Assembly (NCBI RefSeq): GCF_003339815.1
Contig: NZ_PPTT01000003.1
Span: 1 to 64,000 of the forward strand
From: Eggerthella sinensis
GTDB lineage: Bacteria > Actinomycetota > Coriobacteriia > Coriobacteriales > Eggerthellaceae
Direction: 5' to 3'
Length of the DNA: 64,000 nucleotides
The translations under genes and the position numbers were made by a program. This document shows positions 1 through 64,000 of the stretch, piece after piece. The notes under the pieces were generated by a model. That model ran no database searches. It had not been told where the DNA came from and saw only the letters and a list, made by a program, of their open reading frames with translations. Each line of letters opens with the position of its first letter. The stretch's first letter is position 1.

Positions 1-59
1 AATGCATCATAACCCTAGCTGGCGGCCACCGCCCCGCAAGGGCGGAGCCTTCGACGCGC

Positions 60-83
60 ACCCGCATAGCGGGTGGTTCTTTT
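60..83 (+). terminator. weak terminator-like hairpin
   Basis: A 6-bp perfect stem with a 3-nt loop (60-74) is followed by a short T-rich stretch (77-83). It would end plus-strand transcription entering the window. The stem is short, so this is tentative. Confidence 0.3.
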
Positions 84-121
84 CCCGCCGCGCTGCGCGC
101 GCCGGGCGGGGTCACGACCCC

Positions 122-156
122 GAAAAAGAGATGCCCGTTTCGCGCGAAACGGGCAT
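122..156 (-). terminator. intrinsic terminator (minus strand)
   Basis: Positions 131-156 form a perfect 26-bp palindrome. On the minus strand it is followed at once by CTCTTTTTC. This is a good intrinsic terminator for the ACT-domain gene transcribed leftward from 555. Confidence 0.6.
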
Positions 157-285
157 GGGAGGTTGCGTCGGTAGGGCCATCCGCAGCCTCGGTTCGTCCT
201 CCTGCGGCGGCCGAGGCGTATCTTTCGATAGCGCCCGAACCACGAGCGCTATCGCCCTCGTCGGCCACCCACCTGAACGTTCGGT
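157..285 (-). other. structured untranslated region, no gene recognised
   Basis: This 129-nt stretch lies between the stop of the ACT-domain gene and the terminator at 122-156. It holds a 9-bp stem (226-234 with 246-254) and a 7-bp stem (186-192 with 211-217). The second competes with another pairing (181-186 with 202-207). It could be a long 3' UTR or a small RNA. It matches no RNA family I recognise. Confidence 0.35.
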
Positions 286-555
286 TTAGATCTTGTACAT
301 GAACTGGAAGACGTCTTCGCGTTGGATGATGATTTGGACGCCGAGGGCCTCGCCCACCGCTTCCAGCTTCTCCTGCACGGTGTTGAAGTCGGCCACCTCG
401 GGGTTGAGCGTGGTGAGCATGGTCATCGAGAAGATATCGTCCAGGATGGTCTGGCTGATGTCGTCGATGTTCGCGCCGCACGCGGCGAGCGCCGTCGCGA
501 CTTCGGCAACGATGCCGCTGCGGTCCTTGCCCAAAACGGAGACTACGCACTTCAT
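286..555 (-). CDS. ACT-domain protein (UPF0237 / GcvR-like)
   Basis: This 89-residue protein is a single ACT domain of the UPF0237 type: the N-terminus MKCVVSVLGKDRSGIVAEVA is followed by an ANIDDISQTI segment. ACT domains bind small ligands, usually amino acids, and act as regulatory modules in the cytoplasm. The ATG at 555 is preferred over an in-frame codon at 582 because AGGAA sits just upstream of it. The gene lies downstream of folE on the same strand, but a strong hairpin and a parS site separate them, so co-transcription is unlikely. In related genomes such proteins often precede a PFL-like (UPF0210) gene. None is seen here. The ligand is unknown. Confidence 0.85.
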   Translation of the reverse strand: MKCVVSVLGKDRSGIVAEVATALAACGANIDDISQTILDDIFSMTMLTTLNPEVADFNTVQEKLEAVGEALGVQIIIQREDVFQFMYKI

Positions 556-611
556 GTTGGTTCCTTCCCTTGCCAAAGCCAATTATGAGATTATAGTACC
601 TGATCACGAAC

Positions 612-633
612 GAATGTTTCACGTGAAACATTC
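612..633. other. parS-like ParB-binding site 1
   Basis: The core TGTTTCACGTGAAACA (615-630) is an exact match to the bacterial chromosomal parS consensus. Here the palindrome extends to 22 bp (612-633). It is intergenic, between folE and the ACT-domain gene. parS sites recruit ParB/Spo0J and cluster near the replication origin. Two more copies lie in this window. Confidence 0.85.
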
Positions 634-677
634 CCCGCATGCGAATCACGGGATATGCGGCGACTCGCCCGGTGACT

Positions 678-732
678 ATCTTCGCTCGGAAAACACGCTA
701 CACGTTCTGTGGCGTGTTTTCCGAGCGAAGAT
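678..732. terminator. long bidirectional hairpin terminator after folE
   Basis: The arms 678-698 and 712-732 are exact 21-bp reverse complements with a 13-nt loop. AAAA on the left arm and TTTT on the right arm lie within the stem, so the inner GC stem plus T-run can terminate transcription from either side. It lies 12 bp beyond the folE stop. Confidence 0.6.
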
Positions 733-743
733 TGGTGGTGCCG

Positions 744-1313
744 TTATTTCCTGCGTGCGAAAATGAGCGACAGCGCTTCGGCGCGCGTCGCCTGACTCTT
801 CTCGAACGCGCCGCGGACGGCGCTTGTGGTGGTGGTCGTGCCGGGCTTCTTCACGCCGCGCATGCTCATGCACATGTGCTCGGCTTCCAAAACCACGATG
901 ACCCCTTGCGGATGCAGCTGCTCGATGAGCGTGTCGGCGATTTGCGACGTGAGGCGCTCCTGCACCTGCGGGCGTTTCGCGAACGCGTCCACGAGGCGCG
1001 CGAGCTTCGACAGGCCGCAGATGCGGCCGTTCGCTGCCGGGATGTAGGCGATGTGCGCCACGCCGAAGAACGGCACGAGATGATGCTCGCACATGGAGTA
1101 GAACGGGATGTCGCGCACGAGCACCATTTCCTCGTGATGTTCGTCGAACGTGGTTTCGAAGTGTTCGGCGGGGTTCTCGGTCAAACCGGCGAACACCTCT
1201 TCGTACATCTTCGCCACGCGCTCGGGGGTTTTCACCAAGCCCTCGCGCTCGGGGTCCTCGCCCACGCCCTCGAGAATCAGCCGCACACCCTGTTCGATTT
1301 TAGCTCTATCCAT
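744..1313 (-). CDS. folE: GTP cyclohydrolase I
   Basis: The 189-residue enzyme converts GTP to 7,8-dihydroneopterin triphosphate, the first step of folate/pterin synthesis, in the cytoplasm. The family hallmarks are present: [12 protein letters not shown] (zinc ligands Cys75 and His78), [20 protein letters not shown], and [11 protein letters not shown] with the third zinc ligand, Cys148. The length fits bacterial type IA enzymes. The ATG at 1313 is chosen because GGAAAG lies 6 nt upstream. The ATG at 1319 directly abuts that site, and longer in-frame extensions carry no family sequence. It is monocistronic by appearance, with a strong hairpin after the stop. Confidence 0.95.
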
Positions 1314-1486
1314 AACCATCTTTCCATCGAATCCACGAACACGCATGATACCACGTCGCAGCATCCCCCGCGGCGGGTGAACAGGCTCTCCCGATAAACA
1401 CTCCCCGTCGGGGGATGGCGGCGGCGTTGAATCAGCCGTATGGTCGATCTCGTGCAAGGGGCACAATCGACACCAAGGAGGGAACC

Positions 1487-3109
1487 ATGAAGAACGTATC
1501 GCAGGAAGGATTCACCCGCAGGACCTTCGTAGCAGGAGCGGGGCTGAGCGCCCTCGGCGCCGTCGCCGCAGGCATGTTGGGGTGCGCGCCCGAAACAAGC
1601 GCAGCCAAGCAAGCGCCCGCAACCGACGATCAGGCGGAAACGAAAACCGCCGCGGCTTCGCCAACCGATGTCGCCATGACCGAAACCGTGGAAGCGGATG
1701 TCGTGGTAATCGGCACGGGCGTGTCGGGCTTGACCGCGGCTATCTCCGCCGCAGAAGGCGGCGCTCGTGTCACCGTCCTCGAGCAGCTCGACGGGCTCAA
1801 AAAGGTGTACGCCCACAGCATCACGGCGGTGGGAACCTCGTTCCAAAAGGAGCTCGGAGAAGACTGGACGCCCGAGGAACTGGTGGATTTCTGGAACCAA
1901 TACCCCGATAGCGATTCGTTTATGGACCGCGAGGCACAGCTGTTCGCGGCACAACATTCCGCAGAATCGATCGAGTGGCTTATCGACCACGGCGTGGACA
2001 TCGTCGGCGTCACCGCTCCTCCGACCAACCCCTTCCAAGTGCCCGTGCGCACCTTCGTCACCAGCGCCGATCGCGACGGCGTGAAGGCGTACCTCGAACC
2101 GCTCAAGGCGAAAGCGGAAGAATTGGGCGTGGAATTCCGTTTCTCAACCGAGGCGACGAAGATCGTCGTGGACGACAAGGGCTCGGTCACGGGGCTCGAA
2201 ACGGTTTCGGGCTCAACCGGCACGCTTTTCAAGCTCAAGTCGCTCATCGTGGCCGCGGGCGGCTTCGGCGCCTCCCCCGACCTGCTGCGTCTGTACGCGC
2301 CGCGTACCCCGAACTGCTCAACGTTCGACGGAGAGTCAAAGGGCTTTGCGATCGTGCAGGCTCCCACCGTAGGCGCCGACGTGGTGGCGCCGGGCGGCAC
2401 GATGGCCTACTTCGTGAACGTCGACGGCGGCTACACCGACAATGTCGGGCAGGGAATGTTCGTGAACCGCGAGGGGAAGCGCTGGGTCAACGAGAACCTG
2501 TACTTCCTCGATCGTGCGGGCATTGCGTACAAGCAAGGCATCACCGAATACTGGGCGCTCTACGATGCGACGCTGTACGACCAGGTGGCAGCCCAAACGG
2601 GTGAGAAGGGGCTCGCATCCGGCAGCATCGTCACCGCCGACACCATCGAAGAGCTTGCGCGCGCCATGAACGTCAACGTCGCAGCGCTCAAGGAAACCGT
2701 CGACGAGTACAACGGATTCTGCACTGCAGGCGAAGATGCCGCATTCGGAAAGCCCGCAACGCGAGCGGGACGCGTTTTCGATCCGGACGACGCCAAAGCA
2801 TACGATCTCGACCTGATCGAAAAGGAATTCACCCTGCTCAACCCCCTGGCAACGCCTCCGTTCTACGCCATCAACGCAACCGTGCAGACAATGGCGCTCT
2901 CGGGAACCACGGGCGGCATGCGCACGAACACCGATGGCGAGGTGCTCGACGTCGAAGGCAATCCCATCCCCAACCTGTACGCCGTGGGAGAATCGGCGAA
3001 CGGCCACCTCATCGGCTACTTCTACCCGCAATCGGGCACGTCGCTGTGCATGTGCTTCTGCTTCGGCCGCTACGCAGGAGCCGCAGCTGCCGAGAACGCA
3101 AAGAGCTAG
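1487..3109 (+). CDS. Tat-exported FAD reductase, flavoprotein 1
   Basis: This 540-residue FAD_binding_2-type oxidoreductase belongs to the fumarate reductase/urocanate reductase superfamily. The N-terminus has a Tat motif (TRRTFVAG, residues 9-16) and a lipobox-like GMLGC ending at Cys33, so it is probably an exported lipoprotein. The FAD dinucleotide site is GTGVSG (76-81), and GGFG and a C-terminal GES segment complete the flavin fold. The usual catalytic His of the HTMGG motif is replaced (SGTTGGM), so fumarate is an unlikely substrate. No FMN-binding or haem domain is present. ATG 1487 follows AAGGAGG. A LuxR-type membrane regulator lies just downstream in tandem, the only one of the seven pairs that is not divergent. 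The electron donor is unknown. Confidence 0.88.
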
Positions 3110-3145
3110 CGCTCGATAACGGAGCAAACGACCACCCTCCCTTCC

Positions 3146-3174
3146 CTCGACCCCCGCAGTTGGCGGGGGTCGAG
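3146..3174 (+). terminator. hairpin between flavoprotein 1 and its regulator
   Basis: A perfect 12-bp GC-rich stem (3146-3157 with 3163-3174) has a 5-nt loop and no T-run. It may attenuate read-through from the flavoprotein gene into the LuxR-type gene starting at 3209. Confidence 0.45.
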
Positions 3175-3208
3175 CCTATGCTACACTCACCGCAAGGAGG
3201 GATATTCC

Positions 3209-4756
3209 ATGCAACACGATGCCACGCGGCAATCGGGACGCTCGGTCATGCGCACTCTGCGCCGATTCCGAGCCATCGCCACCTCGTATCCGGCGGTCTG
3301 GATAGGGTTCGCTTTCGTATGCGCCTGGCCCTGGAGCTGCACATCGGCCTCGCTCGTGTACGAAAATGCGAGCACCGTGGGATCGGCGGCGTGGCTTGGG
3401 TCCAATCTCACGTACCTGGTCATGGGCCTCTGCGGTTTTGCACTGGGGCTTTCTCGCAAACGTGACAACCCAACCGGCGCAGCGACGTCAACGGCTGCGG
3501 TCGCGGGAGTCTGCTACGTGGCGGCTTCGGTTCTGTTCGTGATGTTGTGCAAGCTTCCGAGCGAAACCATCGATGCCAGCTATCAAGCCGTGGCGGTGAT
3601 CTGGCCGTTCTTCGCCGGAGCAGGGCAAGCGCTCCTGTTCGTCGAATGGGTGAAGGCCTTCGGCGCCGTGGGGCCTCGCAAAACCATTGCGCTCGTGGTA
3701 CCCGCGTCCATACTGGGGGCAGCGCTGCTTATCGCGCTCAACTTCATTCCGCAAGAAGCGCGCGAACTCATGCCAGCTCTCGTCGGCGCCGCAGCTGCCG
3801 CGTGCGCGTACGCCATGGCGCGCACGCTTCGCACCCGCGCAAAAGCAAACGAGCCGATGAAGGAAACCGCACCGACCGCCGCCGGAAAAGCAGCTCGTCA
3901 GCGACCTCCCTGGAAATTGCTCGTCACCGCCGCCGTTGCAGGATGCGCGTTCGGCATGTTCCAAAGCCTTTCGTTCACCGGCACGTTCGGAACCACCGCT
4001 TGGTACACATTCGGCGTTGTAGGGTTTCTGGTTGCCGCCATCCTGCTCGCCCTCATCACCTTGGTTCTTCGCCTGAACTTCAACTACATGATCTACCGGT
4101 TCTCTTTTGTGCTCATGGCTTTGGGAGGATTCGTATGCGTGATAGCACCGATCGGTTCGGCATGGGGGTACGGTATATTCTGCGTGGGATATCGCTGCTT
4201 TGACATGCTTGTTTGGTGTCTGTGCGCCCATCTCATCTACCGTCGGCACGCCTCGTCCGAATGGCTGGGCGGCCTGTGCGTAGGATCGCTGCTTATCGGA
4301 CGCTTTCTGGGCTTCGAAGCGTTCACGTTGCTGCACGCCGCCCCGTTCGACATCTCGGATACCCTGCTCATCGTCACCGTCATGTTCGCGCTCATGTTCA
4401 CGGCTCTTTCCCTGGTGAACCACAACAACCTGCTTGAAGCTTGGGGTATGGCGAAACCGGGCGAGGCAGACGATGATGCCGAGCTCCTCACGCTGTGCTG
4501 CGCGCACATCACCGACGCGTGCGGCCTCTCGGCGCGCGAGCGCGACGTGTTCGAGCAATTGGCACGCGGATCGAGCCGCGCCGACGTGGGTCGTATGCTG
4601 GTGCTGTCCGAGGAAACGGTCAAGACGCATATCCGGCACATCTACCGAAAATGCAACATCCACTCGCGACAAGAGCTCGAAGGCCTTGTCGCCGCAACGC
4701 GCGACGAGCTGGAAAACGATCGCATGGACCTCGCCAAGCACGATACCTTCGAATAG
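3209..4756 (+). CDS. membrane-spanning LuxR-type regulator 1
   Basis: The 515-residue protein has about twelve hydrophobic segments (residues ~25-415) and a C-terminal LuxR/GerE helix-turn-helix (438-495: LSARERDVFEQLARG, then EETVKTHIRHIYRKCNIHS). This is the architecture of the LuxR family with many membrane spans that is common in Eggerthella, where members control adjacent reductase genes. The membrane part presumably senses a ligand or membrane state. No receiver domain is present. ATG 3209 follows AAGGAGG with 9-nt spacing. It lies 99 bp downstream of flavoprotein 1 on the same strand, which it probably controls. Confidence 0.88.
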   Translation: MQHDATRQSGRSVMRTLRRFRAIATSYPAVWIGFAFVCAWPWSCTSASLVYENASTVGSAAWLGSNLTYLVMGLCGFALGLSRKRDNPTGAATSTAAVAGVCYVAASVLFVMLCKLPSETIDASYQAVAVIWPFFAGAGQALLFVEWVKAFGAVGPRKTIALVVPASILGAALLIALNFIPQEARELMPALVGAAAAACAYAMARTLRTRAKANEPMKETAPTAAGKAARQRPPWKLLVTAAVAGCAFGMFQSLSFTGTFGTTAWYTFGVVGFLVAAILLALITLVLRLNFNYMIYRFSFVLMALGGFVCVIAPIGSAWGYGIFCVGYRCFDMLVWCLCAHLIYRRHASSEWLGGLCVGSLLIGRFLGFEAFTLLHAAPFDISDTLLIVTVMFALMFTALSLVNHNNLLEAWGMAKPGEADDDAELLTLCCAHITDACGLSARERDVFEQLARGSSRADVGRMLVLSEETVKTHIRHIYRKCNIHSRQELEGLVAATRDELENDRMDLAKHDTFE

Positions 4757-4784
4757 GCCGAAGGAGCAAACCCCAACGCAAAGC

Positions 4785-4819
4785 GAGGGCCCGGCTGGGA
4801 GGCAGGAGGCCGGGCCCTC
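4785..4819. terminator. terminator between convergent genes
   Basis: A perfect 11-bp stem (4785-4795 with 4809-4819) lies between the LuxR 1 stop and the convergent cytochrome gene stop. It has no clear T-run but is well placed to act in both directions. Confidence 0.45.
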
Positions 4820-4855
4820 TGCGAGTGGGGCGAAGGGGTTCGATGGTGCGAGGCG

Positions 4856-5533
4856 CTAACTCACGGCGCGTTGTCGCAGTTCATGGCAGGTGCCGCACTC
4901 GAAGACACCGCGATGGTGGCACTGGGCGCAATACTTCATGGCGTCCTTTTGCAGGTCCTTCGTGTGCACCTTGTGACAATCGGTGCAGGTGGGCTGGTTC
5001 GCGTCGTGCTGCTCGTTGCTGGGGAGCTCGTGCGGGTTCGCCACGGTGCCCTTGTCGTCCACGAGCTCCTGGCTGTCCGCCGTGATGGCGGCCATGTCCT
5101 CCATGGTGCCGTGGCAAGCGGAGGCCTGGCACGTTTCCGCATCAACGGTGACCACCGTGGCCTTGGACGCCGGCTTGTCGGCATACGTCACGCCCTCGTG
5201 CGCTTGCTTGAGCGTGGCTTCCTCGGTGTGGCACTGCGTGCAGGCCAAGTCGGCGTGCTGAGAAGCCTGCGGGCAGCTGGCATCCTGCATGGTGTCCGCC
5301 TCGTGCGTATGGCAGGTCTTGCAGTCGATCTGCATGTTCCAGTCAACCGCCTGCGTGGTCATGGGGTCTTCCTTTTGCGCGGACTTGGCCGAATCGCCGG
5401 AGTCCGCACCCTCGGACGCCTGCGGGCTGCAACCTGCAGCCAATCCCAGCAGCAGCGCGAGAAGCACCGTCATGGCGACGATGGCCGCCATCATCATGCC
5501 GCGCTGCCGCGTACGTTCTTGTTGTAGGCTCAT
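4856..5533 (-). CDS. six-haem cytochrome c lipoprotein A
   Basis: The 225-residue protein has an N-terminal hydrophobic segment ending in a lipobox (LAAGC), then haem-binding motifs CKTCH, CTQCH, one CX4CH (CQASACH), CTDCH, CAQCH and CGTCH near the C-terminus. Six c-type haems are therefore predicted, in a tetrahaem-c3-like arrangement outside the membrane. It lies 69 bp downstream of flavoprotein 2 on the same strand and is the likely electron donor to it. The start at 5533 has AAGGA at good spacing. The in-frame ATG at 5590 would add a basic, non-signal extension overlapping the flavoprotein gap. A second cytochrome of the same layout lies at 10846. Confidence 0.88.
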   Translation of the reverse strand: MSLQQERTRQRGMMMAAIVAMTVLLALLLGLAAGCSPQASEGADSGDSAKSAQKEDPMTTQAVDWNMQIDCKTCHTHEADTMQDASCPQASQHADLACTQCHTEEATLKQAHEGVTYADKPASKATVVTVDAETCQASACHGTMEDMAAITADSQELVDDKGTVANPHELPSNEQHDANQPTCTDCHKVHTKDLQKDAMKYCAQCHHRGVFECGTCHELRQRAVS

Positions 5534-5602
5534 GGCATCGTCCTTCGTGGTCGGCCCGCCCGGACGGCGCCGGGCGGGCTTCGCGCTCATGTGTCGGATA
5601 GG

Positions 5603-7267
5603 CTACTTCTTGTCCCACGCCTCGAGGCCGGCGCAGTGGCGTCCGCCGATACGGCCCCACACCATGTTCTCGGAGTTGTTTCCACCGGTGATGCCGTAGC
5701 TGTGCGCTTGGAAGTTGCCGAAGCTGCCTGCCGCGTACAGACGCGGGATGATGTTGCCAGCAGGATCGAGCACCTGGGCGTTCGCGTTCTTCTTCGGGCC
5801 GCCCAACGTGGAGCAGGAGCCGGGATAGATGGAGATGGCGTAGTACGGGCCCTCTTCGGTGAGCTTGTTCTCTTCGGCCGTGAGCTCGCGATCGAAGCGC
5901 GCGTCCTTTCCGACGTCGCAGAACGCCTGGTACTCGTCGAACGTGGCCTTGAGCGTCTCGTAGTCCATCCAGTGGTCGAAGTCCTTGATCTTCTTGGCAA
6001 GCGCCTCAAGCGTGTCGCCCTTCAGCACCCAGCCGCGCTCGATCTCCTTCTGGTTGTCGTCGGTCCAACCGTCCCACGCACGAATCTCGTCGGGCAGGTC
6101 GGAGGTGTAGTTGCCACACTCGAACCAGCCGCCCTGCTGTGTGCCCATCGGGCCGCCGTCGATGCCCTTCTGGTCGAAAATCTGCCACGACGGAATGCGG
6201 TCGTAATCGTCGATGGCGTCGTTGAACGACATGAGCGTGTGCCAGCCGTTGTGCGCCGTGCCGCCCGTCTTCGCCTCGTTCTGGAAGCGCTTGCCCAGAC
6301 GGTTCACCGTGAAGAACGCGTCGGATTGCGGGCTTGCGAAAATGGCGAAGTCGTAGTCGGGATCGCGCGTCCACATGGCGGTCGTGGAGATGACCATGCC
6401 CATGTGCCACAGCTTCGCGCCCACTTCTTCAACCATGCGGATGCCGTCGCCCGTGTTGTACTGCCAGCCCTCGAACTTGAACGGGTAGATTTTCAGGTAC
6501 TCGTTCTTGAGATCCTCGTTGAACTCGAAGCCGCCGGTGCACAGCACCACGCCCTTGCGCGCCTTGATGGTTTTCTCGACGCCGTCTTCCAGGAAGCGCA
6601 CGCCGCAGATTTCCTTGGTGTCGGGATTCTGGATGAGGTGCTCTTCGGTGCACTTGAACTTGAGCTCGATGGGCAGGCCAAGCTCGGCGCGCTTCGCCTC
6701 AAGCTCGTGGAACGTCGTCATGCCGAAGCCGTCCACCGACGACACGCCGATGCAGCCGGCATACTTGCCGTCGTCGAGGAACCAATACTCGGGGATGGTG
6801 CCGGCCAGCGCTTGCTCGGCAACCTCGTAGGTCATGCCGTACTTGTCGGCGTAATCGGTGTGCTGCGAAGCCTCGGCGATGTAGGCGTCGATCATATCCT
6901 CTTCGATCAGGCCGTGGCCGAACGCCACGCAGTAATCGCGGAACACCTTCTCGTCCTTGATGACCGTCCATTCGCCGTTGTTGATGCGGCTGTTGCCGCC
7001 GCCCTCGGCGGGAGCCTTTTCCAGAATGACGACCTCCGAGCCGCCTTCGTCAGCCGCGACGAGCGACGACCACATGCCGGCGCCGCCGTAGCCCACCACC
7101 ACGACGTCGGTCTCGTAATCCCACGACTTCGGCTGCCAATCCGCCGATGCGGCGGTGGAGCCCGACGCGCATCCGGCAAGCGCGGCGCTGCCGGCCACGG
7201 CGGCGCCCGTAATGGCGGCACCCTTCAGGAAATTGCGGCGAGACAGACTCTTCGATTCCGTTGCCAT
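5603..7267 (-). CDS. Tat-exported FAD reductase, flavoprotein 2
   Basis: The 554-residue FAD_binding_2-type reductase has a strong Tat signal (SRRNFLKG, residues 9-16) and a lipobox-like LAGC (Cys33). The FAD site is GYGGAG (59-64). Later landmarks are LCTGGFEF, NTGDGIRM, LGKRFQNE and a C-terminal YAAGSFGN. The catalytic His and Arg of fumarate reductase are not in their usual motifs (SCSTLGG replaces HTMGG), so the substrate is something else. ATG 7267 follows AAGGAGG. It is co-transcribed with cytochrome A, and a LuxR-type gene diverges 298 bp upstream. It resembles flavoprotein 3 in shared features (LWHMG, YPG...GGP[KR][KR]N) and in having a cytochrome partner. Confidence 0.9.
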   Translation of the reverse strand: MATESKSLSRRNFLKGAAITGAAVAGSAALAGCASGSTAASADWQPKSWDYETDVVVVGYGGAGMWSSLVAADEGGSEVVILEKAPAEGGGNSRINNGEWTVIKDEKVFRDYCVAFGHGLIEEDMIDAYIAEASQHTDYADKYGMTYEVAEQALAGTIPEYWFLDDGKYAGCIGVSSVDGFGMTTFHELEAKRAELGLPIELKFKCTEEHLIQNPDTKEICGVRFLEDGVEKTIKARKGVVLCTGGFEFNEDLKNEYLKIYPFKFEGWQYNTGDGIRMVEEVGAKLWHMGMVISTTAMWTRDPDYDFAIFASPQSDAFFTVNRLGKRFQNEAKTGGTAHNGWHTLMSFNDAIDDYDRIPSWQIFDQKGIDGGPMGTQQGGWFECGNYTSDLPDEIRAWDGWTDDNQKEIERGWVLKGDTLEALAKKIKDFDHWMDYETLKATFDEYQAFCDVGKDARFDRELTAEENKLTEEGPYYAISIYPGSCSTLGGPKKNANAQVLDPAGNIIPRLYAAGSFGNFQAHSYGITGGNNSENMVWGRIGGRHCAGLEAWDKK

Positions 7268-7399
7268 GCTTCCTCCTTGTGGTAGAACGGATACGTCCGA
7301 TCAATCGCCCCTTGCGATGATGCCCATCCCTCGAAGGGCTATCCGTTCATTGAGGCGCATTCTAGTGAGCGTTGCACGGCTTGGCACCGCATGGGGAAT

Positions 7400-7446
7400 G
7401 TGATTTTTCTTTTCGCTCATTTATCCGATGCGAACTGGGAAAACGT
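7400..7446. promoter_or_regulatory. motifs shared with other reductase/LuxR intergenic regions
   Basis: Within the 298-bp divergent region 7268-7565, GTGATTTTTCT (7400-7410) recurs exactly at 55572-55582. AACTGGGAAAACGT (7433-7446) is the exact reverse complement of a 14-mer at 24110-24123. Both other copies also lie between a flavoprotein and its LuxR gene. They may be binding sites for a shared regulator. This is an inference from recurrence only. Confidence 0.4.
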
Positions 7447-7501
7447 TAGCTTCTCACACTATTGATCCGAGGGACCGAACCAGCCTGAAACGAAACCACG
7501 T

Positions 7502-7542
7502 ACCAATTGTGGATCAAATTGGTCGGCGAGTATGTTTATACT
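7502..7542 (+). promoter_or_regulatory. operator-like inverted repeat and -10 box for LuxR 2
   Basis: ACCAATT (7502-7508) and AATTGGT (7517-7523) form a 7-bp inverted repeat. A good -10 box, TATACT, lies at 7537-7542, without a convincing -35. A palindrome sitting at the -35 position fits an activator-dependent or autoregulated promoter for the LuxR gene at 7566. Confidence 0.45.
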
Positions 7543-7565
7543 GGGGGAAGGGATGGAAGGCGTAC

Positions 7566-9152
7566 ATGGCTGGGGAGATCATGGTGCGAAGCGGGGACGC
7601 GGCCCAAAATCCGCATATGGGGCTCAACGATCAGAAGCTCATCGACTACCTGTTGGTTATCGCCGGGTTCGGCCTGTGCCGGGCGTGGATCGTGTTTTGC
7701 CTGTCGGCTTCTATCGACGGCGCATCGTTCAGCGTGGACTGGGCGTTCTTGCTCATGGGCGCGGCGGCGGCCGGCATCGCGGCGTGGCGGGCATCTCGCG
7801 CGCGTTCGCACGACGAGGGGCATCGTCGCCACGAGCACCTGACCACCGTCATGGTGGGGTTCATCGTGGCTTCCATCGTGTTCATTCCCGCATCGGCGTG
7901 GCTCAACTCGCCGCTGCTGCTTGCGCTCGGAGTGCTCACGGGCGGCGCGGGGTCGGGCCTGCTGCAGGTGGTATGGGGCGAGCGCTTCGCCGCGCAGAAC
8001 CTGTACTTCTCGCTGCTGAGCGCGCCGGCCGCAGCCATCGTCACCGGGCTCGTGCTCTCGATGACGTCGGCGAACTCCCAGATCATCTTCGTGTCGCTGC
8101 CGCTCGCATCGCTGCTGTTGCTCGTGGTGGAGTGCAAGCGCTGCGGCGTGGCGTGGCGCACGAACAAGGACGAGGACGGCGCCGACGAGCCGCCCGTCGA
8201 AGAACCGCCCGCCGACGGGGAGCAACCCGCACGCATCCGGCTGGACAAGGCGTCGCTCAAGCTCATGGTGTCCATCATGGTGTTCTCGTTCCTCGTGCGG
8301 TCGTTCGACGCGTTTCCCATCGTGGGCCACGATCCGTTTCAGCTGTTCGGCGGGTGCGGATCGTTCTCGCTCGTCATCGTCGGCGGCATGTTCCTGGCGA
8401 TTTCCGTCGTGCTCAAAGACCGCATGAACGTCTCGCTCATGTACCGACTGTCGCTGCCTATCATCATCACGGGGCTCGTCATCATCGCGCTGTTCTTCGG
8501 GTCGCGCACGTTCTGGTCGGTGCTGCTCGTAGGCATCGGGTACGAGCTGTTCGACATCTTGTCGTGGATTCTGTTCGGCGACATCGCGCGCACGCACGTG
8601 CATTCGGGCACGTACGCCTACGGGCTGGGCGTGGCGTTCACGTTCGTGGGCATGGCCGCCGGCTACCTGCTGGGCAGCGCGCTGAGCCCGCTCGTGGAAG
8701 ACGGCACCATCCAGATCAGCGCGTTGGCGCTCGTGGCCATCGTGTGCCTCGTGATCATCGCGTTTCTCGTGCTGCCGGAAAGCGTGATCGCATCCATTCC
8801 GCGCGCGGCGAAGCACGCGGACGAGGGCATGTCGGGAGCGGAAAACGTCGAGGGAGCGAAAGCGGCTGACGACGCTCTTGAGTCTGCGGAGGACGATGCG
8901 GAAAAGCCTTCCGACCTCGATGTTTCATGCGCGGGAGTGGCCGAGCGGTTCTCGCTCACTCCGCGCGAAAGCGAGGTGCTCGTGTTCCTCGCGCGCGGGC
9001 GCACGCTGCCCATCGTGGCGCGCGATCTGCACATCACGAAGAACACCGCGCGCACCCACATCGAGAAAATCTACCAGAAGACCGGCATCCACAAGCAGCA
9101 GGACCTCATCGACTACATCGAGGATTGGGACGAAGCCCCTCACGCCCGCTAG
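7566..9152 (+). CDS. membrane-spanning LuxR-type regulator 2
   Basis: The 528-residue protein has multiple hydrophobic helices (~20-415), an acidic linker (~425-455), and a LuxR-type helix-turn-helix from residue 462 (LTPRESEVLVFLARGR, then KNTARTHIEKIYQKTGIHK). It diverges from flavoprotein 2 and is its likely regulator. The start at 7566 has AAGG at 5-nt spacing and lies just after a -10 box at 7537. An in-frame ATG at 7428 would lie upstream of that promoter. The stop overlaps the stop of the convergent cyclophilin gene. It is related in design, but not closely in sequence, to the six other LuxR proteins here. Confidence 0.87.
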   Translation: MAGEIMVRSGDAAQNPHMGLNDQKLIDYLLVIAGFGLCRAWIVFCLSASIDGASFSVDWAFLLMGAAAAGIAAWRASRARSHDEGHRRHEHLTTVMVGFIVASIVFIPASAWLNSPLLLALGVLTGGAGSGLLQVVWGERFAAQNLYFSLLSAPAAAIVTGLVLSMTSANSQIIFVSLPLASLLLLVVECKRCGVAWRTNKDEDGADEPPVEEPPADGEQPARIRLDKASLKLMVSIMVFSFLVRSFDAFPIVGHDPFQLFGGCGSFSLVIVGGMFLAISVVLKDRMNVSLMYRLSLPIIITGLVIIALFFGSRTFWSVLLVGIGYELFDILSWILFGDIARTHVHSGTYAYGLGVAFTFVGMAAGYLLGSALSPLVEDGTIQISALALVAIVCLVIIAFLVLPESVIASIPRAAKHADEGMSGAENVEGAKAADDALESAEDDAEKPSDLDVSCAGVAERFSLTPRESEVLVFLARGRTLPIVARDLHITKNTARTHIEKIYQKTGIHKQQDLIDYIEDWDEAPHAR

Positions 9153-9793
9153 ATCACCGGCTTGCGGCTGAGCAGCTCGTCGACGGCTTCGGTTGCCTTG
9201 CGGGCGGTTTCGTCATCCGCAGCCGCCTGGTCGGCGGGAAGCTCGTGCGCGCCCTCGATGCGCACCCGTTCGATCAGGTCGCCGATGCGCAGACGGTGCA
9301 TCACCTCAAGCCCCTCGATCACCTGGCCGAACGCGGTGAACTGGTCGTCGTATTCGGGATGATCGGCCAGCGAGAAGAAGAACTGGCAGCTCCCGCTGTC
9401 GGCGCTCTTCTTGTGCGCAAGCGACACGGCGCCTTCCCCGTGATGATTGCGCGGGTTGCCAACCCACTCGTCGGCAATCACGTAGCCCGCGTCGCCCATG
9501 CCCGGATGGATACCGCGCAGCTGCTCGCGCACGGCCATGCGCACCTGCTGCGGACGAAGCGGCCGCGTGATAGGGCATCCGCCCACCACCACGTCGCCGT
9601 CGCGCCGTCCGTAGAAGTTCAGCTCGTCGTAAAACCCCTTCTGCGCCAGTTCGACGAAGTTGCCCACGGTGAGCGGCGCTTCCTTGCCGAACAGCTCCAC
9701 GCGCATGGTGCCCTTGTCCGTCTCGATGATGGCCACCTCGTCGCCCGACGGCACGTAGCGCGGCGTGTACAGCGGCTTCAAAATCTGCCCCAT
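9149..9793 (-). CDS. cyclophilin-type peptidyl-prolyl isomerase
   Basis: The 214-residue protein has the cyclophilin core: a start to the barrel in VAIIETDKGTMRVELFGKEA, then NFVELAQKGFYD, a conserved SCQFFFSL segment, and a terminal FTAFGQVIEGLEV. It catalyses cis-trans isomerisation of Xaa-Pro bonds. No signal peptide is seen, so it is cytoplasmic. A C-terminal tail of about 40 charged residues follows the domain. ATG 9793 follows GGAAGGGG. It is convergent with LuxR 2 and tandem with the exonuclease III gene. It is a housekeeping gene between reductase modules. Confidence 0.9.
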   Translation of the reverse strand: MGQILKPLYTPRYVPSGDEVAIIETDKGTMRVELFGKEAPLTVGNFVELAQKGFYDELNFYGRRDGDVVVGGCPITRPLRPQQVRMAVREQLRGIHPGMGDAGYVIADEWVGNPRNHHGEGAVSLAHKKSADSGSCQFFFSLADHPEYDDQFTAFGQVIEGLEVMHRLRIGDLIERVRIEGAHELPADQAAADDETARKATEAVDELLSRKPVI

Positions 9794-9901
9794 GAAATTC
9801 CCCTTCCCTCACGTTCATGACGCCACCACCCTACGCCGAACGCCCCCTCAAAGCATCGGATCAAGAATGCGATTTTCCGGAACGAGCGTGATTGGCCTCT
9901 C

Positions 9902-10759
9902 CTACAGCTCCAACTCCAACCCTACCGGGCAGTGGTCGCTGCCGTAGACTTCGTCGTAGATGCAAGCGCTTGTGATCTTCGGGGCCAGCTCGTCGCTGAC
10001 CAGGAAGTAGTCGATGCGCCACCCCGCGTTGTTCTCCCGCGCCTTGAAGCGGTAGCTCCACCACGAGTACGCGCCCGTCACGTCGGGATGCAGCGCGCGG
10101 AACGTGTCGGTGAACCCGTCGCCCAGCAGGTGGGTGAACGTGCCGCGCTCCTCGTCGGAGAAGCCCGCCTTGCCGCGGTTCGGACCCGGGTTCTTCAGGT
10201 CGATCTCCTGGTGCGCCACGTTGAAATCGCCGCACATGATGACGGGCTTCGGCTCGGCCGTCTCGCCCGGCTGCGTCACCGGCAGCTCGGAGATGGCCAC
10301 GTGCCCCTCGCCCTTCGCCGGACGCTCGACGGGCACGCCGGCGGGCAGCACGCCCTCCTCGAGCCCCTTGCAGAAATCGCGGAACGCGTCGTCCCACTCC
10401 ATGCGGTGCGCGATGCGCGCCAGCTCGTTCTGCGCGTTCGGCGTGTACACGTCCACGAACCAGAACTTCTCGAACTCGAGCGCCACGATGCGCCCCTCGG
10501 TGTCGAGGTGCGGAAAGCCCAGGCCATGCAGCGCCTGCAACGGCTCTTCCTTGCAGAACACCGCCGTGCCCGAGTAGCCCTTCTTCTCGGCGTAGCTCCA
10601 ATACTCGCGATACTGCGGCAGGTCGAGCGTGGCCTGGCCCTCCTGCAGCTTCGTCTCCTGCAAGGCCACGATGTCGGCATCGAGCTCGCACACGATGTCC
10701 TCGAAACCCTTTTTGAGGACGGCGCGCAAGCCGTTCACGTTCCACGATATGAAGCGCAT
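9902..10759 (-). CDS. xth: exonuclease III / AP endonuclease
   Basis: The 285-residue protein is a base-excision-repair nuclease of the ExoIII family. It starts MRFISWNVNGLRA and has LQETK (metal-binding Glu), VYTPNAQ, CGDFNVAH (Asp/Asn pair), WWSYR and a terminal GSDHCPVGL with the catalytic Asp-His. Between WDDAFRDFCKG and the CGDFN motif it carries about 33 extra residues rich in Pro, Gly and Glu that are absent from usual 250-270-residue members. This is probably a surface loop. ATG 10759 follows GGAGG. It is monocistronic in appearance. Confidence 0.94.
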   Translation of the reverse strand: MRFISWNVNGLRAVLKKGFEDIVCELDADIVALQETKLQEGQATLDLPQYREYWSYAEKKGYSGTAVFCKEEPLQALHGLGFPHLDTEGRIVALEFEKFWFVDVYTPNAQNELARIAHRMEWDDAFRDFCKGLEEGVLPAGVPVERPAKGEGHVAISELPVTQPGETAEPKPVIMCGDFNVAHQEIDLKNPGPNRGKAGFSDEERGTFTHLLGDGFTDTFRALHPDVTGAYSWWSYRFKARENNAGWRIDYFLVSDELAPKITSACIYDEVYGSDHCPVGLELEL

Positions 10760-10845
10760 AGCAACCTCCTCCGTCGCCCCCGGCGACTTCCTGTGTGTCG
10801 CGACTCAGTATAGCGGAACGAGACAAAAGCTCACGCGCACGAGCA

Positions 10846-11454
10846 TCATTCGTGGCAGGTATAGCATTCGTACTTATCATAATGATGGCATCCCAAACAG
10901 AGTTCGGGTGCCGCGCCGAGAGGGTCACTGCGTTCATGGGCGCGGTGACAATCGACGCATCGAACGTCGACATGACCCGGAGTATCTGGTAGGTCGTGGG
11001 GATTCACGGTCAGCCCATCCTCATCGGTACATCCGATGTAGTCAGCCGCGCGAGATAGTAGATCCCCCTTCTCGTGACACGACAGGCATCCGTCGTTGGT
11101 CACCTTGGTAGTTTTCAGGCGCTTGGGTGTTTTGTCATCGGTCGTCACGCCTTCGTGGACACTTGCAAGCCCCGCATCGTCACCATGGCAGGACGAGCAT
11201 GTCAGTCCTTCGCTCACATGGGCTCCGGCAAGACAGGTTGCATCGTCCATCGAGCTCGCCTGATCGACATGACACACCATGCAGTCGACCGTCGGTGACC
11301 AGGAGACCGACACCGCCTCAGCCGCAGCGGCGTTCTTCTCACCGCTTGAGCCTGGCTGCTGTGGAGCGCAGCCCGCCACTGACGCGCCGCCAATCAACGC
11401 CACGACGCCAAGAACAAGCACCGACCGCCGCAATCGCATCCGGTTCGCTCGCAT
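10846..11454 (-). CDS. six-haem cytochrome c lipoprotein B
   Basis: The 202-residue protein has a basic N-terminus, a hydrophobic helix and a lipobox (VAGC), followed by CMVCH, CSSCH, CLSCH, CVDCH, CLGCH (next residue also His) and CYTCH at the extreme C-terminus: six c-type haems. Motif order and spacing parallel cytochrome A, except that the CX4CH of A is an ordinary CXXCH here. It begins 20 bp after the flavoprotein 3 stop on the same strand, so it is probably that enzyme's electron donor. ATG 11454 follows GGAAGGGGG. Confidence 0.88.
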   Translation of the reverse strand: MRANRMRLRRSVLVLGVVALIGGASVAGCAPQQPGSSGEKNAAAAEAVSVSWSPTVDCMVCHVDQASSMDDATCLAGAHVSEGLTCSSCHGDDAGLASVHEGVTTDDKTPKRLKTTKVTNDGCLSCHEKGDLLSRAADYIGCTDEDGLTVNPHDLPDTPGHVDVRCVDCHRAHERSDPLGAAPELCLGCHHYDKYECYTCHE

Positions 11455-11474
11455 AGTAGCCCCCTTCCGCACGA

Positions 11475-13079
11475 TTAGTTCTCTTTGCTTTCCCACGGCT
11501 CCTCTTCCACGGCGTTGTTGGCCGCGATCTGGCCCGACACAACGATTTCGCAGATGTTCCATCCGCCGCCGGAGTACAGAAAGCCCTGTACGGAACCCAT
11601 TTCACCTGTTCCGTACAGATGGCCCACCGGTTGACCGTCAGGCTTCACGATCTGCCCCTTCGCGTTGCGGCGTGGGCCACCGAACGTGTTGACACCGCCG
11701 GGATACATCTTGAGCGCATAGTAAGGCGGCGTGCTGAGTGGCTGCATGTCGGCTGCAGGACGCCCGAACTGAGGGTCTTCGCCCACCGATGCGTACCCGT
11801 TAAAATCACTCAAGGTTTGGGCCAGCACCGCGGGGTCCATATGGCCCTTGATTTCAGGATCGTCGTTCATCTTCGCAGCAAGTTCTTCGATGGTGTCGCC
11901 CTTCAGAATCCACCCGGCAGCAATTTCCTTACTATTATCTTTGCTCCATTCGTATGCGTTCACCTTCATCATGCCGCCTGTCACCACCGGACCGGCATCG
12001 ACGGCCGTCTGGTCGAAGATGGAAAATGCGGGGATGGCCGGGAAATCACAAAGGTCGGTGCTGAACTTGACAGACTCAAGCACCGCCGAATGGGCCTTCC
12101 AATTTTCGTTCATGAAACGCTTGCCGTAATGATCGACCAGCAAATAAGGATCGGGGGTGCCGCCTTGCAGACCGAACCCCAAATCGGGAAAGAACGGAAT
12201 CACACGGCCGCCGATAAGACCCATATGCCACAGGTCCGCACCCGCAGCTTGCGCCATGCGAATACCGTCGCCGGTGTTGTCAGGGTTAGCATAGAATCGC
12301 GGCGTCGGCGCGTACACATACTGGTTGAGCATGTCGAAATCGTACTCGAATCCACCTGTTGCGAGCACAACCGCCTTGGTTGCCTTCACATACACATCGC
12401 TATCGCCCCGTTTGGCTTTCACGCCGATAACGACGCCCTCGTTGTTCGTGACGAGCTCCATCGCAGGCGTCTCGTACAACACCTCGATGTCGCGCTCGTC
12501 GGCTGCATCCTGCAGCACCTGCCACAATTCGGGACCCTGCCCCTTGAAGTTGAAGCAGTTGTAGTTGGCGCCCTCGGGAAACAGATCGAGCGGATACTCG
12601 GTGGTTTCGCCGGCATCGAAAATGTCAGCTCCCAAACCCTGCATGAACTCGCCGGTATGGGGAGCAAACTTCGCCCATGAAGCAATCACGTCGTCGGGCG
12701 TTGCACCGCGCGAAGTGGCCGTCAAGTAGGCGACGGCCTCGGATTCGCTATTGAAGTTCATCATCGTAGCATGACACAGGCGCGTGGAATTGGTCTGGTT
12801 CATCTTATCGCCATCATCCTGCGGCTGCTTTTCAAGCACGAGCACACTCGCGCCGTTGTCGCTTGCTTGGATTGCCGTGATGGCACCCGAACCGCCAAAA
12901 CCGCACACCACGATCTCGGCTTCATGCTCCCACGCGATGACCTCCTCCGCGTTGCGCACCTCTTTCGCGGCACCTCCCTGCGCGGTTCCGCCCGCCGAGC
13001 ACCCCACCATACCCGCTGCGGTTGCGGCTGCCGCAATACCTGCTCCAACGATGAAATTCCTGCGACTAAGCTCACTCAT
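11475..13079 (-). CDS. Tat-exported FAD reductase, flavoprotein 3
   Basis: The 534-residue FAD_binding_2-type reductase has a Tat motif (LSRRNFIVG, residues 4-12) and a lipobox-like MVGC (Cys27). The FAD site is GFGGSG (60-65). Other landmarks are LATGGFEYD, NTGDGIRM, LWHMGLIGG, YGKRFMNE, FGGPRRN and the C-terminal YSGGGWN. The fumarate-type catalytic His/Arg motifs are absent. ATG 13079 follows GAGGAGG. It forms an operon with cytochrome B, and a LuxR-type gene diverges 166 bp away. The substrate is unknown. Layout and sequence features mark it as a paralogue of flavoprotein 2. Confidence 0.9.
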   Translation of the reverse strand: MSELSRRNFIVGAGIAAAATAAGMVGCSAGGTAQGGAAKEVRNAEEVIAWEHEAEIVVCGFGGSGAITAIQASDNGASVLVLEKQPQDDGDKMNQTNSTRLCHATMMNFNSESEAVAYLTATSRGATPDDVIASWAKFAPHTGEFMQGLGADIFDAGETTEYPLDLFPEGANYNCFNFKGQGPELWQVLQDAADERDIEVLYETPAMELVTNNEGVVIGVKAKRGDSDVYVKATKAVVLATGGFEYDFDMLNQYVYAPTPRFYANPDNTGDGIRMAQAAGADLWHMGLIGGRVIPFFPDLGFGLQGGTPDPYLLVDHYGKRFMNENWKAHSAVLESVKFSTDLCDFPAIPAFSIFDQTAVDAGPVVTGGMMKVNAYEWSKDNSKEIAAGWILKGDTIEELAAKMNDDPEIKGHMDPAVLAQTLSDFNGYASVGEDPQFGRPAADMQPLSTPPYYALKMYPGGVNTFGGPRRNAKGQIVKPDGQPVGHLYGTGEMGSVQGFLYSGGGWNICEIVVSGQIAANNAVEEEPWESKEN

Positions 13080-13245
13080 GTCATCCTCCTCGTGCTCTAT
13101 GTCTCCTTGTCTTCGAGCCTCCCTTCGGCTCTTCCAAAGAGATACCTCCCTCCATATCACCCGTTACAGCGCAAAAATTTCTCAACATAACACGCTGCGT
13201 ATGCACCTCCTCCTGATACGATGCGGGTGTAGCAAGGGGAGGGCT

Positions 13246-14682
13246 ATGGGGAACAATCAGAGCAACCAATTCGGAGCGGTACTGAGCTTCCTGCTCGCCG
13301 CGGGATCGTACTGGGCGCTGGGCATTCTTGTGTCCACGGATGCCTCGTCGTTTCATCTTGTATCGGCGGAGACAGTCGACCCGATGTACTTGTGGATGCT
13401 GTTACGATGCGCCGCATTCGGCATGGCTATTGCGTGGTGCGATCGATTGGCCAGCCGGGTGCGGCGTCCGTGGTTCAGCGTTGCCGCAGGGCTCACGTTC
13501 ATCGCTTCCTGGTTCGCGATCGCGCCGCTCGTGCCGACAGGCCTACCGTACTCGTTGCTCCCGTACGCAGGCTATGCAATTGGGTATGTTGGCCTGCTCC
13601 TATCGCTCGTACCGTTTCTCGCCGGCATTCAATCATGGAGCATGCGCGTTATTCTCCTGTCGGCTTCCATGGCGGTGGGATTCCTCGAATTGCTCGTGAT
13701 ACGGCACTTCCCCGAAAGCGTGCAAGTGCTCGCACCCGTGCTGATTGTGGCGCTCTCGGCGACCGCTTCCGCGGCGCTCAATCGGGCAGCGCCGCGCGCG
13801 AATGCTCCCGGCGCACGCGATGGCGAGCTTCGCACGCTGCTTATGAACATACCCGTTTCGATGCTGGTGGGCTTTGTCGCGCTGTCGGTGCCACTCTCGT
13901 TTTTCAGGAGCTATTCAAACGCGTTCCAGACCCCAGTAGAATGGTCGCTCGTCACAGCACTGGCGCTATCGTTCACCATCGTCATTTGGGCGCTCAACAA
14001 GTTCTGGATCAGCCTGCACGTGAACAAGACGCTTTACGTGTTCTGTTTCGCCTCGCTGCTGTTCGTCGGCATGCTCACGCTTTCGTTCTTAGGCATTGGG
14101 TCCATCGCCGGCTCGCTCATCTACGCTGGGGCGTACCTTCTGCGCGCGTACATCTATGCAGCCATGGGCGTTTACGCACGCGAGGGCAACCTCGGCGACG
14201 GCATCCGCCTCTTCTCGATAGCCAGTATTGCCATCATGGTAGGTCATTTCATCGGGCTGCTCGGGTCGAACATCGCAGCGCACTTTTCCACGTCATCGTT
14301 CGAGTACCTGTTCATCGTCATCATCTACGCGGTATTCTTAGCTGGCTATTACTTCGCTTTCCGTATCGAACGCAGTATGCGCATCGCCGTTGAAGAACCC
14401 TCCGGCGAACAACATGCCGAAGAACACGTCCCCGACACGTTGGTCACTGCTATTGAAGAATTATGCGATGCGGCAGCGCAACGCTACGGGCTGTCCGAGC
14501 GGGAAACGGATATCGTCACGCTACTCATGCGCGGAAAGAGCGTAAACACGATCGCCGAAGCCCTGGTGCTTTCCCCTAACACCGTGAAGTCCCACATGAA
14601 CCGCATCTACAAGAAGATGCGCGTGCATTCGCGCGAAGAGCTCATGGCCGCCGTCGAGAAATGCACGCTGCGGAAAGGCTAG
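13246..14682 (+). CDS. membrane-spanning LuxR-type regulator 3
   Basis: The 478-residue protein has about twelve hydrophobic segments (~10-380) and a C-terminal LuxR-type helix-turn-helix from residue 414 (LSERETDIVTLLMRGKS, then PNTVKSHMNRIYKKMRVHS). It diverges from flavoprotein 3. ATG 13246 follows AAGGGGAGG. The long open frame upstream of this codon is antisense to the flavoprotein and is not coding. It is presumed to regulate the flavoprotein 3/cytochrome B operon. Confidence 0.88.
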   Translation: MGNNQSNQFGAVLSFLLAAGSYWALGILVSTDASSFHLVSAETVDPMYLWMLLRCAAFGMAIAWCDRLASRVRRPWFSVAAGLTFIASWFAIAPLVPTGLPYSLLPYAGYAIGYVGLLLSLVPFLAGIQSWSMRVILLSASMAVGFLELLVIRHFPESVQVLAPVLIVALSATASAALNRAAPRANAPGARDGELRTLLMNIPVSMLVGFVALSVPLSFFRSYSNAFQTPVEWSLVTALALSFTIVIWALNKFWISLHVNKTLYVFCFASLLFVGMLTLSFLGIGSIAGSLIYAGAYLLRAYIYAAMGVYAREGNLGDGIRLFSIASIAIMVGHFIGLLGSNIAAHFSTSSFEYLFIVIIYAVFLAGYYFAFRIERSMRIAVEEPSGEQHAEEHVPDTLVTAIEELCDAAAQRYGLSERETDIVTLLMRGKSVNTIAEALVLSPNTVKSHMNRIYKKMRVHSREELMAAVEKCTLRKG

Positions 14683-14803
14683 CGACCCTCGATATGCGCT
14701 TGGGCATTCGGGGAGCTTGGGGATGCCGATCTCCGAAAGGGGGTGGGCGAATGTTGAGCGCGCGGGTATGATAACGAAACTGGATTCGGGTGAAGGGGAC
14801 CTC

Positions 14804-17800
14804 ATGATTCGTGCTACTCGATTTGCCGCGGCTTCGCTGGTGGCTCTGCTCGCTCTGTTCGCGCCGGGGCTGGCGTTCGCTGACGAGCAACCCGTCTCGC
14901 CGTGCGTGGCAACCGACGAGCAGTGCGCGGCGTACGCCGAGGACGGCACGCTTGAAGCGCGCTCCGCGTTCCAGGAGAACCTGGGCAACGACGAGCCGTC
15001 CGCAGGGCTCGTGCAACAGGCCATCGCGCGCGAGCAGGCCAACAACGGCATCGCCACGAACGCCGTGCCCGGCGACGACAGCGGCATGGCCCTTGCGGGC
15101 AAGGCGCACGTGCTGGCGCTGCGCGTGTCGTTCCCCGATCAGACATTCGCCGAGGGCGACACGCTCGAGGCCCTGCAAGCGCTCATCGGCCCGCGCAGCG
15201 AAGGCGAAGCCGCCTTGCCGAGTGCCGGCCCCTTCCCCTACGAGAACCTGCACGACTACTATCAGCGCGCATCCTACGGCAAGCTCTCCATCACCGGCGA
15301 GGCGTTCGACTACGAGGCGCAGCACGAGCGCGCCTACTACGCGACGAACATCGGGTCGCTGTTCAGCGAGGCGCTCGCCTACCTCGACAAGCAGCCCGAC
15401 GTCGACCTCGGACGCTTCGACGCGAACGGCGACGGACGCATCGACGCCGTCTACCTGCACTTCGCCGGGCCCGACACCGGTTGGGGCAGCGTGTGGTGGA
15501 GCAACGAGCAGGTGTTCGGCGCGGAAACGGCTACGTACGCGAACGGCGTGCGGCTGTGGAACGGCGTGGCGCTGGCGAACCCGTGCGACCAGGCGTGGGC
15601 GGCGCAGACGATCATCCACGAAACCGGTCACGTGCTGGGCCTTCCCGATTTCTACGATTACCTCAGCCAGAAAGGCGGCGCGACGAGCCGCACCGGCATC
15701 CTCACGTTCGACATGATGATGCAGAACCAGGGAGACCACAACGGGTTCTCCAAGTGGATGCTCGGATGGCTGCCGGAGAGCAAGGTCACGCGGGTGTTCG
15801 CGAACGAGGACGGCATCGACGTGAAGCGCGACGGCCAGGTGGTGCAGCACGTCGATGCTGCACCGGACGGCAGCTCGTCCATCGAGGAAGCGCTGTCGGC
15901 GTTCACGTCGGACGACCTCAAAGAGACGGGCGGGATCATCGTCGTATCCAACGAGGACAAAGGCACGGGCATGTTCTCCTCGTACTACCTGCTGCAATAC
16001 GACCAGTTCGCCAGCAATCAGAGCGTGTACTACGAAAGCGGCGGCCAGAGCACGCAGATTCCTTCGGGATTCCGGCTGTTCCGCGTGCAAGCGGACATCG
16101 GCGAAGGCGGGGGCCTCCTGCATTCCAACACAGCCGGCACGGTGCACAACCAGCTCATCGAGCTGGTCGACCCCGACATGGGCGTCGCGCACGCCAACGG
16201 CACCTTGACCGTCCCAACGGCTATCGGGGCCACCGCGTACGGGTGCATGCTCTTCGCGGGCGACCAGATGACGCCGGAGGGCTACCCCTCCACGAACTTC
16301 TACGAGAACATCAACGTCGGCTTCACGGGATTGACGTTTGCCGTCACGGAAAGCGGTGCGGAAGCCGGGCGCGTATCCATCTCGTACTCGGACGCCGACA
16401 AGCCCGCCGACCCCGCGGACTTCACGCTCACGCCCGCCTTCGACAGCTTCTCGAACGTGGACACGCTCACGTTCAACGCGTCGTCCCAGCCGCTGCTCGC
16501 CACAGCGCTTCCGTCGGCGGTGCAGCTGATAGTTGACGGCGAACCGCACGCTCTCCTCGACATCTCAGTGGACGGCACCACGGTGAGCCTGCCCTGCCTA
16601 CTTGACGCGAGCAGCATCGGGCCCACGTCCACGTGCGAGATCGTGTTCCCGCCCGGCATCTTCGTCCTGTCGCAGGCGGGCGGGGAAACCGCGTACTCGC
16701 CCGAGATACGGCTGCCGCTCACGCCAAGCGCTTCGATGACGGCCGTCGGGCGCTCGGGCACGTACGAAGGCACCGCGTACCAGGCGGACACGACGACGCT
16801 CAGCAGCGTGTTCACCAGCCCCGACGGCACAAAGCGCTTCTTCCAAATAGCCGACGGCGTGCTCAAGCTGCACACGATTGACTCCCGGGACGCCGGGCGA
16901 GTGACCTCGCTCGACGTGAGCAATGCACCACTCGCCTCCTCAGGTGGCGAACAGCGGCTCAGCGTTGCAGCGCTGTCGGACACCATGGCGTTCCTCGTGT
17001 ATTACAGCGCAACCGGCGCGGAGACGGGCACCGGTTGCTGGGTCGATATGGAGCGCGGCACCGTAACCGCCTCGCATGTCATAGAGCAGGCCTACGCCAT
17101 GCCGTTCGCATCGAGCGGCACCTCCGTGGTGGTTACGTCGTACTATCGGGGGCTCCCAAGCCCCGACGGCACACGGGGTGGCATGCTGCTCACCTCGCTC
17201 ACGCCGCGCGAGGACGGAACGGTGGAGACGCACCACGGCTGGACGGCCGCGCAGAACGCGGCTGCCGCCAGCCCGAACGCCCTCGCGTGCGCGTTTTCGG
17301 ACGAGAACGGCACGCTGATCAAAGAGGTGCGCGTTGCCGAAGCGGCCAACCTGGTGGAAGCCCTCGCGAAGAGCACCGCCACGGCCGACGACGCGGCAGC
17401 GGCGGGCGAGATGTGCACGACCGAACGCGTTGCCGCCGTGCTGCCGCTCTCATCGAGCCGCACGGTGCTCGATGTGCAGCGCGCCGATGGCGACTACTAC
17501 GTGCTGATGGGTTCGGACTACATGCATTCCGAACCGGACGCGGCGCAGACGAACATGGTGGTGCGGTTCGACGCCTCGGGAACCGAGCGCTCGCGTTTCG
17601 TCGTCACCGTTTCCGAGGGCGACCCGTACGGACGGCTGCGCGTCGCGCGCTACGGCACGGTGGCGCTGTTGCGCTCGACCGTTTCCCCGAAGCACAGCAT
17701 AGCCCTGACCAACGCGCTGTTCTGCACGAACGACGGACAGCCCCTCTCGACGCTCACCACGGCATCCGTCGGCACGGGCGCGTGGCTTGCCGACGGCTCG

Positions 17801-18142
17801 TGGCTTGACGTGGGCACCTCCATCGCCGGCTCGTTCGGGCCGAAGGGGTCCCCGGTTGAGCCGGGGTCCGAAGGCGGTGGCGAAGGCGGCGAGGCGGAGG
17901 GCGCGAAGGCGCGCTACACCATCACGGCGACGCTCGACCAGAAACCGACCGACCCGGGCGACAACCCGGAAGAGCCCGTCAACCCGCAACCCCTTCCGCA
18001 GCCGAACGATCAAGCTAGCAGCAACCCGAAGCCGCTCGCATCAACCGGCGACCCCGTCGGCGCGGCGACGCTTGCCGCCTGCGCGGCCATCATGCTCGCG
18101 GGCGTCGCGCTTGCGCGCATGCGGCGAAGCTCCTACTTGTGA
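14804..18142 (+). CDS. secreted, wall-anchored M6-like metalloprotease
   Basis: The 1112-residue exported protein has a Sec signal peptide (residues 1-~26, ending AFA). The M6 (immune inhibitor A-like) peptidase region has the zinc motif HETGH (272-276) followed by VLGLPDFYDY. A Ca-binding-like DANGDGRID lies before it. The large C-terminal half is probably beta-rich, with a Pro/Glu/Gly-rich linker near 1020-1075. The C-terminus looks like a sortase signal: LASTGD at 1078, a hydrophobic helix and an Arg-rich tail. The motif differs from LPXTG but resembles that of the Cna-B protein at 40566. ATG 14804 has GAAGGGGA upstream. The substrate is unknown. A role in degrading host or dietary protein is inference. 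Confidence 0.85.
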   Translation: MIRATRFAAASLVALLALFAPGLAFADEQPVSPCVATDEQCAAYAEDGTLEARSAFQENLGNDEPSAGLVQQAIAREQANNGIATNAVPGDDSGMALAGKAHVLALRVSFPDQTFAEGDTLEALQALIGPRSEGEAALPSAGPFPYENLHDYYQRASYGKLSITGEAFDYEAQHERAYYATNIGSLFSEALAYLDKQPDVDLGRFDANGDGRIDAVYLHFAGPDTGWGSVWWSNEQVFGAETATYANGVRLWNGVALANPCDQAWAAQTIIHETGHVLGLPDFYDYLSQKGGATSRTGILTFDMMMQNQGDHNGFSKWMLGWLPESKVTRVFANEDGIDVKRDGQVVQHVDAAPDGSSSIEEALSAFTSDDLKETGGIIVVSNEDKGTGMFSSYYLLQYDQFASNQSVYYESGGQSTQIPSGFRLFRVQADIGEGGGLLHSNTAGTVHNQLIELVDPDMGVAHANGTLTVPTAIGATAYGCMLFAGDQMTPEGYPSTNFYENINVGFTGLTFAVTESGAEAGRVSISYSDADKPADPADFTLTPAFDSFSNVDTLTFNASSQPLLATALPSAVQLIVDGEPHALLDISVDGTTVSLPCLLDASSIGPTSTCEIVFPPGIFVLSQAGGETAYSPEIRLPLTPSASMTAVGRSGTYEGTAYQADTTTLSSVFTSPDGTKRFFQIADGVLKLHTIDSRDAGRVTSLDVSNAPLASSGGEQRLSVAALSDTMAFLVYYSATGAETGTGCWVDMERGTVTASHVIEQAYAMPFASSGTSVVVTSYYRGLPSPDGTRGGMLLTSLTPREDGTVETHHGWTAAQNAAAASPNALACAFSDENGTLIKEVRVAEAANLVEALAKSTATADDAAAAGEMCTTERVAAVLPLSSSRTVLDVQRADGDYYVLMGSDYMHSEPDAAQTNMVVRFDASGTERSRFVVTVSEGDPYGRLRVARYGTVALLRSTVSPKHSIALTNALFCTNDGQPLSTLTTASVGTGAWLADGSWLDVGTSIAGSFGPKGSPVEPGSEGGGEGGEAEGAKARYTITATLDQKPTDPGDNPEEPVNPQPLPQPNDQASSNPKPLASTGDPVGAATLAACAAIMLAGVALARMRRSSYL

Positions 18143-18603
18143 TACGGCTCGCCGCGCGAGATTTTCTGCGCGCGGTACAGCTGCTCGAGCAGCACGACGC
18201 GCGCGAGGTTGTGCGGCAGCGTGATGGGACCGAACGACAGCGTCTCGTTCGCGCGCTCGCGCACGGCCGCACTCACGCCGTCGGAGCCGCCGATGACGAA
18301 CGCGATGTCGCTCGTACCGCCCAACGCCAGCGCGTCGAGCCGCTGGGAGAACGACACGCTCGAGCGCTCCTTGCCGTCGATGGCCAACAGGATGACGTGC
18401 GACGATGCGAGCAGCGCCGCCACGATGGCAGCCCCTTCGCGGTCGCGCGCCGCGTCGATGCCGCCGGCGCGCGCGGGGTCGATGTCGGCGATTTCCTTCA
18501 CTGCCGTCTTGCCGTACGGTTGCATGCGCTTGAGGTACTCGGCGCACGCGTCCGCCCAAAACCGCTCCTTGAGCTTCCCCACCGCCACAATGGTGAACTT
18601 CAT
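18133..18603 (-). CDS. rlmH: 23S rRNA (pseudouridine-1915-N3)-methyltransferase
   Basis: The 156-residue SPOUT methyltransferase methylates pseudouridine 1915 in helix 69 of 23S rRNA using SAM. Hallmarks are the N-terminal MKFTIVAVGKLKE, the SAM-binding FVIGGSDGVS, and the conserved C-terminal LLEQLYRAQKISRGEPYHK. Full length. ATG 18603 follows AAGGAG at 6 nt, and the ATG at 18609 overlaps that site. The 3' end overlaps the convergent metalloprotease gene by 10 bp. In many bacteria rlmH lies close to the replication origin, which agrees with the parS sites here. Confidence 0.95.
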   Translation of the reverse strand: MKFTIVAVGKLKERFWADACAEYLKRMQPYGKTAVKEIADIDPARAGGIDAARDREGAAIVAALLASSHVILLAIDGKERSSVSFSQRLDALALGGTSDIAFVIGGSDGVSAAVRERANETLSFGPITLPHNLARVVLLEQLYRAQKISRGEPYHK

Positions 18604-18635
18604 GTGCATCTCCTTCGTCGTCCACCATCATACCA

Positions 18636-18668
18636 GCGACGCCCGAAGGAGGGTTCGGGCGTCGCAAG
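18636..18668. terminator. repeated hairpin terminator, copy 1
   Basis: A 12-bp perfect stem (18636-18647 with 18654-18665) starts with GCGACGCCCGAA. It lies just past the stop of flavoprotein 4. A 33-nt copy differing at one base occurs at 22021-22053. Confidence 0.6.
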
Positions 18669-18670
18669 CT

Positions 18671-20332
18671 TTACTTCCCTGCCACTATCGTCTCCACGGC
18701 CACGCGCGCGGTGATGATGGCGCGCGAACTGGGAACACCGGGGATGCACATGGGCTGCACGAGCCCGGCGAACCACGCGCCGCCCGAGTTGTTACCGCAC
18801 GCGAACAGCCCCGGGATGACCTCGCCCGCTTCATCGAGCACCTGAGCGTTGAGGTTGATGGCAAGGCCGCTCAGGCAGCTGAGCGAGAACGCGTGACGCG
18901 GAACCGCATAAAACGGCGCCTTCTCAATGGGGAACAGGTACTCCGCCGGCTTCCCGAAGTCCTCGTCCTTGCCCTGCTCAACCAGCGTGTTGTACCGGTC
19001 CACCGTCGCCTTGAGCGTCGCCGCGTCCACGCCCACCTTACCTGCCAGCTCTTCGATGGTGGCACCTTCGCACATCGTGCCCAATTCGAGGTGCGCTTTG
19101 ATGATGGCAGCGTAGTCGCTCAGGCCCGCATGATCGATGCCCTTCTCGTCGAGATACGCTCGATAGGTTGGCGCGAACGCCTCGACCGGCGGGTCCGATC
19201 GGTACAATCCGGTTCCCATGAGCGGCTTGTACTGCTCGTAGTTCGCATCGAACACGTCGATGTGCATGCAATCAGGCTGCGAGGCGTCCTGCAAAGGGAT
19301 CAGCCCATACACCACGTCTTCGTTGCTGAAGCGCTGTCCTTCCCGATTGACGCGCAGCCAGGGAATGCCGCTGCCGAACACCTGCGAGGTGTTGAAGTCG
19401 ATGAGATCGTAGTGGATGTTCGTGCAGTGCGGCTTCTTGTCCATCGCCGCGCCCACCCAGAGCGCCATAAGGTCGCCGTCGCCCGTGTTCACCGCCGGCG
19501 TGACCGCGCTTGAGAAGCCTTCCGCATGCGGCATGAACTCGGCGCGCATGGCGGGATTGTTGCCGTAGTCGCCGGCGCACAGGATGACCGCCTTCGACGC
19601 CTCGAACTTGAGATACGAGCCGTCGTCGCCCTGCGCGATCACCGCCGTCACACGGCCGGTGCCGTCGCCCTCGCGCTCAAGCTGCACGGCCGGCGTGCTG
19701 AACCGGAATTCGACGCCCTTCGCCTGGGCCTTTTCCGCTAAAAGCGGCATGGCCGCGATGCAATCGAACATGCCCATGATGGGCTCGGGTTCGTCCCAGC
19801 TCCACGAGGGCGCATCGAGATCGGTGTCGGCCATGAGATCGTACAGCCAATCGGCATCCTTGCCGCTGCGCTCCTTCCACAACTCGATGAAGCGGCGGTC
19901 GGGCAGGTTCGTCGCTTGGCTCATGTACAGGCTGAGCAGCTCGTCGACGTCGTACTTATCCGGCGCGCCCGCTTCGATCTGAGCGCGGCAATTGTACGAC
20001 GCGATGCCCGTGGCATAGTTGAACACGCGATCGAGCTTTTGGAGCACGATCGTCTTGAGCCCCGCCTCCGCCGCGCTCATCGCCGCACAGCAACCGGCCA
20101 AGCCCGCGCCCACGATCACCACGTCCGTCGACACCGTTTCCGCAATGTCGTCCGCGGCGATGGGCTCGGGCGCTTGCCTCCAGTCGGGCGCGGTCTCCGT
20201 CGTCGGCGCCTGCGCGGCCGTCGCCCCTGAAGAAGCGGGCGCGCACCCGAGCAAACCCGCCCCGGCCATTGCGACCGTCCCCATGCCGGCCCCCATCAAA
20301 AACGAGCGTCGCGACACCTTTTGATTACGCAT
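18671..20332 (-). CDS. Tat-exported FAD reductase, flavoprotein 4
   Basis: The 553-residue FAD_binding_2-type reductase has a Tat motif (SRRSFLMG, residues 7-14), a lipobox-like LLGC (Cys30) and the FAD site GAGLAG (75-80). NTGDGDLM, REGQRFSNE and FACGNNSGG match the family flavin fold. At the active-site position the HTMGG motif reads SCLSGLA, and the C-terminal region is rich in aromatic and Pro residues (WFAGLVQPM), unlike fumarate reductases. The substrate is unknown. ATG 20332 follows GGGAGAGGAC. It diverges from LuxR 4 across 200 bp carrying a clear inverted repeat. No cytochrome gene is adjacent. Confidence 0.89.
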   Translation of the reverse strand: MRNQKVSRRSFLMGAGMGTVAMAGAGLLGCAPASSGATAAQAPTTETAPDWRQAPEPIAADDIAETVSTDVVIVGAGLAGCCAAMSAAEAGLKTIVLQKLDRVFNYATGIASYNCRAQIEAGAPDKYDVDELLSLYMSQATNLPDRRFIELWKERSGKDADWLYDLMADTDLDAPSWSWDEPEPIMGMFDCIAAMPLLAEKAQAKGVEFRFSTPAVQLEREGDGTGRVTAVIAQGDDGSYLKFEASKAVILCAGDYGNNPAMRAEFMPHAEGFSSAVTPAVNTGDGDLMALWVGAAMDKKPHCTNIHYDLIDFNTSQVFGSGIPWLRVNREGQRFSNEDVVYGLIPLQDASQPDCMHIDVFDANYEQYKPLMGTGLYRSDPPVEAFAPTYRAYLDEKGIDHAGLSDYAAIIKAHLELGTMCEGATIEELAGKVGVDAATLKATVDRYNTLVEQGKDEDFGKPAEYLFPIEKAPFYAVPRHAFSLSCLSGLAINLNAQVLDEAGEVIPGLFACGNNSGGAWFAGLVQPMCIPGVPSSRAIITARVAVETIVAGK

Positions 20333-20437
20333 GTCCTCTCCCTTCAATCGAGCGCCGACCGACCCCCGGTCGAGCGCTGGCCCCATACAACCAGGAAACG
20401 CCGCGGACGTCTTCGCCCCTCACGAGGAACTTCCCCG

Positions 20438-20457
20438 ATTCACCCGCACGGGTGAAT
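20438..20457. promoter_or_regulatory. operator-like 8-4-8 inverted repeat
   Basis: ATTCACCC-GCAC-GGGTGAAT is a perfect 8-bp inverted repeat with a 4-nt spacer in the 200-bp region between flavoprotein 4 and LuxR 4. Spacing and centre resemble the repeat at 49294-49313, although the arm sequence differs. It is probably a binding site for the adjacent LuxR protein. A GGGGTATGCT segment at about 20500 could serve as the LuxR -10 region. Confidence 0.5.
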
Positions 20458-20532
20458 TCAGGCGAATCCCGAAAAGGCCCCCGAAGCGCCGCGCCGCATG
20501 GGGTATGCTGGCCCCGAGGGGAGGAGGTATGC

Positions 20533-22020
20533 ATGAACCATTCGCCGTTCAATCCCAAATCGGATCGGAAACGAGCGCTGACGGATTTCCGCCGAACGCT
20601 GAGCGCCCATCCGTACGCACTGCTCTGCTTCTGCGGCTATGCGACGTGGATGATCCTTGTGTTCCAAAGCTCGGCGCTGCTGCCGTCTGCACAGTTCTTC
20701 GGATGGAGCCTTCCCGGCTGGTTGCCCCCGATGGCGTGCATGGCGCTCACCTCGTTCCTCTTCGCCATCGCCTTCTGGGTGAAACGATTCGTCATCCCCC
20801 GTCGCGCGCTGCTGATTGCCATGGGCACGCTCATGACGGGCGGAGCGCTTTGCTTCGCGTTCTGGCTGGGCGCCGGAGACGTTCTTGCAGGGTCTACCGC
20901 GCTGCTCTTCGTCGGCTCGCTTTCCACCGGCATGGGCACGGCGCTTCTGTACATCGAGGTGAACCGGTTGCTCGGGCAGCTCGGCATGCGCAAAACCGGA
21001 TTCCTCGCAATCGCGGCCATGGCGGCCTCGTCGCTGCTGACGTCGGCGCTGTCGTTCGCACCCCTCAGCGTCAAGCTTCCCGTCATCGTCGCGCTGCCGC
21101 TGGCGGTTGTCGCGCTGTACCGTAAGGCCATCGCGCCGTTCCCTCCCGAAGAATACCTGCTGCACGGCATCGACGCACGCCTGTACTTTCCCTGGAAATA
21201 CCTTGTCACGTCGTTTTTACAGGGCGTGTCGCTGGGTATCGTAAGCGGCAGCGTCGTGTTCTTGCGCGCTCACGACCTGGGCGTCCTGCCCAACGCTCTC
21301 GGGTGCGTGCTGGCGTGCGCCTTGTTCCTGGTCACCATCACGTTTCTCAAGCTCGATTTCAATCGGCTCATCTACCAGATAGGCTTCCCTCTGATGGCTT
21401 GCGGCTTCTATCTGATCGGACTGCTTGCCCCCATCGAAGCCTTCGGCGGACTGCTGCAAATGCTGGGCTATTACTTCGTCGACCTGGCCATGTGGTGCTT
21501 GGGGTCGTACCTCATCAAGAACTGCGGGCTGCCTGCCACCTGGATTGCCATGGGACCCAGCTGCAGCCTGTTCATCGGCACCATGGCGGGAGGATTGCTC
21601 GGTTGGCTAGCCAGCGGAACCTTCCCCTACGAGGGCGTGAGCGCCATCATGAACGGAACGGCGCTGCTGCTGCTCGTGTCGGCGCTGCTGCTGGCAAACG
21701 AGGACAACTTCAAATTCGGCTGGGGCACGCTGCGCCCCATATCGGAGGAAGACGAGATCGACTGGATAGGGCACGTCTGCGCCTATCTGGAAAGCGAGTA
21801 CGCGCTGACGGCGCGGCAGGCGGACATGCTGCGGCTCCTGACCGCCGATTACTCTCGCAAGGAAATCGCCGACGAGCTGTTCGTCTCGGAGGACACGGTG
21901 AAAACGCACATCCGCAATCTTTACCAGAAGCTGTCGGTGCACTCCCAGAAAGAGCTGATGGAGCTTGCGAAAGCGACGTCGGTCATGCTGAAGATAGAGG
22001 CCCGCAGGCCCTCCGCATAG
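20533..22020 (+). CDS. membrane-spanning LuxR-type regulator 4
   Basis: The 495-residue protein has about twelve hydrophobic helices (~28-395) and a LuxR-type helix-turn-helix from residue 423 (LTARQADMLRLLTADYS, then EDTVKTHIRNLYQKLSVHS). ATG 20533 has GAGGAGG at 6-nt spacing. It diverges from flavoprotein 4 and converges with flavoprotein 5, so either could be its target. The inverted repeat at 20438 favours flavoprotein 4. Confidence 0.88.
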   Translation: MNHSPFNPKSDRKRALTDFRRTLSAHPYALLCFCGYATWMILVFQSSALLPSAQFFGWSLPGWLPPMACMALTSFLFAIAFWVKRFVIPRRALLIAMGTLMTGGALCFAFWLGAGDVLAGSTALLFVGSLSTGMGTALLYIEVNRLLGQLGMRKTGFLAIAAMAASSLLTSALSFAPLSVKLPVIVALPLAVVALYRKAIAPFPPEEYLLHGIDARLYFPWKYLVTSFLQGVSLGIVSGSVVFLRAHDLGVLPNALGCVLACALFLVTITFLKLDFNRLIYQIGFPLMACGFYLIGLLAPIEAFGGLLQMLGYYFVDLAMWCLGSYLIKNCGLPATWIAMGPSCSLFIGTMAGGLLGWLASGTFPYEGVSAIMNGTALLLLVSALLLANEDNFKFGWGTLRPISEEDEIDWIGHVCAYLESEYALTARQADMLRLLTADYSRKEIADELFVSEDTVKTHIRNLYQKLSVHSQKELMELAKATSVMLKIEARRPSA

Positions 22021-22053
22021 GCGACGCCCGAGGGAGGGTTCGGGCGTCGCAAG
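22021..22053. terminator. repeated hairpin terminator, copy 2
   Basis: This hairpin begins directly at the stop of LuxR 4 and matches the element at 18636-18668 at 32 of 33 positions. It separates LuxR 4 from the convergent flavoprotein 5 gene. It is a duplicated bidirectional terminator. Confidence 0.6.
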
Positions 22054-22100
22054 GGGGAGGGTATGCGGTTGGGCGCGGACGCGGGGTCTGCCTGCGCGGG

Positions 22101-23912
22101 TTACGCGTTCGCCAGCTTCTTGACCACGTGCAGGGCCTCGGTCATCGTGCGGCCGCAGGCAACGCCGTGCATCTGGTCGGGGTAGTTGCCGCTGAACAGC
22201 GAGCCGGAGCAGTCGCCGGCGCAGTACAGGCCCTCGATGGGTTCGAAGTCGGTGTTGAGCGCCTGGCAGTCGGCGTTGATGCGCACGCCGTCGATGGTGG
22301 TGAGCAGCGTGCCGCCCAGCGTGGCGCCGAAGAACGGCGGGGTGCGCAGCTCGGACAGGCGGTAGGCCTCCTTGCCGAAGTCGACGTCCTCCTGGTTGTC
22401 GAACAGCTCGTTGTAGCGCTCGCACGTGGCGAGGAACGTCTTTTTCGCATCGGCGTCGAAGCCCAACTTGTCAGCCAGCTCGTCGAGCGTGTCGGCCTTC
22501 TGCAACCGACCGTCGGCGAGCTCCTTCTCGAAGTAGGCATCCAGATCGTAGGTGCCGTCTTCCTTCTTCATACCGGCGGCCATCTGGCGCGTCATGGCCG
22601 AGCAGCCCAGGGTGTGGAAGCGCTGCACGTCGTCGCCGAAGTTGCCGTCCCACACGCTGACGTACACGCCGCCCGGCTGCTGCGCGGCCGCGTGCGGCAG
22701 GTAGTCGTAGTCGGCCGACTCGAGGGCGAAGCGCTCGCCGCGCAGGTTCACTTTGAGGAAGGGCTGCGTACCGGGGTTGAACTGGCCGTTTCCGGGGAAT
22801 TGCGGCTTGCCGGCCTTGATGGATTCCTCGGTGTAGCCCGCCGTGGTGCCGGGGGCCACCAGGCCGCGGTCGAAGATCATCGTGGCGCTGGTGATGTCCT
22901 TCACCGCACCGGCCCACAGCGCCGCCTTGATGCCCATGCCCTCGTTGTTCTGGTTGTAGCCGAGCGCCGTGACCGACGCGGTGGTGATGGGCGACAGCGC
23001 CGACAGCATGGCCGGGTTCGCGGAATAGCCGCCCGTGGTGAGCAGGACGCCCTTCTTCGCGTTGATCTGGGTGTAGCCGTCGCTCGTCTTGAAGATGGCG
23101 CCCGTCACCTTGCCGGAATCGTCGGTGACCAGCTTCACCAGCTCGTGGCTGTAGGAAATCTCGTAGCCGTTGTCGTTCATCACCTTCTCGAACAGCTCGT
23201 TGCGCACGGGCACGCCGTCGCGGCCGCCCTCGGCGTTGCCGTAGTGGTGCTCGCCGGAGGGGGTGTAGAAGGGGGTGGCGCCCATGCCGCCGGGCATCTC
23301 GAACTCGTCGGCGATGACCACGGCGCCCGCGGCGCTCATGTACTGGTCGACGTACTCGAACATGTCGTTGCTCTCGTTCATCCACATGTTGATGAGGTTG
23401 TGGTCGCACGTGCCGCTGGAATAGCGGGCGAACTCGCCGTGGATGCGGGCGCGATCGGTGTGATAGCCCTGGTCGGTGAAGGGCTTCGTGTCGACGGCGT
23501 TGAACCAATGGCGCGTGGCGCCCACCTCGGTGCCCTTCTCGCACAGGATGAAGTCCATCTTCTGGTCGGACGCGTACGCGCCGGCGATCATGCCGCCGTT
23601 GCCCGCGCCCACGATGAGCAGGTCGGTGTCCTTCGTCTCGGTGATGTCGCCGTCGGCAACCTCGGGCGGCGCGCCCAGCCAATCGACGGTGATGGCGGCG
23701 CTGCCATCGTCCACGGCCACGGCGTTGTTGTCGGCGACGGCGGTTGCGCCCGTCGTGCTCGTGGCGGCCTCGGCCTCCGCAGAACCGGCGGCCTTCGGCG
23801 CGCAGCCGGCCAGGCCGAGCGCAGCGAGAGCGCCGACGCCCGTCATGCCGCCGATGAAGCTACGACGCGAGATGCCGTTGCCGTGCCCCTGCGTGGTTTC
23901 GTTCGTTCCCAT
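22101..23912 (-). CDS. Tat-exported FAD reductase, flavoprotein 5
   Basis: At 603 residues it is longer than its FMN-free relatives. It has a Tat motif (SRRSFIGG, residues 15-22), a lipobox-like LAGC (Cys37), a low-complexity linker (40-75) and the FAD site GAGNGG (102-107). Conserved LTTGGYSAN, LRGERFALE and YCAGDCSGS segments follow. The fumarate-type His is replaced (LGGTLLTTIDGV). No FMN_bind domain is recognised despite the extra length. ATG 23912 follows GAGGAGGACC; the open frame continuing to 24326 lacks a signal and overlaps the regulatory region. It diverges from LuxR 5. The substrate is unknown. Confidence 0.89.
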   Translation of the reverse strand: MGTNETTQGHGNGISRRSFIGGMTGVGALAALGLAGCAPKAAGSAEAEAATSTTGATAVADNNAVAVDDGSAAITVDWLGAPPEVADGDITETKDTDLLIVGAGNGGMIAGAYASDQKMDFILCEKGTEVGATRHWFNAVDTKPFTDQGYHTDRARIHGEFARYSSGTCDHNLINMWMNESNDMFEYVDQYMSAAGAVVIADEFEMPGGMGATPFYTPSGEHHYGNAEGGRDGVPVRNELFEKVMNDNGYEISYSHELVKLVTDDSGKVTGAIFKTSDGYTQINAKKGVLLTTGGYSANPAMLSALSPITTASVTALGYNQNNEGMGIKAALWAGAVKDITSATMIFDRGLVAPGTTAGYTEESIKAGKPQFPGNGQFNPGTQPFLKVNLRGERFALESADYDYLPHAAAQQPGGVYVSVWDGNFGDDVQRFHTLGCSAMTRQMAAGMKKEDGTYDLDAYFEKELADGRLQKADTLDELADKLGFDADAKKTFLATCERYNELFDNQEDVDFGKEAYRLSELRTPPFFGATLGGTLLTTIDGVRINADCQALNTDFEPIEGLYCAGDCSGSLFSGNYPDQMHGVACGRTMTEALHVVKKLANA

Positions 23913-24098
23913 GATGGTCCTCCTCGTGTGATGCTGGTACGTGTCGTGCGGCTGCCAGGCGAAACCCGCTTGTGAGAACCCGCCGGGACGAACCGCTTCC
24001 CTCGCCCTGCATCCTAGGCCCCAGCCGGCGGGATGGAACCACCCCACCCGGGGCGTTTTGCGCGATTGGCCGCAGGGCGGCCCGCTCCCCCCGCGGGG

Positions 24099-24123
24099 GT
24101 GATTTCCCCACGTTTTCCCAGTT
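24099..24123. promoter_or_regulatory. shared motif in the flavoprotein 5/LuxR 5 region
   Basis: GTGATTT at 24099-24105 is followed by ACGTTTTCCCAGTT (24110-24123). The 14-mer recurs exactly, inverted, at 7433-7446. A looser copy (GTGATTT then CGTTTCTCCAG) occurs near 55572-55592. All three are in reductase/LuxR divergent regions. The rest of 23913-24207 (295 bp) is GC-rich. It contains a plausible TACAAT -10 box (about 24173) for LuxR 5 and no gene. Confidence 0.42.
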
Positions 24124-24207
24124 GAGTGAACGAAAGCGGCGCGAAGCGCTCGCTTCGGCGCGGTCGATACCGTACAATGACAAGCAGTACCGGGGAGATG
24201 AGGGGTC

Positions 24208-25686
24208 GTGGAGGGAATCGCGCAACGCTTGAGAGCATTGAAGGAGGCCGCGTCGTCGGATGCGGTGCTCTGCATTGTTGCGTTCGTGCTCACTTCGTGC
24301 ACAGGTTGGATACTCAACAGCAGCATCTATGCACACGTGGCCACGTATTACGGCATCGCGCGCGAGTTCTCCACCCTGGGAACCGCGGTGTTCTTCCTCG
24401 TGTTGTTCGTGGTGGCCACGCGCAAACCGTCGCTGCTCGACCGACGCACCGTCACCATCATCGCGCTGGGATGCCTGATCACCGGTTTGCTCGTGCTGCA
24501 ATTCGCCCTCAAACTGCACGACGGCCTCGCCACGGTGGCGGGTTTTCTGTTACTGCACTTCGGCTCGGCGTGGGCGGCAACGATGCTGGCGCTCTCGCTG
24601 TGCTCGCTGCGCAGCTCCACCTCGGTGCTGCTTGCCGTGGTGGTGGGCTCCGTTGCGGGCGAGGTGCTGCGCGTGTTCCTGCCGCTGCCCTCGTTCGAAT
24701 GGGGTCTGAGCATCGTCATGGCCTGCCATGTTGTCTCTATTGCGGTACTGTACCGCCCGGCCGGGACAAACCTCGCCTCCATCGCGCAGGGAGCATCGCC
24801 GATGAATCTCGAGTTGGCGAACCCCGAGTCGTTCTTGCAGCCTGCTCATGCGCTGTTCCTGTGCGTGTTCCTGTTCAACGTGGCAACGGGATACGGCCTC
24901 ACGCTCAACGAGGTTGAGCATGCGCCGGTCAGCGTCGATGCGAGCGCGCTCGTGCTGGTGGGCGTGGCGCTGTGGATGCTGCTTTCGCGCAGCCGCGATA
25001 AGGAGGATCAGCTGTTCTCGTTCTCCGTCTTGCTCGTGGTGGCCGGATTCATCATCGCGCCTTTCACCTTCGTTTCCGGCATGCCCTCAACCAACGCGCT
25101 CCTGCGCATCGGGGTGAGATGCTTCGACATTCTCATCTGGCTTGTGGTGGTTGCCGTGGGGCGGCGAAACATACTGGCCCTGTTGCCGACGTTCGCACTC
25201 GTGCGCAGCATGGGCGCGCTCGGCACCGACGCGGGCGCCATCGCGGGCCACACGTCCAACGACCTGGTGGGTTCGAACGGCGATATGGCTATGCTCATTG
25301 CCGAAGTGGCGCTGTTCGCATTCGTCGCGTTTCTGTGGGTTGGATTCCGCAAGTTCAGCTTCGCGGACACCATCCGCGGCGTAGCGGGCATGGAGCCGCC
25401 GCGCGCCGTCGAGGCGACAGCGGATGCGCCCGAGGAAGCGCCCGCGAGCGTGCAGGCCGAGGCGAGCATCGAGGACCGCTGCTCCGAGCTGGGTCCATCG
25501 TTCGGGTTGACCGACCGCGAGACGGAAATTTTCGCCATGCTGGCGCGCGGGCGCAACGGGCAGTACGTGATGGACCACTACGTCATCTCGCGCAACACCG
25601 TGAAAAGCCACGTCAAACACATCTACGCCAAGCTCGACGTCCATTCCCAACAAGAGCTAATCGACCTGGTAGAGTGCCGAGGATAG
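24208..25686 (+). CDS. membrane-spanning LuxR-type regulator 5
   Basis: The 492-residue protein has about twelve hydrophobic segments (~18-390), an Ala/Glu-rich linker, and a LuxR-type helix-turn-helix from residue 432 (LTDRETEIFAMLARGRN, then RNTVKSHVKHIYAKLDVHS). The start is a GTG at 24208 with AGGGG just upstream. No in-frame ATG offers a better site. It diverges from flavoprotein 5, its presumed target. The C-terminal domain resembles that of LuxR 7 (HIY[AQ]KLDVHSQQEL), which suggests a shared ancestor. Confidence 0.87.
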   Translation: MEGIAQRLRALKEAASSDAVLCIVAFVLTSCTGWILNSSIYAHVATYYGIAREFSTLGTAVFFLVLFVVATRKPSLLDRRTVTIIALGCLITGLLVLQFALKLHDGLATVAGFLLLHFGSAWAATMLALSLCSLRSSTSVLLAVVVGSVAGEVLRVFLPLPSFEWGLSIVMACHVVSIAVLYRPAGTNLASIAQGASPMNLELANPESFLQPAHALFLCVFLFNVATGYGLTLNEVEHAPVSVDASALVLVGVALWMLLSRSRDKEDQLFSFSVLLVVAGFIIAPFTFVSGMPSTNALLRIGVRCFDILIWLVVVAVGRRNILALLPTFALVRSMGALGTDAGAIAGHTSNDLVGSNGDMAMLIAEVALFAFVAFLWVGFRKFSFADTIRGVAGMEPPRAVEATADAPEEAPASVQAEASIEDRCSELGPSFGLTDRETEIFAMLARGRNGQYVMDHYVISRNTVKSHVKHIYAKLDVHSQQELIDLVECRG

Positions 25687-25706
25687 GACGCGCGCAGCAT
25701 ACCTGA

Positions 25707-25723
25707 TGTCATCCTGAGCGGAG
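25707..25723. repeat. dispersed 17-bp repeat, copy 1
   Basis: TGTCATCCTGAGCGGAG occurs here and again exactly at 32994-33010, both in intergenic DNA. It resembles short dispersed repeats with a CATCCTGAGC core that are seen in many genomes. Function is unknown. Confidence 0.5.
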
Positions 25724-25763
25724 CGCCGAAACAGACGGGGTACGGCGGAAACACCCCTCGGCG
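25724..25763. terminator. hairpin between convergent LuxR 5 and NapH-like genes
   Basis: CGCCGA (25724-25729) pairs with TCGGCG (25758-25763). An inner GGGG/CCCC pairing lies within the loop. It lies directly before the stop of the minus-strand gene and probably terminates both convergent transcripts. Confidence 0.4.
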
Positions 25764-26657
25764 TTACTCTCCTTTTGCGATGGGGTCGTCATCGGAGATC
25801 ACGACAGGGACCTGGTTCTCCTGAACATCAGAGGGGGTGCCGAAGCCGAGCTTGATGGACTTCGTGGGGCAGTTCTCCACGCAGTCGAGGCAGAAGGTGC
25901 AGGAGTCCAGCGTCGCTGTGCCGGGGCTCGCCACGTCGATGCCCTCGGGGCACGCGGTGGAGCAGGCGCGGCAGCCGTCCTTCGAGATGCAGGTGGCGCA
26001 GTCCGCCTGCGGGCGGGCGCCGAGGCCCAGCCTCGCGCGCGCCTTCGCGGCGAGCCCGAAGAAGAACCCGAGCGGACAGATGGACGAGCACCAGCGCTTG
26101 AACAGGAAGAGCTCGGCGAGGAGCATGAGCGGGAACACGATCAGCTCCCAGCCCGGCTGCAGCAGCACGAACACGCGGTTGAGGGCCCAGAGCGTGCCGA
26201 AGACGAGCCCGATCGGGCACAGCAGGCAGAACACGGGGAACCCGACCGCGAAGGACACGGCGAGCAGCACGGCGAGGACGAGGCCCTGGGTCTTGAGGCC
26301 GGCGCTGCTCGCGCAGGACGCGCAGGACGACGGCTTTTCGGGAGCCGCCTCGCCGCCGCGGCCGAGGATGCCGCGGGGCGCGCGCCCGCCGAAGACGTTG
26401 CGCAGCAGCTGCGAGGGGCACAGCCACGAGCAGAACGCCCGTCCCAGCAGGAACACGACGGCGAGCACGGCCAGCACGCCGGGCAGCAGCGCCCACGGGA
26501 CGGAACCCGACGCCGCCGCGATCTGGGCGAACCCGGCCGGGCAGAGGGCGCACAGCGTGCCCAGGGGGGCGCCGCCGCCGAGGTGGGCGGAGGCGGCGGC
26601 GAGCGCGAGCACGCCCGCCGCCACGGCGATGCGGGCCATCTTCACCTTGGTCTTCAT
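25764..26657 (-). CDS. NapH-like polytopic 4Fe-4S quinol dehydrogenase
   Basis: The 297-residue membrane protein has several hydrophobic helices carrying cysteine motifs typical of NapH/MauN proteins (CSWLCPSQ, CLLCPIG, CSSICPLG). A C-terminal cytoplasmic two-cluster ferredoxin region follows (CISKDGCRACSTACP and CTFCLDCVENCP). NapH proteins take electrons from quinol and pass them to a periplasmic ferredoxin, NapG. Its ATG (26657) overlaps the stop of the NapG-like gene by 4 bp, indicating translational coupling. As the last gene of the molybdoenzyme region, it probably supplies electrons to the exported reductase encoded at 29837. Confidence 0.85.
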   Translation of the reverse strand: MKTKVKMARIAVAAGVLALAAASAHLGGGAPLGTLCALCPAGFAQIAAASGSVPWALLPGVLAVLAVVFLLGRAFCSWLCPSQLLRNVFGGRAPRGILGRGGEAAPEKPSSCASCASSAGLKTQGLVLAVLLAVSFAVGFPVFCLLCPIGLVFGTLWALNRVFVLLQPGWELIVFPLMLLAELFLFKRWCSSICPLGFFFGLAAKARARLGLGARPQADCATCISKDGCRACSTACPEGIDVASPGTATLDSCTFCLDCVENCPTKSIKLGFGTPSDVQENQVPVVISDDDPIAKGE

Positions 26658-27397
26658 GAAGCGCCTCCCGCCTCCCTCGTCGCGTCCGGCCCGTCGGGGT
26701 GCACGCCCTTCGAGTGGGGCGCGGCCGCCTCGCCGGAAGCCGCGGTGCGGCCCGCGGCCAGCTCCGCGCTCGAGATCGCGCCCTCGGCGAGCGCCGCCCG
26801 CGCCGCGGCGCTCTCGCGCGACGCCACCACGATGCCCTTCGCCGAGGCCGACGCGTCGTAGGCGCGCAGCGACGCCGAGGGGCACACCTGCTCGCAGCGC
26901 CCGCAGCCGTCGCAGAAGTCCGCGTGCACGACCGGGCGGTCGCGGTCGTCGAGGGTTATCGCGCCCTCCACGGGGCACTCGTCCCCGCACACCGTGCAGC
27001 CGGCCCAGTCCCAGGCCACGCACGCGTCCTTCACGACCACCGCCACGCCCAGGTCGCGCTCGCGCTCCCCGCCGGGCGACAGCGCGCCGGTCGGGCACGC
27101 CTCGACGCACCTCATGCAGAAGTCGCAGCACCCGTCGGCGAACGACAGCATGGGCGTGCCGTACGCCACGAGGCTCTCGGCCAGCGGCACCGGCGTGACG
27201 ATGCCGTAGGGGCACGCCTGCAAACAGCGCATGCAGCGGTCGCACGCCGCCGCGAGCGCGCGGTTCGACGCCGCGCCGGGCGGGCGCACGAACGCCGCGT
27301 CGGCCTGGCGCGACACCGCGCCGAACCCGCCCGCGCCCACCATCGCCGCGCCCACCGCGCCGGCCGCGAGGAACCCGCGCCGGGTGATTTGCTCCAC
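26654..27397 (-). CDS. NapG-like exported ferredoxin, four 4Fe-4S clusters
   Basis: This protein of about 247 residues has a Tat signal (ITRRGFLAAG) and four cysteine clusters: CDRCMRCLQACP, CDFCMRCVEACP, a variant CTVCGDECP, and CDGCGRCEQVCP. It should carry four 4Fe-4S clusters outside the membrane and relay electrons from the NapH-like partner. The start is uncertain. The GTG at 27397 has GAGGGG at 9-nt spacing, whereas the ATG at 27406 and GTG at 27418 have poor spacing. A parS site lies just upstream. It overlaps the next gene by 4 bp. Confidence 0.82.
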   Translation of the reverse strand: MEQITRRGFLAAGAVGAAMVGAGGFGAVSRQADAAFVRPPGAASNRALAAACDRCMRCLQACPYGIVTPVPLAESLVAYGTPMLSFADGCCDFCMRCVEACPTGALSPGGERERDLGVAVVVKDACVAWDWAGCTVCGDECPVEGAITLDDRDRPVVHADFCDGCGRCEQVCPSASLRAYDASASAKGIVVASRESAAARAALAEGAISSAELAAGRTAASGEAAAPHSKGVHPDGPDATREAGGAS

Positions 27398-27426
27398 TCT
27401 GATCATCCCCTCAATCACAACCTTGG

Positions 27427-27442
27427 TGTTTCACGTGAAACA
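27427..27442. other. parS-like ParB-binding site 2
   Basis: An exact TGTTTCACGTGAAACA lies between the TorD-like gene stop and the NapG-like start. It is identical to the cores at 615 and 33070. The regular occurrence of this 16-mer makes ParB binding likely. Confidence 0.85.
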
Positions 27443-27463
27443 TGCGCCTCTCGGGCGAACGGA

Positions 27464-28141
27464 CTACGCCAGCACGTCGGACAACTCGGCGGCATCGGCG
27501 TTCAGGAAGCGCTCGGTGAACGCCGCCAAATCGAAGTAGAACCCGCCTTCGGCCGCCTTCCGCATGTCGGCCGCGAAGCGCTCGATCCAGTTCAGCAGGT
27601 GATCCTGCACGAATGCCAATTGGGCGCGCAGCTGACGCTCGGCGCCGTCCGCATCGCCCGCGCGCAGCGCCTCCACCGCACGACCACACAGCAGCGCCAT
27701 GAAGGCGAGCTCGACGGCCAGGTGATCCTCCGGCTCCTTGAATCCCGGGTTCTTCGCGAACCCAGCGCCGCGATACACGTTGAGCACCTCGCTGTAGGCG
27801 TCCTGCATCATGAGACCGCCCTCGCTCGTGTACACCGACTCGTAGGGGAAGGCCTTCTGCGCCGTGCGCGGCCCCATGCCGAAGAAAGCGCGGTCGAACA
27901 CGACGGCCAGCTGCTCGAGCTTGCCCTCGTCGCACGCGGCCAGGTCGGCTTGAAGGGCGGCGAACCCGTCGGCCAAGGCGGCATCGTCGGAAGACAGCGC
28001 GGCACCCTGCGAAAACGTCTCGGCGAACGCCGCGTCAATCTCAGTCTCGTAGCAACGCGACAGCAGCGCATACACGCGGCCGCGATTCTCGCAGAAATCG
28101 ATGAGGTTCTCAACGAGCTCCGCAGGCATGGTATCGGTCAT
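27464..28141 (-). CDS. TorD/DmsD-family molybdoenzyme chaperone (second copy)
   Basis: The 225-residue all-helical protein belongs to the TorD family, which binds the Tat signal of DMSO-reductase-type catalytic subunits and helps insert the cofactor before export. The family landmarks are PYESVYTSEGG and the E-P-x-D-H motif in EPEDHLAVELAFMALL. ATG 28141 follows AAGGAG. It lies downstream of the A-B-C reductase genes on the same strand but is separated by 240 bp with a 21-bp-arm hairpin, so it may be partly uncoupled from them. It is probably the cytoplasmic chaperone for the subunit encoded at 29837. Confidence 0.88.
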   Translation of the reverse strand: MTDTMPAELVENLIDFCENRGRVYALLSRCYETEIDAAFAETFSQGAALSSDDAALADGFAALQADLAACDEGKLEQLAVVFDRAFFGMGPRTAQKAFPYESVYTSEGGLMMQDAYSEVLNVYRGAGFAKNPGFKEPEDHLAVELAFMALLCGRAVEALRAGDADGAERQLRAQLAFVQDHLLNWIERFAADMRKAAEGGFYFDLAAFTERFLNADAAELSDVLA

Positions 28142-28221
28142 GATTGATCTCCTTGCGTCGTTCCTACTATGTGTGGCGCGCAGCGCCTTTCCCTTGGCGC
28201 GCCCGAATGCTCTCGGAGGGG

Positions 28222-28281
28222 TTCGGCGCTGCGCGCCGATCGAGGGATGCGCGGGTCGAACGATCGGCGCGCAGCGCCGAA
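28222..28281. repeat. long perfect inverted repeat in the operon gap
   Basis: The arms 28222-28242 and 28261-28281 are exact 21-bp reverse complements with an 18-nt loop. The arm core GGCGCGCAGCGCC occurs a third time near 28177. The 240-bp gap 28142-28381 has no recognisable gene. The hairpin could attenuate transcription or protect the upstream reductase mRNA. Confidence 0.6.
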
Positions 28282-28381
28282 ATCCACCGGCAAGCTCCCG
28301 GGCGCGCCATGGGGAGGTGGAGGGAGCGCACCGGCGCGCCCGGGAGAGGAAGGGGGCACCCGGGTAGAGCACCCCCCATCA

Positions 28382-29260
28382 TCAGTGGTAGATGAACTGC
28401 TCCACGCTTGTGCCTACGCCGTACATGATGATGCGTATCACCACGGCGCCGATGGCGGTGCAGGCGCAGGCGGCGAACAGGTACATCGCCAGCTGCTTCG
28501 GCTGCACGGTGCCGGAATCGCCGGCGCCCTTCGTGGACTGGACGCATGCCAGCGCGGTCAGGGCAACCGGAACCACGATGCCAATCACCACGACGCCGGC
28601 CCAGAACATAACGGCCATGTCGCCGGAGATCAGACGCTCGATGGAGCGCGTCGGAGCCTGGTAGGGCGCTACGGCGATCCAGATCACGTACGCCACGGTG
28701 GTGACGGCCATGATCAGGACGCCGGCCAGCGCCAGCTTCAGCGCGAACCCGCCTTCCTCAGCCGCGCGGCCCTTCAACAGCACGAGCCCGCACATCAGCG
28801 TCATGCCCAGCGCCAAACCGGCGCCCAGGAACATCAACGGCAGGGCGATGCTGTCCCACGCGGGACGAGCGGCGATCAGGTACGACGCGCCCGCCACGAA
28901 CGGCAGCACCAAGCCGATGACGCCGCCCAGCACGCCGGACACCTTCGACGCCGTGGGGTAGTCCTTCTTCGCCAAAACGAGGTAGATGAGCGCCACGATG
29001 CCCATGATGGCAACCACGAACAGCTCCTTGGACAGACCCGAACCCAGGTTGCCCAGCAGGTGCGTCGCACGCTCGGGATGCCCCATGTGCAGCACCGACA
29101 CGCACCCGCCCACGGCGAGGCAGATCAGCGCGATGAGCGCACCCGCAAACCGCACGTCGCGGAACTTGCCTCTCAGCTCGCCCACGGCCAGAAACACGAA
29201 CGAGCCCGAGGTGACGCCTAACAGCACGCTGAAAATCAGAAGCGGCCACTGAATTTCCAT
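28382..29260 (-). CDS. NrfD/DmsC-like membrane anchor subunit
   Basis: The 292-residue protein has eight or so hydrophobic helices and no cysteine clusters, consistent with the DmsC family. Landmarks are the N-terminal FLAVGELRGKF and the conserved LHMGHPERATHLLGN segment near the quinol site. It should anchor the exported reductase and 4Fe-4S subunit to the membrane and oxidise quinol. It starts 2 bp after the stop of the B subunit, so it is part of a tight A-B-C operon. Confidence 0.88.
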   Translation of the reverse strand: MEIQWPLLIFSVLLGVTSGSFVFLAVGELRGKFRDVRFAGALIALICLAVGGCVSVLHMGHPERATHLLGNLGSGLSKELFVVAIMGIVALIYLVLAKKDYPTASKVSGVLGGVIGLVLPFVAGASYLIAARPAWDSIALPLMFLGAGLALGMTLMCGLVLLKGRAAEEGGFALKLALAGVLIMAVTTVAYVIWIAVAPYQAPTRSIERLISGDMAVMFWAGVVVIGIVVPVALTALACVQSTKGAGDSGTVQPKQLAMYLFAACACTAIGAVVIRIIMYGVGTSVEQFIYH

Positions 29261-29262
29261 GG

Positions 29263-29835
29263 TTACTCATCTCCCTTCCAGGCGCACTTGTCCATGGCGT
29301 AGTCCACGCCCGGATGGTTCCCCACGTCCTTCAGCTTGTACGTCTTCTTCGCGGCGCGCAGCTTCGACACATCGGACTCGGGATCGTCCAGATCGCCGAA
29401 CTTGCGGGCCTGGCCGGGGCAGTGTCGCACGCACGCCGGCTTCTCGCCCTTGTCGATGAGGTGCGCGCACATCGTGCACTTCTCGATGACGCCCTTGTCC
29501 TTCGACTCGTCATAGGTACGCACGCCGTACGGGCAGGCCATAACGCAATACTGGCAGCCGATGCACTTCGAGTGGTCCACCAGCACCACGCCGTCGTCGC
29601 GCTGGTAGGACGCGCCCGTCGGGCACACGCTCACGCACTGCGGGTTGTCGCAATGCTGGCACGCAACCGGCAGGTAGTACATCTCGAGGTCCGGGTAGGT
29701 GCCGGAAGGACCCACCGTCAGCACCTTGTTGTAGAACGTTCCCAGACCCACGTTGTTCTCTTGCTTGCACACGACGGCGCAGGAGTGGCAGCCGATGCAG
29801 CTATCGAGGTCGATATCAATAATGTTGCGAGTCAT
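29263..29835 (-). CDS. DmsB-like 4Fe-4S electron-transfer subunit (with DmsC partner)
   Basis: The 190-residue protein has four cysteine groups typical of DmsB/NrfC proteins: CIGCHSCAVVC, CQHCDNPQCVSVCP, CIGCQYCVMACP, and CTMCAHLIDKGEKPACVRHCP. It should carry four 4Fe-4S clusters linking the anchor to the molybdenum subunit. It has no Tat signal, so export would be by hitch-hiking with the catalytic subunit. ATG 29835 overlaps the end of the catalytic subunit gene; a GTG at 29845-29847 is a less likely start. It sits between genes A and C of one operon. Confidence 0.9.
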   Translation of the reverse strand: MTRNIIDIDLDSCIGCHSCAVVCKQENNVGLGTFYNKVLTVGPSGTYPDLEMYYLPVACQHCDNPQCVSVCPTGASYQRDDGVVLVDHSKCIGCQYCVMACPYGVRTYDESKDKGVIEKCTMCAHLIDKGEKPACVRHCPGQARKFGDLDDPESDVSKLRAAKKTYKLKDVGNHPGVDYAMDKCAWKGDE

Positions 29836-29836
29836 G

Positions 29837-32752
29837 TTACTTCGCACCCCCCTTCGTCACCTGCGTGACGCCGTCCTGCTGATCGTCAGCGGCAAGCTGA
29901 TCGGCGGACAGCGGCAGGAATATCTTGAGGTCTTCCGAATTCATGCAGATGTTCTTCGGCGCACCGTCGTCGGCCTTGTACACCTTGCACAGGCCGCCGA
30001 AGTTGTCGGTGCCCACGGCGGGATCGTACGGGCCGTTGTTCTCGAACAGCACGTTGCAGTTCGAGTCGAACGCGCCGTGCAGGTCGTCGGTGGCCTCGCG
30101 CTCGGGGAACCACCAGTCGTGCTCGACGTGGATCATGCCCGGCTTGATGGCCTCGGTGAGGTTCGCGCGCTGCTTGATGCGGTCGACGTACGTCTCGATG
30201 TACACCCAATCATCCTGCTCGATGCCATGCTCGGCAGCGGTGGCGGGGTTGATGTCCATCGTCGGGAACATGTGCACCTCGCGCAGCCACGGGCTGTTGC
30301 GGTACTCCGTGTGGAAGAACGCGTGGGAGCGGCCGCCCGTGATGAGCGTGTACGGATACTCTTCCAGCAGGTCGGGGCGCGACAGCTTCGTGATAGGCGG
30401 CTCGATGTACACGGGCAGGGCGCCGTTTCCGTACAGCAGCAGGTCTTCCGACCACAGTTCCATCTTGCCGTTGTCGGACTGCGGATGCGGCGGGATCACC
30501 GTGCCGTCCGGCTTCTTCGCGCCGGGGAAGCGGTAGACCGAGCCCATCTTGTTGCCGCGGTACATGGTGTTGAAGCCGGGACGGAAGTCGCTCGTCTTGC
30601 GCATGAAGCCCGTCTCGTACTTCGGCGCGTTCTTCACCGTGGCCATCTCGACACCGGTCACGCTCACGCGCTCGCGGAATTCCTCGAAGTTCGCACAGCT
30701 CAACTGCGGAGGAAGCGTCTCGGGGCCCTTCACCATGTAGTCGAAGAACTCGTACTTGTCCTTCCAGTACATATCCACGTCCATGTACTTCGCGAACTCG
30801 AAGCAGATGTCCATGTCGTCGCGGCACTCGCCGAGCGGCTCGTGGAACGGCTGGCGAATGAGGTACGTGTGGCTGGTCGGGTAGCCGTGGCCGGAGTGCG
30901 CCCACTCCACGCGATCCACCTCGTTGGGGTGCGCGGCCGGCAGGATGATGTCGGCGAGCTCGCCCGAAGGGGTCATGTACAGGTCGACGTTCACGAAGAA
31001 GTCGAGGTTCTTGAAGCCTTCGACAATCTCGTGGCCGCCCTCGATGGAGAGGATGGGCTCGGACGTCTGCTGCCAGTATCCGTAGATCTGGAACGGGTCG
31101 CCCTTCGCCATGGCCTTCGTCGTGGCCGCGCCGAAGCCGCCCTGCTGGCCGTAGATAACCTGACCGCCGGAGTTCTGCTTCGTCTGTTTGAGCTCGCCGG
31201 TGGCGTCATCGGCCACAAGGATGTCCTGGTAGCCGGTGTTCTGGCACACGGACAGCTGCTTGATGTTCATGGCCGTTTCCTTGCGGCGCTGGCCCATGCG
31301 ACCCTGCTGGTTCGGCACGACGTCGAACATGAAGGAGTCGTAGCCGGTGGCGGGCTCGCGGCCGATGTTCTGGCCGCCCTTCGTGTCGAAGTTGCCGGCG
31401 AGCGCCATCATGATGGTGAACGCCTGCGAGATGCCGGACGTGTTGATGGAGAACTCCACCTTCTGGCCGCGCGTGAAGCACGCGTGCGGGCTCGCATCGA
31501 TGTAGGCGTTGATGGCTTCCTTGATCTTGTCTTCGGGAAGCTCGCAGAACTCGGCGGCGCGCTCGATGGTCCACGGCGTGACGTGCTCGACGAGGATGTC
31601 CCAGCTCGTGCGGTAGGTCTTGCCGTTGATCTCATGGCTGCCGGACAGCGCGGGCTTCGCGTCGGCAACGATGTTGCCTTCGGCGTCGAGCCACTGGAAG
31701 GCCTTCGGGCCGCCCACGCCGTTCTTGTTCTGCCAGTCGCCGGACCAGAAGATCAGCTGGTCGCTGTTCTCGTCCCACGCGGCGTACAGCTCTTCGTTGC
31801 CGTCCTCCTTGAGGTAGGACTCGCGCAGCTGGTAGCCCGTGCCGTTGCCGTCGGCGTCCTTCTCGTCGATGAAGAACGGGGCATTGGTGTAGGTGCGCGC
31901 GAACTCGGTGGCGCACTTGTCGGACTTGATGATTTCGTTGATGAACGCCAGCACGAGCGCCATGTCGGAGCCGGGACGGATGGGCAGCCACACGTCGGCC
32001 TTGGAAGCCGTGCAGGTGAAACGCGGATCGACGCAGATCACCTTCGCGCCGCGCTCCTGCGCGCGCTTGACGGTGAGCCAGTCGTAGTAGCCGCGGCTGC
32101 GCTCCTGGCGGCACCAGATGAGGATGCAGTCCGTGTTGTTGCCGTCCCAGCCGGTGTACTGCGTCTCGTCGCCGTACAGACGCTGGCTGGAGAAGTACGA
32201 GCCCACCCAGCACAGGTTGCCCACGCCGAACGTGGCCGTGGAACCCAGCTCGAGCCACAGCTTGTTGATGGCCTGGAACTGCAGCATGTCGCGGCCCGTG
32301 CCGTACTGGTGCGCGATGGTGTGCCAGCCGTGTTCCTCGCCGATCTTCGTGAACTCGTCGCGCGCGGTCTCGTAGGCTTCCTCCCACGTGATGCGCTTCC
32401 ACTGGCCGGAACCCTTCTCGCCCACGCGCTTCTGCGGATAGCGCACGCGCAGCGGGTTGTACAACTCCTGCGGGATGGCGAAGCAGCGCCCGCACAACGT
32501 GCCCTCGCTGAACAGGTCGGGGTTGCCCTCGATCTTCACGAGACGGCCGTCCTTGACGTGTCCGAACAGCGCGCAGCGGCCGTAGCACTGGCGGCACGCA
32601 CTGGGGATAATCTTCACGTCGTCGGACGAGGTGCTGGTGGCCGCCGCGTCATCGGCGAGAGCCGGGGTGGCCGACGCGCCGAGCAGCAGCGTCGAAGCGG
32701 TCGCAACGGCCGAAGCCTTCACGAAGCCTCGGCGGCTCATCTTTAGTGACAT
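29837..32752 (-). CDS. exported molybdopterin oxidoreductase, probable Cys metal ligand
   Basis: The 971-residue catalytic subunit belongs to the DMSO reductase family. It has a Tat signal (MSRRGFVKA, residues 5-13) with a cleavable ALA site near 33. The N-terminal 4Fe-4S cluster uses Cys53, Cys56, Cys60 and Cys87. At the metal-ligand position the sequence reads GNLCWVGS (Cys181), like the LCMAS of periplasmic nitrate reductases, so Cys probably binds Mo or W. LPAAHPNEVD and ITGGRSHAFFH are cofactor segments. The ATG at 32752 has AGGAGG 4 nt upstream. The substrate is unknown. Eggerthella catechol dehydroxylases belong to this superfamily, but no specific assignment is justified. Confidence 0.9.
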   Translation of the reverse strand: MSLKMSRRGFVKASAVATASTLLLGASATPALADDAAATSTSSDDVKIIPSACRQCYGRCALFGHVKDGRLVKIEGNPDLFSEGTLCGRCFAIPQELYNPLRVRYPQKRVGEKGSGQWKRITWEEAYETARDEFTKIGEEHGWHTIAHQYGTGRDMLQFQAINKLWLELGSTATFGVGNLCWVGSYFSSQRLYGDETQYTGWDGNNTDCILIWCRQERSRGYYDWLTVKRAQERGAKVICVDPRFTCTASKADVWLPIRPGSDMALVLAFINEIIKSDKCATEFARTYTNAPFFIDEKDADGNGTGYQLRESYLKEDGNEELYAAWDENSDQLIFWSGDWQNKNGVGGPKAFQWLDAEGNIVADAKPALSGSHEINGKTYRTSWDILVEHVTPWTIERAAEFCELPEDKIKEAINAYIDASPHACFTRGQKVEFSINTSGISQAFTIMMALAGNFDTKGGQNIGREPATGYDSFMFDVVPNQQGRMGQRRKETAMNIKQLSVCQNTGYQDILVADDATGELKQTKQNSGGQVIYGQQGGFGAATTKAMAKGDPFQIYGYWQQTSEPILSIEGGHEIVEGFKNLDFFVNVDLYMTPSGELADIILPAAHPNEVDRVEWAHSGHGYPTSHTYLIRQPFHEPLGECRDDMDICFEFAKYMDVDMYWKDKYEFFDYMVKGPETLPPQLSCANFEEFRERVSVTGVEMATVKNAPKYETGFMRKTSDFRPGFNTMYRGNKMGSVYRFPGAKKPDGTVIPPHPQSDNGKMELWSEDLLLYGNGALPVYIEPPITKLSRPDLLEEYPYTLITGGRSHAFFHTEYRNSPWLREVHMFPTMDINPATAAEHGIEQDDWVYIETYVDRIKQRANLTEAIKPGMIHVEHDWWFPEREATDDLHGAFDSNCNVLFENNGPYDPAVGTDNFGGLCKVYKADDGAPKNICMNSEDLKIFLPLSADQLAADDQQDGVTQVTKGGAK

Positions 32753-32881
32753 CTCTCCTCCTTTTGCCTCGTCTGCATGCAGGGGACAGAGATGTGGATG
32801 GAATGCGACCCAAGATACCCCCCTGGTGACGCTCCCCCGTGCAAGCTCCCCGCTCTCGTTCCCCCGTTACTTGCAGTGCTA

Positions 32882-32909
32882 ACTATATCACCTGATAATA
32901 TTAGGGCAA
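32882..32909 (-). promoter_or_regulatory. promoter of the A-B-C molybdoenzyme operon
   Basis: On the minus strand TTGCCC (-35, 32904-32909), a 16-bp spacer and TATAGT (-10, 32882-32887) form a good promoter in an unusually AT-rich stretch (about 32870-32940). CCTGATAATATTAGG (32891-32905), a near-palindrome in the spacer, is a likely regulator site. An AAGATATCTT palindrome lies at 32917-32926. The 360-bp gap 32753-33112 also holds a 17-bp repeat and a parS site, and no gene. Confidence 0.5.
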
Positions 32910-32993
32910 CTATTTTAAGATATCTTTATAAAGAATAGTCGTGAACACGGAAGAGGGGCCGAGTTAGCCGCGGTGCACACGGGAAGAGGGAGT

Positions 32994-33010
32994 TGTCATC
33001 CTGAGCGGAG
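32994..33010. repeat. dispersed 17-bp repeat, copy 2
   Basis: This is an exact second copy of TGTCATCCTGAGCGGAG (first at 25707-25723). Here it continues into GGCCGCAGGCCGAAG, which forms a small hairpin. Confidence 0.5.
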
Positions 33011-33069
33011 GCCGCAGGCCGAAGTCGAAGGATCCCGTGCGGCGTCAGCGTACGAGGAACCCGTACGAA

Positions 33070-33085
33070 TGTTTCACGTGAAACA
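33070..33085. other. parS-like ParB-binding site 3
   Basis: A third exact TGTTTCACGTGAAACA lies between the histidine kinase stop at 33113 and the promoter region of the molybdoenzyme operon. Confidence 0.85.
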
Positions 33086-33112
33086 TCGGGATGGAAGAAG
33101 CGGTCGCTGCCC

Positions 33113-34399
33113 CTAGCGGGCGTCGAAGGTGATGCGGATGGTGGTGCCTTGGGCGGGTTCGCTGGCGATGTCCATGACGGCGTTGTGGCGGTCGACGATC
33201 CACTGAGCAATGGGCAGGCCGAGGCCCGTGCCCTCGGGGTTCATGCTGCGCGCCGATCCCGAGCGGTAGAAGCGCTGGAACGCCATGCTGATGTCGTCGG
33301 CCGACATGCCGATGCCGGTGTCGCGCACCTCCACGACCACCTTCCCCTTCGCCGCGCTGCTCAGGCCCACGTGCACGCTGCCGCCTTCGCCGGTGTACAG
33401 CAACGCGTTCTCCACGAGGATGGTGAACAGCTCTTCGATGCGCTCGGGGTCGCCCACGATGCGCGTGCCCGGCTCGATGGCGGTCTGCAGGCGAATGCCC
33501 CGATCGCGCGCGATCTGCGACACGTCCTCGCACACCCGCGCAAGCGTCGCGCTCAGCGCCACGTCCTCATAGACGATCTCGTCGCCGTCCGCGTCGGCGC
33601 GCGCCATGGTGAGCAGGGCCGACAGCACGGTGTTCATCTTCTCGGTGCTGTGGAACACAGCTTCGAGCCCCGCCTGCTCCTCCTCCACCGTGTGCTCGGG
33701 GTGGCGCATGATCATCTCGACGTTCGCCTTCGCCACGGCAAGCGGGTTCTTCAGCTTGTGCGACGCGTCTGCCGCGAACTGGCGCTGCTTGCGCCATGCC
33801 TCGTTGATGGGCACGATGGAGCGCTGCGCCATGCGGTAGCTCATGGGCACGATGATGGCCAAGCTCAGCAGCAGGCACAGCGCGCTGGCCAGGCGCAGCT
33901 CGTTCTGCATGGCGATATCGCCCGAGATGTCGCGGAACAGGATGATGTCGTGCGTGTTGTAGTGCCGGTCGCCCTCCTGGATGGAGAAGTCGCCTGCAGC
34001 GCGATGCACGCGGTAGTACTGGCCGTTCACGATTTCGGTGGTGTCGCCTTCGCCCAGGTCGCGGGACAACAGCTCGTCGATGTCGGCTTCCACGATCTGA
34101 CTCACGGGATGCGGGTTGAGGTACTCCCCCGTCTCCGTCTCGAAGTAGATGATGGGCAGCAGCGAGGTGGACAGGCCGTAGGAATGGTTCTCGGCCGACT
34201 GGTGCTCGTCCACGAACGCCTCCACCTGGTAGGCCGAGCGCGCGTCGATGTGCCAGTAGCTGAACACGGTGGCCCACACGTTCAGCACGATCACGAACAC
34301 GGCGAACAGCGAGAACATGGTGACGAAATTCGACAGCGCGAACCGTCGCGCAATCTTCTTGGACAGCGCGCCCGCCGTGTACACCTGCTGGCTTCGCAT
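33113..34399 (-). CDS. membrane sensor histidine kinase
   Basis: The 428-residue kinase has a first transmembrane helix (~24-47), an extracytoplasmic sensor of about 120 residues, a second helix (~168-190), an H-box DASHKLKNPLAV (His214), an N-box VENALLY, and G-boxes DTGIGM and GTGLGLP. Lys replaces the more usual Glu-Leu after the His (SHKLKNPL), a variant known in other kinases. It is the last gene of the dmsAB-torD-kinase-regulator-kinase series, 3 bp after the response regulator. It presumably phosphorylates that regulator and senses an external signal linked to the reductase substrate. Confidence 0.9.
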   Translation of the reverse strand: MRSQQVYTAGALSKKIARRFALSNFVTMFSLFAVFVIVLNVWATVFSYWHIDARSAYQVEAFVDEHQSAENHSYGLSTSLLPIIYFETETGEYLNPHPVSQIVEADIDELLSRDLGEGDTTEIVNGQYYRVHRAAGDFSIQEGDRHYNTHDIILFRDISGDIAMQNELRLASALCLLLSLAIIVPMSYRMAQRSIVPINEAWRKQRQFAADASHKLKNPLAVAKANVEMIMRHPEHTVEEEQAGLEAVFHSTEKMNTVLSALLTMARADADGDEIVYEDVALSATLARVCEDVSQIARDRGIRLQTAIEPGTRIVGDPERIEELFTILVENALLYTGEGGSVHVGLSSAAKGKVVVEVRDTGIGMSADDISMAFQRFYRSGSARSMNPEGTGLGLPIAQWIVDRHNAVMDIASEPAQGTTIRITFDAR

Positions 34400-34402
34400 G
34401 GC

Positions 34403-35107
34403 CTATACCTCGTCGCAGAACTTGTAGCCGACCCTCCAGACGGTCAGCAGGTAGCGCGGCGTCGACGGGTTGTCCTCGATTTTCTCGCGAATCTTGCGGA
34501 CGAACACGGTGATGCTGCGCAGGTCGGTGTCGCTGCTCTGGCCCCAGATATGCTCGAGGATCTGCTCGCGCGTGAACACCTTGCCCGGCGACGACGCCAG
34601 CAGCGCCACGATCTCGAACTCCTTGGACGTGAGGTCCACCGCCTTGCCGCGCACGCGCACCTCGTAGCTGTCGAGCAGCACTTCCACATCGCCGATGGCG
34701 ATGCGCGAGGCGGGCTCGGCCTGCGGCGCCTCGGCCGCACGCTCGTTGTCGTAGCGGCGCAGCAGCGCGCCGATGCGCAGCGACAGCTCCACGGGGCTGA
34801 ACGGTTTCACCAGGTAATCGTCGGCACCCGCCTTGAACCCGACGCTCTTGTCAACGATATCGCCCTTCGCGGACAGGAACAGCACCGGCACTTTGCTGCC
34901 GCGCTTGCGCAGCTCGCTGCACGCGTCGAAGCCGTTGAGCTCGGGCATCATCACATCGAGGATGACGAGGTCGGGATGCTCGGCCTCGTAGAGCGCGAGC
35001 GCCTCGCTGCCCGTGCCCGCGCAGCAGAAATCGTAGCCGTCTTCCACGACGATACGCTCGATGACCTGGCGCAACCCCTCGTCGTCATCGGCCAGCATGA
35101 TGTTCAT
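34403..35107 (-). CDS. OmpR-family response regulator
   Basis: The 234-residue regulator has a receiver domain with the acidic pocket (ADDDE, residues 6-10), phosphorylation site Asp51 (LVILDVMMPELNGF) and Lys in DDYLVKPFSP. A linker (~120-135) leads to a winged-helix DNA-binding domain ending in RSITVFVRKIREKIEDNP and TVWRVGYKF. ATG 35107 overlaps the stop of the upstream kinase by 4 bp; an upstream extension is out of family. It is flanked on both sides by kinase genes and probably controls the adjacent molybdoenzyme operons. Confidence 0.92.
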   Translation of the reverse strand: MNIMLADDDEGLRQVIERIVVEDGYDFCCAGTGSEALALYEAEHPDLVILDVMMPELNGFDACSELRKRGSKVPVLFLSAKGDIVDKSVGFKAGADDYLVKPFSPVELSLRIGALLRRYDNERAAEAPQAEPASRIAIGDVEVLLDSYEVRVRGKAVDLTSKEFEIVALLASSPGKVFTREQILEHIWGQSSDTDLRSITVFVRKIREKIEDNPSTPRYLLTVWRVGYKFCDEV

Positions 35108-35826
35108 ACGATCCCCCGTTCGCTCGGCGCGGACGTCGGCAACGCGATGGTGAACGAACTCCCCGCGCCCAGCGTGCTGTCCACGCGCACCGTGCCGCCG
35201 TGCATGGCGACGAACTCCCGCGCCACGGCCAACCCCAGGCCGCATCCCCCGAAGCTGCGCGCGACGGAATCGTCCACCTGCGCGTAGCGCTCGAACACGG
35301 CCGCCTGGTCCTCTTCGGCAATGCCTATCCCATTATCGTCGATCCGCAGGTGCACGGCACTATCGTTTTTCCGATGGAAGGCGTGCACCACCACAAGGCC
35401 GCCGCGCGGCGTGAACTTCAGCGCGTTGTCCACGAGGTTCTCGAGCGCGCGGCGCAGCTTGTCGGGGTCGGCCTCCACGAAGGGCACGCCGGGAGCCACG
35501 AAACTCACCAGCTCGATGGCGCGCTCGTCGGCGCGCGGGCGCATGTGCGCGTCCACCTCGCACACCACATCCACCAAATCGACGAGCTCGACGGACAGCG
35601 CCGCCTTGCCGCTGTCCAGGTACATGACGTCCAGCACGTTGTCCAACGTGTCGGACAGGCGCGACGCGCTGGCCGCCACCTCGGTCCAGGCAGCGCGCTG
35701 CTGCGCCGACATGCCAACGCCTTCACGGAGGGACACGTCGGCGAAGGCGAGGATGGAGCTGAGCGGGGTGCGCAGCTCGTGGCTCACCCCGTCGAGAAAC
35801 CCCAGGTATTGCGTGTGGCTCGTCAT
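35104..35826 (-). CDS. short cytoplasmic histidine kinase
   Basis: The 240-residue protein is a bare kinase core. H-box FLDGVSHELRTPLSS has His16, the N-box is ENLVDNALKFTP, and the G-boxes are DDNGIGI and GGCGLGLA. No sensor domain or membrane helix precedes it. The ATG at 35826 begins 4 bp after the TorD gene stop, so translation is probably coupled. A start at 35868 would overlap torD by 38 bp and adds no domain. It may take its input through another protein. Partnership with the membrane kinase at 33113 is possible because both flank one regulator. Confidence 0.85.
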   Translation of the reverse strand: MTSHTQYLGFLDGVSHELRTPLSSILAFADVSLREGVGMSAQQRAAWTEVAASASRLSDTLDNVLDVMYLDSGKAALSVELVDLVDVVCEVDAHMRPRADERAIELVSFVAPGVPFVEADPDKLRRALENLVDNALKFTPRGGLVVVHAFHRKNDSAVHLRIDDNGIGIAEEDQAAVFERYAQVDDSVARSFGGCGLGLAVAREFVAMHGGTVRVDSTLGAGSSFTIALPTSAPSERGIV

Positions 35827-35830
35827 GCGC

Positions 35831-36577
35831 TCAGCCAACGAGCAGCCGGTCGATCGTCCGGCGGTCAACCGCGCAGAACGCCGCAGCCATGCGGCCGGCC
35901 GCCGGGTACACCCCCGTGGCTTCGTGCTCGCTCAAGCGCGTGGCGAACGCGTCGACCCAGCGCAACAGGTGCTCGTCGAGGAACGCCGCCTGCGCACGCA
36001 GCAGGGCTTCGCCGTCACTGGCGGCGGGCGCGGCGGCCTCGTCGCTGGCGGCAGCATCGCCCTGCGCGTCGCGCTCGGCGCGCTCGTCGCACGTTTCGTT
36101 CAGCGCGACGACCGAGCCCGCCAACGCAGCCATGAAGTTCAGCTCGATGGCCAGGTGATCGTCTGCCACGTGCGGATACGAGGCGGGAAGGTAGCCCGCC
36201 TCGCGGTAGGCGCGCCGCACCGCGAGCGTGCTTTTCTGGAACAGCAGGGGATCGGGGTTCACGTACACCGACTCCCACGGGGGCGCCGGCAGCGCGGCCG
36301 GCCCCACGAACAGCCGGGTGTACGTGCCCGCAAGCTGGTCGCACGCCGCCTCGGGCGACGACGTGTTGGGAAGCGCGCCGCCAAAGGCCGACACCGCTTC
36401 GGCAAGCGCCTCGTCGAGCGAGGCGGCATACGCCAGCTGTTGGGCGACGTTCTCGTCGCGCAGGAGGCCCATGAGCCCCACCGTCGGATCGTCGCCGAAC
36501 AGCCTTCCGAGGAGGGTGTACATGAAGTGCCTATGAGGGAGGGAGAAGGCAGGGTCGAACGTTTCGGCAGTGCTCAT
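35831..36577 (-). CDS. TorD/DmsD-family molybdoenzyme chaperone (first copy)
   Basis: The 248-residue helical chaperone has the family signatures TRLFVGPAALPAPPWESVY and DDHLAIELNFMA. An Ala/Asp/Glu-rich low-complexity stretch (~165-190) interrupts the C-terminal half. It should bind the Tat signal of the catalytic subunit encoded at 37185 and delay export until cofactor insertion. ATG 36577 follows AGGAG. It is the third gene of the operon, after the A and B subunits and a small hairpin. Confidence 0.9.
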   Translation of the reverse strand: MSTAETFDPAFSLPHRHFMYTLLGRLFGDDPTVGLMGLLRDENVAQQLAYAASLDEALAEAVSAFGGALPNTSSPEAACDQLAGTYTRLFVGPAALPAPPWESVYVNPDPLLFQKSTLAVRRAYREAGYLPASYPHVADDHLAIELNFMAALAGSVVALNETCDERAERDAQGDAAASDEAAAPAASDGEALLRAQAAFLDEHLLRWVDAFATRLSEHEATGVYPAAGRMAAAFCAVDRRTIDRLLVG

Positions 36578-36592
36578 GGGATGCTCCTATCC

Positions 36593-36617
36593 GCGGCCCG
36601 GTGGGAAGCCGGGCCGC
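36593..36617 (-). terminator. intra-operon hairpin
   Basis: A perfect 9-bp GC stem (36593-36601 with 36609-36617) with a 7-nt loop lies between the B subunit stop and the TorD start. It has no T-run. It may attenuate transcription so that the chaperone and kinases are made at lower level than the reductase. Confidence 0.45.
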
Positions 36618-36629
36618 TTGCGTGCGTGG

Positions 36630-37181
36630 TTACGCCGTCACCGCGTGGGGATCGGGATTCAAAACAAGCGACGGGTTCGTCTCGGAGGACGCGGGCAGCA
36701 CCGTGATGTCGGCCGTGCCGCCGTACTGCTTCCGCAGCTCTTCGACGTCGCCGAACTTGAGGGCCCGCATGAGGCAGGCGGCAACGCAGGCCGGCTCTTC
36801 GCCGGCGGCGAGCAGCTCCTTGCAGCCGTCGCACTTGCCGCACTTCTTCTCCTCTTCCAAGTAGTCGGGCGCGCCGTACGGACACGACATCATGCAGGTT
36901 TTGCACCCGATGCACTTGTCGTGATCCTGGACGACCAGGCCGTTCTCGTCCTTCGCGATGGCGCCCTGCGGACAGTTCGCCATGCACAGCGGCTTCTCGC
37001 AGTGGTTGCACCCCAAAGACAGGTGGTAGAACCACGGCTCGGGGAACGCGCCGCCGTCGAAGCGCTGCACTTCGCGGAACAGGGTGTTCACGCCCAAATC
37101 GTTCTTGTCGTTGCACGCGATCTGGCACGTCTTGCATCCCGTGCAAATCGTCATATCGTAGTAAAAGCCCAACTGCGTCAT
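36630..37181 (-). CDS. DmsB-like 4Fe-4S electron-transfer subunit (no anchor partner)
   Basis: The 183-residue protein has four cysteine groups: CTGCKTCQIAC, CNHCEKPLCMANCP, CIGCKTCMMSCP and CGKCDGCKELLAAGEEPACVAAC. It begins 3 bp after the catalytic subunit stop. It should shuttle electrons to the molybdenum subunit. Unlike the other operon, no NrfD/DmsC anchor gene follows, so electrons must come from another membrane protein or a cytochrome encoded elsewhere. Confidence 0.9.
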   Translation of the reverse strand: MTQLGFYYDMTICTGCKTCQIACNDKNDLGVNTLFREVQRFDGGAFPEPWFYHLSLGCNHCEKPLCMANCPQGAIAKDENGLVVQDHDKCIGCKTCMMSCPYGAPDYLEEEKKCGKCDGCKELLAAGEEPACVAACLMRALKFGDVEELRKQYGGTADITVLPASSETNPSLVLNPDPHAVTA

Positions 37182-37184
37182 GGT

Positions 37185-39818
37185 TTACTTCCCTTCCTCT
37201 GCGAAGAAAATGCGCTGCGGCCACGTGTAGTCGGCCTCGAGCGTGCCGTTGTACTTCTCGATGCGCACGTTGCAGCTGTTGAAGCCCGAATGGCCCTCGC
37301 CCGTGGGGTTCTGGCCGGTCAGCGTGTTGGTGGCGCCGGCACGGTCGTTGCCGTCCTCGTCGAATTCCATCCACGCGCCCTCGCCCAGCAAACACGCGCC
37401 GGGACGCATGCGCTCGGTGGCGTACACGGGGCGCAGCACGGTGCCGTGACGGCTGGTCACCTTCGCGATGTCTCCGTCGGCGATGCCCAGCTCGGCCGCG
37501 TCGGAGGCGTTCATCCAGAACTCCTGCGCGAACGCGCGGCGCAGCCAGGGGACGTTGTCCAGGTTCGAGTGCGCGCGGCGCTGATAGTGGAAGTTGGCCA
37601 GCTGGAACGGATAGCCGTCGGCGATGCCCGCCTCGTAGCCCTCCACCGGCGGCTCGTAGTACGGATGCGCGTGCTTCGTGGAGAAGCCGATGCCCTCGAT
37701 CTTCTCGGCCAGGCTCTCGCAGTAGATCTCGAACTTGCCGGACTTCGTGTTGAGCGGGTGCGCTTCGGGGTCGGCGATGTAGTCCTCGAACGCGGTGAAC
37801 TCGAACTTGTCGTTCTCCTTGCGCGGGAACTGGTACACGCCATCGGCCAGGAACTGGTCGTACTCGACGCGGCCCGTCTGCGGCTCGCCCTGCACGCCCA
37901 GCTCGTCGATCTTCTCCTGGGTGATGGTGACGAGCGGCTCGTACTTCGTGCCGTCGTCGGTGCACACCTTCGTGCCGGCCACCGAGTCGAAGAAGCGCTG
38001 CGCCATGGACTTCGGCTCCACCTCTTCCTCGTTCGCACCCAGGCCCTTGCCAATTTGGCGCGCGATCCAGAAGTCGTCCTTCGCCTCGTACAGCGGCTCG
38101 CAGATGCGCGAGTACACGATGGCGATTTCGCGGTTGCCGTAGTCCACGCCGCCGTCCTGCTCCCACTTCGTGGTGACGGGCAGCACGAGGTCGGAGTACT
38201 TGGCATCGGTGGTGAGGTCGTAGTACTGCGCCATGACGAACTCCACCGCGCGGTGCGCCTCGATGCCCATGCCGCCCGAGCCGAGGTTCTGGCTGAGCGT
38301 GGCGCCGTCGCCGCCGTGGATGATAGCCTTCACGGTGATGGGCTTCGTCTCGCCGTTGTCGAGGTACTCGCCGTCCAGGATGGCGCGCCACATGTTGCCG
38401 TTGTTCAGGCGCGTCTTGCAAGCGTTGTCCATCTTGCGGCCGATGCCGTCGGTGCCGCATTCCACGAGGCGCGGGCCGCCGTTGCCGGAGTACTTGTGCA
38501 TGGTGGGCGCCACGCCGCCGGCCGGGTTGCCCATGTTGCCGCTCATCATGGCCAACGTGAGGATGGCGTGCGCGTAGTCCTCGCCGCAGTTCGTGCGGGC
38601 GGGCGCGCCGCCGGACACGATGGCGCACGACTTCGCCGTGGCGTACTGGCGGGCGAATTCGCGGATGACGTCGGGCTCGACGCCGCAGATTTCGCTGGCC
38701 CACTCGGGTGTCTTCGGCGTGCCGTCGTAGGTGCCCAGCAGGTAGTCCTTGAAGTTGTCCTGCGGGTCGGCGCCTTCGGGCATATGCTCCGCGTCGAAGC
38801 CGATGCAGTACTTGTCGAGGTACTCCTGCTTATGCAGGCCCTCGTCGAGCATCGTGTACATCATGCCGAAGATGAGCGTGATGTCGGTGCTGGGACGACA
38901 GGGAATCCACTGCGCGTCGAAGATGCGCGCGCTGTCGGAGTAGATGGGGTCGACGCAGATGAACTTCGCGCCGGCCTTCTTGGCCTGCAGGTAGTTGTAC
39001 GGGGGGTTGCCGCCGCCCGACACGGCCGGGTTGCAGCCCCACAGCACGATGAGCTCGGACTTGCGCAGGCGAATGCGGTCGTTGCCGTCGTTCGCGCCGG
39101 TGCGCTCGTGGCCCGAGTAGTTCTTCGCGCTCGACGGACGCTGCTCGAAGATATTCGGCGAGTTGGGCTCGCCGCTGTCGTCGCCCGCCACGAAGGCGTA
39201 CGTCTCGGTCCAGCCGCCCCACGAATACTGGCCCCATCGCGGGGTGAATCCGCCGCTCAGCGCGAGGGCGCGCTGGATTTCCTTGCCGCTCGGGCTGAAC
39301 ACGGCCTCGGGGCCGTACGCCTCGCGAATGCGCTTGATCTCGCTGACGGCGATGTCGATGGCCTCGTCCCAGCTGATGCGCTCCCACTCGTCGATGCCGC
39401 GCAGGTGGCCGTTGATTTCCTTACCGCCCGGCTGCCAGCTCTTGCGCTTCATGGGGTAGCGCAGGCGGTCGGCGCCGAACACCTGATGGCGCTGCGAATG
39501 CCCGCGAGCGCACGCGCGCTGCTGCGGGAAGTCGGGATCGTCGTCGGGGTGCGTGTCGTCCGTCTTCTGACGCACCACCACGCCGTCCTGCACGAGCACC
39601 TTGTTGACGCAGCGGCCGCCGCAGTTGTGCCAGCAGGCCGCCGACTTCCACTCGCCCTCGGTCAGCGAGCTGGCGAACGCTTCGTCCGTCTCCTCGGTCT
39701 TCTTGACCGCCGTCTCGCATCCGGCCAACGTCCCGCTCAAGGCGATGGCTGCGGTGGCGGCGGCGCTCGCCTTCACGAACCCGCGACGACTCAACGCCGT
39801 CGTTGCCTTCGATTCCAT
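37185..39818 (-). CDS. exported DMSO-reductase-like catalytic subunit, probable Ser ligand
   Basis: The 877-residue molybdopterin oxidoreductase has a Tat motif (SRRGFVKA, residues 10-17) and a lipobox (TLAGC, Cys34). The N-terminal 4Fe-4S cluster uses Cys62, Cys66, Cys70 and Cys103. GQYSWGGWTE (Ser199) aligns with the GDYSTGA motif of DMSO and TMAO reductases, so Ser probably binds Mo. VLWGCNPAVS, LPVTTKWEQDGG and a terminal NPTGEGHSGFNSCNVRI are further cofactor segments. ATG 39818 follows AGGGGGAG. It heads the operon containing the B subunit, TorD, two kinases and a regulator. It is probably an S- or N-oxide reductase, though the exact substrate is unknown. Confidence 0.9.
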   Translation of the reverse strand: MESKATTALSRRGFVKASAAATAAIALSGTLAGCETAVKKTEETDEAFASSLTEGEWKSAACWHNCGGRCVNKVLVQDGVVVRQKTDDTHPDDDPDFPQQRACARGHSQRHQVFGADRLRYPMKRKSWQPGGKEINGHLRGIDEWERISWDEAIDIAVSEIKRIREAYGPEAVFSPSGKEIQRALALSGGFTPRWGQYSWGGWTETYAFVAGDDSGEPNSPNIFEQRPSSAKNYSGHERTGANDGNDRIRLRKSELIVLWGCNPAVSGGGNPPYNYLQAKKAGAKFICVDPIYSDSARIFDAQWIPCRPSTDITLIFGMMYTMLDEGLHKQEYLDKYCIGFDAEHMPEGADPQDNFKDYLLGTYDGTPKTPEWASEICGVEPDVIREFARQYATAKSCAIVSGGAPARTNCGEDYAHAILTLAMMSGNMGNPAGGVAPTMHKYSGNGGPRLVECGTDGIGRKMDNACKTRLNNGNMWRAILDGEYLDNGETKPITVKAIIHGGDGATLSQNLGSGGMGIEAHRAVEFVMAQYYDLTTDAKYSDLVLPVTTKWEQDGGVDYGNREIAIVYSRICEPLYEAKDDFWIARQIGKGLGANEEEVEPKSMAQRFFDSVAGTKVCTDDGTKYEPLVTITQEKIDELGVQGEPQTGRVEYDQFLADGVYQFPRKENDKFEFTAFEDYIADPEAHPLNTKSGKFEIYCESLAEKIEGIGFSTKHAHPYYEPPVEGYEAGIADGYPFQLANFHYQRRAHSNLDNVPWLRRAFAQEFWMNASDAAELGIADGDIAKVTSRHGTVLRPVYATERMRPGACLLGEGAWMEFDEDGNDRAGATNTLTGQNPTGEGHSGFNSCNVRIEKYNGTLEADYTWPQRIFFAEEGK

Positions 39819-40043
39819 TGCGCTCCCCCTTCGTTCTCGTCTACGCACGACCTTCGTCGCGCTGACCCCATACTAAAGAGCGCGGAAACTAATAACGATG
39901 CAGCCGATATTCAGTTATTGCAGAGAGTTTGTTTCTGAATTATTACCGGGAAACACACCGGTTTACGAGGGGAAACACCAGCGTGCAGGTGTGCTTTCGC
40001 CAACCCGGCGGCGTGGTTTTTGGGCGCGCACGGCGCAAAGACG

Positions 40044-40072
40044 TTGACGGATTATTGCCGGATGTGATTAAT
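40044..40072 (+). promoter_or_regulatory. promoter upstream of the MarR-family gene
   Basis: TTGACG (40044-40049), a 17-bp spacer and ATTAAT (40067-40072) form a plausible promoter for the gene at 40119. The 300-bp divergent region 39819-40118 holds no gene. A direct repeat ATTATTRCCGG occurs at about 39939-39949 and 40051-40061, the second inside the promoter spacer. It could be a site through which MarR controls itself and the reductase operon. Confidence 0.45.
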
Positions 40073-40118
40073 TGAGGGGGTAATCCGAACCCGCGCGATA
40101 AGCCGGAAGCAGGCCACC

Positions 40119-40562
40119 ATGATCAACCAGCATAATAATCTTATCGGCTTTCTTGTGTACGACGCCCAACGCGCCATATCGAAATCGCTTGAAACCGCCC
40201 TGAAGCCCTACGGCGTCACGCCGGGCCAGTGGAACCTCATCAATCAGCTCGACCAAGCGGGCGAGCTTTCGCAGAAGCAGCTTGCCGAACTGACGCGCAA
40301 GGAGCAAGCCACTATCACGCGCTACCTCGACACGCTCGAGCGCAAGGAGCTTGTGGTGCGCAACCAGCACAAATCGGATCGCCGCGCGCACGTCATCTCG
40401 GTCACCGACAAGGCGCGCGAGTTGGTGGCCGCCGTGCAGCCTATCACCGTCGACGCGGCCGACCGCCTGATCGAGGGCATCGACCAGGCGGATATCGACA
40501 CGTTCGTCACGGTGCTCGCGAAGCTCAAAGAGAACGCGGACAACTACGCGAGCACCGACTAG
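40119..40562 (+). CDS. MarR-family transcriptional regulator
   Basis: The 147-residue winged-helix protein has the MarR fold: YGVTPGQWNLINQL, then LSQKQLAELTRKEQATITRYLDTLERKELV (recognition helix) and the wing R[N]QHKSDRRAHVISVTDKA. The family acts as dimeric repressors or activators responding to small phenolic ligands or oxidants. It diverges from the reductase operon starting at 39818 and is its likely regulator, or one of several given the two-component genes there. ATG 40119 has a weak AGG site. The ligand is unknown. Confidence 0.9.
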   Translation: MINQHNNLIGFLVYDAQRAISKSLETALKPYGVTPGQWNLINQLDQAGELSQKQLAELTRKEQATITRYLDTLERKELVVRNQHKSDRRAHVISVTDKARELVAAVQPITVDAADRLIEGIDQADIDTFVTVLAKLKENADNYASTD

Positions 40563-40565
40563 CAC

Positions 40566-43500
40566 CTAGTCGCGACGGGCGCAGCGGCGCGCCACCACCA
40601 CGGCCGTCACCAGCGCACCCGCCGCCACCACGCCAAGGGCTCCCAGCACAGCCGCGAGCGGGAAGGCGTCACCCGTACGGGCAATCGACGCAGGCGACGA
40701 CGAGCTGGGCTTGTAGGTTGACGAAGGCGTACTCGGGTTGGACGGGTCCGTCGGGTTCGTGGGGTCGGTGGGGTCCGTCGGATCGACCGGATCCACCGGG
40801 TCAGGCGGCACGGGCGCGTTCTTCATCGTGAGCTCGACCTGCGCAGGCTGCCCCACCGCCACCTCGAACGCCACCGGCGTCTCGTCGAGCACGTAGCCCT
40901 CGGGGGCGGCCGTCTCCACGAAGCGGTAGTCGCCCACGGCGAGGCCGTCCACCTTGACGATGCCGTCGGCCCCGGTCGTCAGCGCCTCGAAGCCCGGCAC
41001 GGTTGCCCAGGTGCCGTCGGCCAGTCGCTGTTCCAGCTTGAACGTCGCGCCGGCGAGCACCGTCGTCGGCTTGTCGGCGTCCACCTTCGTCAGGATGGCG
41101 CCGCCCAGCACCGGCGTTTTCGCGTTCGTGGCCGTCACCGCCGCCGCGAGGTTGGGCGTGTCGGCCGTGAGCTCGAACGGGAAGGGCTCGCTGGCCAGCT
41201 CGTAGCTTTCAGGGGCTTCCAGCTCGACGAAGCGGTACGCGCCCAGGGGCAGGTCGCGCACCTCGATCTTGCCGTCGCCGTCGGAAGTCAGGCGCTCGGA
41301 GCCCTCGACCGCGGCCCAGGAGCCGTCGGCCTGCTGGGCTTCCAACTTGAACACGGCGCCCGGCAGCAGGACCGACGCGTCGTCGGCGTCCACCTTCGAG
41401 AGCGCTACGCTGCCCACGGGCGGGACCTTCTCGTTGGTCGCCGTGACGCTCACCACGACGGGCGCGGGGGCGGCCGCGTCGATGGCGAACTCTCGCGGCG
41501 TCTCGTCGAGCACGTAGCCCTCGGGGGCCGCCGTCTCGACGAAGCGGTAGTCGCCCACCGGCAGATCGGCGACCTCGACCGCGCCCTGCCCGTCCGTCGT
41601 CAGAGCCTCGTTGCCCGGCACGGTCGCCCAGCTGTCGTCGGCCAAACGCTGTTCCAGCTTGAACACGGCGCCGGGAAGCTTCACCGTCGCGTCGTCGGCG
41701 TCCACCTTCGTCAGCACCGCCTTCCCGAGCACCGGGCTCTTCGCGTTCGTGGCCGTCACCGCCACAGCGAGCCCCGGCGTGTCCTCGGCCAGCGCGAACT
41801 CCACCGGCTGCGTTTCCAGCTCGTATCCCTCGGGGGCTTCCAGCTCGACGAAGCGGTACGACCCCAGGGGCAGGTCGGCGACCTCGATCTTGCCGTCGCC
41901 GTCGGTGGTCAGGCGCTCGGAGCCCGCCACCGTCTCCCAGGAGCCGTCGGCCTGCTGCGCCTCGAGCTTGAACACGGCGCCCGGCAGCAGGACCGACGCG
42001 TCGTCGGCGTCGACCTTCGTCAGCGCGACGCCGCCCACGGGCGGGACCTTGGCGTTCTCCGCCGTGAGGTTCACCACGACAGGCGCCGGAGCGGCCGCGT
42101 CGATCGAGAACTCGCGCGGCGTCTCGTCGAGCACGTAGCCCTCGGGGGCCGCCGTCTCGACGAAGCGGTAGTCGCCCACGGCGAGGCCGTCCACCTTGGC
42201 GATACCGTCGGCCCCGGTCGTCAGCGCCTCGAAGCCCGGCACGGTTGCCCAGGTGCCGTCGGCCAGGCGCTGTTCCAGCTTGAACGTCGCGCCGGCGAGC
42301 ACCGTCGTCGGCTTGTCGGCGTCCACCTTCGTCAGGATGGCGCCGCCCAGCACCGGCGTTTTCGCGTTCGTGGCCGTCACCGCCGCCGCGAGGTTGGGCG
42401 TGTCGGCCGTGAGCTCGAACGGGAAGGGCTCGGTGGCCAGCTCGTAGCTTTCAGGGGCTTCCAGCTCGACGAAGCGGTACGACCCCAGGGGCAGGTCGCG
42501 CACCTCGATCTTGCCGTCGCCGTCGGTGGTCAGGCGCTCGGAGCCCGCCACCGTCTCCCAGGAGCCGTCGACCTGCTGGGCTTCCAACTTGAACACGGCG
42601 CCCGGCAGCAGGACCGACGCGTCGTCGGCGTCCACCTTCGTCAGCACGACGCTGCCCACGGGCGGGACCTTGGCGTTCTCCGCCGTGAGGTTCACCACGA
42701 CGGGCGCCGGAGCGGCCGCGTCGATCGAGAACTCTCGTGGCGTCTCGTCGAGCACGTAGCCCTCGGGGGCGGCCGTCTCCACGAAGCGGTAGTCGCCCAC
42801 CGGCAGGTCGGCGACCTCGACGATGCCGTCGGCCCCGGTCGTCAGCGCCTCGAAGCCCGGCACGGTTGCCCAGGTGCCGTCGGCCAGGCGCTGTTCCAGC
42901 TTGAACGTCGCGCCCGGCAGCTTCACCGTCGCGTCGTCGGCGTCGACCTTCGTCAGCACCGCCTTGCCGAGCACCGGGCTCTTCACGTTGAGCGCGGTCA
43001 CCGCCACCGCGAGCCCCGGCGTGTCCTCGGCCAGCGAGAACTCCACCGGCTCGGTCTCGAGCTCGTACCCCTCGGGAGCCTCGAGCTCGACGAAGCGGTA
43101 CGACCCCAGGGGCAGGTCGGCCACCTCGATCTTGCCGTTCTCGTCCGTGGTCAGGCGCTCGGAGCCCTCGACCGCGGCCCAGGAGCCGTCGGCCTGCCGG
43201 GCCTCGAGCTTGAACACGGCGCCGGGGAGCTTCACGTCCTGGTCGTCGGCGTCCACCTTCGTCAGCGCGACGCCGCCCACGGGCGGGACCTTCTCGTTGG
43301 TCGCCGTGACGCTCACCACGATAGGCGCCGGAGCGGCCGCGTCGATCGAGAACTCGCGCGGCGTCTCGTCGAGCACGTATCCCTCGGGGGCGGCCGTCTC
43401 CACGAAGCGGTAGTCGCCCACCGGCAGGTCGGCCACCTCGACCGCGCCCTGCCCGTCCGTCGTCAGAGCCCCGTTGCCCGGCACGGTCGCCCAGGTATCG

Positions 43501-45602
43501 TCGGCCAAACGCTCCTCCAGCTTGAACACGGCGCCCGGCAGCTTCACCGTCGCATCGTCGGCGTCCACCTTCGTCAGCACCGCCTTCCCGAGCACGGGGC
43601 TCTTCACGTTGAGCGCGGTCACCGCGACCGCGAGCCCCGGCGTGTCCTCCGCCAGCGCGAACTCCACCGGCTGCGTTTCCAGCTCGTATCCCTCAGGGGC
43701 GGATACCTCCACGAAGCGGTACGTCCCCATCGCCAGGTCGCGCACCTCGATGAGGCCGCTGCCGTCGGTGGTGAGCGTCTCGTAGCCCGGCACGTCGGTC
43801 CACGTGCCGTCGCTCGCCTGCTCCTCCAGCTTGAATACCGCGCCCGGCAGCTTCACCGTCGCGTCGTCCGCGTCCACTTTCGTGAGCGTCACGCTGCCCA
43901 GCACGGGGCTCTTCGTGTTCTTCGCGGTCACGGCCACCGTATGGTTCGGCGTTGCCGACGTGATGGCGAATTCAACGGGCTGCCCCTCCATGATGTACCC
44001 CGTCGGCGGCACAAGCTCCACGAAACGGTACTGCCCCAACAGCAAGCCCGTGACGGTGATCAGGCCGTTTCCATCGCTCGTGAGATTTTCCGCACCCGCG
44101 ACGGTCGCCCACGAGTTGTCGGGCTGCATCTTCTCCAACTTGAACACGGCACCCGGCAGCGTGATGTTCGAGTCGCCGGCATCCACCTTCGTCAGCACGG
44201 CTTTGCCGTCCCTCACTTCCACGCCGCCCGAAATCACGGTGAAGTAAGCGCCGCCCGTCGACGTCTCCGACGAGCTGTCGCCGTACGTGAGCGTGGCGGT
44301 GTTGTCGTATTGGCCGGTGGTGGACGCGTCGGAGCGCAGCTCCACGATGAACGACGTGAAGTCGCCCTTGTTCGGACCCGACGCGCTGAAGTACTTCATG
44401 ATGATGGCCTTCTGCGTAGGCGTCACGCCCTTGCTGTCAAGCAGCTGCGACAGCCCCGCCTCGCCCTGACCGCCGAGGATGTTGCCGATGTTGAGCGCGC
44501 TCGAGCCGTCGCCCGTGGGCACGTTGCCGTACCCGATGTACACCACGCGGTTCTCCCACACGCCGATAGTGGGCGTGGAAGCGAAGCGCACCTCGCTTGC
44601 GAACTGCTCCTGCGTGATGCCGTCAGACGATCCCTTGTCCACCAGGGCGAACAGGTCGGTGATGGGATAAGCCGCGTACTGCTCGGTTTGCGCCTCGCCC
44701 GCATCCGTCGTTGCCGCAATAGGCATGTACACCACCACGTCGCCCGACGTGATGGCCTGACCGCCCTGCAGCTCGTCGGTGAGCAGGAGATTACGCTGCT
44801 GCGGCGACGGATCGGAGCCGCCGGCCGCATAGTTCGCGTACGCGTTCACGATGTTGTCCAGGTTCACGCCCATGGTCCACACGATCTGGTTCTGACCGGC
44901 CACCTGCGAGCCGTACTTGAGCAGCGGCGTGCCCGGCAGCGGCCCCGTCGTCGGCGGGTCCACGTTGATGGAGGGCAAAGCGGTGCCGTTGACGGTGAAC
45001 ACGATATCGTCGCCCACGCCGTTCACGTAGCCTTCGAGCGAGAAGAACCCGCTGTGCAGCGACGGGAATTCCGCGCCTTCGGCCGAGATGGTGGTGACAA
45101 TGGTGATATCTTGACCGGGAATCATCGAGCCGTTCGCGTCGCGGTTGCCGTTGACCACGTACGATCCGATCACCTTCGACGTGGCCGGATCAACCAAATC
45201 CACGGGGCCGAAGTTGCTGGCAAGGAAGTGATCCTCGCCGTCGATGGTGAACGTGAAGGTGTCGCCCGCGTTCACATCGGTCATATCGGGAATGCTCCAG
45301 TCGATGTAGATGCGCACGTATGCGCCGCTGGTCAACGTGGTGCCGGCAGGAATGTCCTGCCAGGTGTTGCCCGTTTTCTTCTGCAACTTGATGCCGTCGA
45401 CGGACACCTTGTCGGTCACGTCCATGGCCGCACGGGGCGTGGGCGCGTCGTCGACCGCATCCGCGGCGGCATCTTCGGCAAACGCCGGCGCGCGAAACGC
45501 CAGCACGCACAGGGCCACGATGCCCATCAGCACGAAGAATGCGCGTACGCGATGGAGTCGGGAAGAAGCGGAGCAGGTGGAACCAACCGGCTGGGGAGCC
45601 AT
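40566..45602 (-). CDS. giant wall-anchored Cna-B repeat adhesin
   Basis: The 1678-residue protein has a signal peptide (hydrophobic ~20-42, ending AFA), an N-terminal region of about 400 residues resembling Gram-positive adhesin/pilin backbone domains, and eleven tandem SpaA/Cna-B domains of about 103 residues. Each has LTKVDA[DG], YRFVE and an Asn-bearing last strand, the Lys-Glu-Asn set for internal isopeptide bonds. A Pro/Asp/Thr-rich wall-spanning segment (~1590-1625) and a sorting-like tail follow (IARTGD at 1640, hydrophobic helix, RRCARRD). ATG 45602 follows AAGGAGG. It converges with marR. It is probably a surface adhesin; the ligand is unknown. Confidence 0.9.
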   Translation of the reverse strand: MAPQPVGSTCSASSRLHRVRAFFVLMGIVALCVLAFRAPAFAEDAAADAVDDAPTPRAAMDVTDKVSVDGIKLQKKTGNTWQDIPAGTTLTSGAYVRIYIDWSIPDMTDVNAGDTFTFTIDGEDHFLASNFGPVDLVDPATSKVIGSYVVNGNRDANGSMIPGQDITIVTTISAEGAEFPSLHSGFFSLEGYVNGVGDDIVFTVNGTALPSINVDPPTTGPLPGTPLLKYGSQVAGQNQIVWTMGVNLDNIVNAYANYAAGGSDPSPQQRNLLLTDELQGGQAITSGDVVVYMPIAATTDAGEAQTEQYAAYPITDLFALVDKGSSDGITQEQFASEVRFASTPTIGVWENRVVYIGYGNVPTGDGSSALNIGNILGGQGEAGLSQLLDSKGVTPTQKAIIMKYFSASGPNKGDFTSFIVELRSDASTTGQYDNTATLTYGDSSSETSTGGAYFTVISGGVEVRDGKAVLTKVDAGDSNITLPGAVFKLEKMQPDNSWATVAGAENLTSDGNGLITVTGLLLGQYRFVELVPPTGYIMEGQPVEFAITSATPNHTVAVTAKNTKSPVLGSVTLTKVDADDATVKLPGAVFKLEEQASDGTWTDVPGYETLTTDGSGLIEVRDLAMGTYRFVEVSAPEGYELETQPVEFALAEDTPGLAVAVTALNVKSPVLGKAVLTKVDADDATVKLPGAVFKLEERLADDTWATVPGNGALTTDGQGAVEVADLPVGDYRFVETAAPEGYVLDETPREFSIDAAAPAPIVVSVTATNEKVPPVGGVALTKVDADDQDVKLPGAVFKLEARQADGSWAAVEGSERLTTDENGKIEVADLPLGSYRFVELEAPEGYELETEPVEFSLAEDTPGLAVAVTALNVKSPVLGKAVLTKVDADDATVKLPGATFKLEQRLADGTWATVPGFEALTTGADGIVEVADLPVGDYRFVETAAPEGYVLDETPREFSIDAAAPAPVVVNLTAENAKVPPVGSVVLTKVDADDASVLLPGAVFKLEAQQVDGSWETVAGSERLTTDGDGKIEVRDLPLGSYRFVELEAPESYELATEPFPFELTADTPNLAAAVTATNAKTPVLGGAILTKVDADKPTTVLAGATFKLEQRLADGTWATVPGFEALTTGADGIAKVDGLAVGDYRFVETAAPEGYVLDETPREFSIDAAAPAPVVVNLTAENAKVPPVGGVALTKVDADDASVLLPGAVFKLEAQQADGSWETVAGSERLTTDGDGKIEVADLPLGSYRFVELEAPEGYELETQPVEFALAEDTPGLAVAVTATNAKSPVLGKAVLTKVDADDATVKLPGAVFKLEQRLADDSWATVPGNEALTTDGQGAVEVADLPVGDYRFVETAAPEGYVLDETPREFAIDAAAPAPVVVSVTATNEKVPPVGSVALSKVDADDASVLLPGAVFKLEAQQADGSWAAVEGSERLTSDGDGKIEVRDLPLGAYRFVELEAPESYELASEPFPFELTADTPNLAAAVTATNAKTPVLGGAILTKVDADKPTTVLAGATFKLEQRLADGTWATVPGFEALTTGADGIVKVDGLAVGDYRFVETAAPEGYVLDETPVAFEVAVGQPAQVELTMKNAPVPPDPVDPVDPTDPTDPTNPTDPSNPSTPSSTYKPSSSSPASIARTGDAFPLAAVLGALGVVAAGALVTAVVVARRCARRD
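40815..44220 (-). repeat. eleven tandem Cna-B repeats with a higher-order duplication
   Basis: The repeat unit averages about 310 bp. Units alternate between two types (LEAPE[GS]YEL and AAPEGYVLDE). Units 6-7 and 10-11 are nearly identical, at a shift of 1242 bp (four units), showing recent block duplication. Such arrays change copy number by recombination and are prone to assembly collapse. Confidence 0.85.
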
Positions 45603-45733
45603 GCTAAACCTCCTTATAGGGGGATATCTCTGCACTGACTTTTCAAGGTACGCGAACGTCCCGCCGACCCCTGCCTCATCACCGCGTCGGTTCCCCTCCC
45701 GTATCGCCCCCGTCATGCGGCCGTTGTCGACTT

Positions 45734-45762
45734 TGATCATCCGTTGATTTCGCAAATGTCAA
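45734..45762 (-). promoter_or_regulatory. possible promoter of the adhesin gene
   Basis: On the minus strand a consensus TTGACA (45757-45762) is followed after 17 bp by TGATCA (45734-45739), a weak -10. CCGTTGT and ACAACGG flank the region as an inverted repeat (45721-45727 and 45763-45769). The promoter may need an activator. Confidence 0.35.
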
Positions 45763-45770
45763 ACAACGGG

Positions 45771-45799
45771 TTAACAACAGATGGGTTCCTTGCTACAAT
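45771..45799 (+). promoter_or_regulatory. promoter of the glycine riboswitch/symporter unit
   Basis: TTAACA (45771-45776), a 17-bp spacer and TACAAT (45794-45799) form a near-consensus promoter. Transcription would start about 45806, shortly before the riboswitch. Confidence 0.6.
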
Positions 45800-45849
45800 A
45801 CCTTTCAATTTCATAGCGTCACCCCGTTGATACGTCCTGGATCGAACGA

Positions 45850-45960
45850 AACAGGACGCGGAAGGGGCCTCTGGAGAATCCCATGCATGGGTGCCGAAGG
45901 GGCAAGGCGCATCGCCGCAGGCGATGCCGCTGAAACTCTCAGGCAAAAGGACAGAGCAAA
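45850..45960 (+). promoter_or_regulatory. glycine riboswitch aptamer
   Basis: Conserved glycine-aptamer blocks appear in order: CTCTGGAGAATCCC, GTGCCGAAGGGGCAA, a variable P3 stem (GCGCATCGCCGCAGGCGATG), CTGAAACTCTCAGGCAAAAG, and GACAGAG. It lies between a good promoter and a sodium:amino-acid symporter gene, the usual target. One full aptamer is evident. A second tandem aptamer is not. Confidence 0.9.
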
Positions 45961-46030
45961 GCTACCAGCTTGTCGCGGACTCGCATGTTTTGCGCTCCCC
46001 CTCTATCCTCATGATCCTCCTGCAGACCCG

Positions 46031-46076
46031 TCCTTTGGCGAGGCGCCTTTGAATGCACGTATCGATCCAAAGGAGG
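46031..46076 (+). promoter_or_regulatory. riboswitch expression platform, ribosome-site sequestering stem
   Basis: TCCTTTGG (46031-46038) is the exact complement of CCAAAGGA (46067-46074), which contains the first half of the AAAGGAGG ribosome-binding site. A further GCCTTTG at 46044-46050 could compete for the same bases. This suggests translational control by glycine. Confidence 0.5.
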
Positions 46077-46081
46077 AAGTG

Positions 46082-47599
46082 TTGGAAGCGTTCTTTAGCA
46101 CCGTCAACGACCTATTGGTAGCCGTTGACGACTTTATCTGGGGCATCCCGCTCATGGTGCTCATCCTGTTCGGAGGCATCATGCTGACGGTGCGCCTGCG
46201 CGGCGTGCAATTCCGTCATCTGGGACGCGCCCTTCGCTATATGGTCAAGAACGAGAAAGACGGCACCGGAGAAGTGACCAGTTTCGGCGCGCTGTGCACC
46301 GCGCTGTCAGCCACCATCGGTACCGGTAACATCGTCGGCGTGGCCACGGCCATCGTCGCCGGTGGTCCGGGCGCGCTGTTCTGGATGTGGCTGGCTGCAC
46401 TGTTCGGCATGGCGACGAAGTTCTCCGAGGGCCTGCTTGCCGTGAAGTACCGCAACATCGACAAGAAAACCGGCCATGTGCTGGGCGGTCCCTTCTACTA
46501 CATCGAGCGCGGCATGGGCATGAAGTGGCGCTGGCTGGCGAAGGTGTTCGCATTCTTCGGCATGTGCGTGGGCCTGTTCGGCATCGGTACGTTCACGCAG
46601 GTGAACTCCATTTCCGGAGCCATTACCGGGTTCTTCGACCCCGAGAAGGCCATGACCGTGAACATCCTGGGCATGGACTACTCCATTGCCACCGTCATCG
46701 GCTCGCTCGTGCTGGCCGTGCTCGTGGGCCTCGTGGTCATCGGCGGCCTCAAGCGCATCGCGAAGGTGTCGGAGCGCGTCATCCCCGCTATGGTGGTGCT
46801 GTACGTGGGCTTCTCGCTCGTGCTGATCTTCGCGAACCTCGACAAGGTTCCCGGCGCGTTCGCCACCATCTTCCAGAGCGCGTTCGGCTTGCAGGCTGCG
46901 GCCGGCGGCGCCCTCGGCGCCATCATCGTGGCCATGCAGAAGGGCATCGCGCGCGGTATCTTCTCGAACGAGGCCGGTCTGGGTTCCGCTCCCATCGCCG
47001 CTGCCGCCGCGCAGACGAAGGAGCCGGTGCGCCAGGGCCTCGTGTCCATGACCGGCACGTTTCTCGACACCATCGTGGTGTGCACGATGACCGGCCTCGC
47101 GCTGGTCATGACGGGCGCCTACCAGCTGCCCGGCATCGAGGGCGCCGCCATTACCACGGCTGCGTTCCAGGCGGGCCTGCCGTTCATCCCGGCCGACATC
47201 GTGGCGTTCGTGCTGATGGCGTGCTTGGTGCTGTTCGGCTTCACCACCATCCTGGGCTGGGACTACTACGGCGAGCGCTGCCTTGAGTACTTCAGCAACG
47301 GCAACATGAAAAGCGTGCAGGTGTATCGCTGGCTGTACATCGCCGCCGTGTTCATCGGCCCGTACATGACCGTGGCCGCCGTGTGGACCATCGCCGACAT
47401 CTTCAACGGCCTGATGGCGCTGCCCAACATGATTGCCCTCATCGCGCTGTCCGGCGTGGTGGTGAAGGAGACGCGCGATTACTTCGAGCGCCTCAAAGCC
47501 GCCGGCAACGAGGACGAGATGGAGCCGCATCTTCCCGGCGACAACTGGGACATTCCGCCCATCGACCCGCTGGACGATCGTCTGGGCGTGGCCAACTAA
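46082..47599 (+). CDS. AGCS-family sodium:alanine/glycine symporter
   Basis: The 505-residue inner-membrane carrier has about eleven helices and the AGCS signatures GALCTALSATIGTGNIVGVA and IFSNEAGLGSAPIAAAAAQ. It imports or exports small neutral amino acids with sodium. The glycine riboswitch upstream points to glycine as the main substrate. The start is a TTG at 46082, with AGGAGG 5 nt upstream; a GTG at 46079 lies only 2 nt from that site. It is monocistronic, with a strong terminator behind. The long frame open from 45827 reads through the riboswitch and is not coding. Confidence 0.92.
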   Translation: MEAFFSTVNDLLVAVDDFIWGIPLMVLILFGGIMLTVRLRGVQFRHLGRALRYMVKNEKDGTGEVTSFGALCTALSATIGTGNIVGVATAIVAGGPGALFWMWLAALFGMATKFSEGLLAVKYRNIDKKTGHVLGGPFYYIERGMGMKWRWLAKVFAFFGMCVGLFGIGTFTQVNSISGAITGFFDPEKAMTVNILGMDYSIATVIGSLVLAVLVGLVVIGGLKRIAKVSERVIPAMVVLYVGFSLVLIFANLDKVPGAFATIFQSAFGLQAAAGGALGAIIVAMQKGIARGIFSNEAGLGSAPIAAAAAQTKEPVRQGLVSMTGTFLDTIVVCTMTGLALVMTGAYQLPGIEGAAITTAAFQAGLPFIPADIVAFVLMACLVLFGFTTILGWDYYGERCLEYFSNGNMKSVQVYRWLYIAAVFIGPYMTVAAVWTIADIFNGLMALPNMIALIALSGVVVKETRDYFERLKAAGNEDEMEPHLPGDNWDIPPIDPLDDRLGVAN

Positions 47600-47633
47600 C
47601 GACCCCTCCCGCGCGTCAAGCGCGCAACAGCAG

Positions 47634-47673
47634 AGAATGCGCCCTCGGCATCACCGCGCCGAGGGCGCATTCT
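47634..47673 (+). terminator. terminator of the symporter gene
   Basis: A 16-bp perfect stem (47634-47649 with 47658-47673) with an 8-nt loop is followed by TTGCGTTT. It lies between the symporter stop and the convergent LuxR 6 gene, so it probably serves both. Confidence 0.65.
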
Positions 47674-47704
47674 TGCGTTTAAGGAGGGGTGTCATCCTCC
47701 GCAC

Positions 47705-49183
47705 CTACGCGGTTAGCCCCTCTTCGTCGTCTACCGTGGCGGCGGGGCGGCGGGTCTTGCGCACGGGCTTCTCCACGTCGTCGAGCAGCTCGAACAGCTC
47801 GGTCTTGCTGTGGATGTCGAACTTGCGGTAGATATGGTTGATGTGCGCCTTCACGGTGCCCTGCGACACGTACAGCACCTCTTCGATTTCCGCAACGGTG
47901 TTGCGCTGCGCGATGAGCTGCAGCACCTCTTCCTCGCGCGGGCTGAGGTTGAAGGCGCGCGACAGGTCGGACACGCGGATGGCAAGGCGCCCCTCGGACG
48001 ACGCGTTCTCCAGCCCGTCGTCCTTGAGCACGATGCCCCACTTCGCCGACAGGCCGCGCTCGGTGAAGAAGATCACGAGGAACGTCAGCACCACGGCCAC
48101 CGCCACGATGCCGTACAGCATGGACGTCAGCTCGTCGCCCAGGTTCGCCGACGCGCCCGCGAACACGAGCCATCCCAGCAGCTCAACCACGTAGCGGATG
48201 CCGCGCTCGATGCCGTTGATCCACACCGCGTTCACCCCGAAGCGGTACGTGATGTTGCTCATGACGATCATGATGTACATGGACAGCATGGTGTAGCCCG
48301 CGTCGTAGCACAGCGCCATGATTTGCGCGTTCGTCCCAAATGTGGGCATCACGAATAAGAACCCCACGATGAACAGCGGAAACGCCAGTTGGTAAATGGT
48401 GTCGAAGTTGAACCAGCGCGACGCCGACAGCACGCCGAAGAACACGAGCACCGTCACGAACAACGCACCCAGCACGTTGCCGGGCACCAGCAGCTGCGTG
48501 GGCAGCGCCCCGAAGCCGCCGGCGAACGTGCACACCGCCATGAGCAGGATGGGCTTCCACGGGATGGTTTTCGGGTCGCCTTCCTTCATAGCCGGGGGCA
48601 GATCACGCTCGGGCAAGCGCCGCATGCTCGAGCGCACGCACGCCAGGCACACGAGGGGCAGCACCACCGAGAAGAACGCCAGATACGGCACCGACATGCC
48701 CAGGAACAGCCACTTCACCACCTCGCCCACGGCGATGGCCAGGGCGTGGTACAGCGCCACGCGCATGGGGTTGAGCGAGCCGTAGAACTCGGCCCACATG
48801 AGGATGAGCGAGCCCAGGCCGCCGCCCGCCGCCAGCAGGCCCACCACCTTGAGCGCAGGCAGCGGCACGAAGAAGCACGCCACCACGATGAGCGCCGACC
48901 CGCCCACCATGCAGGCGCCCGTGAGCATGACAGCCGTGCGATTCGCCCACAGCGGCGTGATGCGGCGCGCGGCGAACGCGAGCGCCAGCGATGCGATGCC
49001 GATGGCCCCCTCGAACAGGAAATAATCGAACACCGAGATGGTGGGGAACGCGTCGTAGCGGAAGAACGTCGCCAGCCACGCACGATACAGCCCCACGCCG
49101 AAGAACACGAAGGGGATGGCCGCCACGCGCAGCAGCACGGTTTTCCATCGATCGACGAAACCCTGTTTTTCGGTATGTTCCAC
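47705..49183 (-). CDS. membrane-spanning LuxR-type regulator 6
   Basis: This protein of about 492 residues has about twelve hydrophobic segments (~15-385) and a LuxR-type helix-turn-helix from residue ~411 (LSPREEEVLQLIAQRN, then QGTVKAHINHIYRKFDIHS), then a basic/acidic tail. The GTG at 49183 has GGAGG at 4-5 nt and gives a length like its relatives. The in-frame ATG at 49255 has no good ribosome site but remains possible. It diverges from flavoprotein 6, across a region with an 8-4-8 inverted repeat. It is the presumed regulator of flavoprotein 6. Confidence 0.86.
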   Translation of the reverse strand: MEHTEKQGFVDRWKTVLLRVAAIPFVFFGVGLYRAWLATFFRYDAFPTISVFDYFLFEGAIGIASLALAFAARRITPLWANRTAVMLTGACMVGGSALIVVACFFVPLPALKVVGLLAAGGGLGSLILMWAEFYGSLNPMRVALYHALAIAVGEVVKWLFLGMSVPYLAFFSVVLPLVCLACVRSSMRRLPERDLPPAMKEGDPKTIPWKPILLMAVCTFAGGFGALPTQLLVPGNVLGALFVTVLVFFGVLSASRWFNFDTIYQLAFPLFIVGFLFVMPTFGTNAQIMALCYDAGYTMLSMYIMIVMSNITYRFGVNAVWINGIERGIRYVVELLGWLVFAGASANLGDELTSMLYGIVAVAVVLTFLVIFFTERGLSAKWGIVLKDDGLENASSEGRLAIRVSDLSRAFNLSPREEEVLQLIAQRNTVAEIEEVLYVSQGTVKAHINHIYRKFDIHSKTELFELLDDVEKPVRKTRRPAATVDDEEGLTA

Positions 49184-49293
49184 GCAACCTCCGCCGGCGG
49201 ACGCGCGCATCGGTGCGCACCCGGCCGCTTCCTCCCCTTGCTTTTCCGAATTCATACTACCCGACTCGCCTGCGTTCGCAAGGGGTTATACCG

Positions 49294-49350
49294 CGGGTTA
49301 AGCATTTAACCCGAACGGACAATTGCCGCTCTGCCGCAAAGCGATAGGCT
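49294..49350 (+). promoter_or_regulatory. operator-like inverted repeat and promoter of flavoprotein 6
   Basis: CGGGTTAA-GCAT-TTAACCCG (49294-49313) is a perfect 8-bp inverted repeat with a 4-nt spacer. Ten bases further on, TTGCCG (49323-49328), a 16-bp spacer and TAGGCT (49345-49350) form a modest promoter. The palindrome is centred near -53, a typical activator position. Confidence 0.55.
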
Positions 49351-49403
49351 GGGATCAGCGCTTGAACAGGGAGTAAGCGCACCAACGTAAGGGAGGACGT
49401 ATC

Positions 49404-51218
49404 ATGACAGGATTTTCTCGCAGGCAGTTCATCACCGGCGGCGCCGTGGCCGCTCTGGGCGGCACGCTCGCGCTGGCAGGCTGCGCGCCCAGCGGGTCGG
49501 CCGACTCGAAGGGCTCGTCCAACGGCGGCGGCATGTCCGCTGGCGTGGGCACGGGCATGGGCAAGCACGGCGCGTTCAACGTGGCCGTGGAAGTGACCGA
49601 CGGCAACCTCGACCGCATCACCATCCTCGACTCGCGCGAAACGCCGGGCATGGGCGACGTGGCCATGGAGGAGCTGACGCAGCTCATCGTGGACAACCAG
49701 ACGCTCAATGTGGACACCATTTCGGGCGCGACGCTTTCCAGCATGGCCTTCATCGGCGCCGTAGGCGACGCCCTCGACCAGGCCGGCCAGAAGGCGAGCG
49801 ACTGGAAGAAGCGCGACAAGGCCACGCTCGCGCAGGCCGAGCTTCCCGCGTCGGCCGACGTGGTGGTTATCGGCGGCGGCGGTGCCGGCTTCGCGGCGGC
49901 CATCACGGCAGCCAACGAGGGCAAGAGCGTCGTGCTGCTTGAGAAGATGGGCGTGTTCGGCGGCGACACCGCGCTGTCCGGCGGCGAGATGGCCGCTCCC
50001 GGCAACTGGATTCAGGTGCAGGAAGGCATCGCCGACAGCCCCGACGCGCTGGCGAAGGACATGCTGGAAGGCGGCGACAACGCGGGCGACCCCGCGCTCG
50101 TGCAGATCATCGCCGAGGGCGCGCTCGACAGCTCGCAGTGGCTCACGTTCGAGGGCGGCATCTCCTGGAAGCACGACCTCATGCAGTTCGGCGGCCACAA
50201 CACGAAGCGCTCCATCATCCCCATCACCCACAGCGGCAGCGAGATGACCACGAAGCTGACGAAGCGCGCAGGCGAGATCGACACGCTGACGCTGGCGAAG
50301 AACTCCCCCGCCGTCGAGCTGGTGAAAAGCGGCGACGCCATCACGGGCGTGAAGGTGAAGAACACCGTGACGGGCACCGAGTCCACCATCGCCTGCAAGG
50401 CCGTGGTGCTGGCAAGCGGCGGCTTCGGCTCGAACATAGACATGCGCGTGAAGTACAACCCGGCCATGGACGACTCCATCCTGTCCACCGACTCCGTGGG
50501 CGCCACGGGCGATGGCATCACCATGGGCGAAGCCGCGGGTGCGAACCTCATCGACATGCAGTACATCCAGACCTACCCCGTGTGCGACCCCGAAACCGGC
50601 TCGCTGCTGTACGTGGGCGACGTGCGCCTCGAGAGCCGCGCTATCATGGTGAACAAGGAAGGCGACCGCTTCGTCGAGGAGCTCGACCGTCGCGACGTGC
50701 TGTCCAACGCCATCGTCGAGCAGACCGACGGCAAGGCGTACATGCTGTTCAACCAGTCGAACGCCGACGAGACGGGCCTGCTGGTCACCCACGAGGACGA
50801 GTACGAGAACCTCGAGGCGCGCAAGGTCATCGTGAAGGGCGACACGCTTGAAGCCGTGTGCGAGCCCTTCGGCGTCGACGCGGCCGAGCTGGCGAAGACC
50901 GTGGAGAAGTGGAACCAGTACTGCAAGGACGGCAAGGACCCCGACTTCAACTTCCGCGGCGACTTCAACGCCATCGAAGACGGCCCCTACTACCTCATGG
51001 CCTACAAGCCCGCCGTGCACTACACCATGGGCGGCCTGCACATCAACACCGACGCGCAGGTGCTCGACAACGCCGACGCTCCCATCCCCGGCCTGTACGC
51101 CGCCGGCGAGGTTGCCGGCCACAAGATGGGCACGAACCGCCTGGGCTCCTGCTCCATGTCCGACATTTACACGTTCGGCCGCATCGCCGGCAAGAACGCC
51201 GCTGCGTTCTCCGCGTAA
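49404..51218 (+). CDS. Tat-exported FMN/FAD reductase, urocanate/fumarate reductase-like (flavoprotein 6)
   Basis: The 604-residue protein has a Tat signal (SRRQFITG, residues 5-12) and a lipobox-like LAGC (Cys27). An FMN_bind domain (~50-125) has the flavinylation motif DTISGATLSS; Thr110 would carry covalent FMN, attached by ApbE. The FAD reductase domain starts at GGGGAG (157-162). Unlike the other six flavoproteins it keeps the family catalytic residues: Arg430 (LDRRD), His539 (HYTMGG) and Arg579 (TNRLG). It resembles urocanate reductase and FMN-containing fumarate reductases, so the substrate is probably an unsaturated carboxylic acid. ATG 49404 follows GGGAGG. It diverges from LuxR 6. 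No ApbE gene is in the window. Confidence 0.92.
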   Translation: MTGFSRRQFITGGAVAALGGTLALAGCAPSGSADSKGSSNGGGMSAGVGTGMGKHGAFNVAVEVTDGNLDRITILDSRETPGMGDVAMEELTQLIVDNQTLNVDTISGATLSSMAFIGAVGDALDQAGQKASDWKKRDKATLAQAELPASADVVVIGGGGAGFAAAITAANEGKSVVLLEKMGVFGGDTALSGGEMAAPGNWIQVQEGIADSPDALAKDMLEGGDNAGDPALVQIIAEGALDSSQWLTFEGGISWKHDLMQFGGHNTKRSIIPITHSGSEMTTKLTKRAGEIDTLTLAKNSPAVELVKSGDAITGVKVKNTVTGTESTIACKAVVLASGGFGSNIDMRVKYNPAMDDSILSTDSVGATGDGITMGEAAGANLIDMQYIQTYPVCDPETGSLLYVGDVRLESRAIMVNKEGDRFVEELDRRDVLSNAIVEQTDGKAYMLFNQSNADETGLLVTHEDEYENLEARKVIVKGDTLEAVCEPFGVDAAELAKTVEKWNQYCKDGKDPDFNFRGDFNAIEDGPYYLMAYKPAVHYTMGGLHINTDAQVLDNADAPIPGLYAAGEVAGHKMGTNRLGSCSMSDIYTFGRIAGKNAAAFSA

Positions 51219-51364
51219 GCCGCACGCATTCAACAGCCTTCCCCTCTGCCGGGCCGCGCTCACCCCTCCGGGCGCGGCCCCTTCCTTTTCTGCGTCGTTT
51301 CGGTGTCCGCTTGGCACGAACGGGTACAATGGGCACCAACGCATTCGACCACGGAAGGATTAGC

Positions 51365-51967
51365 ATGGACCAGCATCTCGTCTTTGCGATCAGCAGGGAA
51401 TACGGAAGCGGCGGCCGAGAAATCGGCGAGTGCCTGGCAAGCGAGCTGGGCATCGCCTACTACGACAAGCTGCTGCTCAAGCGCATCGCCGAAGAGAGCG
51501 GGCTCAGCGGCGACGTCGTGGAGGATTTCGACGAGAAGCCCATGCGGCCGTTGCTGCTCAATCCCAACAGCTTCTTCTGCGGCACCGACATCGAGCACCC
51601 CGTGGCCTCGCGCATCTACAAGACGGAGGTGGACATCCTGCGCTCCATCGCCGCCGAAAGCTCATGCGTCATCGTGGGCCGCTGCGCCGACTACGTGCTG
51701 GCCGATCAGCCGGGCCTCGTGAGCCTGTTCGTGAGCGCGCCCATGCAGGCCCGCGTCGCGCGCGTCATGCGCCGCAACAACCTGTCCGAGAGCGAAGCGC
51801 GCAGCCGCATTGCGCGCGTCGACAAGAACCGCGCCAGCTACTACCGCTACTTCACCGACGAGAACTGGGGCATGGCCCGCAACTACGACCTCTGTCTCAA
51901 CTCGGGCGACCTCGACGGCCCCGGCGCCGTCTCCGTGATTCGCAGCTTCATCGAAGCCCGAAAGTAG
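51365..51967 (+). CDS. cytidylate kinase-like protein
   Basis: The 200-residue P-loop kinase fold is of the cytidylate-kinase-like type (Pfam Cytidylate_kin2). The N-terminal SREYGSGGREIGECLASEL contains the glycine-rich loop, followed by YYDKLLL, SCVIVGRCADYVL, and an RVDKNRASYYRYFTDENWG lid region. The family's substrate is unproven; it is distinct from the main Cmk. ATG 51365 follows AAGGA. The gene stands alone after flavoprotein 6, probably with its own promoter. Confidence 0.85.
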   Translation: MDQHLVFAISREYGSGGREIGECLASELGIAYYDKLLLKRIAEESGLSGDVVEDFDEKPMRPLLLNPNSFFCGTDIEHPVASRIYKTEVDILRSIAAESSCVIVGRCADYVLADQPGLVSLFVSAPMQARVARVMRRNNLSESEARSRIARVDKNRASYYRYFTDENWGMARNYDLCLNSGDLDGPGAVSVIRSFIEARK

Positions 51968-51984
51968 CCGCCCCCCCTTGCTCT

Positions 51985-52033
51985 CCCCCTTGCGCGGCGA
52001 CACTTTTCCCTTGCCCCCCCTTGCGCGGCGACA
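51985..52033. repeat. 18-bp direct repeat
   Basis: CCCCCTTGCGCGGCGACA occurs at 51985-52002 and 52016-52033. It lies in the 130-bp gap between two convergent genes. No function is apparent. Confidence 0.5.
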
Positions 52034-52046
52034 AGATTTCCGACCA

Positions 52047-52088
52047 GGCGGAACGCGTTCCGCCGCGCAAAAAAAAAGGGGGGGGGGG
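52047..52088 (+). terminator. palindrome followed by an A9-G11 homopolymer tract
   Basis: An 18-bp perfect palindrome (52047-52064, centre ACGCGT) is followed by nine A (52069-52077) and eleven G (52078-52088). On the minus strand the T-run precedes the hairpin, so it is not a classical terminator for the gene ending at 52098. The homopolymers are a likely slippage or sequencing-error site. Confidence 0.35.
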
Positions 52089-52097
52089 CAGTAAAAC

Positions 52098-52466
52098 CTA
52101 CCCCGCGCGCACGCCGTTGGGGACGTCGCGCTCGGGCATGGCGAGCGCGGGCAGGATGCCGTCCTCGTAGCCGATGTCGTAGATCATGCCCTCGGACACC
52201 TCGCCCGCCATCTTGCGCGGCGCGAGGTTCACCACGAACAGCGCCTGCTTGCCCTTGAGCTCGGCCTCGCAGTCTTCGCGCTCCTCCTTCATGCCCGAAA
52301 GAATGGTGCGCGTAAAGCTGCCGAAATCCACCGTCATCTTGATGAGCTTCTTCGAGCCCTCCACGTCGTCCACGGCCACGATGCGCCCCACGCGGACGTC
52401 GATCTTGTCCAGGTCGTCAATCGTGATGGTGGGTTTGACGGGGGCCGTTTCGATGGATGCGTCCAT
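52098..52466 (-). CDS. tRNA-binding-domain protein (CsaA / MetRS C-terminal type)
   Basis: The 122-residue protein is a single OB-fold tRNA-binding domain: ITIDDLDKIDVRVGRIVAVDDVEGSKKL, then ILSGMKEE, VVNLAPRKMAGEVSEGM. It resembles CsaA and the C-terminal domain of methionyl-tRNA synthetase. It may bind tRNA elbows or act as a chaperone. ATG 52466 begins 9 bp after the stop of the shikimate-kinase-like gene, so the two are probably co-transcribed. Confidence 0.88.
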   Translation of the reverse strand: MDASIETAPVKPTITIDDLDKIDVRVGRIVAVDDVEGSKKLIKMTVDFGSFTRTILSGMKEEREDCEAELKGKQALFVVNLAPRKMAGEVSEGMIYDIGYEDGILPALAMPERDVPNGVRAG

Positions 52467-52475
52467 GAGAGCCTC

Positions 52476-52985
52476 CTACTTCAGCGCGTCGGCAACCTTG
52501 CGCGCGGCCGCGGTGATGGACAGGTCGTTGACGTCGACGGTGACCTCGGCGTACTCCTCGTACAGCGGCAGGCGCTCGTCGTACAGCTCGCGCAGGCTCA
52601 TCCCGATGCCGCCCTTCAGCACCACGCCGCGCTCCTGCAAGTCGCTCAGGCGGCTGACCAGCTCGTCGAACGATATCTTCAGGTACACGATGGTCCCGAT
52701 TTCCGCGAGATGCTTCATGGCCTCGTCGGAGTACACGGCCGAGCCGCCCGTCGCGATGATGGACTTCGACGCGGTCAGGTCGCGCAGAACCTCGTTCTCC
52801 ACCTGGATGAAGCCCTCCGGGCCGCACGCGTCGATGAGCTTCTGCAGCGTCTTGTCGCAGCTGTTCTGGATTACCAGGTCAGCGTCGATGAAGTCGTAAT
52901 TCAGGATCTTCGCCAGCACAATGCCGAGCGTGGATTTGCCTGCACCGGGCATGCCGATGAGCACGATGTTGTCTTTTTCTGCCAT
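52476..52985 (-). CDS. shikimate kinase-like P-loop protein with altered substrate site
   Basis: The 169-residue protein has the shikimate kinase fold. Walker A is GMPGAGKS (11-18), and the FIDADLVIQ strand carries Asp34 and Asp36. However, the F-R-x-x-E motif whose Arg binds shikimate reads FIQVE here (Ile60 in place of Arg), and the GGG substrate loop reads GGS (80-82). ATP binding looks intact but shikimate binding is doubtful. ATG 52985 follows GGAGGAGG. The upstream in-frame ATG at 53042 has no ribosome site. It forms an operon with the tRNA-binding protein. No other aromatic pathway genes are near. Confidence 0.8.
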   Translation of the reverse strand: MAEKDNIVLIGMPGAGKSTLGIVLAKILNYDFIDADLVIQNSCDKTLQKLIDACGPEGFIQVENEVLRDLTASKSIIATGGSAVYSDEAMKHLAEIGTIVYLKISFDELVSRLSDLQERGVVLKGGIGMSLRELYDERLPLYEEYAEVTVDVNDLSITAAARKVADALK

Positions 52986-53066
52986 GCCGCCTCCTCCGGA
53001 AGGTTCAAAGCATGCGCAATCGCTGCGCATGCGCGTAAACATTCTCAGATTATACCAGCTCGGGCG

Positions 53067-54014
53067 TTAGTCAACGTGCACGGGAACGGCTTCGAGCTGC
53101 GGGGCCTGCTCTTTGCGTTTGAGCGGGAACATCTCGCTGACCAGGATGGCGCCGAAGATGAGCACGAAGCCCGCCACCAGCTTGAGCCCTACTTGCTCGC
53201 CGTACAGCATGACGCTGAACAGCACGCCGAACACCGATTCCAAGCTGAGGAACAACGACGCCTGCGCGGGCGGCACATGCGCCAGCGCCACGTTTTGAAT
53301 GACGAGCGCCACGCACGATGCGAAGATGACGAGGTAGGCCATGTTCCAGAAGAAGTCGGGCGTGAGAGCCGACGCGGGCGGCAGCGTCTCGAAGCACGCG
53401 CCGTACGCCACGCCGCACGCGCCGCCGATGAAGAACTGCATGACCGTGAGCACGAGCACGTCGTTGGTCTCCGAAAACTTCGACACGTACACGATGTGCA
53501 CGGCGAACAGCAGCGCCGACACGAGCGTCATGAGATCGCCGTACCCCATGGACAGCTCGCTGAGCGAGCCTTGCAGCGACACGAGCCCGATGCCCAGCAC
53601 CGCCATCACGGCAGCTAGCAGGTTGAACGCCGTGGGGCGCTTGCGCGCGAGGACCCACCACGCGAACGGCACGATCACGCAGTACGTGGCCGTGAGAAAC
53701 GCGTTCTTGCCGGGTGTCGTGTTGTCCAGCCCGATGGTTTGCACCCAGAACGCGAGGAAGCACAGCACGCCCAGAACAAGCCCCTTCATCAGGTAGTCTT
53801 TGGTGAACGCCAGTCGCATGCGCCGCCAAAACACCACCGCGAGCACGACCCCCGTCGCCAGGAAGCGAAACCCGATGAGATACGCCGGCTCGAGGACGTC
53901 CACCGCGTCCTTCATCACGACGAAGCTGAACCCCCAAATAATGGTAGCAACCACCAGCAGCAGCTTGTACACGCTGGTAGGAATGCGCCCCGCTATGTCA
54001 GAAAATCCCCTCAT
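53067..54014 (-). CDS. EamA/DMT-family transporter
   Basis: The 315-residue protein has ten predicted helices in two EamA repeats (~15-140 and ~155-300). The repeats show the usual signatures: ATIIWGFSFVVMKDA and FRFLATGVVLA in the first, VALAHVPPAQASLFLSLESVFGVLFSVMLYGE in the second. The family exports or imports amino acids and other small metabolites; the substrate here is unknown. It starts 9 bp after the LuxR 7 stop, so it may be co-transcribed with that regulator. The ribosome site upstream of ATG 54014 is weak, consistent with coupling. Confidence 0.9.
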   Translation of the reverse strand: MRGFSDIAGRIPTSVYKLLLVVATIIWGFSFVVMKDAVDVLEPAYLIGFRFLATGVVLAVVFWRRMRLAFTKDYLMKGLVLGVLCFLAFWVQTIGLDNTTPGKNAFLTATYCVIVPFAWWVLARKRPTAFNLLAAVMAVLGIGLVSLQGSLSELSMGYGDLMTLVSALLFAVHIVYVSKFSETNDVLVLTVMQFFIGGACGVAYGACFETLPPASALTPDFFWNMAYLVIFASCVALVIQNVALAHVPPAQASLFLSLESVFGVLFSVMLYGEQVGLKLVAGFVLIFGAILVSEMFPLKRKEQAPQLEAVPVHVD

Positions 54015-54023
54015 GGCGGCTCA

Positions 54024-55505
54024 TTATAGCTCGTCTCCCTGCACGAGGTCGAGGAGCTCTTGTTGGGAATGGACGTCGAGTTTCTGGTAGATGTGCTTCA
54101 CGTGGGTGGCCACGGTGTTCTTCGACAACACGAGCGTGTCGCGAATGTAGGGGCGGCTGCGTCCGCGCGCCAACAGCGCGAACACCTCGCGCTCGCGCCG
54201 CGAGAGGCCGTGCGCGCTTGCCAATGCGGCGCAGCGCGCCTCGAGCGGGTCGATTGCGACGGGCGTCGCCTCGCTTTCGTGCGGAAGATCCGGCACGGGA
54301 GCCGTGCGCTCCACCCAGGCACCATCGCGGTGCGGCGCGAGCAGCGTCGACACCACGAACACGCCGATGAGCACGAGCGCGCACGTCTTCGCGTCCGTCA
54401 CGCCCTGCATCACCAGCCCATGGAGAAACGGCCCCGCCAGGTACCCGATGAGCACGCCCGTGTACGTTGCGCACACGCCGATGCCCACGAGAAACGTAAC
54501 CGTGCGGTTCGTCTTCTGCGACAGGCGCACGAAGTACAGCACCGTGATGATCTCGAGGCCGGTGAACACGACGCTTCCCAGGCAGTACGAAAGCGCATCG
54601 GCCGCCCAACTGTCGAACGCCGTGCATATCAGGCTGAACACGAGCGGCACCGAAATCCACCGGTACACCGCCCCCAGATCGACGCGCGTGGAAAACACCA
54701 CGAGCAGCGCCGAGAACGCCGCGGCCACCAACATGCCAACCGCCGTCGTCGCCGACTCCATCGCCGGCAGCAGCGCGGCCGAGAACAGGAAGGGCGCCGT
54801 GCAGCCAATGCCGTACGCCACCGCAATCAGCACGAACGCGCGCACCACGTTCGCCGTGCGCACGCGCGCGTCGTGCGGCGTCTCGGTGGGGTCGAACCGC
54901 GCGACGACGCGCTGGTCGACCGAGCGCTTCGTCAGCAGCAACAGCACGCCCGAAGCCACGGGCAGCAGCGCCACCACCACCGCAGCCGCAACGCCCGACA
55001 AGCTGGGCACCACGAGCACGCACAGCAGCGTGGTGACGAACGAAGCGGGGATGGCCGTCTCGGCCACGTCGGGTTCGATACGCGCAAGCTCGCACGACCA
55101 CAATAAAATGAGCACCACCGGCCCGATGCCCGTGCCTACGCCGCCCACCGCAAGCGCGAACGCGGCGGCCGCCCCGCTCGCGTACGGGTACCACAGCGCG
55201 GCAAGCGTGCCCGCCACCGCCAGCAACGGCCCCGCCACGTACATCGAGTTCGACGCCGACAGCTCACGGCCCCGAAACATCAACGCCAGCACGAGGCAGG
55301 CCACCGGCGTCAGCACCGCCGACACCAGCCACAGCAGCGTCCCCTGCAACGCGAGCGCCGGGGCATCGCCCACCGCAAGCGGAATCTCCCACAAGCACGA
55401 ACTCCACGCGTACGTCAGCCCCACGCCCAGCAGGCGCAGCGGAAACGGCGGCTCGAACCGCGCCGCAATGCGGTCGATACGCGAAGTGGTTGATGCGTTC
55501 CCCAT
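54024..55505 (-). CDS. membrane-spanning LuxR-type regulator 7
   Basis: The 493-residue protein has about twelve hydrophobic segments (~20-390) and a LuxR-type helix-turn-helix from residue 432 (LSRREREVFALLARGRS, then KNTVATHVKHIYQKLDVHS). ATG 55505 follows GGGAGGAG. It diverges from flavoprotein 7 across 184 bp and is followed closely by the EamA transporter gene. Its DNA-binding domain is most like that of LuxR 5, and both divergent regions share a GTGATTT element, which may reflect similar operators. Confidence 0.88.
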   Translation of the reverse strand: MGNASTTSRIDRIAARFEPPFPLRLLGVGLTYAWSSCLWEIPLAVGDAPALALQGTLLWLVSAVLTPVACLVLALMFRGRELSASNSMYVAGPLLAVAGTLAALWYPYASGAAAAFALAVGGVGTGIGPVVLILLWSCELARIEPDVAETAIPASFVTTLLCVLVVPSLSGVAAAVVVALLPVASGVLLLLTKRSVDQRVVARFDPTETPHDARVRTANVVRAFVLIAVAYGIGCTAPFLFSAALLPAMESATTAVGMLVAAAFSALLVVFSTRVDLGAVYRWISVPLVFSLICTAFDSWAADALSYCLGSVVFTGLEIITVLYFVRLSQKTNRTVTFLVGIGVCATYTGVLIGYLAGPFLHGLVMQGVTDAKTCALVLIGVFVVSTLLAPHRDGAWVERTAPVPDLPHESEATPVAIDPLEARCAALASAHGLSRREREVFALLARGRSRPYIRDTLVLSKNTVATHVKHIYQKLDVHSQQELLDLVQGDEL

Positions 55506-55557
55506 GCTGCTCCTCCCTGATCCACCGCCACGGTACTACGCGGCACGCGGGGCGAAC

Positions 55558-55582
55558 ATCACCGCATCGAGGTGATTTTTCT
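55558..55582. promoter_or_regulatory. inverted repeat and shared motif, LuxR 7/flavoprotein 7 region
   Basis: ATCACC (55558-55563) and GGTGAT (55571-55576) form an inverted repeat with a 7-nt spacer. It merges into GTGATTTTTCT (55572-55582), an 11-mer also found at 7400-7410. It lies midway between the divergent genes and is a candidate binding site for LuxR 7. Confidence 0.45.
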
Positions 55583-55689
55583 CCCGTTTCTCCAGATCAT
55601 GAGCATACCCTCTCGCCGCGGTGATGTTTTCGCGCCGCAGCGGCACTACGATGGCCCTCGCTCGATCATAACGCACAAAGGAGGACTTG

Positions 55690-57330
55690 ATGGGAACAGC
55701 AATGGATCGTCGTTCGTTTTTGGGGCTGGCAGCGCTGGGGTCGCTTGCCGCCGGCGCCGGGCTGGCCGGCTGCGCGCCGCAGCAGAGCGCGACGGCAACC
55801 GCGCAAGCGAACGCAACCGAAGCGGACGCCGCTGCCGGTGCCGCCGGCACGAGCATCCCCCGCAAGGAGGGCTCGAAACAGCAGTCGTGCGACGTCGTGG
55901 TGGTAGGCGCCGGCGCGGCGGGACTCATGGCGGCACTCAAGCTTGCCGAAGCCGGCAAGAGCGTCATCGTCGTGGAGAAGGCGCCGTCGGCGGCCATGTC
56001 GAACTTCAGCATGTGCGGCGGCCCGGCCGCCTGCGAGACGAAGCTGCAGGAGCAGGAGGGCGAAACCGTCACCCTGGACACCCTGTTCACGTACATGTAC
56101 GACTTCTCGCGCACGAGCGTGAGCGGCGCGCTGCTGCGCAGGTGCCTCGCCGGCACGAGCGACGCCCTCAACAGCATGATCGACCTGGGCATTCCCATGT
56201 CGCTGTGGCCGGACGTGTACGGCAACGGCTTCCGCGCCCGCCACTACCTTGAGACGGGTGGCGAAGAGCGCGTGGCTCCCCTCGTCTCGGCCATCGAGAC
56301 GGCGGGCGGCACGTTTTTGTACAGCACGGGCGGCGAGAAGATCATCATGGAAGACGGCGCGGTGAAGGGCCTGCAAACCGACAAGGGCATCGACATCATG
56401 GCACCCAACGTGGTGGTGGCAACCGGCGGCTTCCTGGGCGGCGAGGACATGCAGATGCAGGTGTTCAACACCCGCGTGTTCTCGTTGGGCAACTCCCTGT
56501 CCGACGGCACGGGCATCGCCATGGTGCTCGACGCGGGCGGCGCGCTCGACCGCAACTTCGCCGTCCTCGGCAACGAGTGCGGCGCAGTGTCGGCCGCCAC
56601 CAGCAGCAGCCCCTTCACGGAGGACTACCACAACCTCAACGAGCACTACGGCTATTGGCTGTTCGGCGGCTTGTACACCGACACGGCCGGCGAGCGCTTC
56701 ATCAACGAGGAGCGCATCGCCGAGCTGCCGCTCGCCATCGGCGGCGAGGCGCTCATCCGCGCCGGCAAGGCGTACGTCATCATGGATTCCGACTACTACG
56801 AAGCGGTGAAGGGCGACGGTATCTACGCCTACCTGGGCGAACCCGAAAGCTGGGTGGCCGGCCCCGAGGCCGACTACTACAAGACCACGCCCGAGAACGC
56901 CGACAAGCACCTGCAAGAGGCCATCGACGAAGGATGGGCGCTCAAGGCCGACACCATCGCCGAGCTTGCCGAGAAGTTCTCGCTCGACGCCCTCGAGCAA
57001 ACCGTCGAAACGTACAACGCCGCCTGCGCAAGCGGCATCGACGAGGAGTTCGGCAAGAGCGCACCGTTCCTCAAGCCGGTCAAAACCGCGCCGTTCTATC
57101 TCTTCGAATACGTTCCGAGCGCCTGGGGAACCAACGGCGGCGCCAAGGTGGACAGCCATCTGCGCGCCATGGACACGAACAACAAGCCCATCCCCGGCCT
57201 CTACGTTGCGGGCGTCGATCAGGGCAGCGTCTACAGCGTACCGTACTACACGAACCCGGGCGCCTCGGTGGGCCTCGCCCTCGGCTCGGGCGTGCACGTT
57301 GCGAACGAAATCGTGAAATCCCTCGCGTAA
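55690..57330 (+). CDS. Tat-exported FAD reductase, flavoprotein 7
   Basis: The 546-residue FAD_binding_2-type reductase has a short Tat motif (MDRRSFLGL, residues 5-13), a lipobox-like LAGC (Cys28) and the FAD site GAGAAG (73-78). VATGGFLGG, LSDGTGIAM, AGERFINEE and LYVAGVDQGS complete the flavin fold. At the family His position it reads SAWGTNGG, and its C-terminus has VYSVPYYTNPG, so the substrate is not fumarate. ATG 55690 follows AAAGGAGG at 7 nt; the TTG at 55687 is less likely. It diverges from LuxR 7. No cytochrome gene is adjacent. Confidence 0.89.
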   Translation: MGTAMDRRSFLGLAALGSLAAGAGLAGCAPQQSATATAQANATEADAAAGAAGTSIPRKEGSKQQSCDVVVVGAGAAGLMAALKLAEAGKSVIVVEKAPSAAMSNFSMCGGPAACETKLQEQEGETVTLDTLFTYMYDFSRTSVSGALLRRCLAGTSDALNSMIDLGIPMSLWPDVYGNGFRARHYLETGGEERVAPLVSAIETAGGTFLYSTGGEKIIMEDGAVKGLQTDKGIDIMAPNVVVATGGFLGGEDMQMQVFNTRVFSLGNSLSDGTGIAMVLDAGGALDRNFAVLGNECGAVSAATSSSPFTEDYHNLNEHYGYWLFGGLYTDTAGERFINEERIAELPLAIGGEALIRAGKAYVIMDSDYYEAVKGDGIYAYLGEPESWVAGPEADYYKTTPENADKHLQEAIDEGWALKADTIAELAEKFSLDALEQTVETYNAACASGIDEEFGKSAPFLKPVKTAPFYLFEYVPSAWGTNGGAKVDSHLRAMDTNNKPIPGLYVAGVDQGSVYSVPYYTNPGASVGLALGSGVHVANEIVKSLA

Positions 57331-57370
57331 CGCCACCTGAAACCCTCTCCGACCCCTCCCCCTCCCTCAA

Positions 57371-57402
57371 CGAAGCGGCCCCGGAATTCCGGGGCCGCTT
57401 CG
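57371..57402. terminator. 32-bp palindromic terminator
   Basis: A perfect palindrome of 32 bp (16-bp arms, centre GGAATTCC) lies between the convergent flavoprotein 7 and DUF2207 genes. It is a bidirectional hairpin with no T-run. Confidence 0.6.
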
Positions 57403-57414
57403 CCTACCAGCACG

Positions 57415-59418
57415 TTATCGGGCGCCGCCGCCTCCGCCGAAGCCGCCGCCTCCGCCGCCGGAGAACCCGCCGCCGAAACCGCCGCCGCTCGAGAAGTTCC
57501 CGCTCGCGGCCGACAGCGCCGACTGCGCCGTCGACATCGTGTTCGCCATGGACGTGTGCAGCATATCGCCCACCGAGGGCATGGCCGCACCGGCCGCGTT
57601 GTGGCCTCCCGTGTACCAGAACCACCACGGCATGTACGTCATGCCCATCGAGCCGTCGTATTCGAACAGCTGCGGCATGGTGGTTTGCAGCTGCTTGATA
57701 GCCTGGTCGGCCACGCCGAACAGGTACGCGTACACCATGAACTCGCCCCACACCTTCACGTCGGTGGGCGGGCGCTCGTCAAGCGACGAGAAGTCGCGCA
57801 GCCAGTTGCGCAGCGCCTTGCTCTTGGCCGTCAGCTCGTTGCCGCGCACGCTGCGGCGCGGCATGTAGTTCGCGATGACGCCCAGCGCAATGGCCGTGGG
57901 CACCATGAAGATGAGCGGGATGAAGTTCTCCATGATCAGCCAGATGGCAACGCCGGCCACGGCCACCACCACGGCGAGCGCGATGAGGTAGCCCTGGTAG
58001 CGCCTGCCCTTGGCCTCGAAGAAGTCCTCGCGGTTCGTCTCGGCCGACAGCGCGCCCTGCCACCCCTGCATCGCGTCGACGAAATCCTGCGGGTGATCTT
58101 CGCCATACTTCTTGATGGTGCCGAACCACAGCGAGTCGGCCCCGTTCGCAAAACGGTCGAACAGGAGATCGAGCGTGCGCCGATCGAGCGGGTCGGAGAT
58201 CTCGCTGGCCGCGGGCAGTTTCGTGATGTAGTAGTCGGCGACGTCCTTCGTGCGGCCGAAGGCGCCCGGCTCCGTGTAGCTGCCGGCGTCGATGCGGATG
58301 GCGCCGATGTGCGCAAGGTGCATGAGCGTGGCCGTGAAGTCGTCCTGGCTTTCGCGATCCCAGCGCCACAGGCGGCCGATGGCCGCCGGATGAACCGACG
58401 GGTCGGGAACGTCGCGCCAATACTCGTCGGTGAACGAGGGCTTGTGTTCGCGACCGTACTTGAAGTACGCACGTAGCGCCCACACCAGTAGCAACACGCA
58501 GATCACGCCGCAGCCGATGACGAATCCAAGCGACAGCACGCGGTCGCGGTTCGCCTGATCGGCCCACGACTGCTCGTCTTTCAACACCTCGTCGAGGCGG
58601 TTCTGCCCCTGATGCAGCTGCGCGCTCTCGGCCGACAGGTTCGTCAGCCAGTTCACGGGGAACACTACGCGCGCCTCGGCGTACTGCCCGGCCTTCACGT
58701 GCGGCACCTTATACGTCACGGTGCCGTCGGCGTTCACCGTCACCACGCCGTCGAGCGGCCCATGTCCCCAGGCGCGCACGTTCTCGCCCGGCTGCACCTC
58801 GGTGCCCTGCGGCACGGGCAGCGCAAGCGTCATGGTCACGTCGTCGGATGCCTCTTCCCACTGCGAGCCAATGTACTGCCAGTACACCTCGCCCACATCC
58901 TGATACGCTTGCGCGCCGTTCACCACCGTGTAGTCGAGCTCGATGATGCGGCGCTCGTCGGAGGCGTCGAAGAATACGTACACGCTGTTTTTCGGCGTGT
59001 CCACGGAATAGGAGTCCTTGCCCGGGCCGCCCGAGTCGCGCCAATCCAGCACGAAAGCCTCGCTCGGCAGCGTCGTCCATTCGCCCGTCACGGCCCCGTC
59101 GCTGTCGACGTTCGCCATGCGCACGCCGTTGACCTTGAGCGACGCATTCGACGGCAGCCCGTTGAACGTCCACCATATGGCCGTGAAATCGCCATCGAAA
59201 TCGAAGGTGCGCTGCTCGGTCACCTGCAGCGAGCCGTCGGTTTCCACTTGCGCCTGAATATCCACTTTGGGCATGGTGTACGACTTCGCATGGGCCGGGG
59301 AGGGGGCAAGCGCCACGATGGCAAGCGCCAACGCCACGCAAAGTGCGCACAGCAACGCCAGGTTCCTTCGAGAAACGGCGAAGGAAGCGTGAAGTTGCGA
59401 ACCGCTCATGTTTTGCAC
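57415..59418 (-). CDS. DUF2207 membrane protein
   Basis: This protein of about 667 residues has a signal peptide (hydrophobic ~20-40, ending AHA) and an extracytoplasmic DUF2207 domain (from VDIQAQVETDGSLQVTEQRTFDFDGDFTAIWW). Helices follow near 290 and, as a pair, near 480-520. The tail is Ser/Gly-rich (GGGFGGGFSGGGG, ending GGGAR). Function is unknown. DUF2207 genes often neighbour lemA, which is 3 kb away here. AAGGAG is only 1 nt from the ATG at 59424, so the GTG at 59418 (7-nt spacing) is preferred. Confidence 0.85.
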   Translation of the reverse strand: MQNMSGSQLHASFAVSRRNLALLCALCVALALAIVALAPSPAHAKSYTMPKVDIQAQVETDGSLQVTEQRTFDFDGDFTAIWWTFNGLPSNASLKVNGVRMANVDSDGAVTGEWTTLPSEAFVLDWRDSGGPGKDSYSVDTPKNSVYVFFDASDERRIIELDYTVVNGAQAYQDVGEVYWQYIGSQWEEASDDVTMTLALPVPQGTEVQPGENVRAWGHGPLDGVVTVNADGTVTYKVPHVKAGQYAEARVVFPVNWLTNLSAESAQLHQGQNRLDEVLKDEQSWADQANRDRVLSLGFVIGCGVICVLLLVWALRAYFKYGREHKPSFTDEYWRDVPDPSVHPAAIGRLWRWDRESQDDFTATLMHLAHIGAIRIDAGSYTEPGAFGRTKDVADYYITKLPAASEISDPLDRRTLDLLFDRFANGADSLWFGTIKKYGEDHPQDFVDAMQGWQGALSAETNREDFFEAKGRRYQGYLIALAVVVAVAGVAIWLIMENFIPLIFMVPTAIALGVIANYMPRRSVRGNELTAKSKALRNWLRDFSSLDERPPTDVKVWGEFMVYAYLFGVADQAIKQLQTTMPQLFEYDGSMGMTYMPWWFWYTGGHNAAGAAMPSVGDMLHTSMANTMSTAQSALSAASGNFSSGGGFGGGFSGGGGGGFGGGGGAR

Positions 59419-59482
59419 GATCATGCTCCTTGCAACTTGGAGGTGGTCACGGTATCATAGCAAACCGCACCTATTATACCGC

Positions 59483-59573
59483 GGAGAGCTGACCGAGAGG
59501 CCGAAGGTGCTCGCCTGCTAAGCGAGTACACCCCAAAAGGGTGTCTGGGGTTCGAATCCCCAGCTCTCCGCCA
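59483..59573 (+). tRNA. tRNA-Ser (anticodon GCU)
   Basis: The acceptor stem GGAGAGC pairs with GCTCTCC. The anticodon stem-loop CTCGC-CTGCTAA-GCGAG has anticodon GCT at 59517-59519. A long class II variable arm (ACACCCCAAAAGGGTGT), the T-loop GGTTCGAATCC and an encoded CCA (59571-59573) are present. It reads AGC and AGU codons. Confidence 0.96.
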
Positions 59574-59628
59574 CCGCATTTCAAACCCTCGTTTCGAGCC
59601 TCGCGCTCGGCCGAGGGTTTTCTTGTAC

Positions 59629-59994
59629 CTACCGCTTGCGCCAGCGGTCGAAAAGCGAACCGGGGCGCGTCGTTTTCGCCGCCTTGATGCGGTACGCGGG
59701 GTTGTGCCGCAGAAACACCCGACGGCAGATGCGCGTCACGGCAAGACCGATAAGTGTGGTCAGCAGGAAGCTGAACGCCAGGTCGAACACCGCATCGTTG
59801 TGTTCGAGCCACGCGTATGCGCATGCCAGCAAGAAAAACACCGACAGCACGCCCGTGATGGCCGTGAACATCTTGATGAGCAGCTCCTTGGCGCGGTTCG
59901 GGGAATACCGCCAGGCAGCAACGATGTACACGATCGCCGCAACCACGGCGAGCACGATGAGCAACGGCACGATACGCGAAAGACGAGCGATCAT
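59629..59994 (-). CDS. small membrane protein of unknown function
   Basis: This protein of about 121 residues has three hydrophobic segments (~5-27, ~43-60, ~67-88) and a strongly basic C-terminal tail (RICRRVFLRHNPAYRIKAAK, ending RWRKR) that should face the cytoplasm. I do not recognise a family. The ATG at 59994 has AAGGA at 9 nt. The ATG at 60003 abuts that site but remains possible. It sits between the tRNA gene and a hybrid histidine kinase gene on the same strand. Confidence 0.65.
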   Translation of the reverse strand: MIARLSRIVPLLIVLAVVAAIVYIVAAWRYSPNRAKELLIKMFTAITGVLSVFFLLACAYAWLEHNDAVFDLAFSFLLTTLIGLAVTRICRRVFLRHNPAYRIKAAKTTRPGSLFDRWRKR

Positions 59995-60105
59995 CGATGG
60001 CATTCCTTTCCCCGGTCGGGATGCGCGAGCATCCGGCAGCGGCTAACGTTGTCGGCATCATACCAGACCCGCGCCCACCAGTACGACAACAACTCAACGG
60101 GCAAC

Positions 60106-62088
60106 CTATTCGTCGCCCGGTCGCTCCACAAACGTCTGGAACAGGTGGCACACCTCGCTGATGCCGATGGGTTTCACCGCGAAACCGTCCATGCCCGCCT
60201 CGAACGCGCGCTGGCGGTCTTCCACGTAGGCGTTCGCCGTGGTGGCGATGATGGGCGGGCGCTTCCGTCCCGCCTTTGCATACCGCTCCACGATGGCGCG
60301 CGCCGCTTCCAGCCCGTCCATACCCGGCATCTGAATATCCATGAAGATGAGGTCGAAACGGTCCTCGGGCTCGCCTTCCAGCAGTTCGAGCGCCTCAATG
60401 CCGTTCCACGCGCGCTCCACCGTTGCGCCCGTCGACGTGATCATCTCTTCGGCAATCTCGCCGATGATCTCGTTATCCTCCGCAAGCAGCGCGTGCACGT
60501 GCGACCACGAGCAGGTTTCAACCGGCTCGTCGGAGGCGAGGTGCTCGGTCATCATCGTTTCGGCAAGCTGCTCTTCGCATTCCTCGCCCTCGCATGCGAC
60601 GAACGGCAGGATGAGCGTGAAGCAGGAGCCCTTTCCGCATTGGCTTCGCACGGTTATGGTGCCGCCCATGAGATCGGCGAGGTTCTTCACGATGGCCATG
60701 CCGAGGCCCGTTCCCTCAACCGACAGACGCGTCGGAACGTCTTCGCGCTCGAACGGGTCGAACACGCGCGACATGAATTCCTTCGACATGCCGATGCCGT
60801 CGTCCTCCACGATGAAGCGGATGAGGCGCACGGGGCGCTCGCTGCCGTTCTCGTCCATCGCGGAGGAGGGCAAGCCGTGCTCGTCGATGAAGCGCTCGCG
60901 CTCTTCGGACGTGAGCTCCTCCACCTCGAAATTCACCAGACCGTCCGGCTCGGTGTACTTCACCGCGTTGCCCAGCAGGTTGATAAGCACCTGGCTCACG
61001 CGCATCTCGTCGCCCATCACCAGGCCGTCCGCCACCTCGACGCGCGAGACCGCGAACGTGAGGTGCTTCGTATCGGCCTGCGGCCGCACGATGGACGTGA
61101 GCGTTTCCACCACCGAGCGAATATCGAACGGCCTCGAGCTCAGGTCGATTTGGCCGCTCTCTATCTTGCTCATATCCAGCACGTCGTTCACGAGGTTCAA
61201 CAGATGGTGCGACGAAAGCTGTACCTTGCCCAAGCTCTCCCGTACCCGCTTCTCGTCGTCGGCGTGCTCGTAGGCGATGTCGGTGAGGCCCATGATGGCC
61301 GTCAGCGGCGTGCGAATATCGTGCGACACGTTCGACAGGAACTTCGATTTCGCCTCGCTTGCATCGAGCGCGGTGGCGACGGCGCGACGCAAGCTTTCCT
61401 GCAACTCTTCTTGCTGGCGGTTCTTGCGCCTGAGCACGAAGAAGAACAGCACGAGCGCGAGCAGCACGGCGGCCATGAGCACCGTTGCGGTGGTGATGGC
61501 ATCGACGCGCGTGGCGGTAACGGCATCGTAGAGCCGATCGAACGATTGGGAGGCGTTGTTCATGATGGCGTCGTTGTGCTCCACCATCACGTCGATGCGC
61601 GGGTTGATGTTGAAGGCAAGGAAGTCCGAGATCGTCTCGTCGCTCGCATCGCTCAGGCTCAGGCTGACCAGCTTTTGCTGCTCGATGCGCAGGTCGCTGT
61701 ATTCGTCGACGAGCGCTTGCGCCGTTTCGGTATTGCCGCGACAGCGCTTCGCTATCATGTCGATGGCGTCCTTGAGCTCGGTATCGATGATGGCGAAGTC
61801 GGTTTTGACGCTTGCCACCGTTTCGGGCGTGCGCGTGTACGCCAGCCGATCGTCGAGCGTGCGAATTTGCATGAGCAAGGTCTCGGTTCGACCCGAGGCC
61901 ACCGTGACCGTGTACGGATGTTGCTTGAGGTCTTCGGTCTTCGTGTCGATGGCGTTCATGTTCACCAGCAGCACGGCATAGAACGATGCGAGCAGAACCA
62001 GCAAGATAAGCGCGGCGATTGCATAGACCGGACCCGAGTCGAGCATACGTCCGAGCCGATCGCGCTTACGCGATGAAACCTTGTTCAT
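60106..62088 (-). CDS. hybrid sensor histidine kinase with receiver domain
   Basis: The 660-residue protein has a transmembrane helix (~20-43), an extracytoplasmic, mostly helical sensor (~45-195), and a second helix (~198-220). The H-box is SNVSHDIRTPLTA (His256), and the N-box (LINLLGNAVKY) and G-boxes (DDGIGM, GTGLGM) follow. A C-terminal receiver domain has phospho-acceptor Asp584 (LIFMDIQMPGMDG) and the AVKPI Lys. No HPt or DNA-binding output domain is present, so phosphate must pass to another protein. No response regulator lies beside it. The input is unknown. Confidence 0.92.
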   Translation of the reverse strand: MNKVSSRKRDRLGRMLDSGPVYAIAALILLVLLASFYAVLLVNMNAIDTKTEDLKQHPYTVTVASGRTETLLMQIRTLDDRLAYTRTPETVASVKTDFAIIDTELKDAIDMIAKRCRGNTETAQALVDEYSDLRIEQQKLVSLSLSDASDETISDFLAFNINPRIDVMVEHNDAIMNNASQSFDRLYDAVTATRVDAITTATVLMAAVLLALVLFFFVLRRKNRQQEELQESLRRAVATALDASEAKSKFLSNVSHDIRTPLTAIMGLTDIAYEHADDEKRVRESLGKVQLSSHHLLNLVNDVLDMSKIESGQIDLSSRPFDIRSVVETLTSIVRPQADTKHLTFAVSRVEVADGLVMGDEMRVSQVLINLLGNAVKYTEPDGLVNFEVEELTSEERERFIDEHGLPSSAMDENGSERPVRLIRFIVEDDGIGMSKEFMSRVFDPFEREDVPTRLSVEGTGLGMAIVKNLADLMGGTITVRSQCGKGSCFTLILPFVACEGEECEEQLAETMMTEHLASDEPVETCSWSHVHALLAEDNEIIGEIAEEMITSTGATVERAWNGIEALELLEGEPEDRFDLIFMDIQMPGMDGLEAARAIVERYAKAGRKRPPIIATTANAYVEDRQRAFEAGMDGFAVKPIGISEVCHLFQTFVERPGDE

Positions 62089-62166
62089 GAAGGCAGCTCC
62101 GATATACGAGCGTATGACCGCACGCGAGGGAAGTGCGGCGAATCCTACGCGGAAGATTTCTTCACA

Positions 62167-62195
62167 CGAACGCCGCCCGGCTCGGGCGGCGTTCG
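62167..62195 (-). terminator. terminator of lemA
   Basis: A 13-bp perfect GC-rich stem (62167-62179 with 62183-62195) with a 3-nt loop lies 11 bp past the lemA stop. On the minus strand it is followed by TGTGAAGAAATC, without a strong T-run. Confidence 0.5.
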
Positions 62196-62205
62196 TCGAG
62201 TCTAC

Positions 62206-62760
62206 TTAGAACTGCACCTTCGGTGCAACTTCGGCACCGGCAGTCGCGTCGAAGCTGTCGCGCTGCTTGAAGCCCATCATGCCGGCGATGAGCACCGCGG
62301 GGAAGGTCTGAATTGCGGTGTTGTACTTCATCACCGTGTCGTTGAAGCTCTGACGCATGTAGCTGATTTTGTCTTCGGTGTTGGAAAGCTCGGCCTGCAG
62401 CTGCTGGAAGTTCGTGTTCGCCTTGAGGTCGGGATAGGCCTCGGCAACGGCGAACAGGTTTTTCAGCGCGCCGGTCAGAATGCCGTCGGCTTCCATCTTG
62501 CCCTCGGGCGTGCCGGCGTTCATCACGGCGGTGCGCGCCTTCGTCACCTCTTCGAGCGTACCGCTCTCGTGAGCCGCGTAGCCCTTCACGGTTTCGACGA
62601 GGTTCGGAATGAGATCGAGACGGCGCTGCAACTGCACATCAATCTGCGCCCAGGCGTTGTCCACCATGTTGCGCAGCTTGATGAGGTTGTTGTACAGCCC
62701 GATCACGGCCACAACCAACACGACGACGATGACAAGGATGATGATCAATGGAATGCTCAT
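62206..62760 (-). CDS. lemA: LemA family protein
   Basis: The 184-residue protein has an N-terminal transmembrane helix (residues 3-22) followed by the LemA helical domain: NNLIKLRNMVDNAWAQIDVQLQRR-type start, then RLDLIPNLVETVKGYAAHE, and the terminal IQTFPAVLIAGMMGFKQRDSF. The N-terminus is out and the helical domain lies in the cytoplasm or at the membrane by family models. Function is poorly known. Family members often sit by DUF2207 or TPM-domain genes, which agrees with the DUF2207 gene at 57415. ATG 62760 has AAGGAG upstream. Confidence 0.93.
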   Translation of the reverse strand: MSIPLIIILVIVVVLVVAVIGLYNNLIKLRNMVDNAWAQIDVQLQRRLDLIPNLVETVKGYAAHESGTLEEVTKARTAVMNAGTPEGKMEADGILTGALKNLFAVAEAYPDLKANTNFQQLQAELSNTEDKISYMRQSFNDTVMKYNTAIQTFPAVLIAGMMGFKQRDSFDATAGAEVAPKVQF

Positions 62761-62971
62761 ATCGCTCCTTCGCTATTACGTAGACAGCATTCTACCATCG
62801 CGCAACCCTTTGAGGGAATATGGAACCATTCGGTAAACCAAACCGTAACGCTTATGTTTCAGAAGGCTGACGGTTCCCGCACCCTTCGCGGGCTTTCGGG
62901 CGTCCTTTTCCCGCGCATGATAGGTTTCGGGATACCTCCCGCTCCGCTCCCGCCCCCGCAGAAAGGCCGTC

Positions 62972-63550
62972 GTGGTTGCCATGCCCGATTCCCATATCGC
63001 AGAAACGTTCAAACATCGCAGCAACGTCGGTAAGGTGTCGGTGGTCGCGCTGCTGTTGCTGCCGCTCATCGGCCTCGGGTGCGTGCTGCTCCCCAGCGAC
63101 ATCGTGCTGACGCTGCCGTACCTGCTGGGCGGCGTCATGGCAGTGTCGGGCATCGCGAGCGTGGTGGCGGGCGTGCGCGCCCGCAAGCTCGAAGCGGGAA
63201 AGCACAGCATTGGCACCGGGCTCGTCATGGGCGTGGTAGGCGTGGTGGCCGTGCTGCAGGGCAGCGCCTCCATCATCTACATCGGCGTGATCTGGGGCGT
63301 GTTGGGCCTGTTGAAGGCGGCGCACGGGTTTGACGACACGCTGCGCCATATCGCCGCGCACGAACGGTTCATCCTGATTCTGGCATTCGCCGTGTTCAAC
63401 CTCGTGGTGTCCATCCTCTTGGTGTCGAACCCGTTCGGCAGCATCGACCACCACATCATCGTGCTGGGCGTCGAGCTGCTGGCCTACCCCTTCCGCGTCG
63501 TGCTGACGAAGCGGGGCATGCGCGTGGAAGCCGAGCCCGACGAGGGTTAG
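62972..63550 (+). CDS. HdeD/DUF308-family membrane protein
   Basis: The 192-residue protein has six predicted helices in pairs (about 20-42, 46-67, 80-100, 101-120, 133-150, 155-172) with the DUF308 pattern of repeated LLGGVMAVSGIASVVAG-like segments. HdeD is linked to acid tolerance in enterobacteria; here the role is unknown. The GTG at 62972 has AAAGG at 5-nt spacing. The ATG at 62981 is an alternative. The stop overlaps that of the convergent ispE gene. The 211-bp gap before it shows no clear feature. Confidence 0.75.
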   Translation: MVAMPDSHIAETFKHRSNVGKVSVVALLLLPLIGLGCVLLPSDIVLTLPYLLGGVMAVSGIASVVAGVRARKLEAGKHSIGTGLVMGVVGVVAVLQGSASIIYIGVIWGVLGLLKAAHGFDDTLRHIAAHERFILILAFAVFNLVVSILLVSNPFGSIDHHIIVLGVELLAYPFRVVLTKRGMRVEAEPDEG

Positions 63551-64000
63551 CGGTTCGGGACGACGGCTGCGCGCGTCGAGCCGAAGGTGGTGGCGCGCGC
63601 CCACCAGCCGCGCATGCGCGCTTCGGCCGCCACGCGACCCGCGTCGGCGAACGTGGGACACTGCATGAACACCGCCGAGCCGCTGCCCGACATGAGCACG
63701 CGCTCCACGTCGCTGCGCTCGCTCGCCCACGTGCGGATGTCCACGAGCGCGGGCAACAGCTGCTCGGAAACGGGCACGAGGTTGTTGCACAGCGGCACGT
63801 CGCTCGCCTGGCGGGCAGCGAGAGCCGCGTCGCGGTCGGCTGCGGGAATCGCGGTGGGGTGCTCGTCGAACGCACGGTACGCGGCGGCCGTCGACACGCC
63901 GCCCTCCGGTTTCACCAGCACCACGTTCGTGTTCATGGGTTGCAGGTTGTGCGCGAACACGTCGCCGACGCCGGTGAAGCACGCGCAGCCGCCGTGCAGG
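63547..64000 (-). CDS. ispE: 4-diphosphocytidyl-2-C-methyl-D-erythritol kinase (3' part)
   Basis: The C-terminal part of IspE continues beyond the window's right edge. The visible frame begins GGCACFTGVGDVFAHNLQP and includes the GHMP motif 3 segment VLMSGSGSAVFM and a terminal WWARATTF. IspE phosphorylates CDP-methylerythritol in the non-mevalonate isoprenoid pathway, in the cytoplasm. About 150 residues are visible. The N-terminal ATP-binding motif lies outside the window. The stop overlaps that of the HdeD-like gene. Confidence 0.9.
   Translation of the reverse strand, partial: LHGGCACFTGVGDVFAHNLQPMNTNVVLVKPEGGVSTAAAYRAFDEHPTAIPAADRDAALAARQASDVPLCNNLVPVSEQLLPALVDIRTWASERSDVERVLMSGSGSAVFMQCPTFADAGRVAAEARMRGWWARATTFGSTRAAVVPNR

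Follow-up and report, generated by a model that had tools for sequence, protein, structure and literature searches.

RetS and GacS form a multikinase network in which RetS controls GacS directly in mixed complexes. The locus described here resembles this network, and also the split kinases CheA3 and CheA4 (PMC3591291), in that kinase and phosphatase duties would be spread over two proteins with one regulator, whereas it differs from both in having two full DHp-CA cores, one of them sensorless and the other altered at the residue after the phosphorylated His (H+1). Unlike CheA3 and CheA4, both kinases here have HisKA and HATPase_c domains, and ATP-binding and phosphotransfer are not separated. 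The core of the sensorless kinase, HKshort, and the regulator fall within clades of kinases and regulators of the sCache_heme family (DUF3365/Tll0287-like, PF11845; PMC12889525), but HKshort lacks the sensor, both membrane helices, HAMP, linker, and heme site, including the Tll0287-like domain with CxxCH, and a second, distant kinase, HK2, has been added. With the DmsABC/YnfEFGH DMSO/selenate reductases the locus shares a DmsA/YnfE-like catalytic subunit (MoA), a DmsB-type FeS subunit, and a TorD/DmsD-type chaperone; in contrast to them it has no DmsC anchor, a Tat lipobox on MoA, and a dedicated two-component system. An OmpR-type regulator adjoins a Mo reductase in the TorS/TorR system of torCAD as well, but TorS is by its model name a kinase/response-regulator hybrid, and HKshort scores 147.4 of the 676.5 bits required by that model.

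The window, meaning the whole 64,000-nucleotide stretch of DNA that we analyzed, contains the following features.

39932..39945, minus strand: putative operator, TAATAATTCAGAAA (pattern TWAKAATTYRGAAA), 114-128 bp upstream of the MoA ATG
37185..39818, minus strand: MoA, molybdopterin oxidoreductase, DmsA/YnfE-like, 877 aa from ATG (PF00384 6.7e-32, PF01568)
36630..37181, minus strand: 4Fe-4S electron-transfer subunit, DmsB type (TIGR02951 and PF13247)
36578..36629, minus strand: stem-loop gap between FeS and torD, 52 bp, with a perfect 9-bp G+C stem (fold -24.1 kcal/mol, z -1.3)
35831..36577, minus strand: TorD/DmsD-type chaperone (PF02613 1.5e-31)
35104..35826, minus strand: HKshort, sensorless kinase core (DHp and CA), 240 aa (PF00512 and PF02518)
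34403..35107, minus strand: OmpR-type response regulator (PF00072 and PF00486)
33113..34399, minus strand: HK2, membrane sensor kinase (PF00512 and PF02518 only)
28382..32752, minus strand: next operon (MoA_ds, FeS, NrfD/DmsC-like anchor), with homologues next to those of HK2 in three other genomes

Open reading frames and profile matches give six genes on one strand in the order MoA-FeS-TorD-HKshort-regulator-HK2, exactly as the original prediction had it, and the 4-bp overlap it placed between kinase and regulator is an ATGA shared by HKshort and the regulator. Spacing is otherwise 3 nt (MoA-FeS), 52 nt (FeS-TorD, the longest gap), 4 nt without overlap (TorD-HKshort), and 3 nt (regulator-HK2). 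Hairpins likewise occur in the FeS-torD gap of other modules. The minus strand across 33113-39818 yielded no promoter-like site; one lies at 32909-32882, ahead of the next operon. Terminator-like matches across 25000-41000 are at chance level (10 found, 9.2 expected). Because the order MoA-FeS-TorD-kinase-regulator recurs at three further loci of the genome (C22, C31, and C34), it is not due to chance.

MoA bears a signal peptide in which we read the Tat motif SRRGFVK and the lipobox LAGC, and it stays below the cut-off of the DmsA/YnfE model (TIGR02166, 496.3 of 777.7 bits), while the FeS subunit narrowly passes the DmsB model (TIGR02951, 214.4 bits, cut-off 214.1). No MoA orthologue at E <= 1e-250 occurs among the candidates scored, at most six per genome. 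From our two-by-two test, 12 of 58 MoA rows were excluded because the Tat signal was not recognized or the wrong ORF had been taken, and one row counted as having a lipobox (C27:12768) is doubtful. As predicted, the operon contains no NrfD/DmsC gene, the nearest match being the gene at 28382, 7.9 kb from MoA and part of a separate operon. This absence is no anomaly but the rule for these modules: around all seven of those in the genome that join MoA to a full-length heme kinase, the neighboring 2.5 kb lack an NrfD/DmsC match. The anchor at 28382 may be shared with this operon, but it belongs to a full operon of its own (MoA, FeS, NrfD/DmsC-like, TorD, and NapG/H-like).

The 240-residue kinase without a sensor was correctly recognized: only HisKA and HATPase_c match, just 15 residues, with no hydrophobic stretch by eye, precede the His, and the H-box reads H16-E17-x-x-T20. 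HKshort lies inside the heme-sensor kinase clade (support 96/97, 23 rows). Of the 22 rows besides HKshort, 19 encode CxxCH in one ORF with the kinase core; two of the remaining three are cut by contig ends, and one is a split gene with CxxCH in the upstream ORF. PF11845 was found in all five relatives tested and in none of 14 control genomes. The tree left out L022, which has no match to the H-box search expression (this allowed only E, D, K, Q, S, or N at H+1), the partial copies L007 and L110, and the G133 sensor ORF; L017 was added by hand, and the kinase list did not include L030, L035, L036, L038, or the C16 kinase.

The genome of the window, which we take to be of the Actinomycetota lineage, has eight full-length kinases with a c-type-heme (Tll0287-like/DUF3365) sensor, seven of which adjoin Mo-reductase genes without a nearby anchor gene. 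All eight of its PF11845 domains lie within long kinase frames of 511-647 aa, so we rejected the idea that a separate heme sensor protein works in trans. Since HKshort has no sensor and the genome no stand-alone copy, we describe it as derived from the sCache_heme kinases, not as a member. Loss of the sensor through misassembly was judged unlikely, given the ATG of its own, the diverged core, and the 210-kb contig. The adjacency of a kinase to torD, which the original prediction regarded as unusual for a soluble kinase, recurs among such kinases: three of the eight full-length heme kinases directly follow torD, as do kinases with an extracytoplasmic-type sensor at L082, L083, and L084 in other genomes. 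The unusual feature is the lost sensor, and, because three of eight full-length heme kinases follow torD, the adjacency is most likely inherited and older than that loss.

HK2 is the full membrane kinase that was predicted, with two membrane helices (by eye) and an extracytoplasmic domain of about 110 residues without a Pfam match. It stems from another lineage than HKshort, one that adjoins NrfD-type reductases in three further genomes. Its core is 26% identical to that of HKshort, its AF2 model has a mean pLDDT of 74.3, and the 50 matches listed in a fold search aimed at its sensor are mostly kinases aligned over about 230 columns, the length of a kinase core. In the alignment its H-box reads S213-H214-K215-L-K-N218-P, so that Lys stands where H-E/D-x-x-T/N has an acidic residue, while the Asn of the phosphatase motif (N218) is kept. 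Among 43 kinases, Lys at H+1 occurs only in HK2 and its homologue in another genome of the genus, G001, and the tree does not resolve the two as sisters; three HK2 homologues from other genera have SHELRNP. In the portion of PMC3510030 drawn on here, an acidic H+1 residue is required for kinase activity and dispensable for phosphatase activity, and T/N at H+4 shows the reverse. Because the H+1 substitutions given there are A, D, G, and Q, with Lys not among them, and because a kinase with Gln at H+1 occurs in our set, HK2 may nevertheless have kinase activity.

The regulator lies inside the clade of heme-module regulators (support 100/100), and the box at 39932..39945 is its putative operator. 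The 14-base box has exact matches at only two places in the 4.0-Mb genome, against none for a reversed-pattern control, and in 1.04 Mb of loci all eight matches lie ahead of MoA genes of heme modules, upstream of where these genes probably start. Against a longer seed the window matches weakly (17 of 27, p about 0.017); in this genome, the heme modules C18b (14/27), C13 (15/27), and C34 (16/27) show no box ahead of MoA.

We propose, tentatively and at somewhat below an even chance, that a sensorless kinase and a signal-dependent phosphatase act on one regulator. The operon would be a copy of a multiplied module comprising a Tat-lipoprotein DmsA-like reductase, a DmsB-like subunit, TorD, a kinase, and an OmpR regulator, whose ancestral kinase would have been membrane-bound and have sensed through a Cache domain with covalently attached c-heme. 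HKshort, receiving no external signal itself, would phosphorylate the regulator either constitutively or at a level that depends on its expression by way of the coupling to torD; HK2, poor as a kinase, would dephosphorylate the regulator unless its external signal stops it; and the phosphorylated regulator would activate the operon at the box. From these proposed roles it would follow that the heme/NO-type input has been replaced by that of HK2 and that one protein serves as kinase, the other as phosphatase. A stricter version, in which kinase and sensor are separated onto two complete proteins, HKshort being a constitutive donor and HK2, its autokinase residue lost, a signal-gated phosphatase only, with the input replaced and the regulator and operator unchanged, is somewhat unlikely.

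Slightly less probable than this stricter version is that HKshort is a relic, its sensor lost by deletion, now decaying or idle after HK2 took over as an ordinary bifunctional kinase. HKshort is the most over-diverged kinase relative to its regulator among 21 modules (mean residual -9.6, next -4.2) and forms the longest end branch of the heme-sensor clade; it has no Shine-Dalgarno-like sequence or clear ribosome site, and its long branch and this missing site also fit early decay. No orthologue at E <= 1e-60 was found when every candidate from the four genus genomes, and at most 20 candidates from each of 138 genomes of the family, were scored, and a scan of named genomes, possibly excluding its own and very near ones, returned eight distant kinases (26-38% identical). 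In G001 we found HK2 and its regulator with no short kinase next to them, so the proposed complement of HKshort and HK2 is not conserved, and in G133 an in-frame stop divides a relative at roughly the same place. Against decay, HKshort keeps all 28 core columns that are invariant in 20 relatives, of which the others change zero to four when left out in turn; its H-E-x-x-T motif and N, G1, F, and G2 boxes are present, its 240-aa frame is complete from ATG to the regular overlap, and its AF2 model predicts a full DHp-CA fold (mean pLDDT 84.9).

It is improbable that HK2 would instead control HKshort directly in mixed complexes, by analogy with RetS and GacS. The two genes flank one regulator, and the fold matches of HKshort include the RetS/GacS structures 7n0e, 7z8n, and 6dk7, as do those of kinase cores generally, but the low identity of the two cores speaks against such complexes. 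Marginally more improbable is that the two-component system acts for the NrfD-type operon downstream, alone or together with this one. HK2 homologues do adjoin homologues of that operon in three of four other genomes; however, the regulators of those pairs are of a different type (33 and 35% identical in the two with a figure), all three fall outside the clade of the window regulator, and no operator-like box was found upstream of MoA_ds (14/27, p about 0.32), in contrast to the exact box upstream of MoA. The earlier division of labor paired a cytosolic kinase with one bearing an extracytoplasmic domain, and these differing types stand, but its further idea that HKshort senses the load of TorD or apo-reductase inside the cell is very improbable, because the 4-nt gap and probable translational coupling of the adjoining genes are set against the same order in full-length heme kinases, the lack of any extra TorD-binding domain, and the few residues before the His.

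If the proposal is true, the locus would be a natural replacement of input, in which a heme kinase has been stripped to an engine and a foreign kinase reduced to a brake, with regulator type and operator unchanged during the swap. It also supplies a motif for the operator and defines a module (Tat-lipoprotein Mo reductase, c-heme Cache kinase, and OmpR regulator) in a bacterial family that has many Mo reductases whose substrates lack assignment. The Tll0287-like domain has been described in a preprint as rare or absent in Actinomycetota (PMC12889525), and it is in such a lineage that heme kinases have multiplied to eight in one genome.

The gene order of the operon (39818-33113, - strand) was borne out exactly as originally predicted and is practically beyond doubt: a catalytic molybdopterin oxidoreductase (MoA), a 4Fe-4S subunit (FeS), TorD, a 240-residue kinase core without a sensor (the short kinase, 35826-35104), an OmpR-type regulator and a 428-residue membrane kinase (HK2, 34399-33113), separated by 3, 52, 4, -4 and 3 nt. 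That a kinase beside torD would in itself be unusual was not supported. The order MoA-FeS-TorD-heme kinase-regulator, where the heme kinase carries a c-heme sensor, occurs at three other places in this genome (C22, C31, C34) and at three loci of other genomes (L082, L083, L084); elsewhere in this genome the order is MoA-FeS-kinase-regulator, or the kinase-regulator pair precedes MoA or is divergent to it, while a further heme-kinase locus (C1) adjoins a cytochrome c552-type gene. Because the torD-then-kinase order recurs in these modules, what is new in this operon is the kinase's loss of its sensor and not its place after torD.

Several lines of evidence make it very probable that the short kinase descended from a heme kinase. 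Over the core, the eight closest relatives within this genome are 36-45% identical to it; each is the C-terminal part of a longer kinase, and all five tested against Pfam combine PF11845 (Tll0287-like, formerly DUF3365) with HAMP, HisKA and HATPase_c; the genome holds eight PF11845 domains, all within long frames matching those eight kinases. A tree built from 43 kinase cores places the short kinase inside the heme-kinase clade (23 rows, support 96/97), on the longest end branch of that clade (1.39). Alignment to the heme kinases begins only about 13-15 residues before the His, so the sensor, membrane helices, HAMP domain and linker are missing. According to excerpts of PMC12889525, DUF3365 is a Cache domain with c-type heme that shows properties of an NO sensor in fusions with signalling modules; the groups in which it is rare or absent include Actinomycetota. 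Neither Eggerthella nor reductase turned up in a word search of that paper's main text.

The invariant residues of the remaining core are kept. The short kinase retains all 28 columns that are invariant in 20 other heme kinases, and the same leave-out treatment of the others gave 0 to 4 changed columns. The AlphaFold2 model, with a mean pLDDT of 84.9, predicts the whole DHp-CA fold. When kinase identity was regressed on regulator identity (190 pairs), however, its mean residual was -9.6 points, the next lowest among the 21 modules being -4.2. We read this pattern as a catalytic engine that has probably been kept while constraint elsewhere relaxed or changed. No orthologue at E <= 1e-60 was found among the best 20 or fewer candidates scored in each of 138 family genomes. 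In one other genome (G133; L075 8881-10650), a heme-kinase relative adjoining MoA-FeS and a regulator is divided by an in-frame stop into sensor and core ORFs, which is either a comparable separation or a disrupted gene. The split kinases described in excerpts of PMC3591291 are of another kind than the two kinases here.

The second kinase has a different distribution. Relatives of HK2 at E <= 1e-50 occur in 4 other genomes of the 138 (best 12 or fewer candidates scored per genome). Three of these loci (L054, L055, L056) pair the relative with a regulator of another clade, and also carry homologues of the window's downstream operon (28382..32752, - strand): its catalytic subunit, NrfD/DmsC-like, TorD and NapG-like genes in 3/3, with FeS called in 2/3. 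In the fourth, from the same genus (G001, L053), the relative adjoins a cytochrome c552-type gene and a regulator that shares 60% identity with the window's. Both of these regulators group with heme-module regulators (100/100), and their sisterhood is not rejected (p-AU 0.43). Apparent integrase and resolvase ORFs (L053 424-5123) lie beside this HK2-regulator-cytochrome c552 cluster, which suggests that it is mobile.

Directly after the phospho-His, HK2 has Lys in the window (SHKLKNP) and in G001 (SHKLKTP), but Glu in the other three genomes (SHELRNP); among the 43 kinases, chosen by an expression allowing only E, D, K, Q, S or N here, the counts are E 35, D 5, Q 1 and K 2. In excerpts of PMC3510030, replacing the acidic residue in several HisKA kinases abolishes kinase but not phosphatase activity, and T/N at H+4 acts the other way round, phosphatase and not kinase activity depending on it; Lys is not among the substitutions those excerpts describe. 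HK2 of the window retains Asn at H+4. A putative division of kinase and phosphatase functions between the short kinase and HK2 is a tentative proposal, to which we give somewhat less than even chances.

The regulator probably acts at the MoA promoter through a predicted box (39932-39945), our confidence being reduced by several sister modules that lack it. Upstream regions of several modules have TAATAATTCGGAAAGAT...TAAGAAA in common. The 4.0-Mb genome has two perfect matches to TWAKAATTYRGAAA, one ahead of the window's MoA gene and one ahead of that of the C22 paralogue, and five more with one mismatch (reversed-pattern control, 0). In 1,041,948 bases of collected loci, overlaps included, all 8 matches with at most one mismatch lie ahead of where heme-module MoA genes probably start; in L075 and L079 the site lies inside a mechanical ORF, yet before the Tat-bearing start. 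Since seven of the eight promoters served to draw the pattern by eye, independent evidence comes only from L075 and from the pattern's absence elsewhere. The window matches a longer seed more weakly (17/27, p about 0.017). Matches before other heme-module MoA genes are partial (C31 18/27, C18a 17/27) or low (C34 16/27, C13 15/27, C18b 14/27); thus the box is common to some heme modules, not all. It was not found before the downstream operon (14/27, p about 0.32). G+C-rich stem-loops, several with a CCTCC-type loop, lie between FeS and torD or the kinase in 8/8 gaps folded (window 36578-36629; L057, L059, L060, L079, L082, L083, L084; z -0.6 to -3.6), and may serve mRNA processing or attenuation ahead of the regulatory genes. 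A divergent MarR-family gene (40119-40562) adjoins the operon and is a possible second regulator.

In regard to membrane attachment, a lipid tether is the likely anchor of this MoA, whose signal contains an SGTLAGC lipobox; the downstream catalytic subunit has an AxA-type site and an anchor gene. The genome belongs to the Eggerthellaceae and is rich in such enzymes: its 75 contigs contain 58 PF00384, 37 TorD, 30 NrfD and 22 DmsC matches. Recognisable Tat signals occur in 46/58 MoA rows. Of these, rows with a lipobox more often lack an NrfD/DmsC match within 2.5 kb (match in 8/22 and none in 14/22 with a lipobox; 20/24 and 4/24 without; Fisher p = 0.002, the paralogues not being independent and one lipobox call being doubtful). 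In excerpts of PMC7028382, three E. lenta catechol dehydroxylases are described as having a Tat signal together with a 4Fe-4S partner and a putative membrane anchor. Single internal TGA codons occur in Mo-reductase matches at C10:48968-50257 and C7:32783-34060, perhaps selenocysteine formate dehydrogenases, and in a third at C10:74263-74811.

Beyond the MarR-family gene, 40566-45755 encodes a 1729-aa protein made of many near-identical repeats, with a hydrophobic anchor at its C-terminus; by eye it looks like a cell-wall surface protein. The window may lie near the replication origin, as it holds three exact copies (0 in shuffles) of TGTTTCACGTGAAACA, which we take to be the parS (ParB site) consensus:

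Window 615-630: TGTTTCACGTGAAACA, exact copy 1 of 3
Window 27427-27442: TGTTTCACGTGAAACA, exact copy 2 of 3
Window 33070-33085: TGTTTCACGTGAAACA, exact copy 3 of 3, between HK2 and the next operon

In the part of the literature covered, judged from titles and abstract starts listed, no publication dealt with this operon type, and a word search of PMC9734109 found neither "two-component" nor "histidine kinase." Our verdict is that the operon belongs to a known module type, of which it is a variant with a putatively replaced input.
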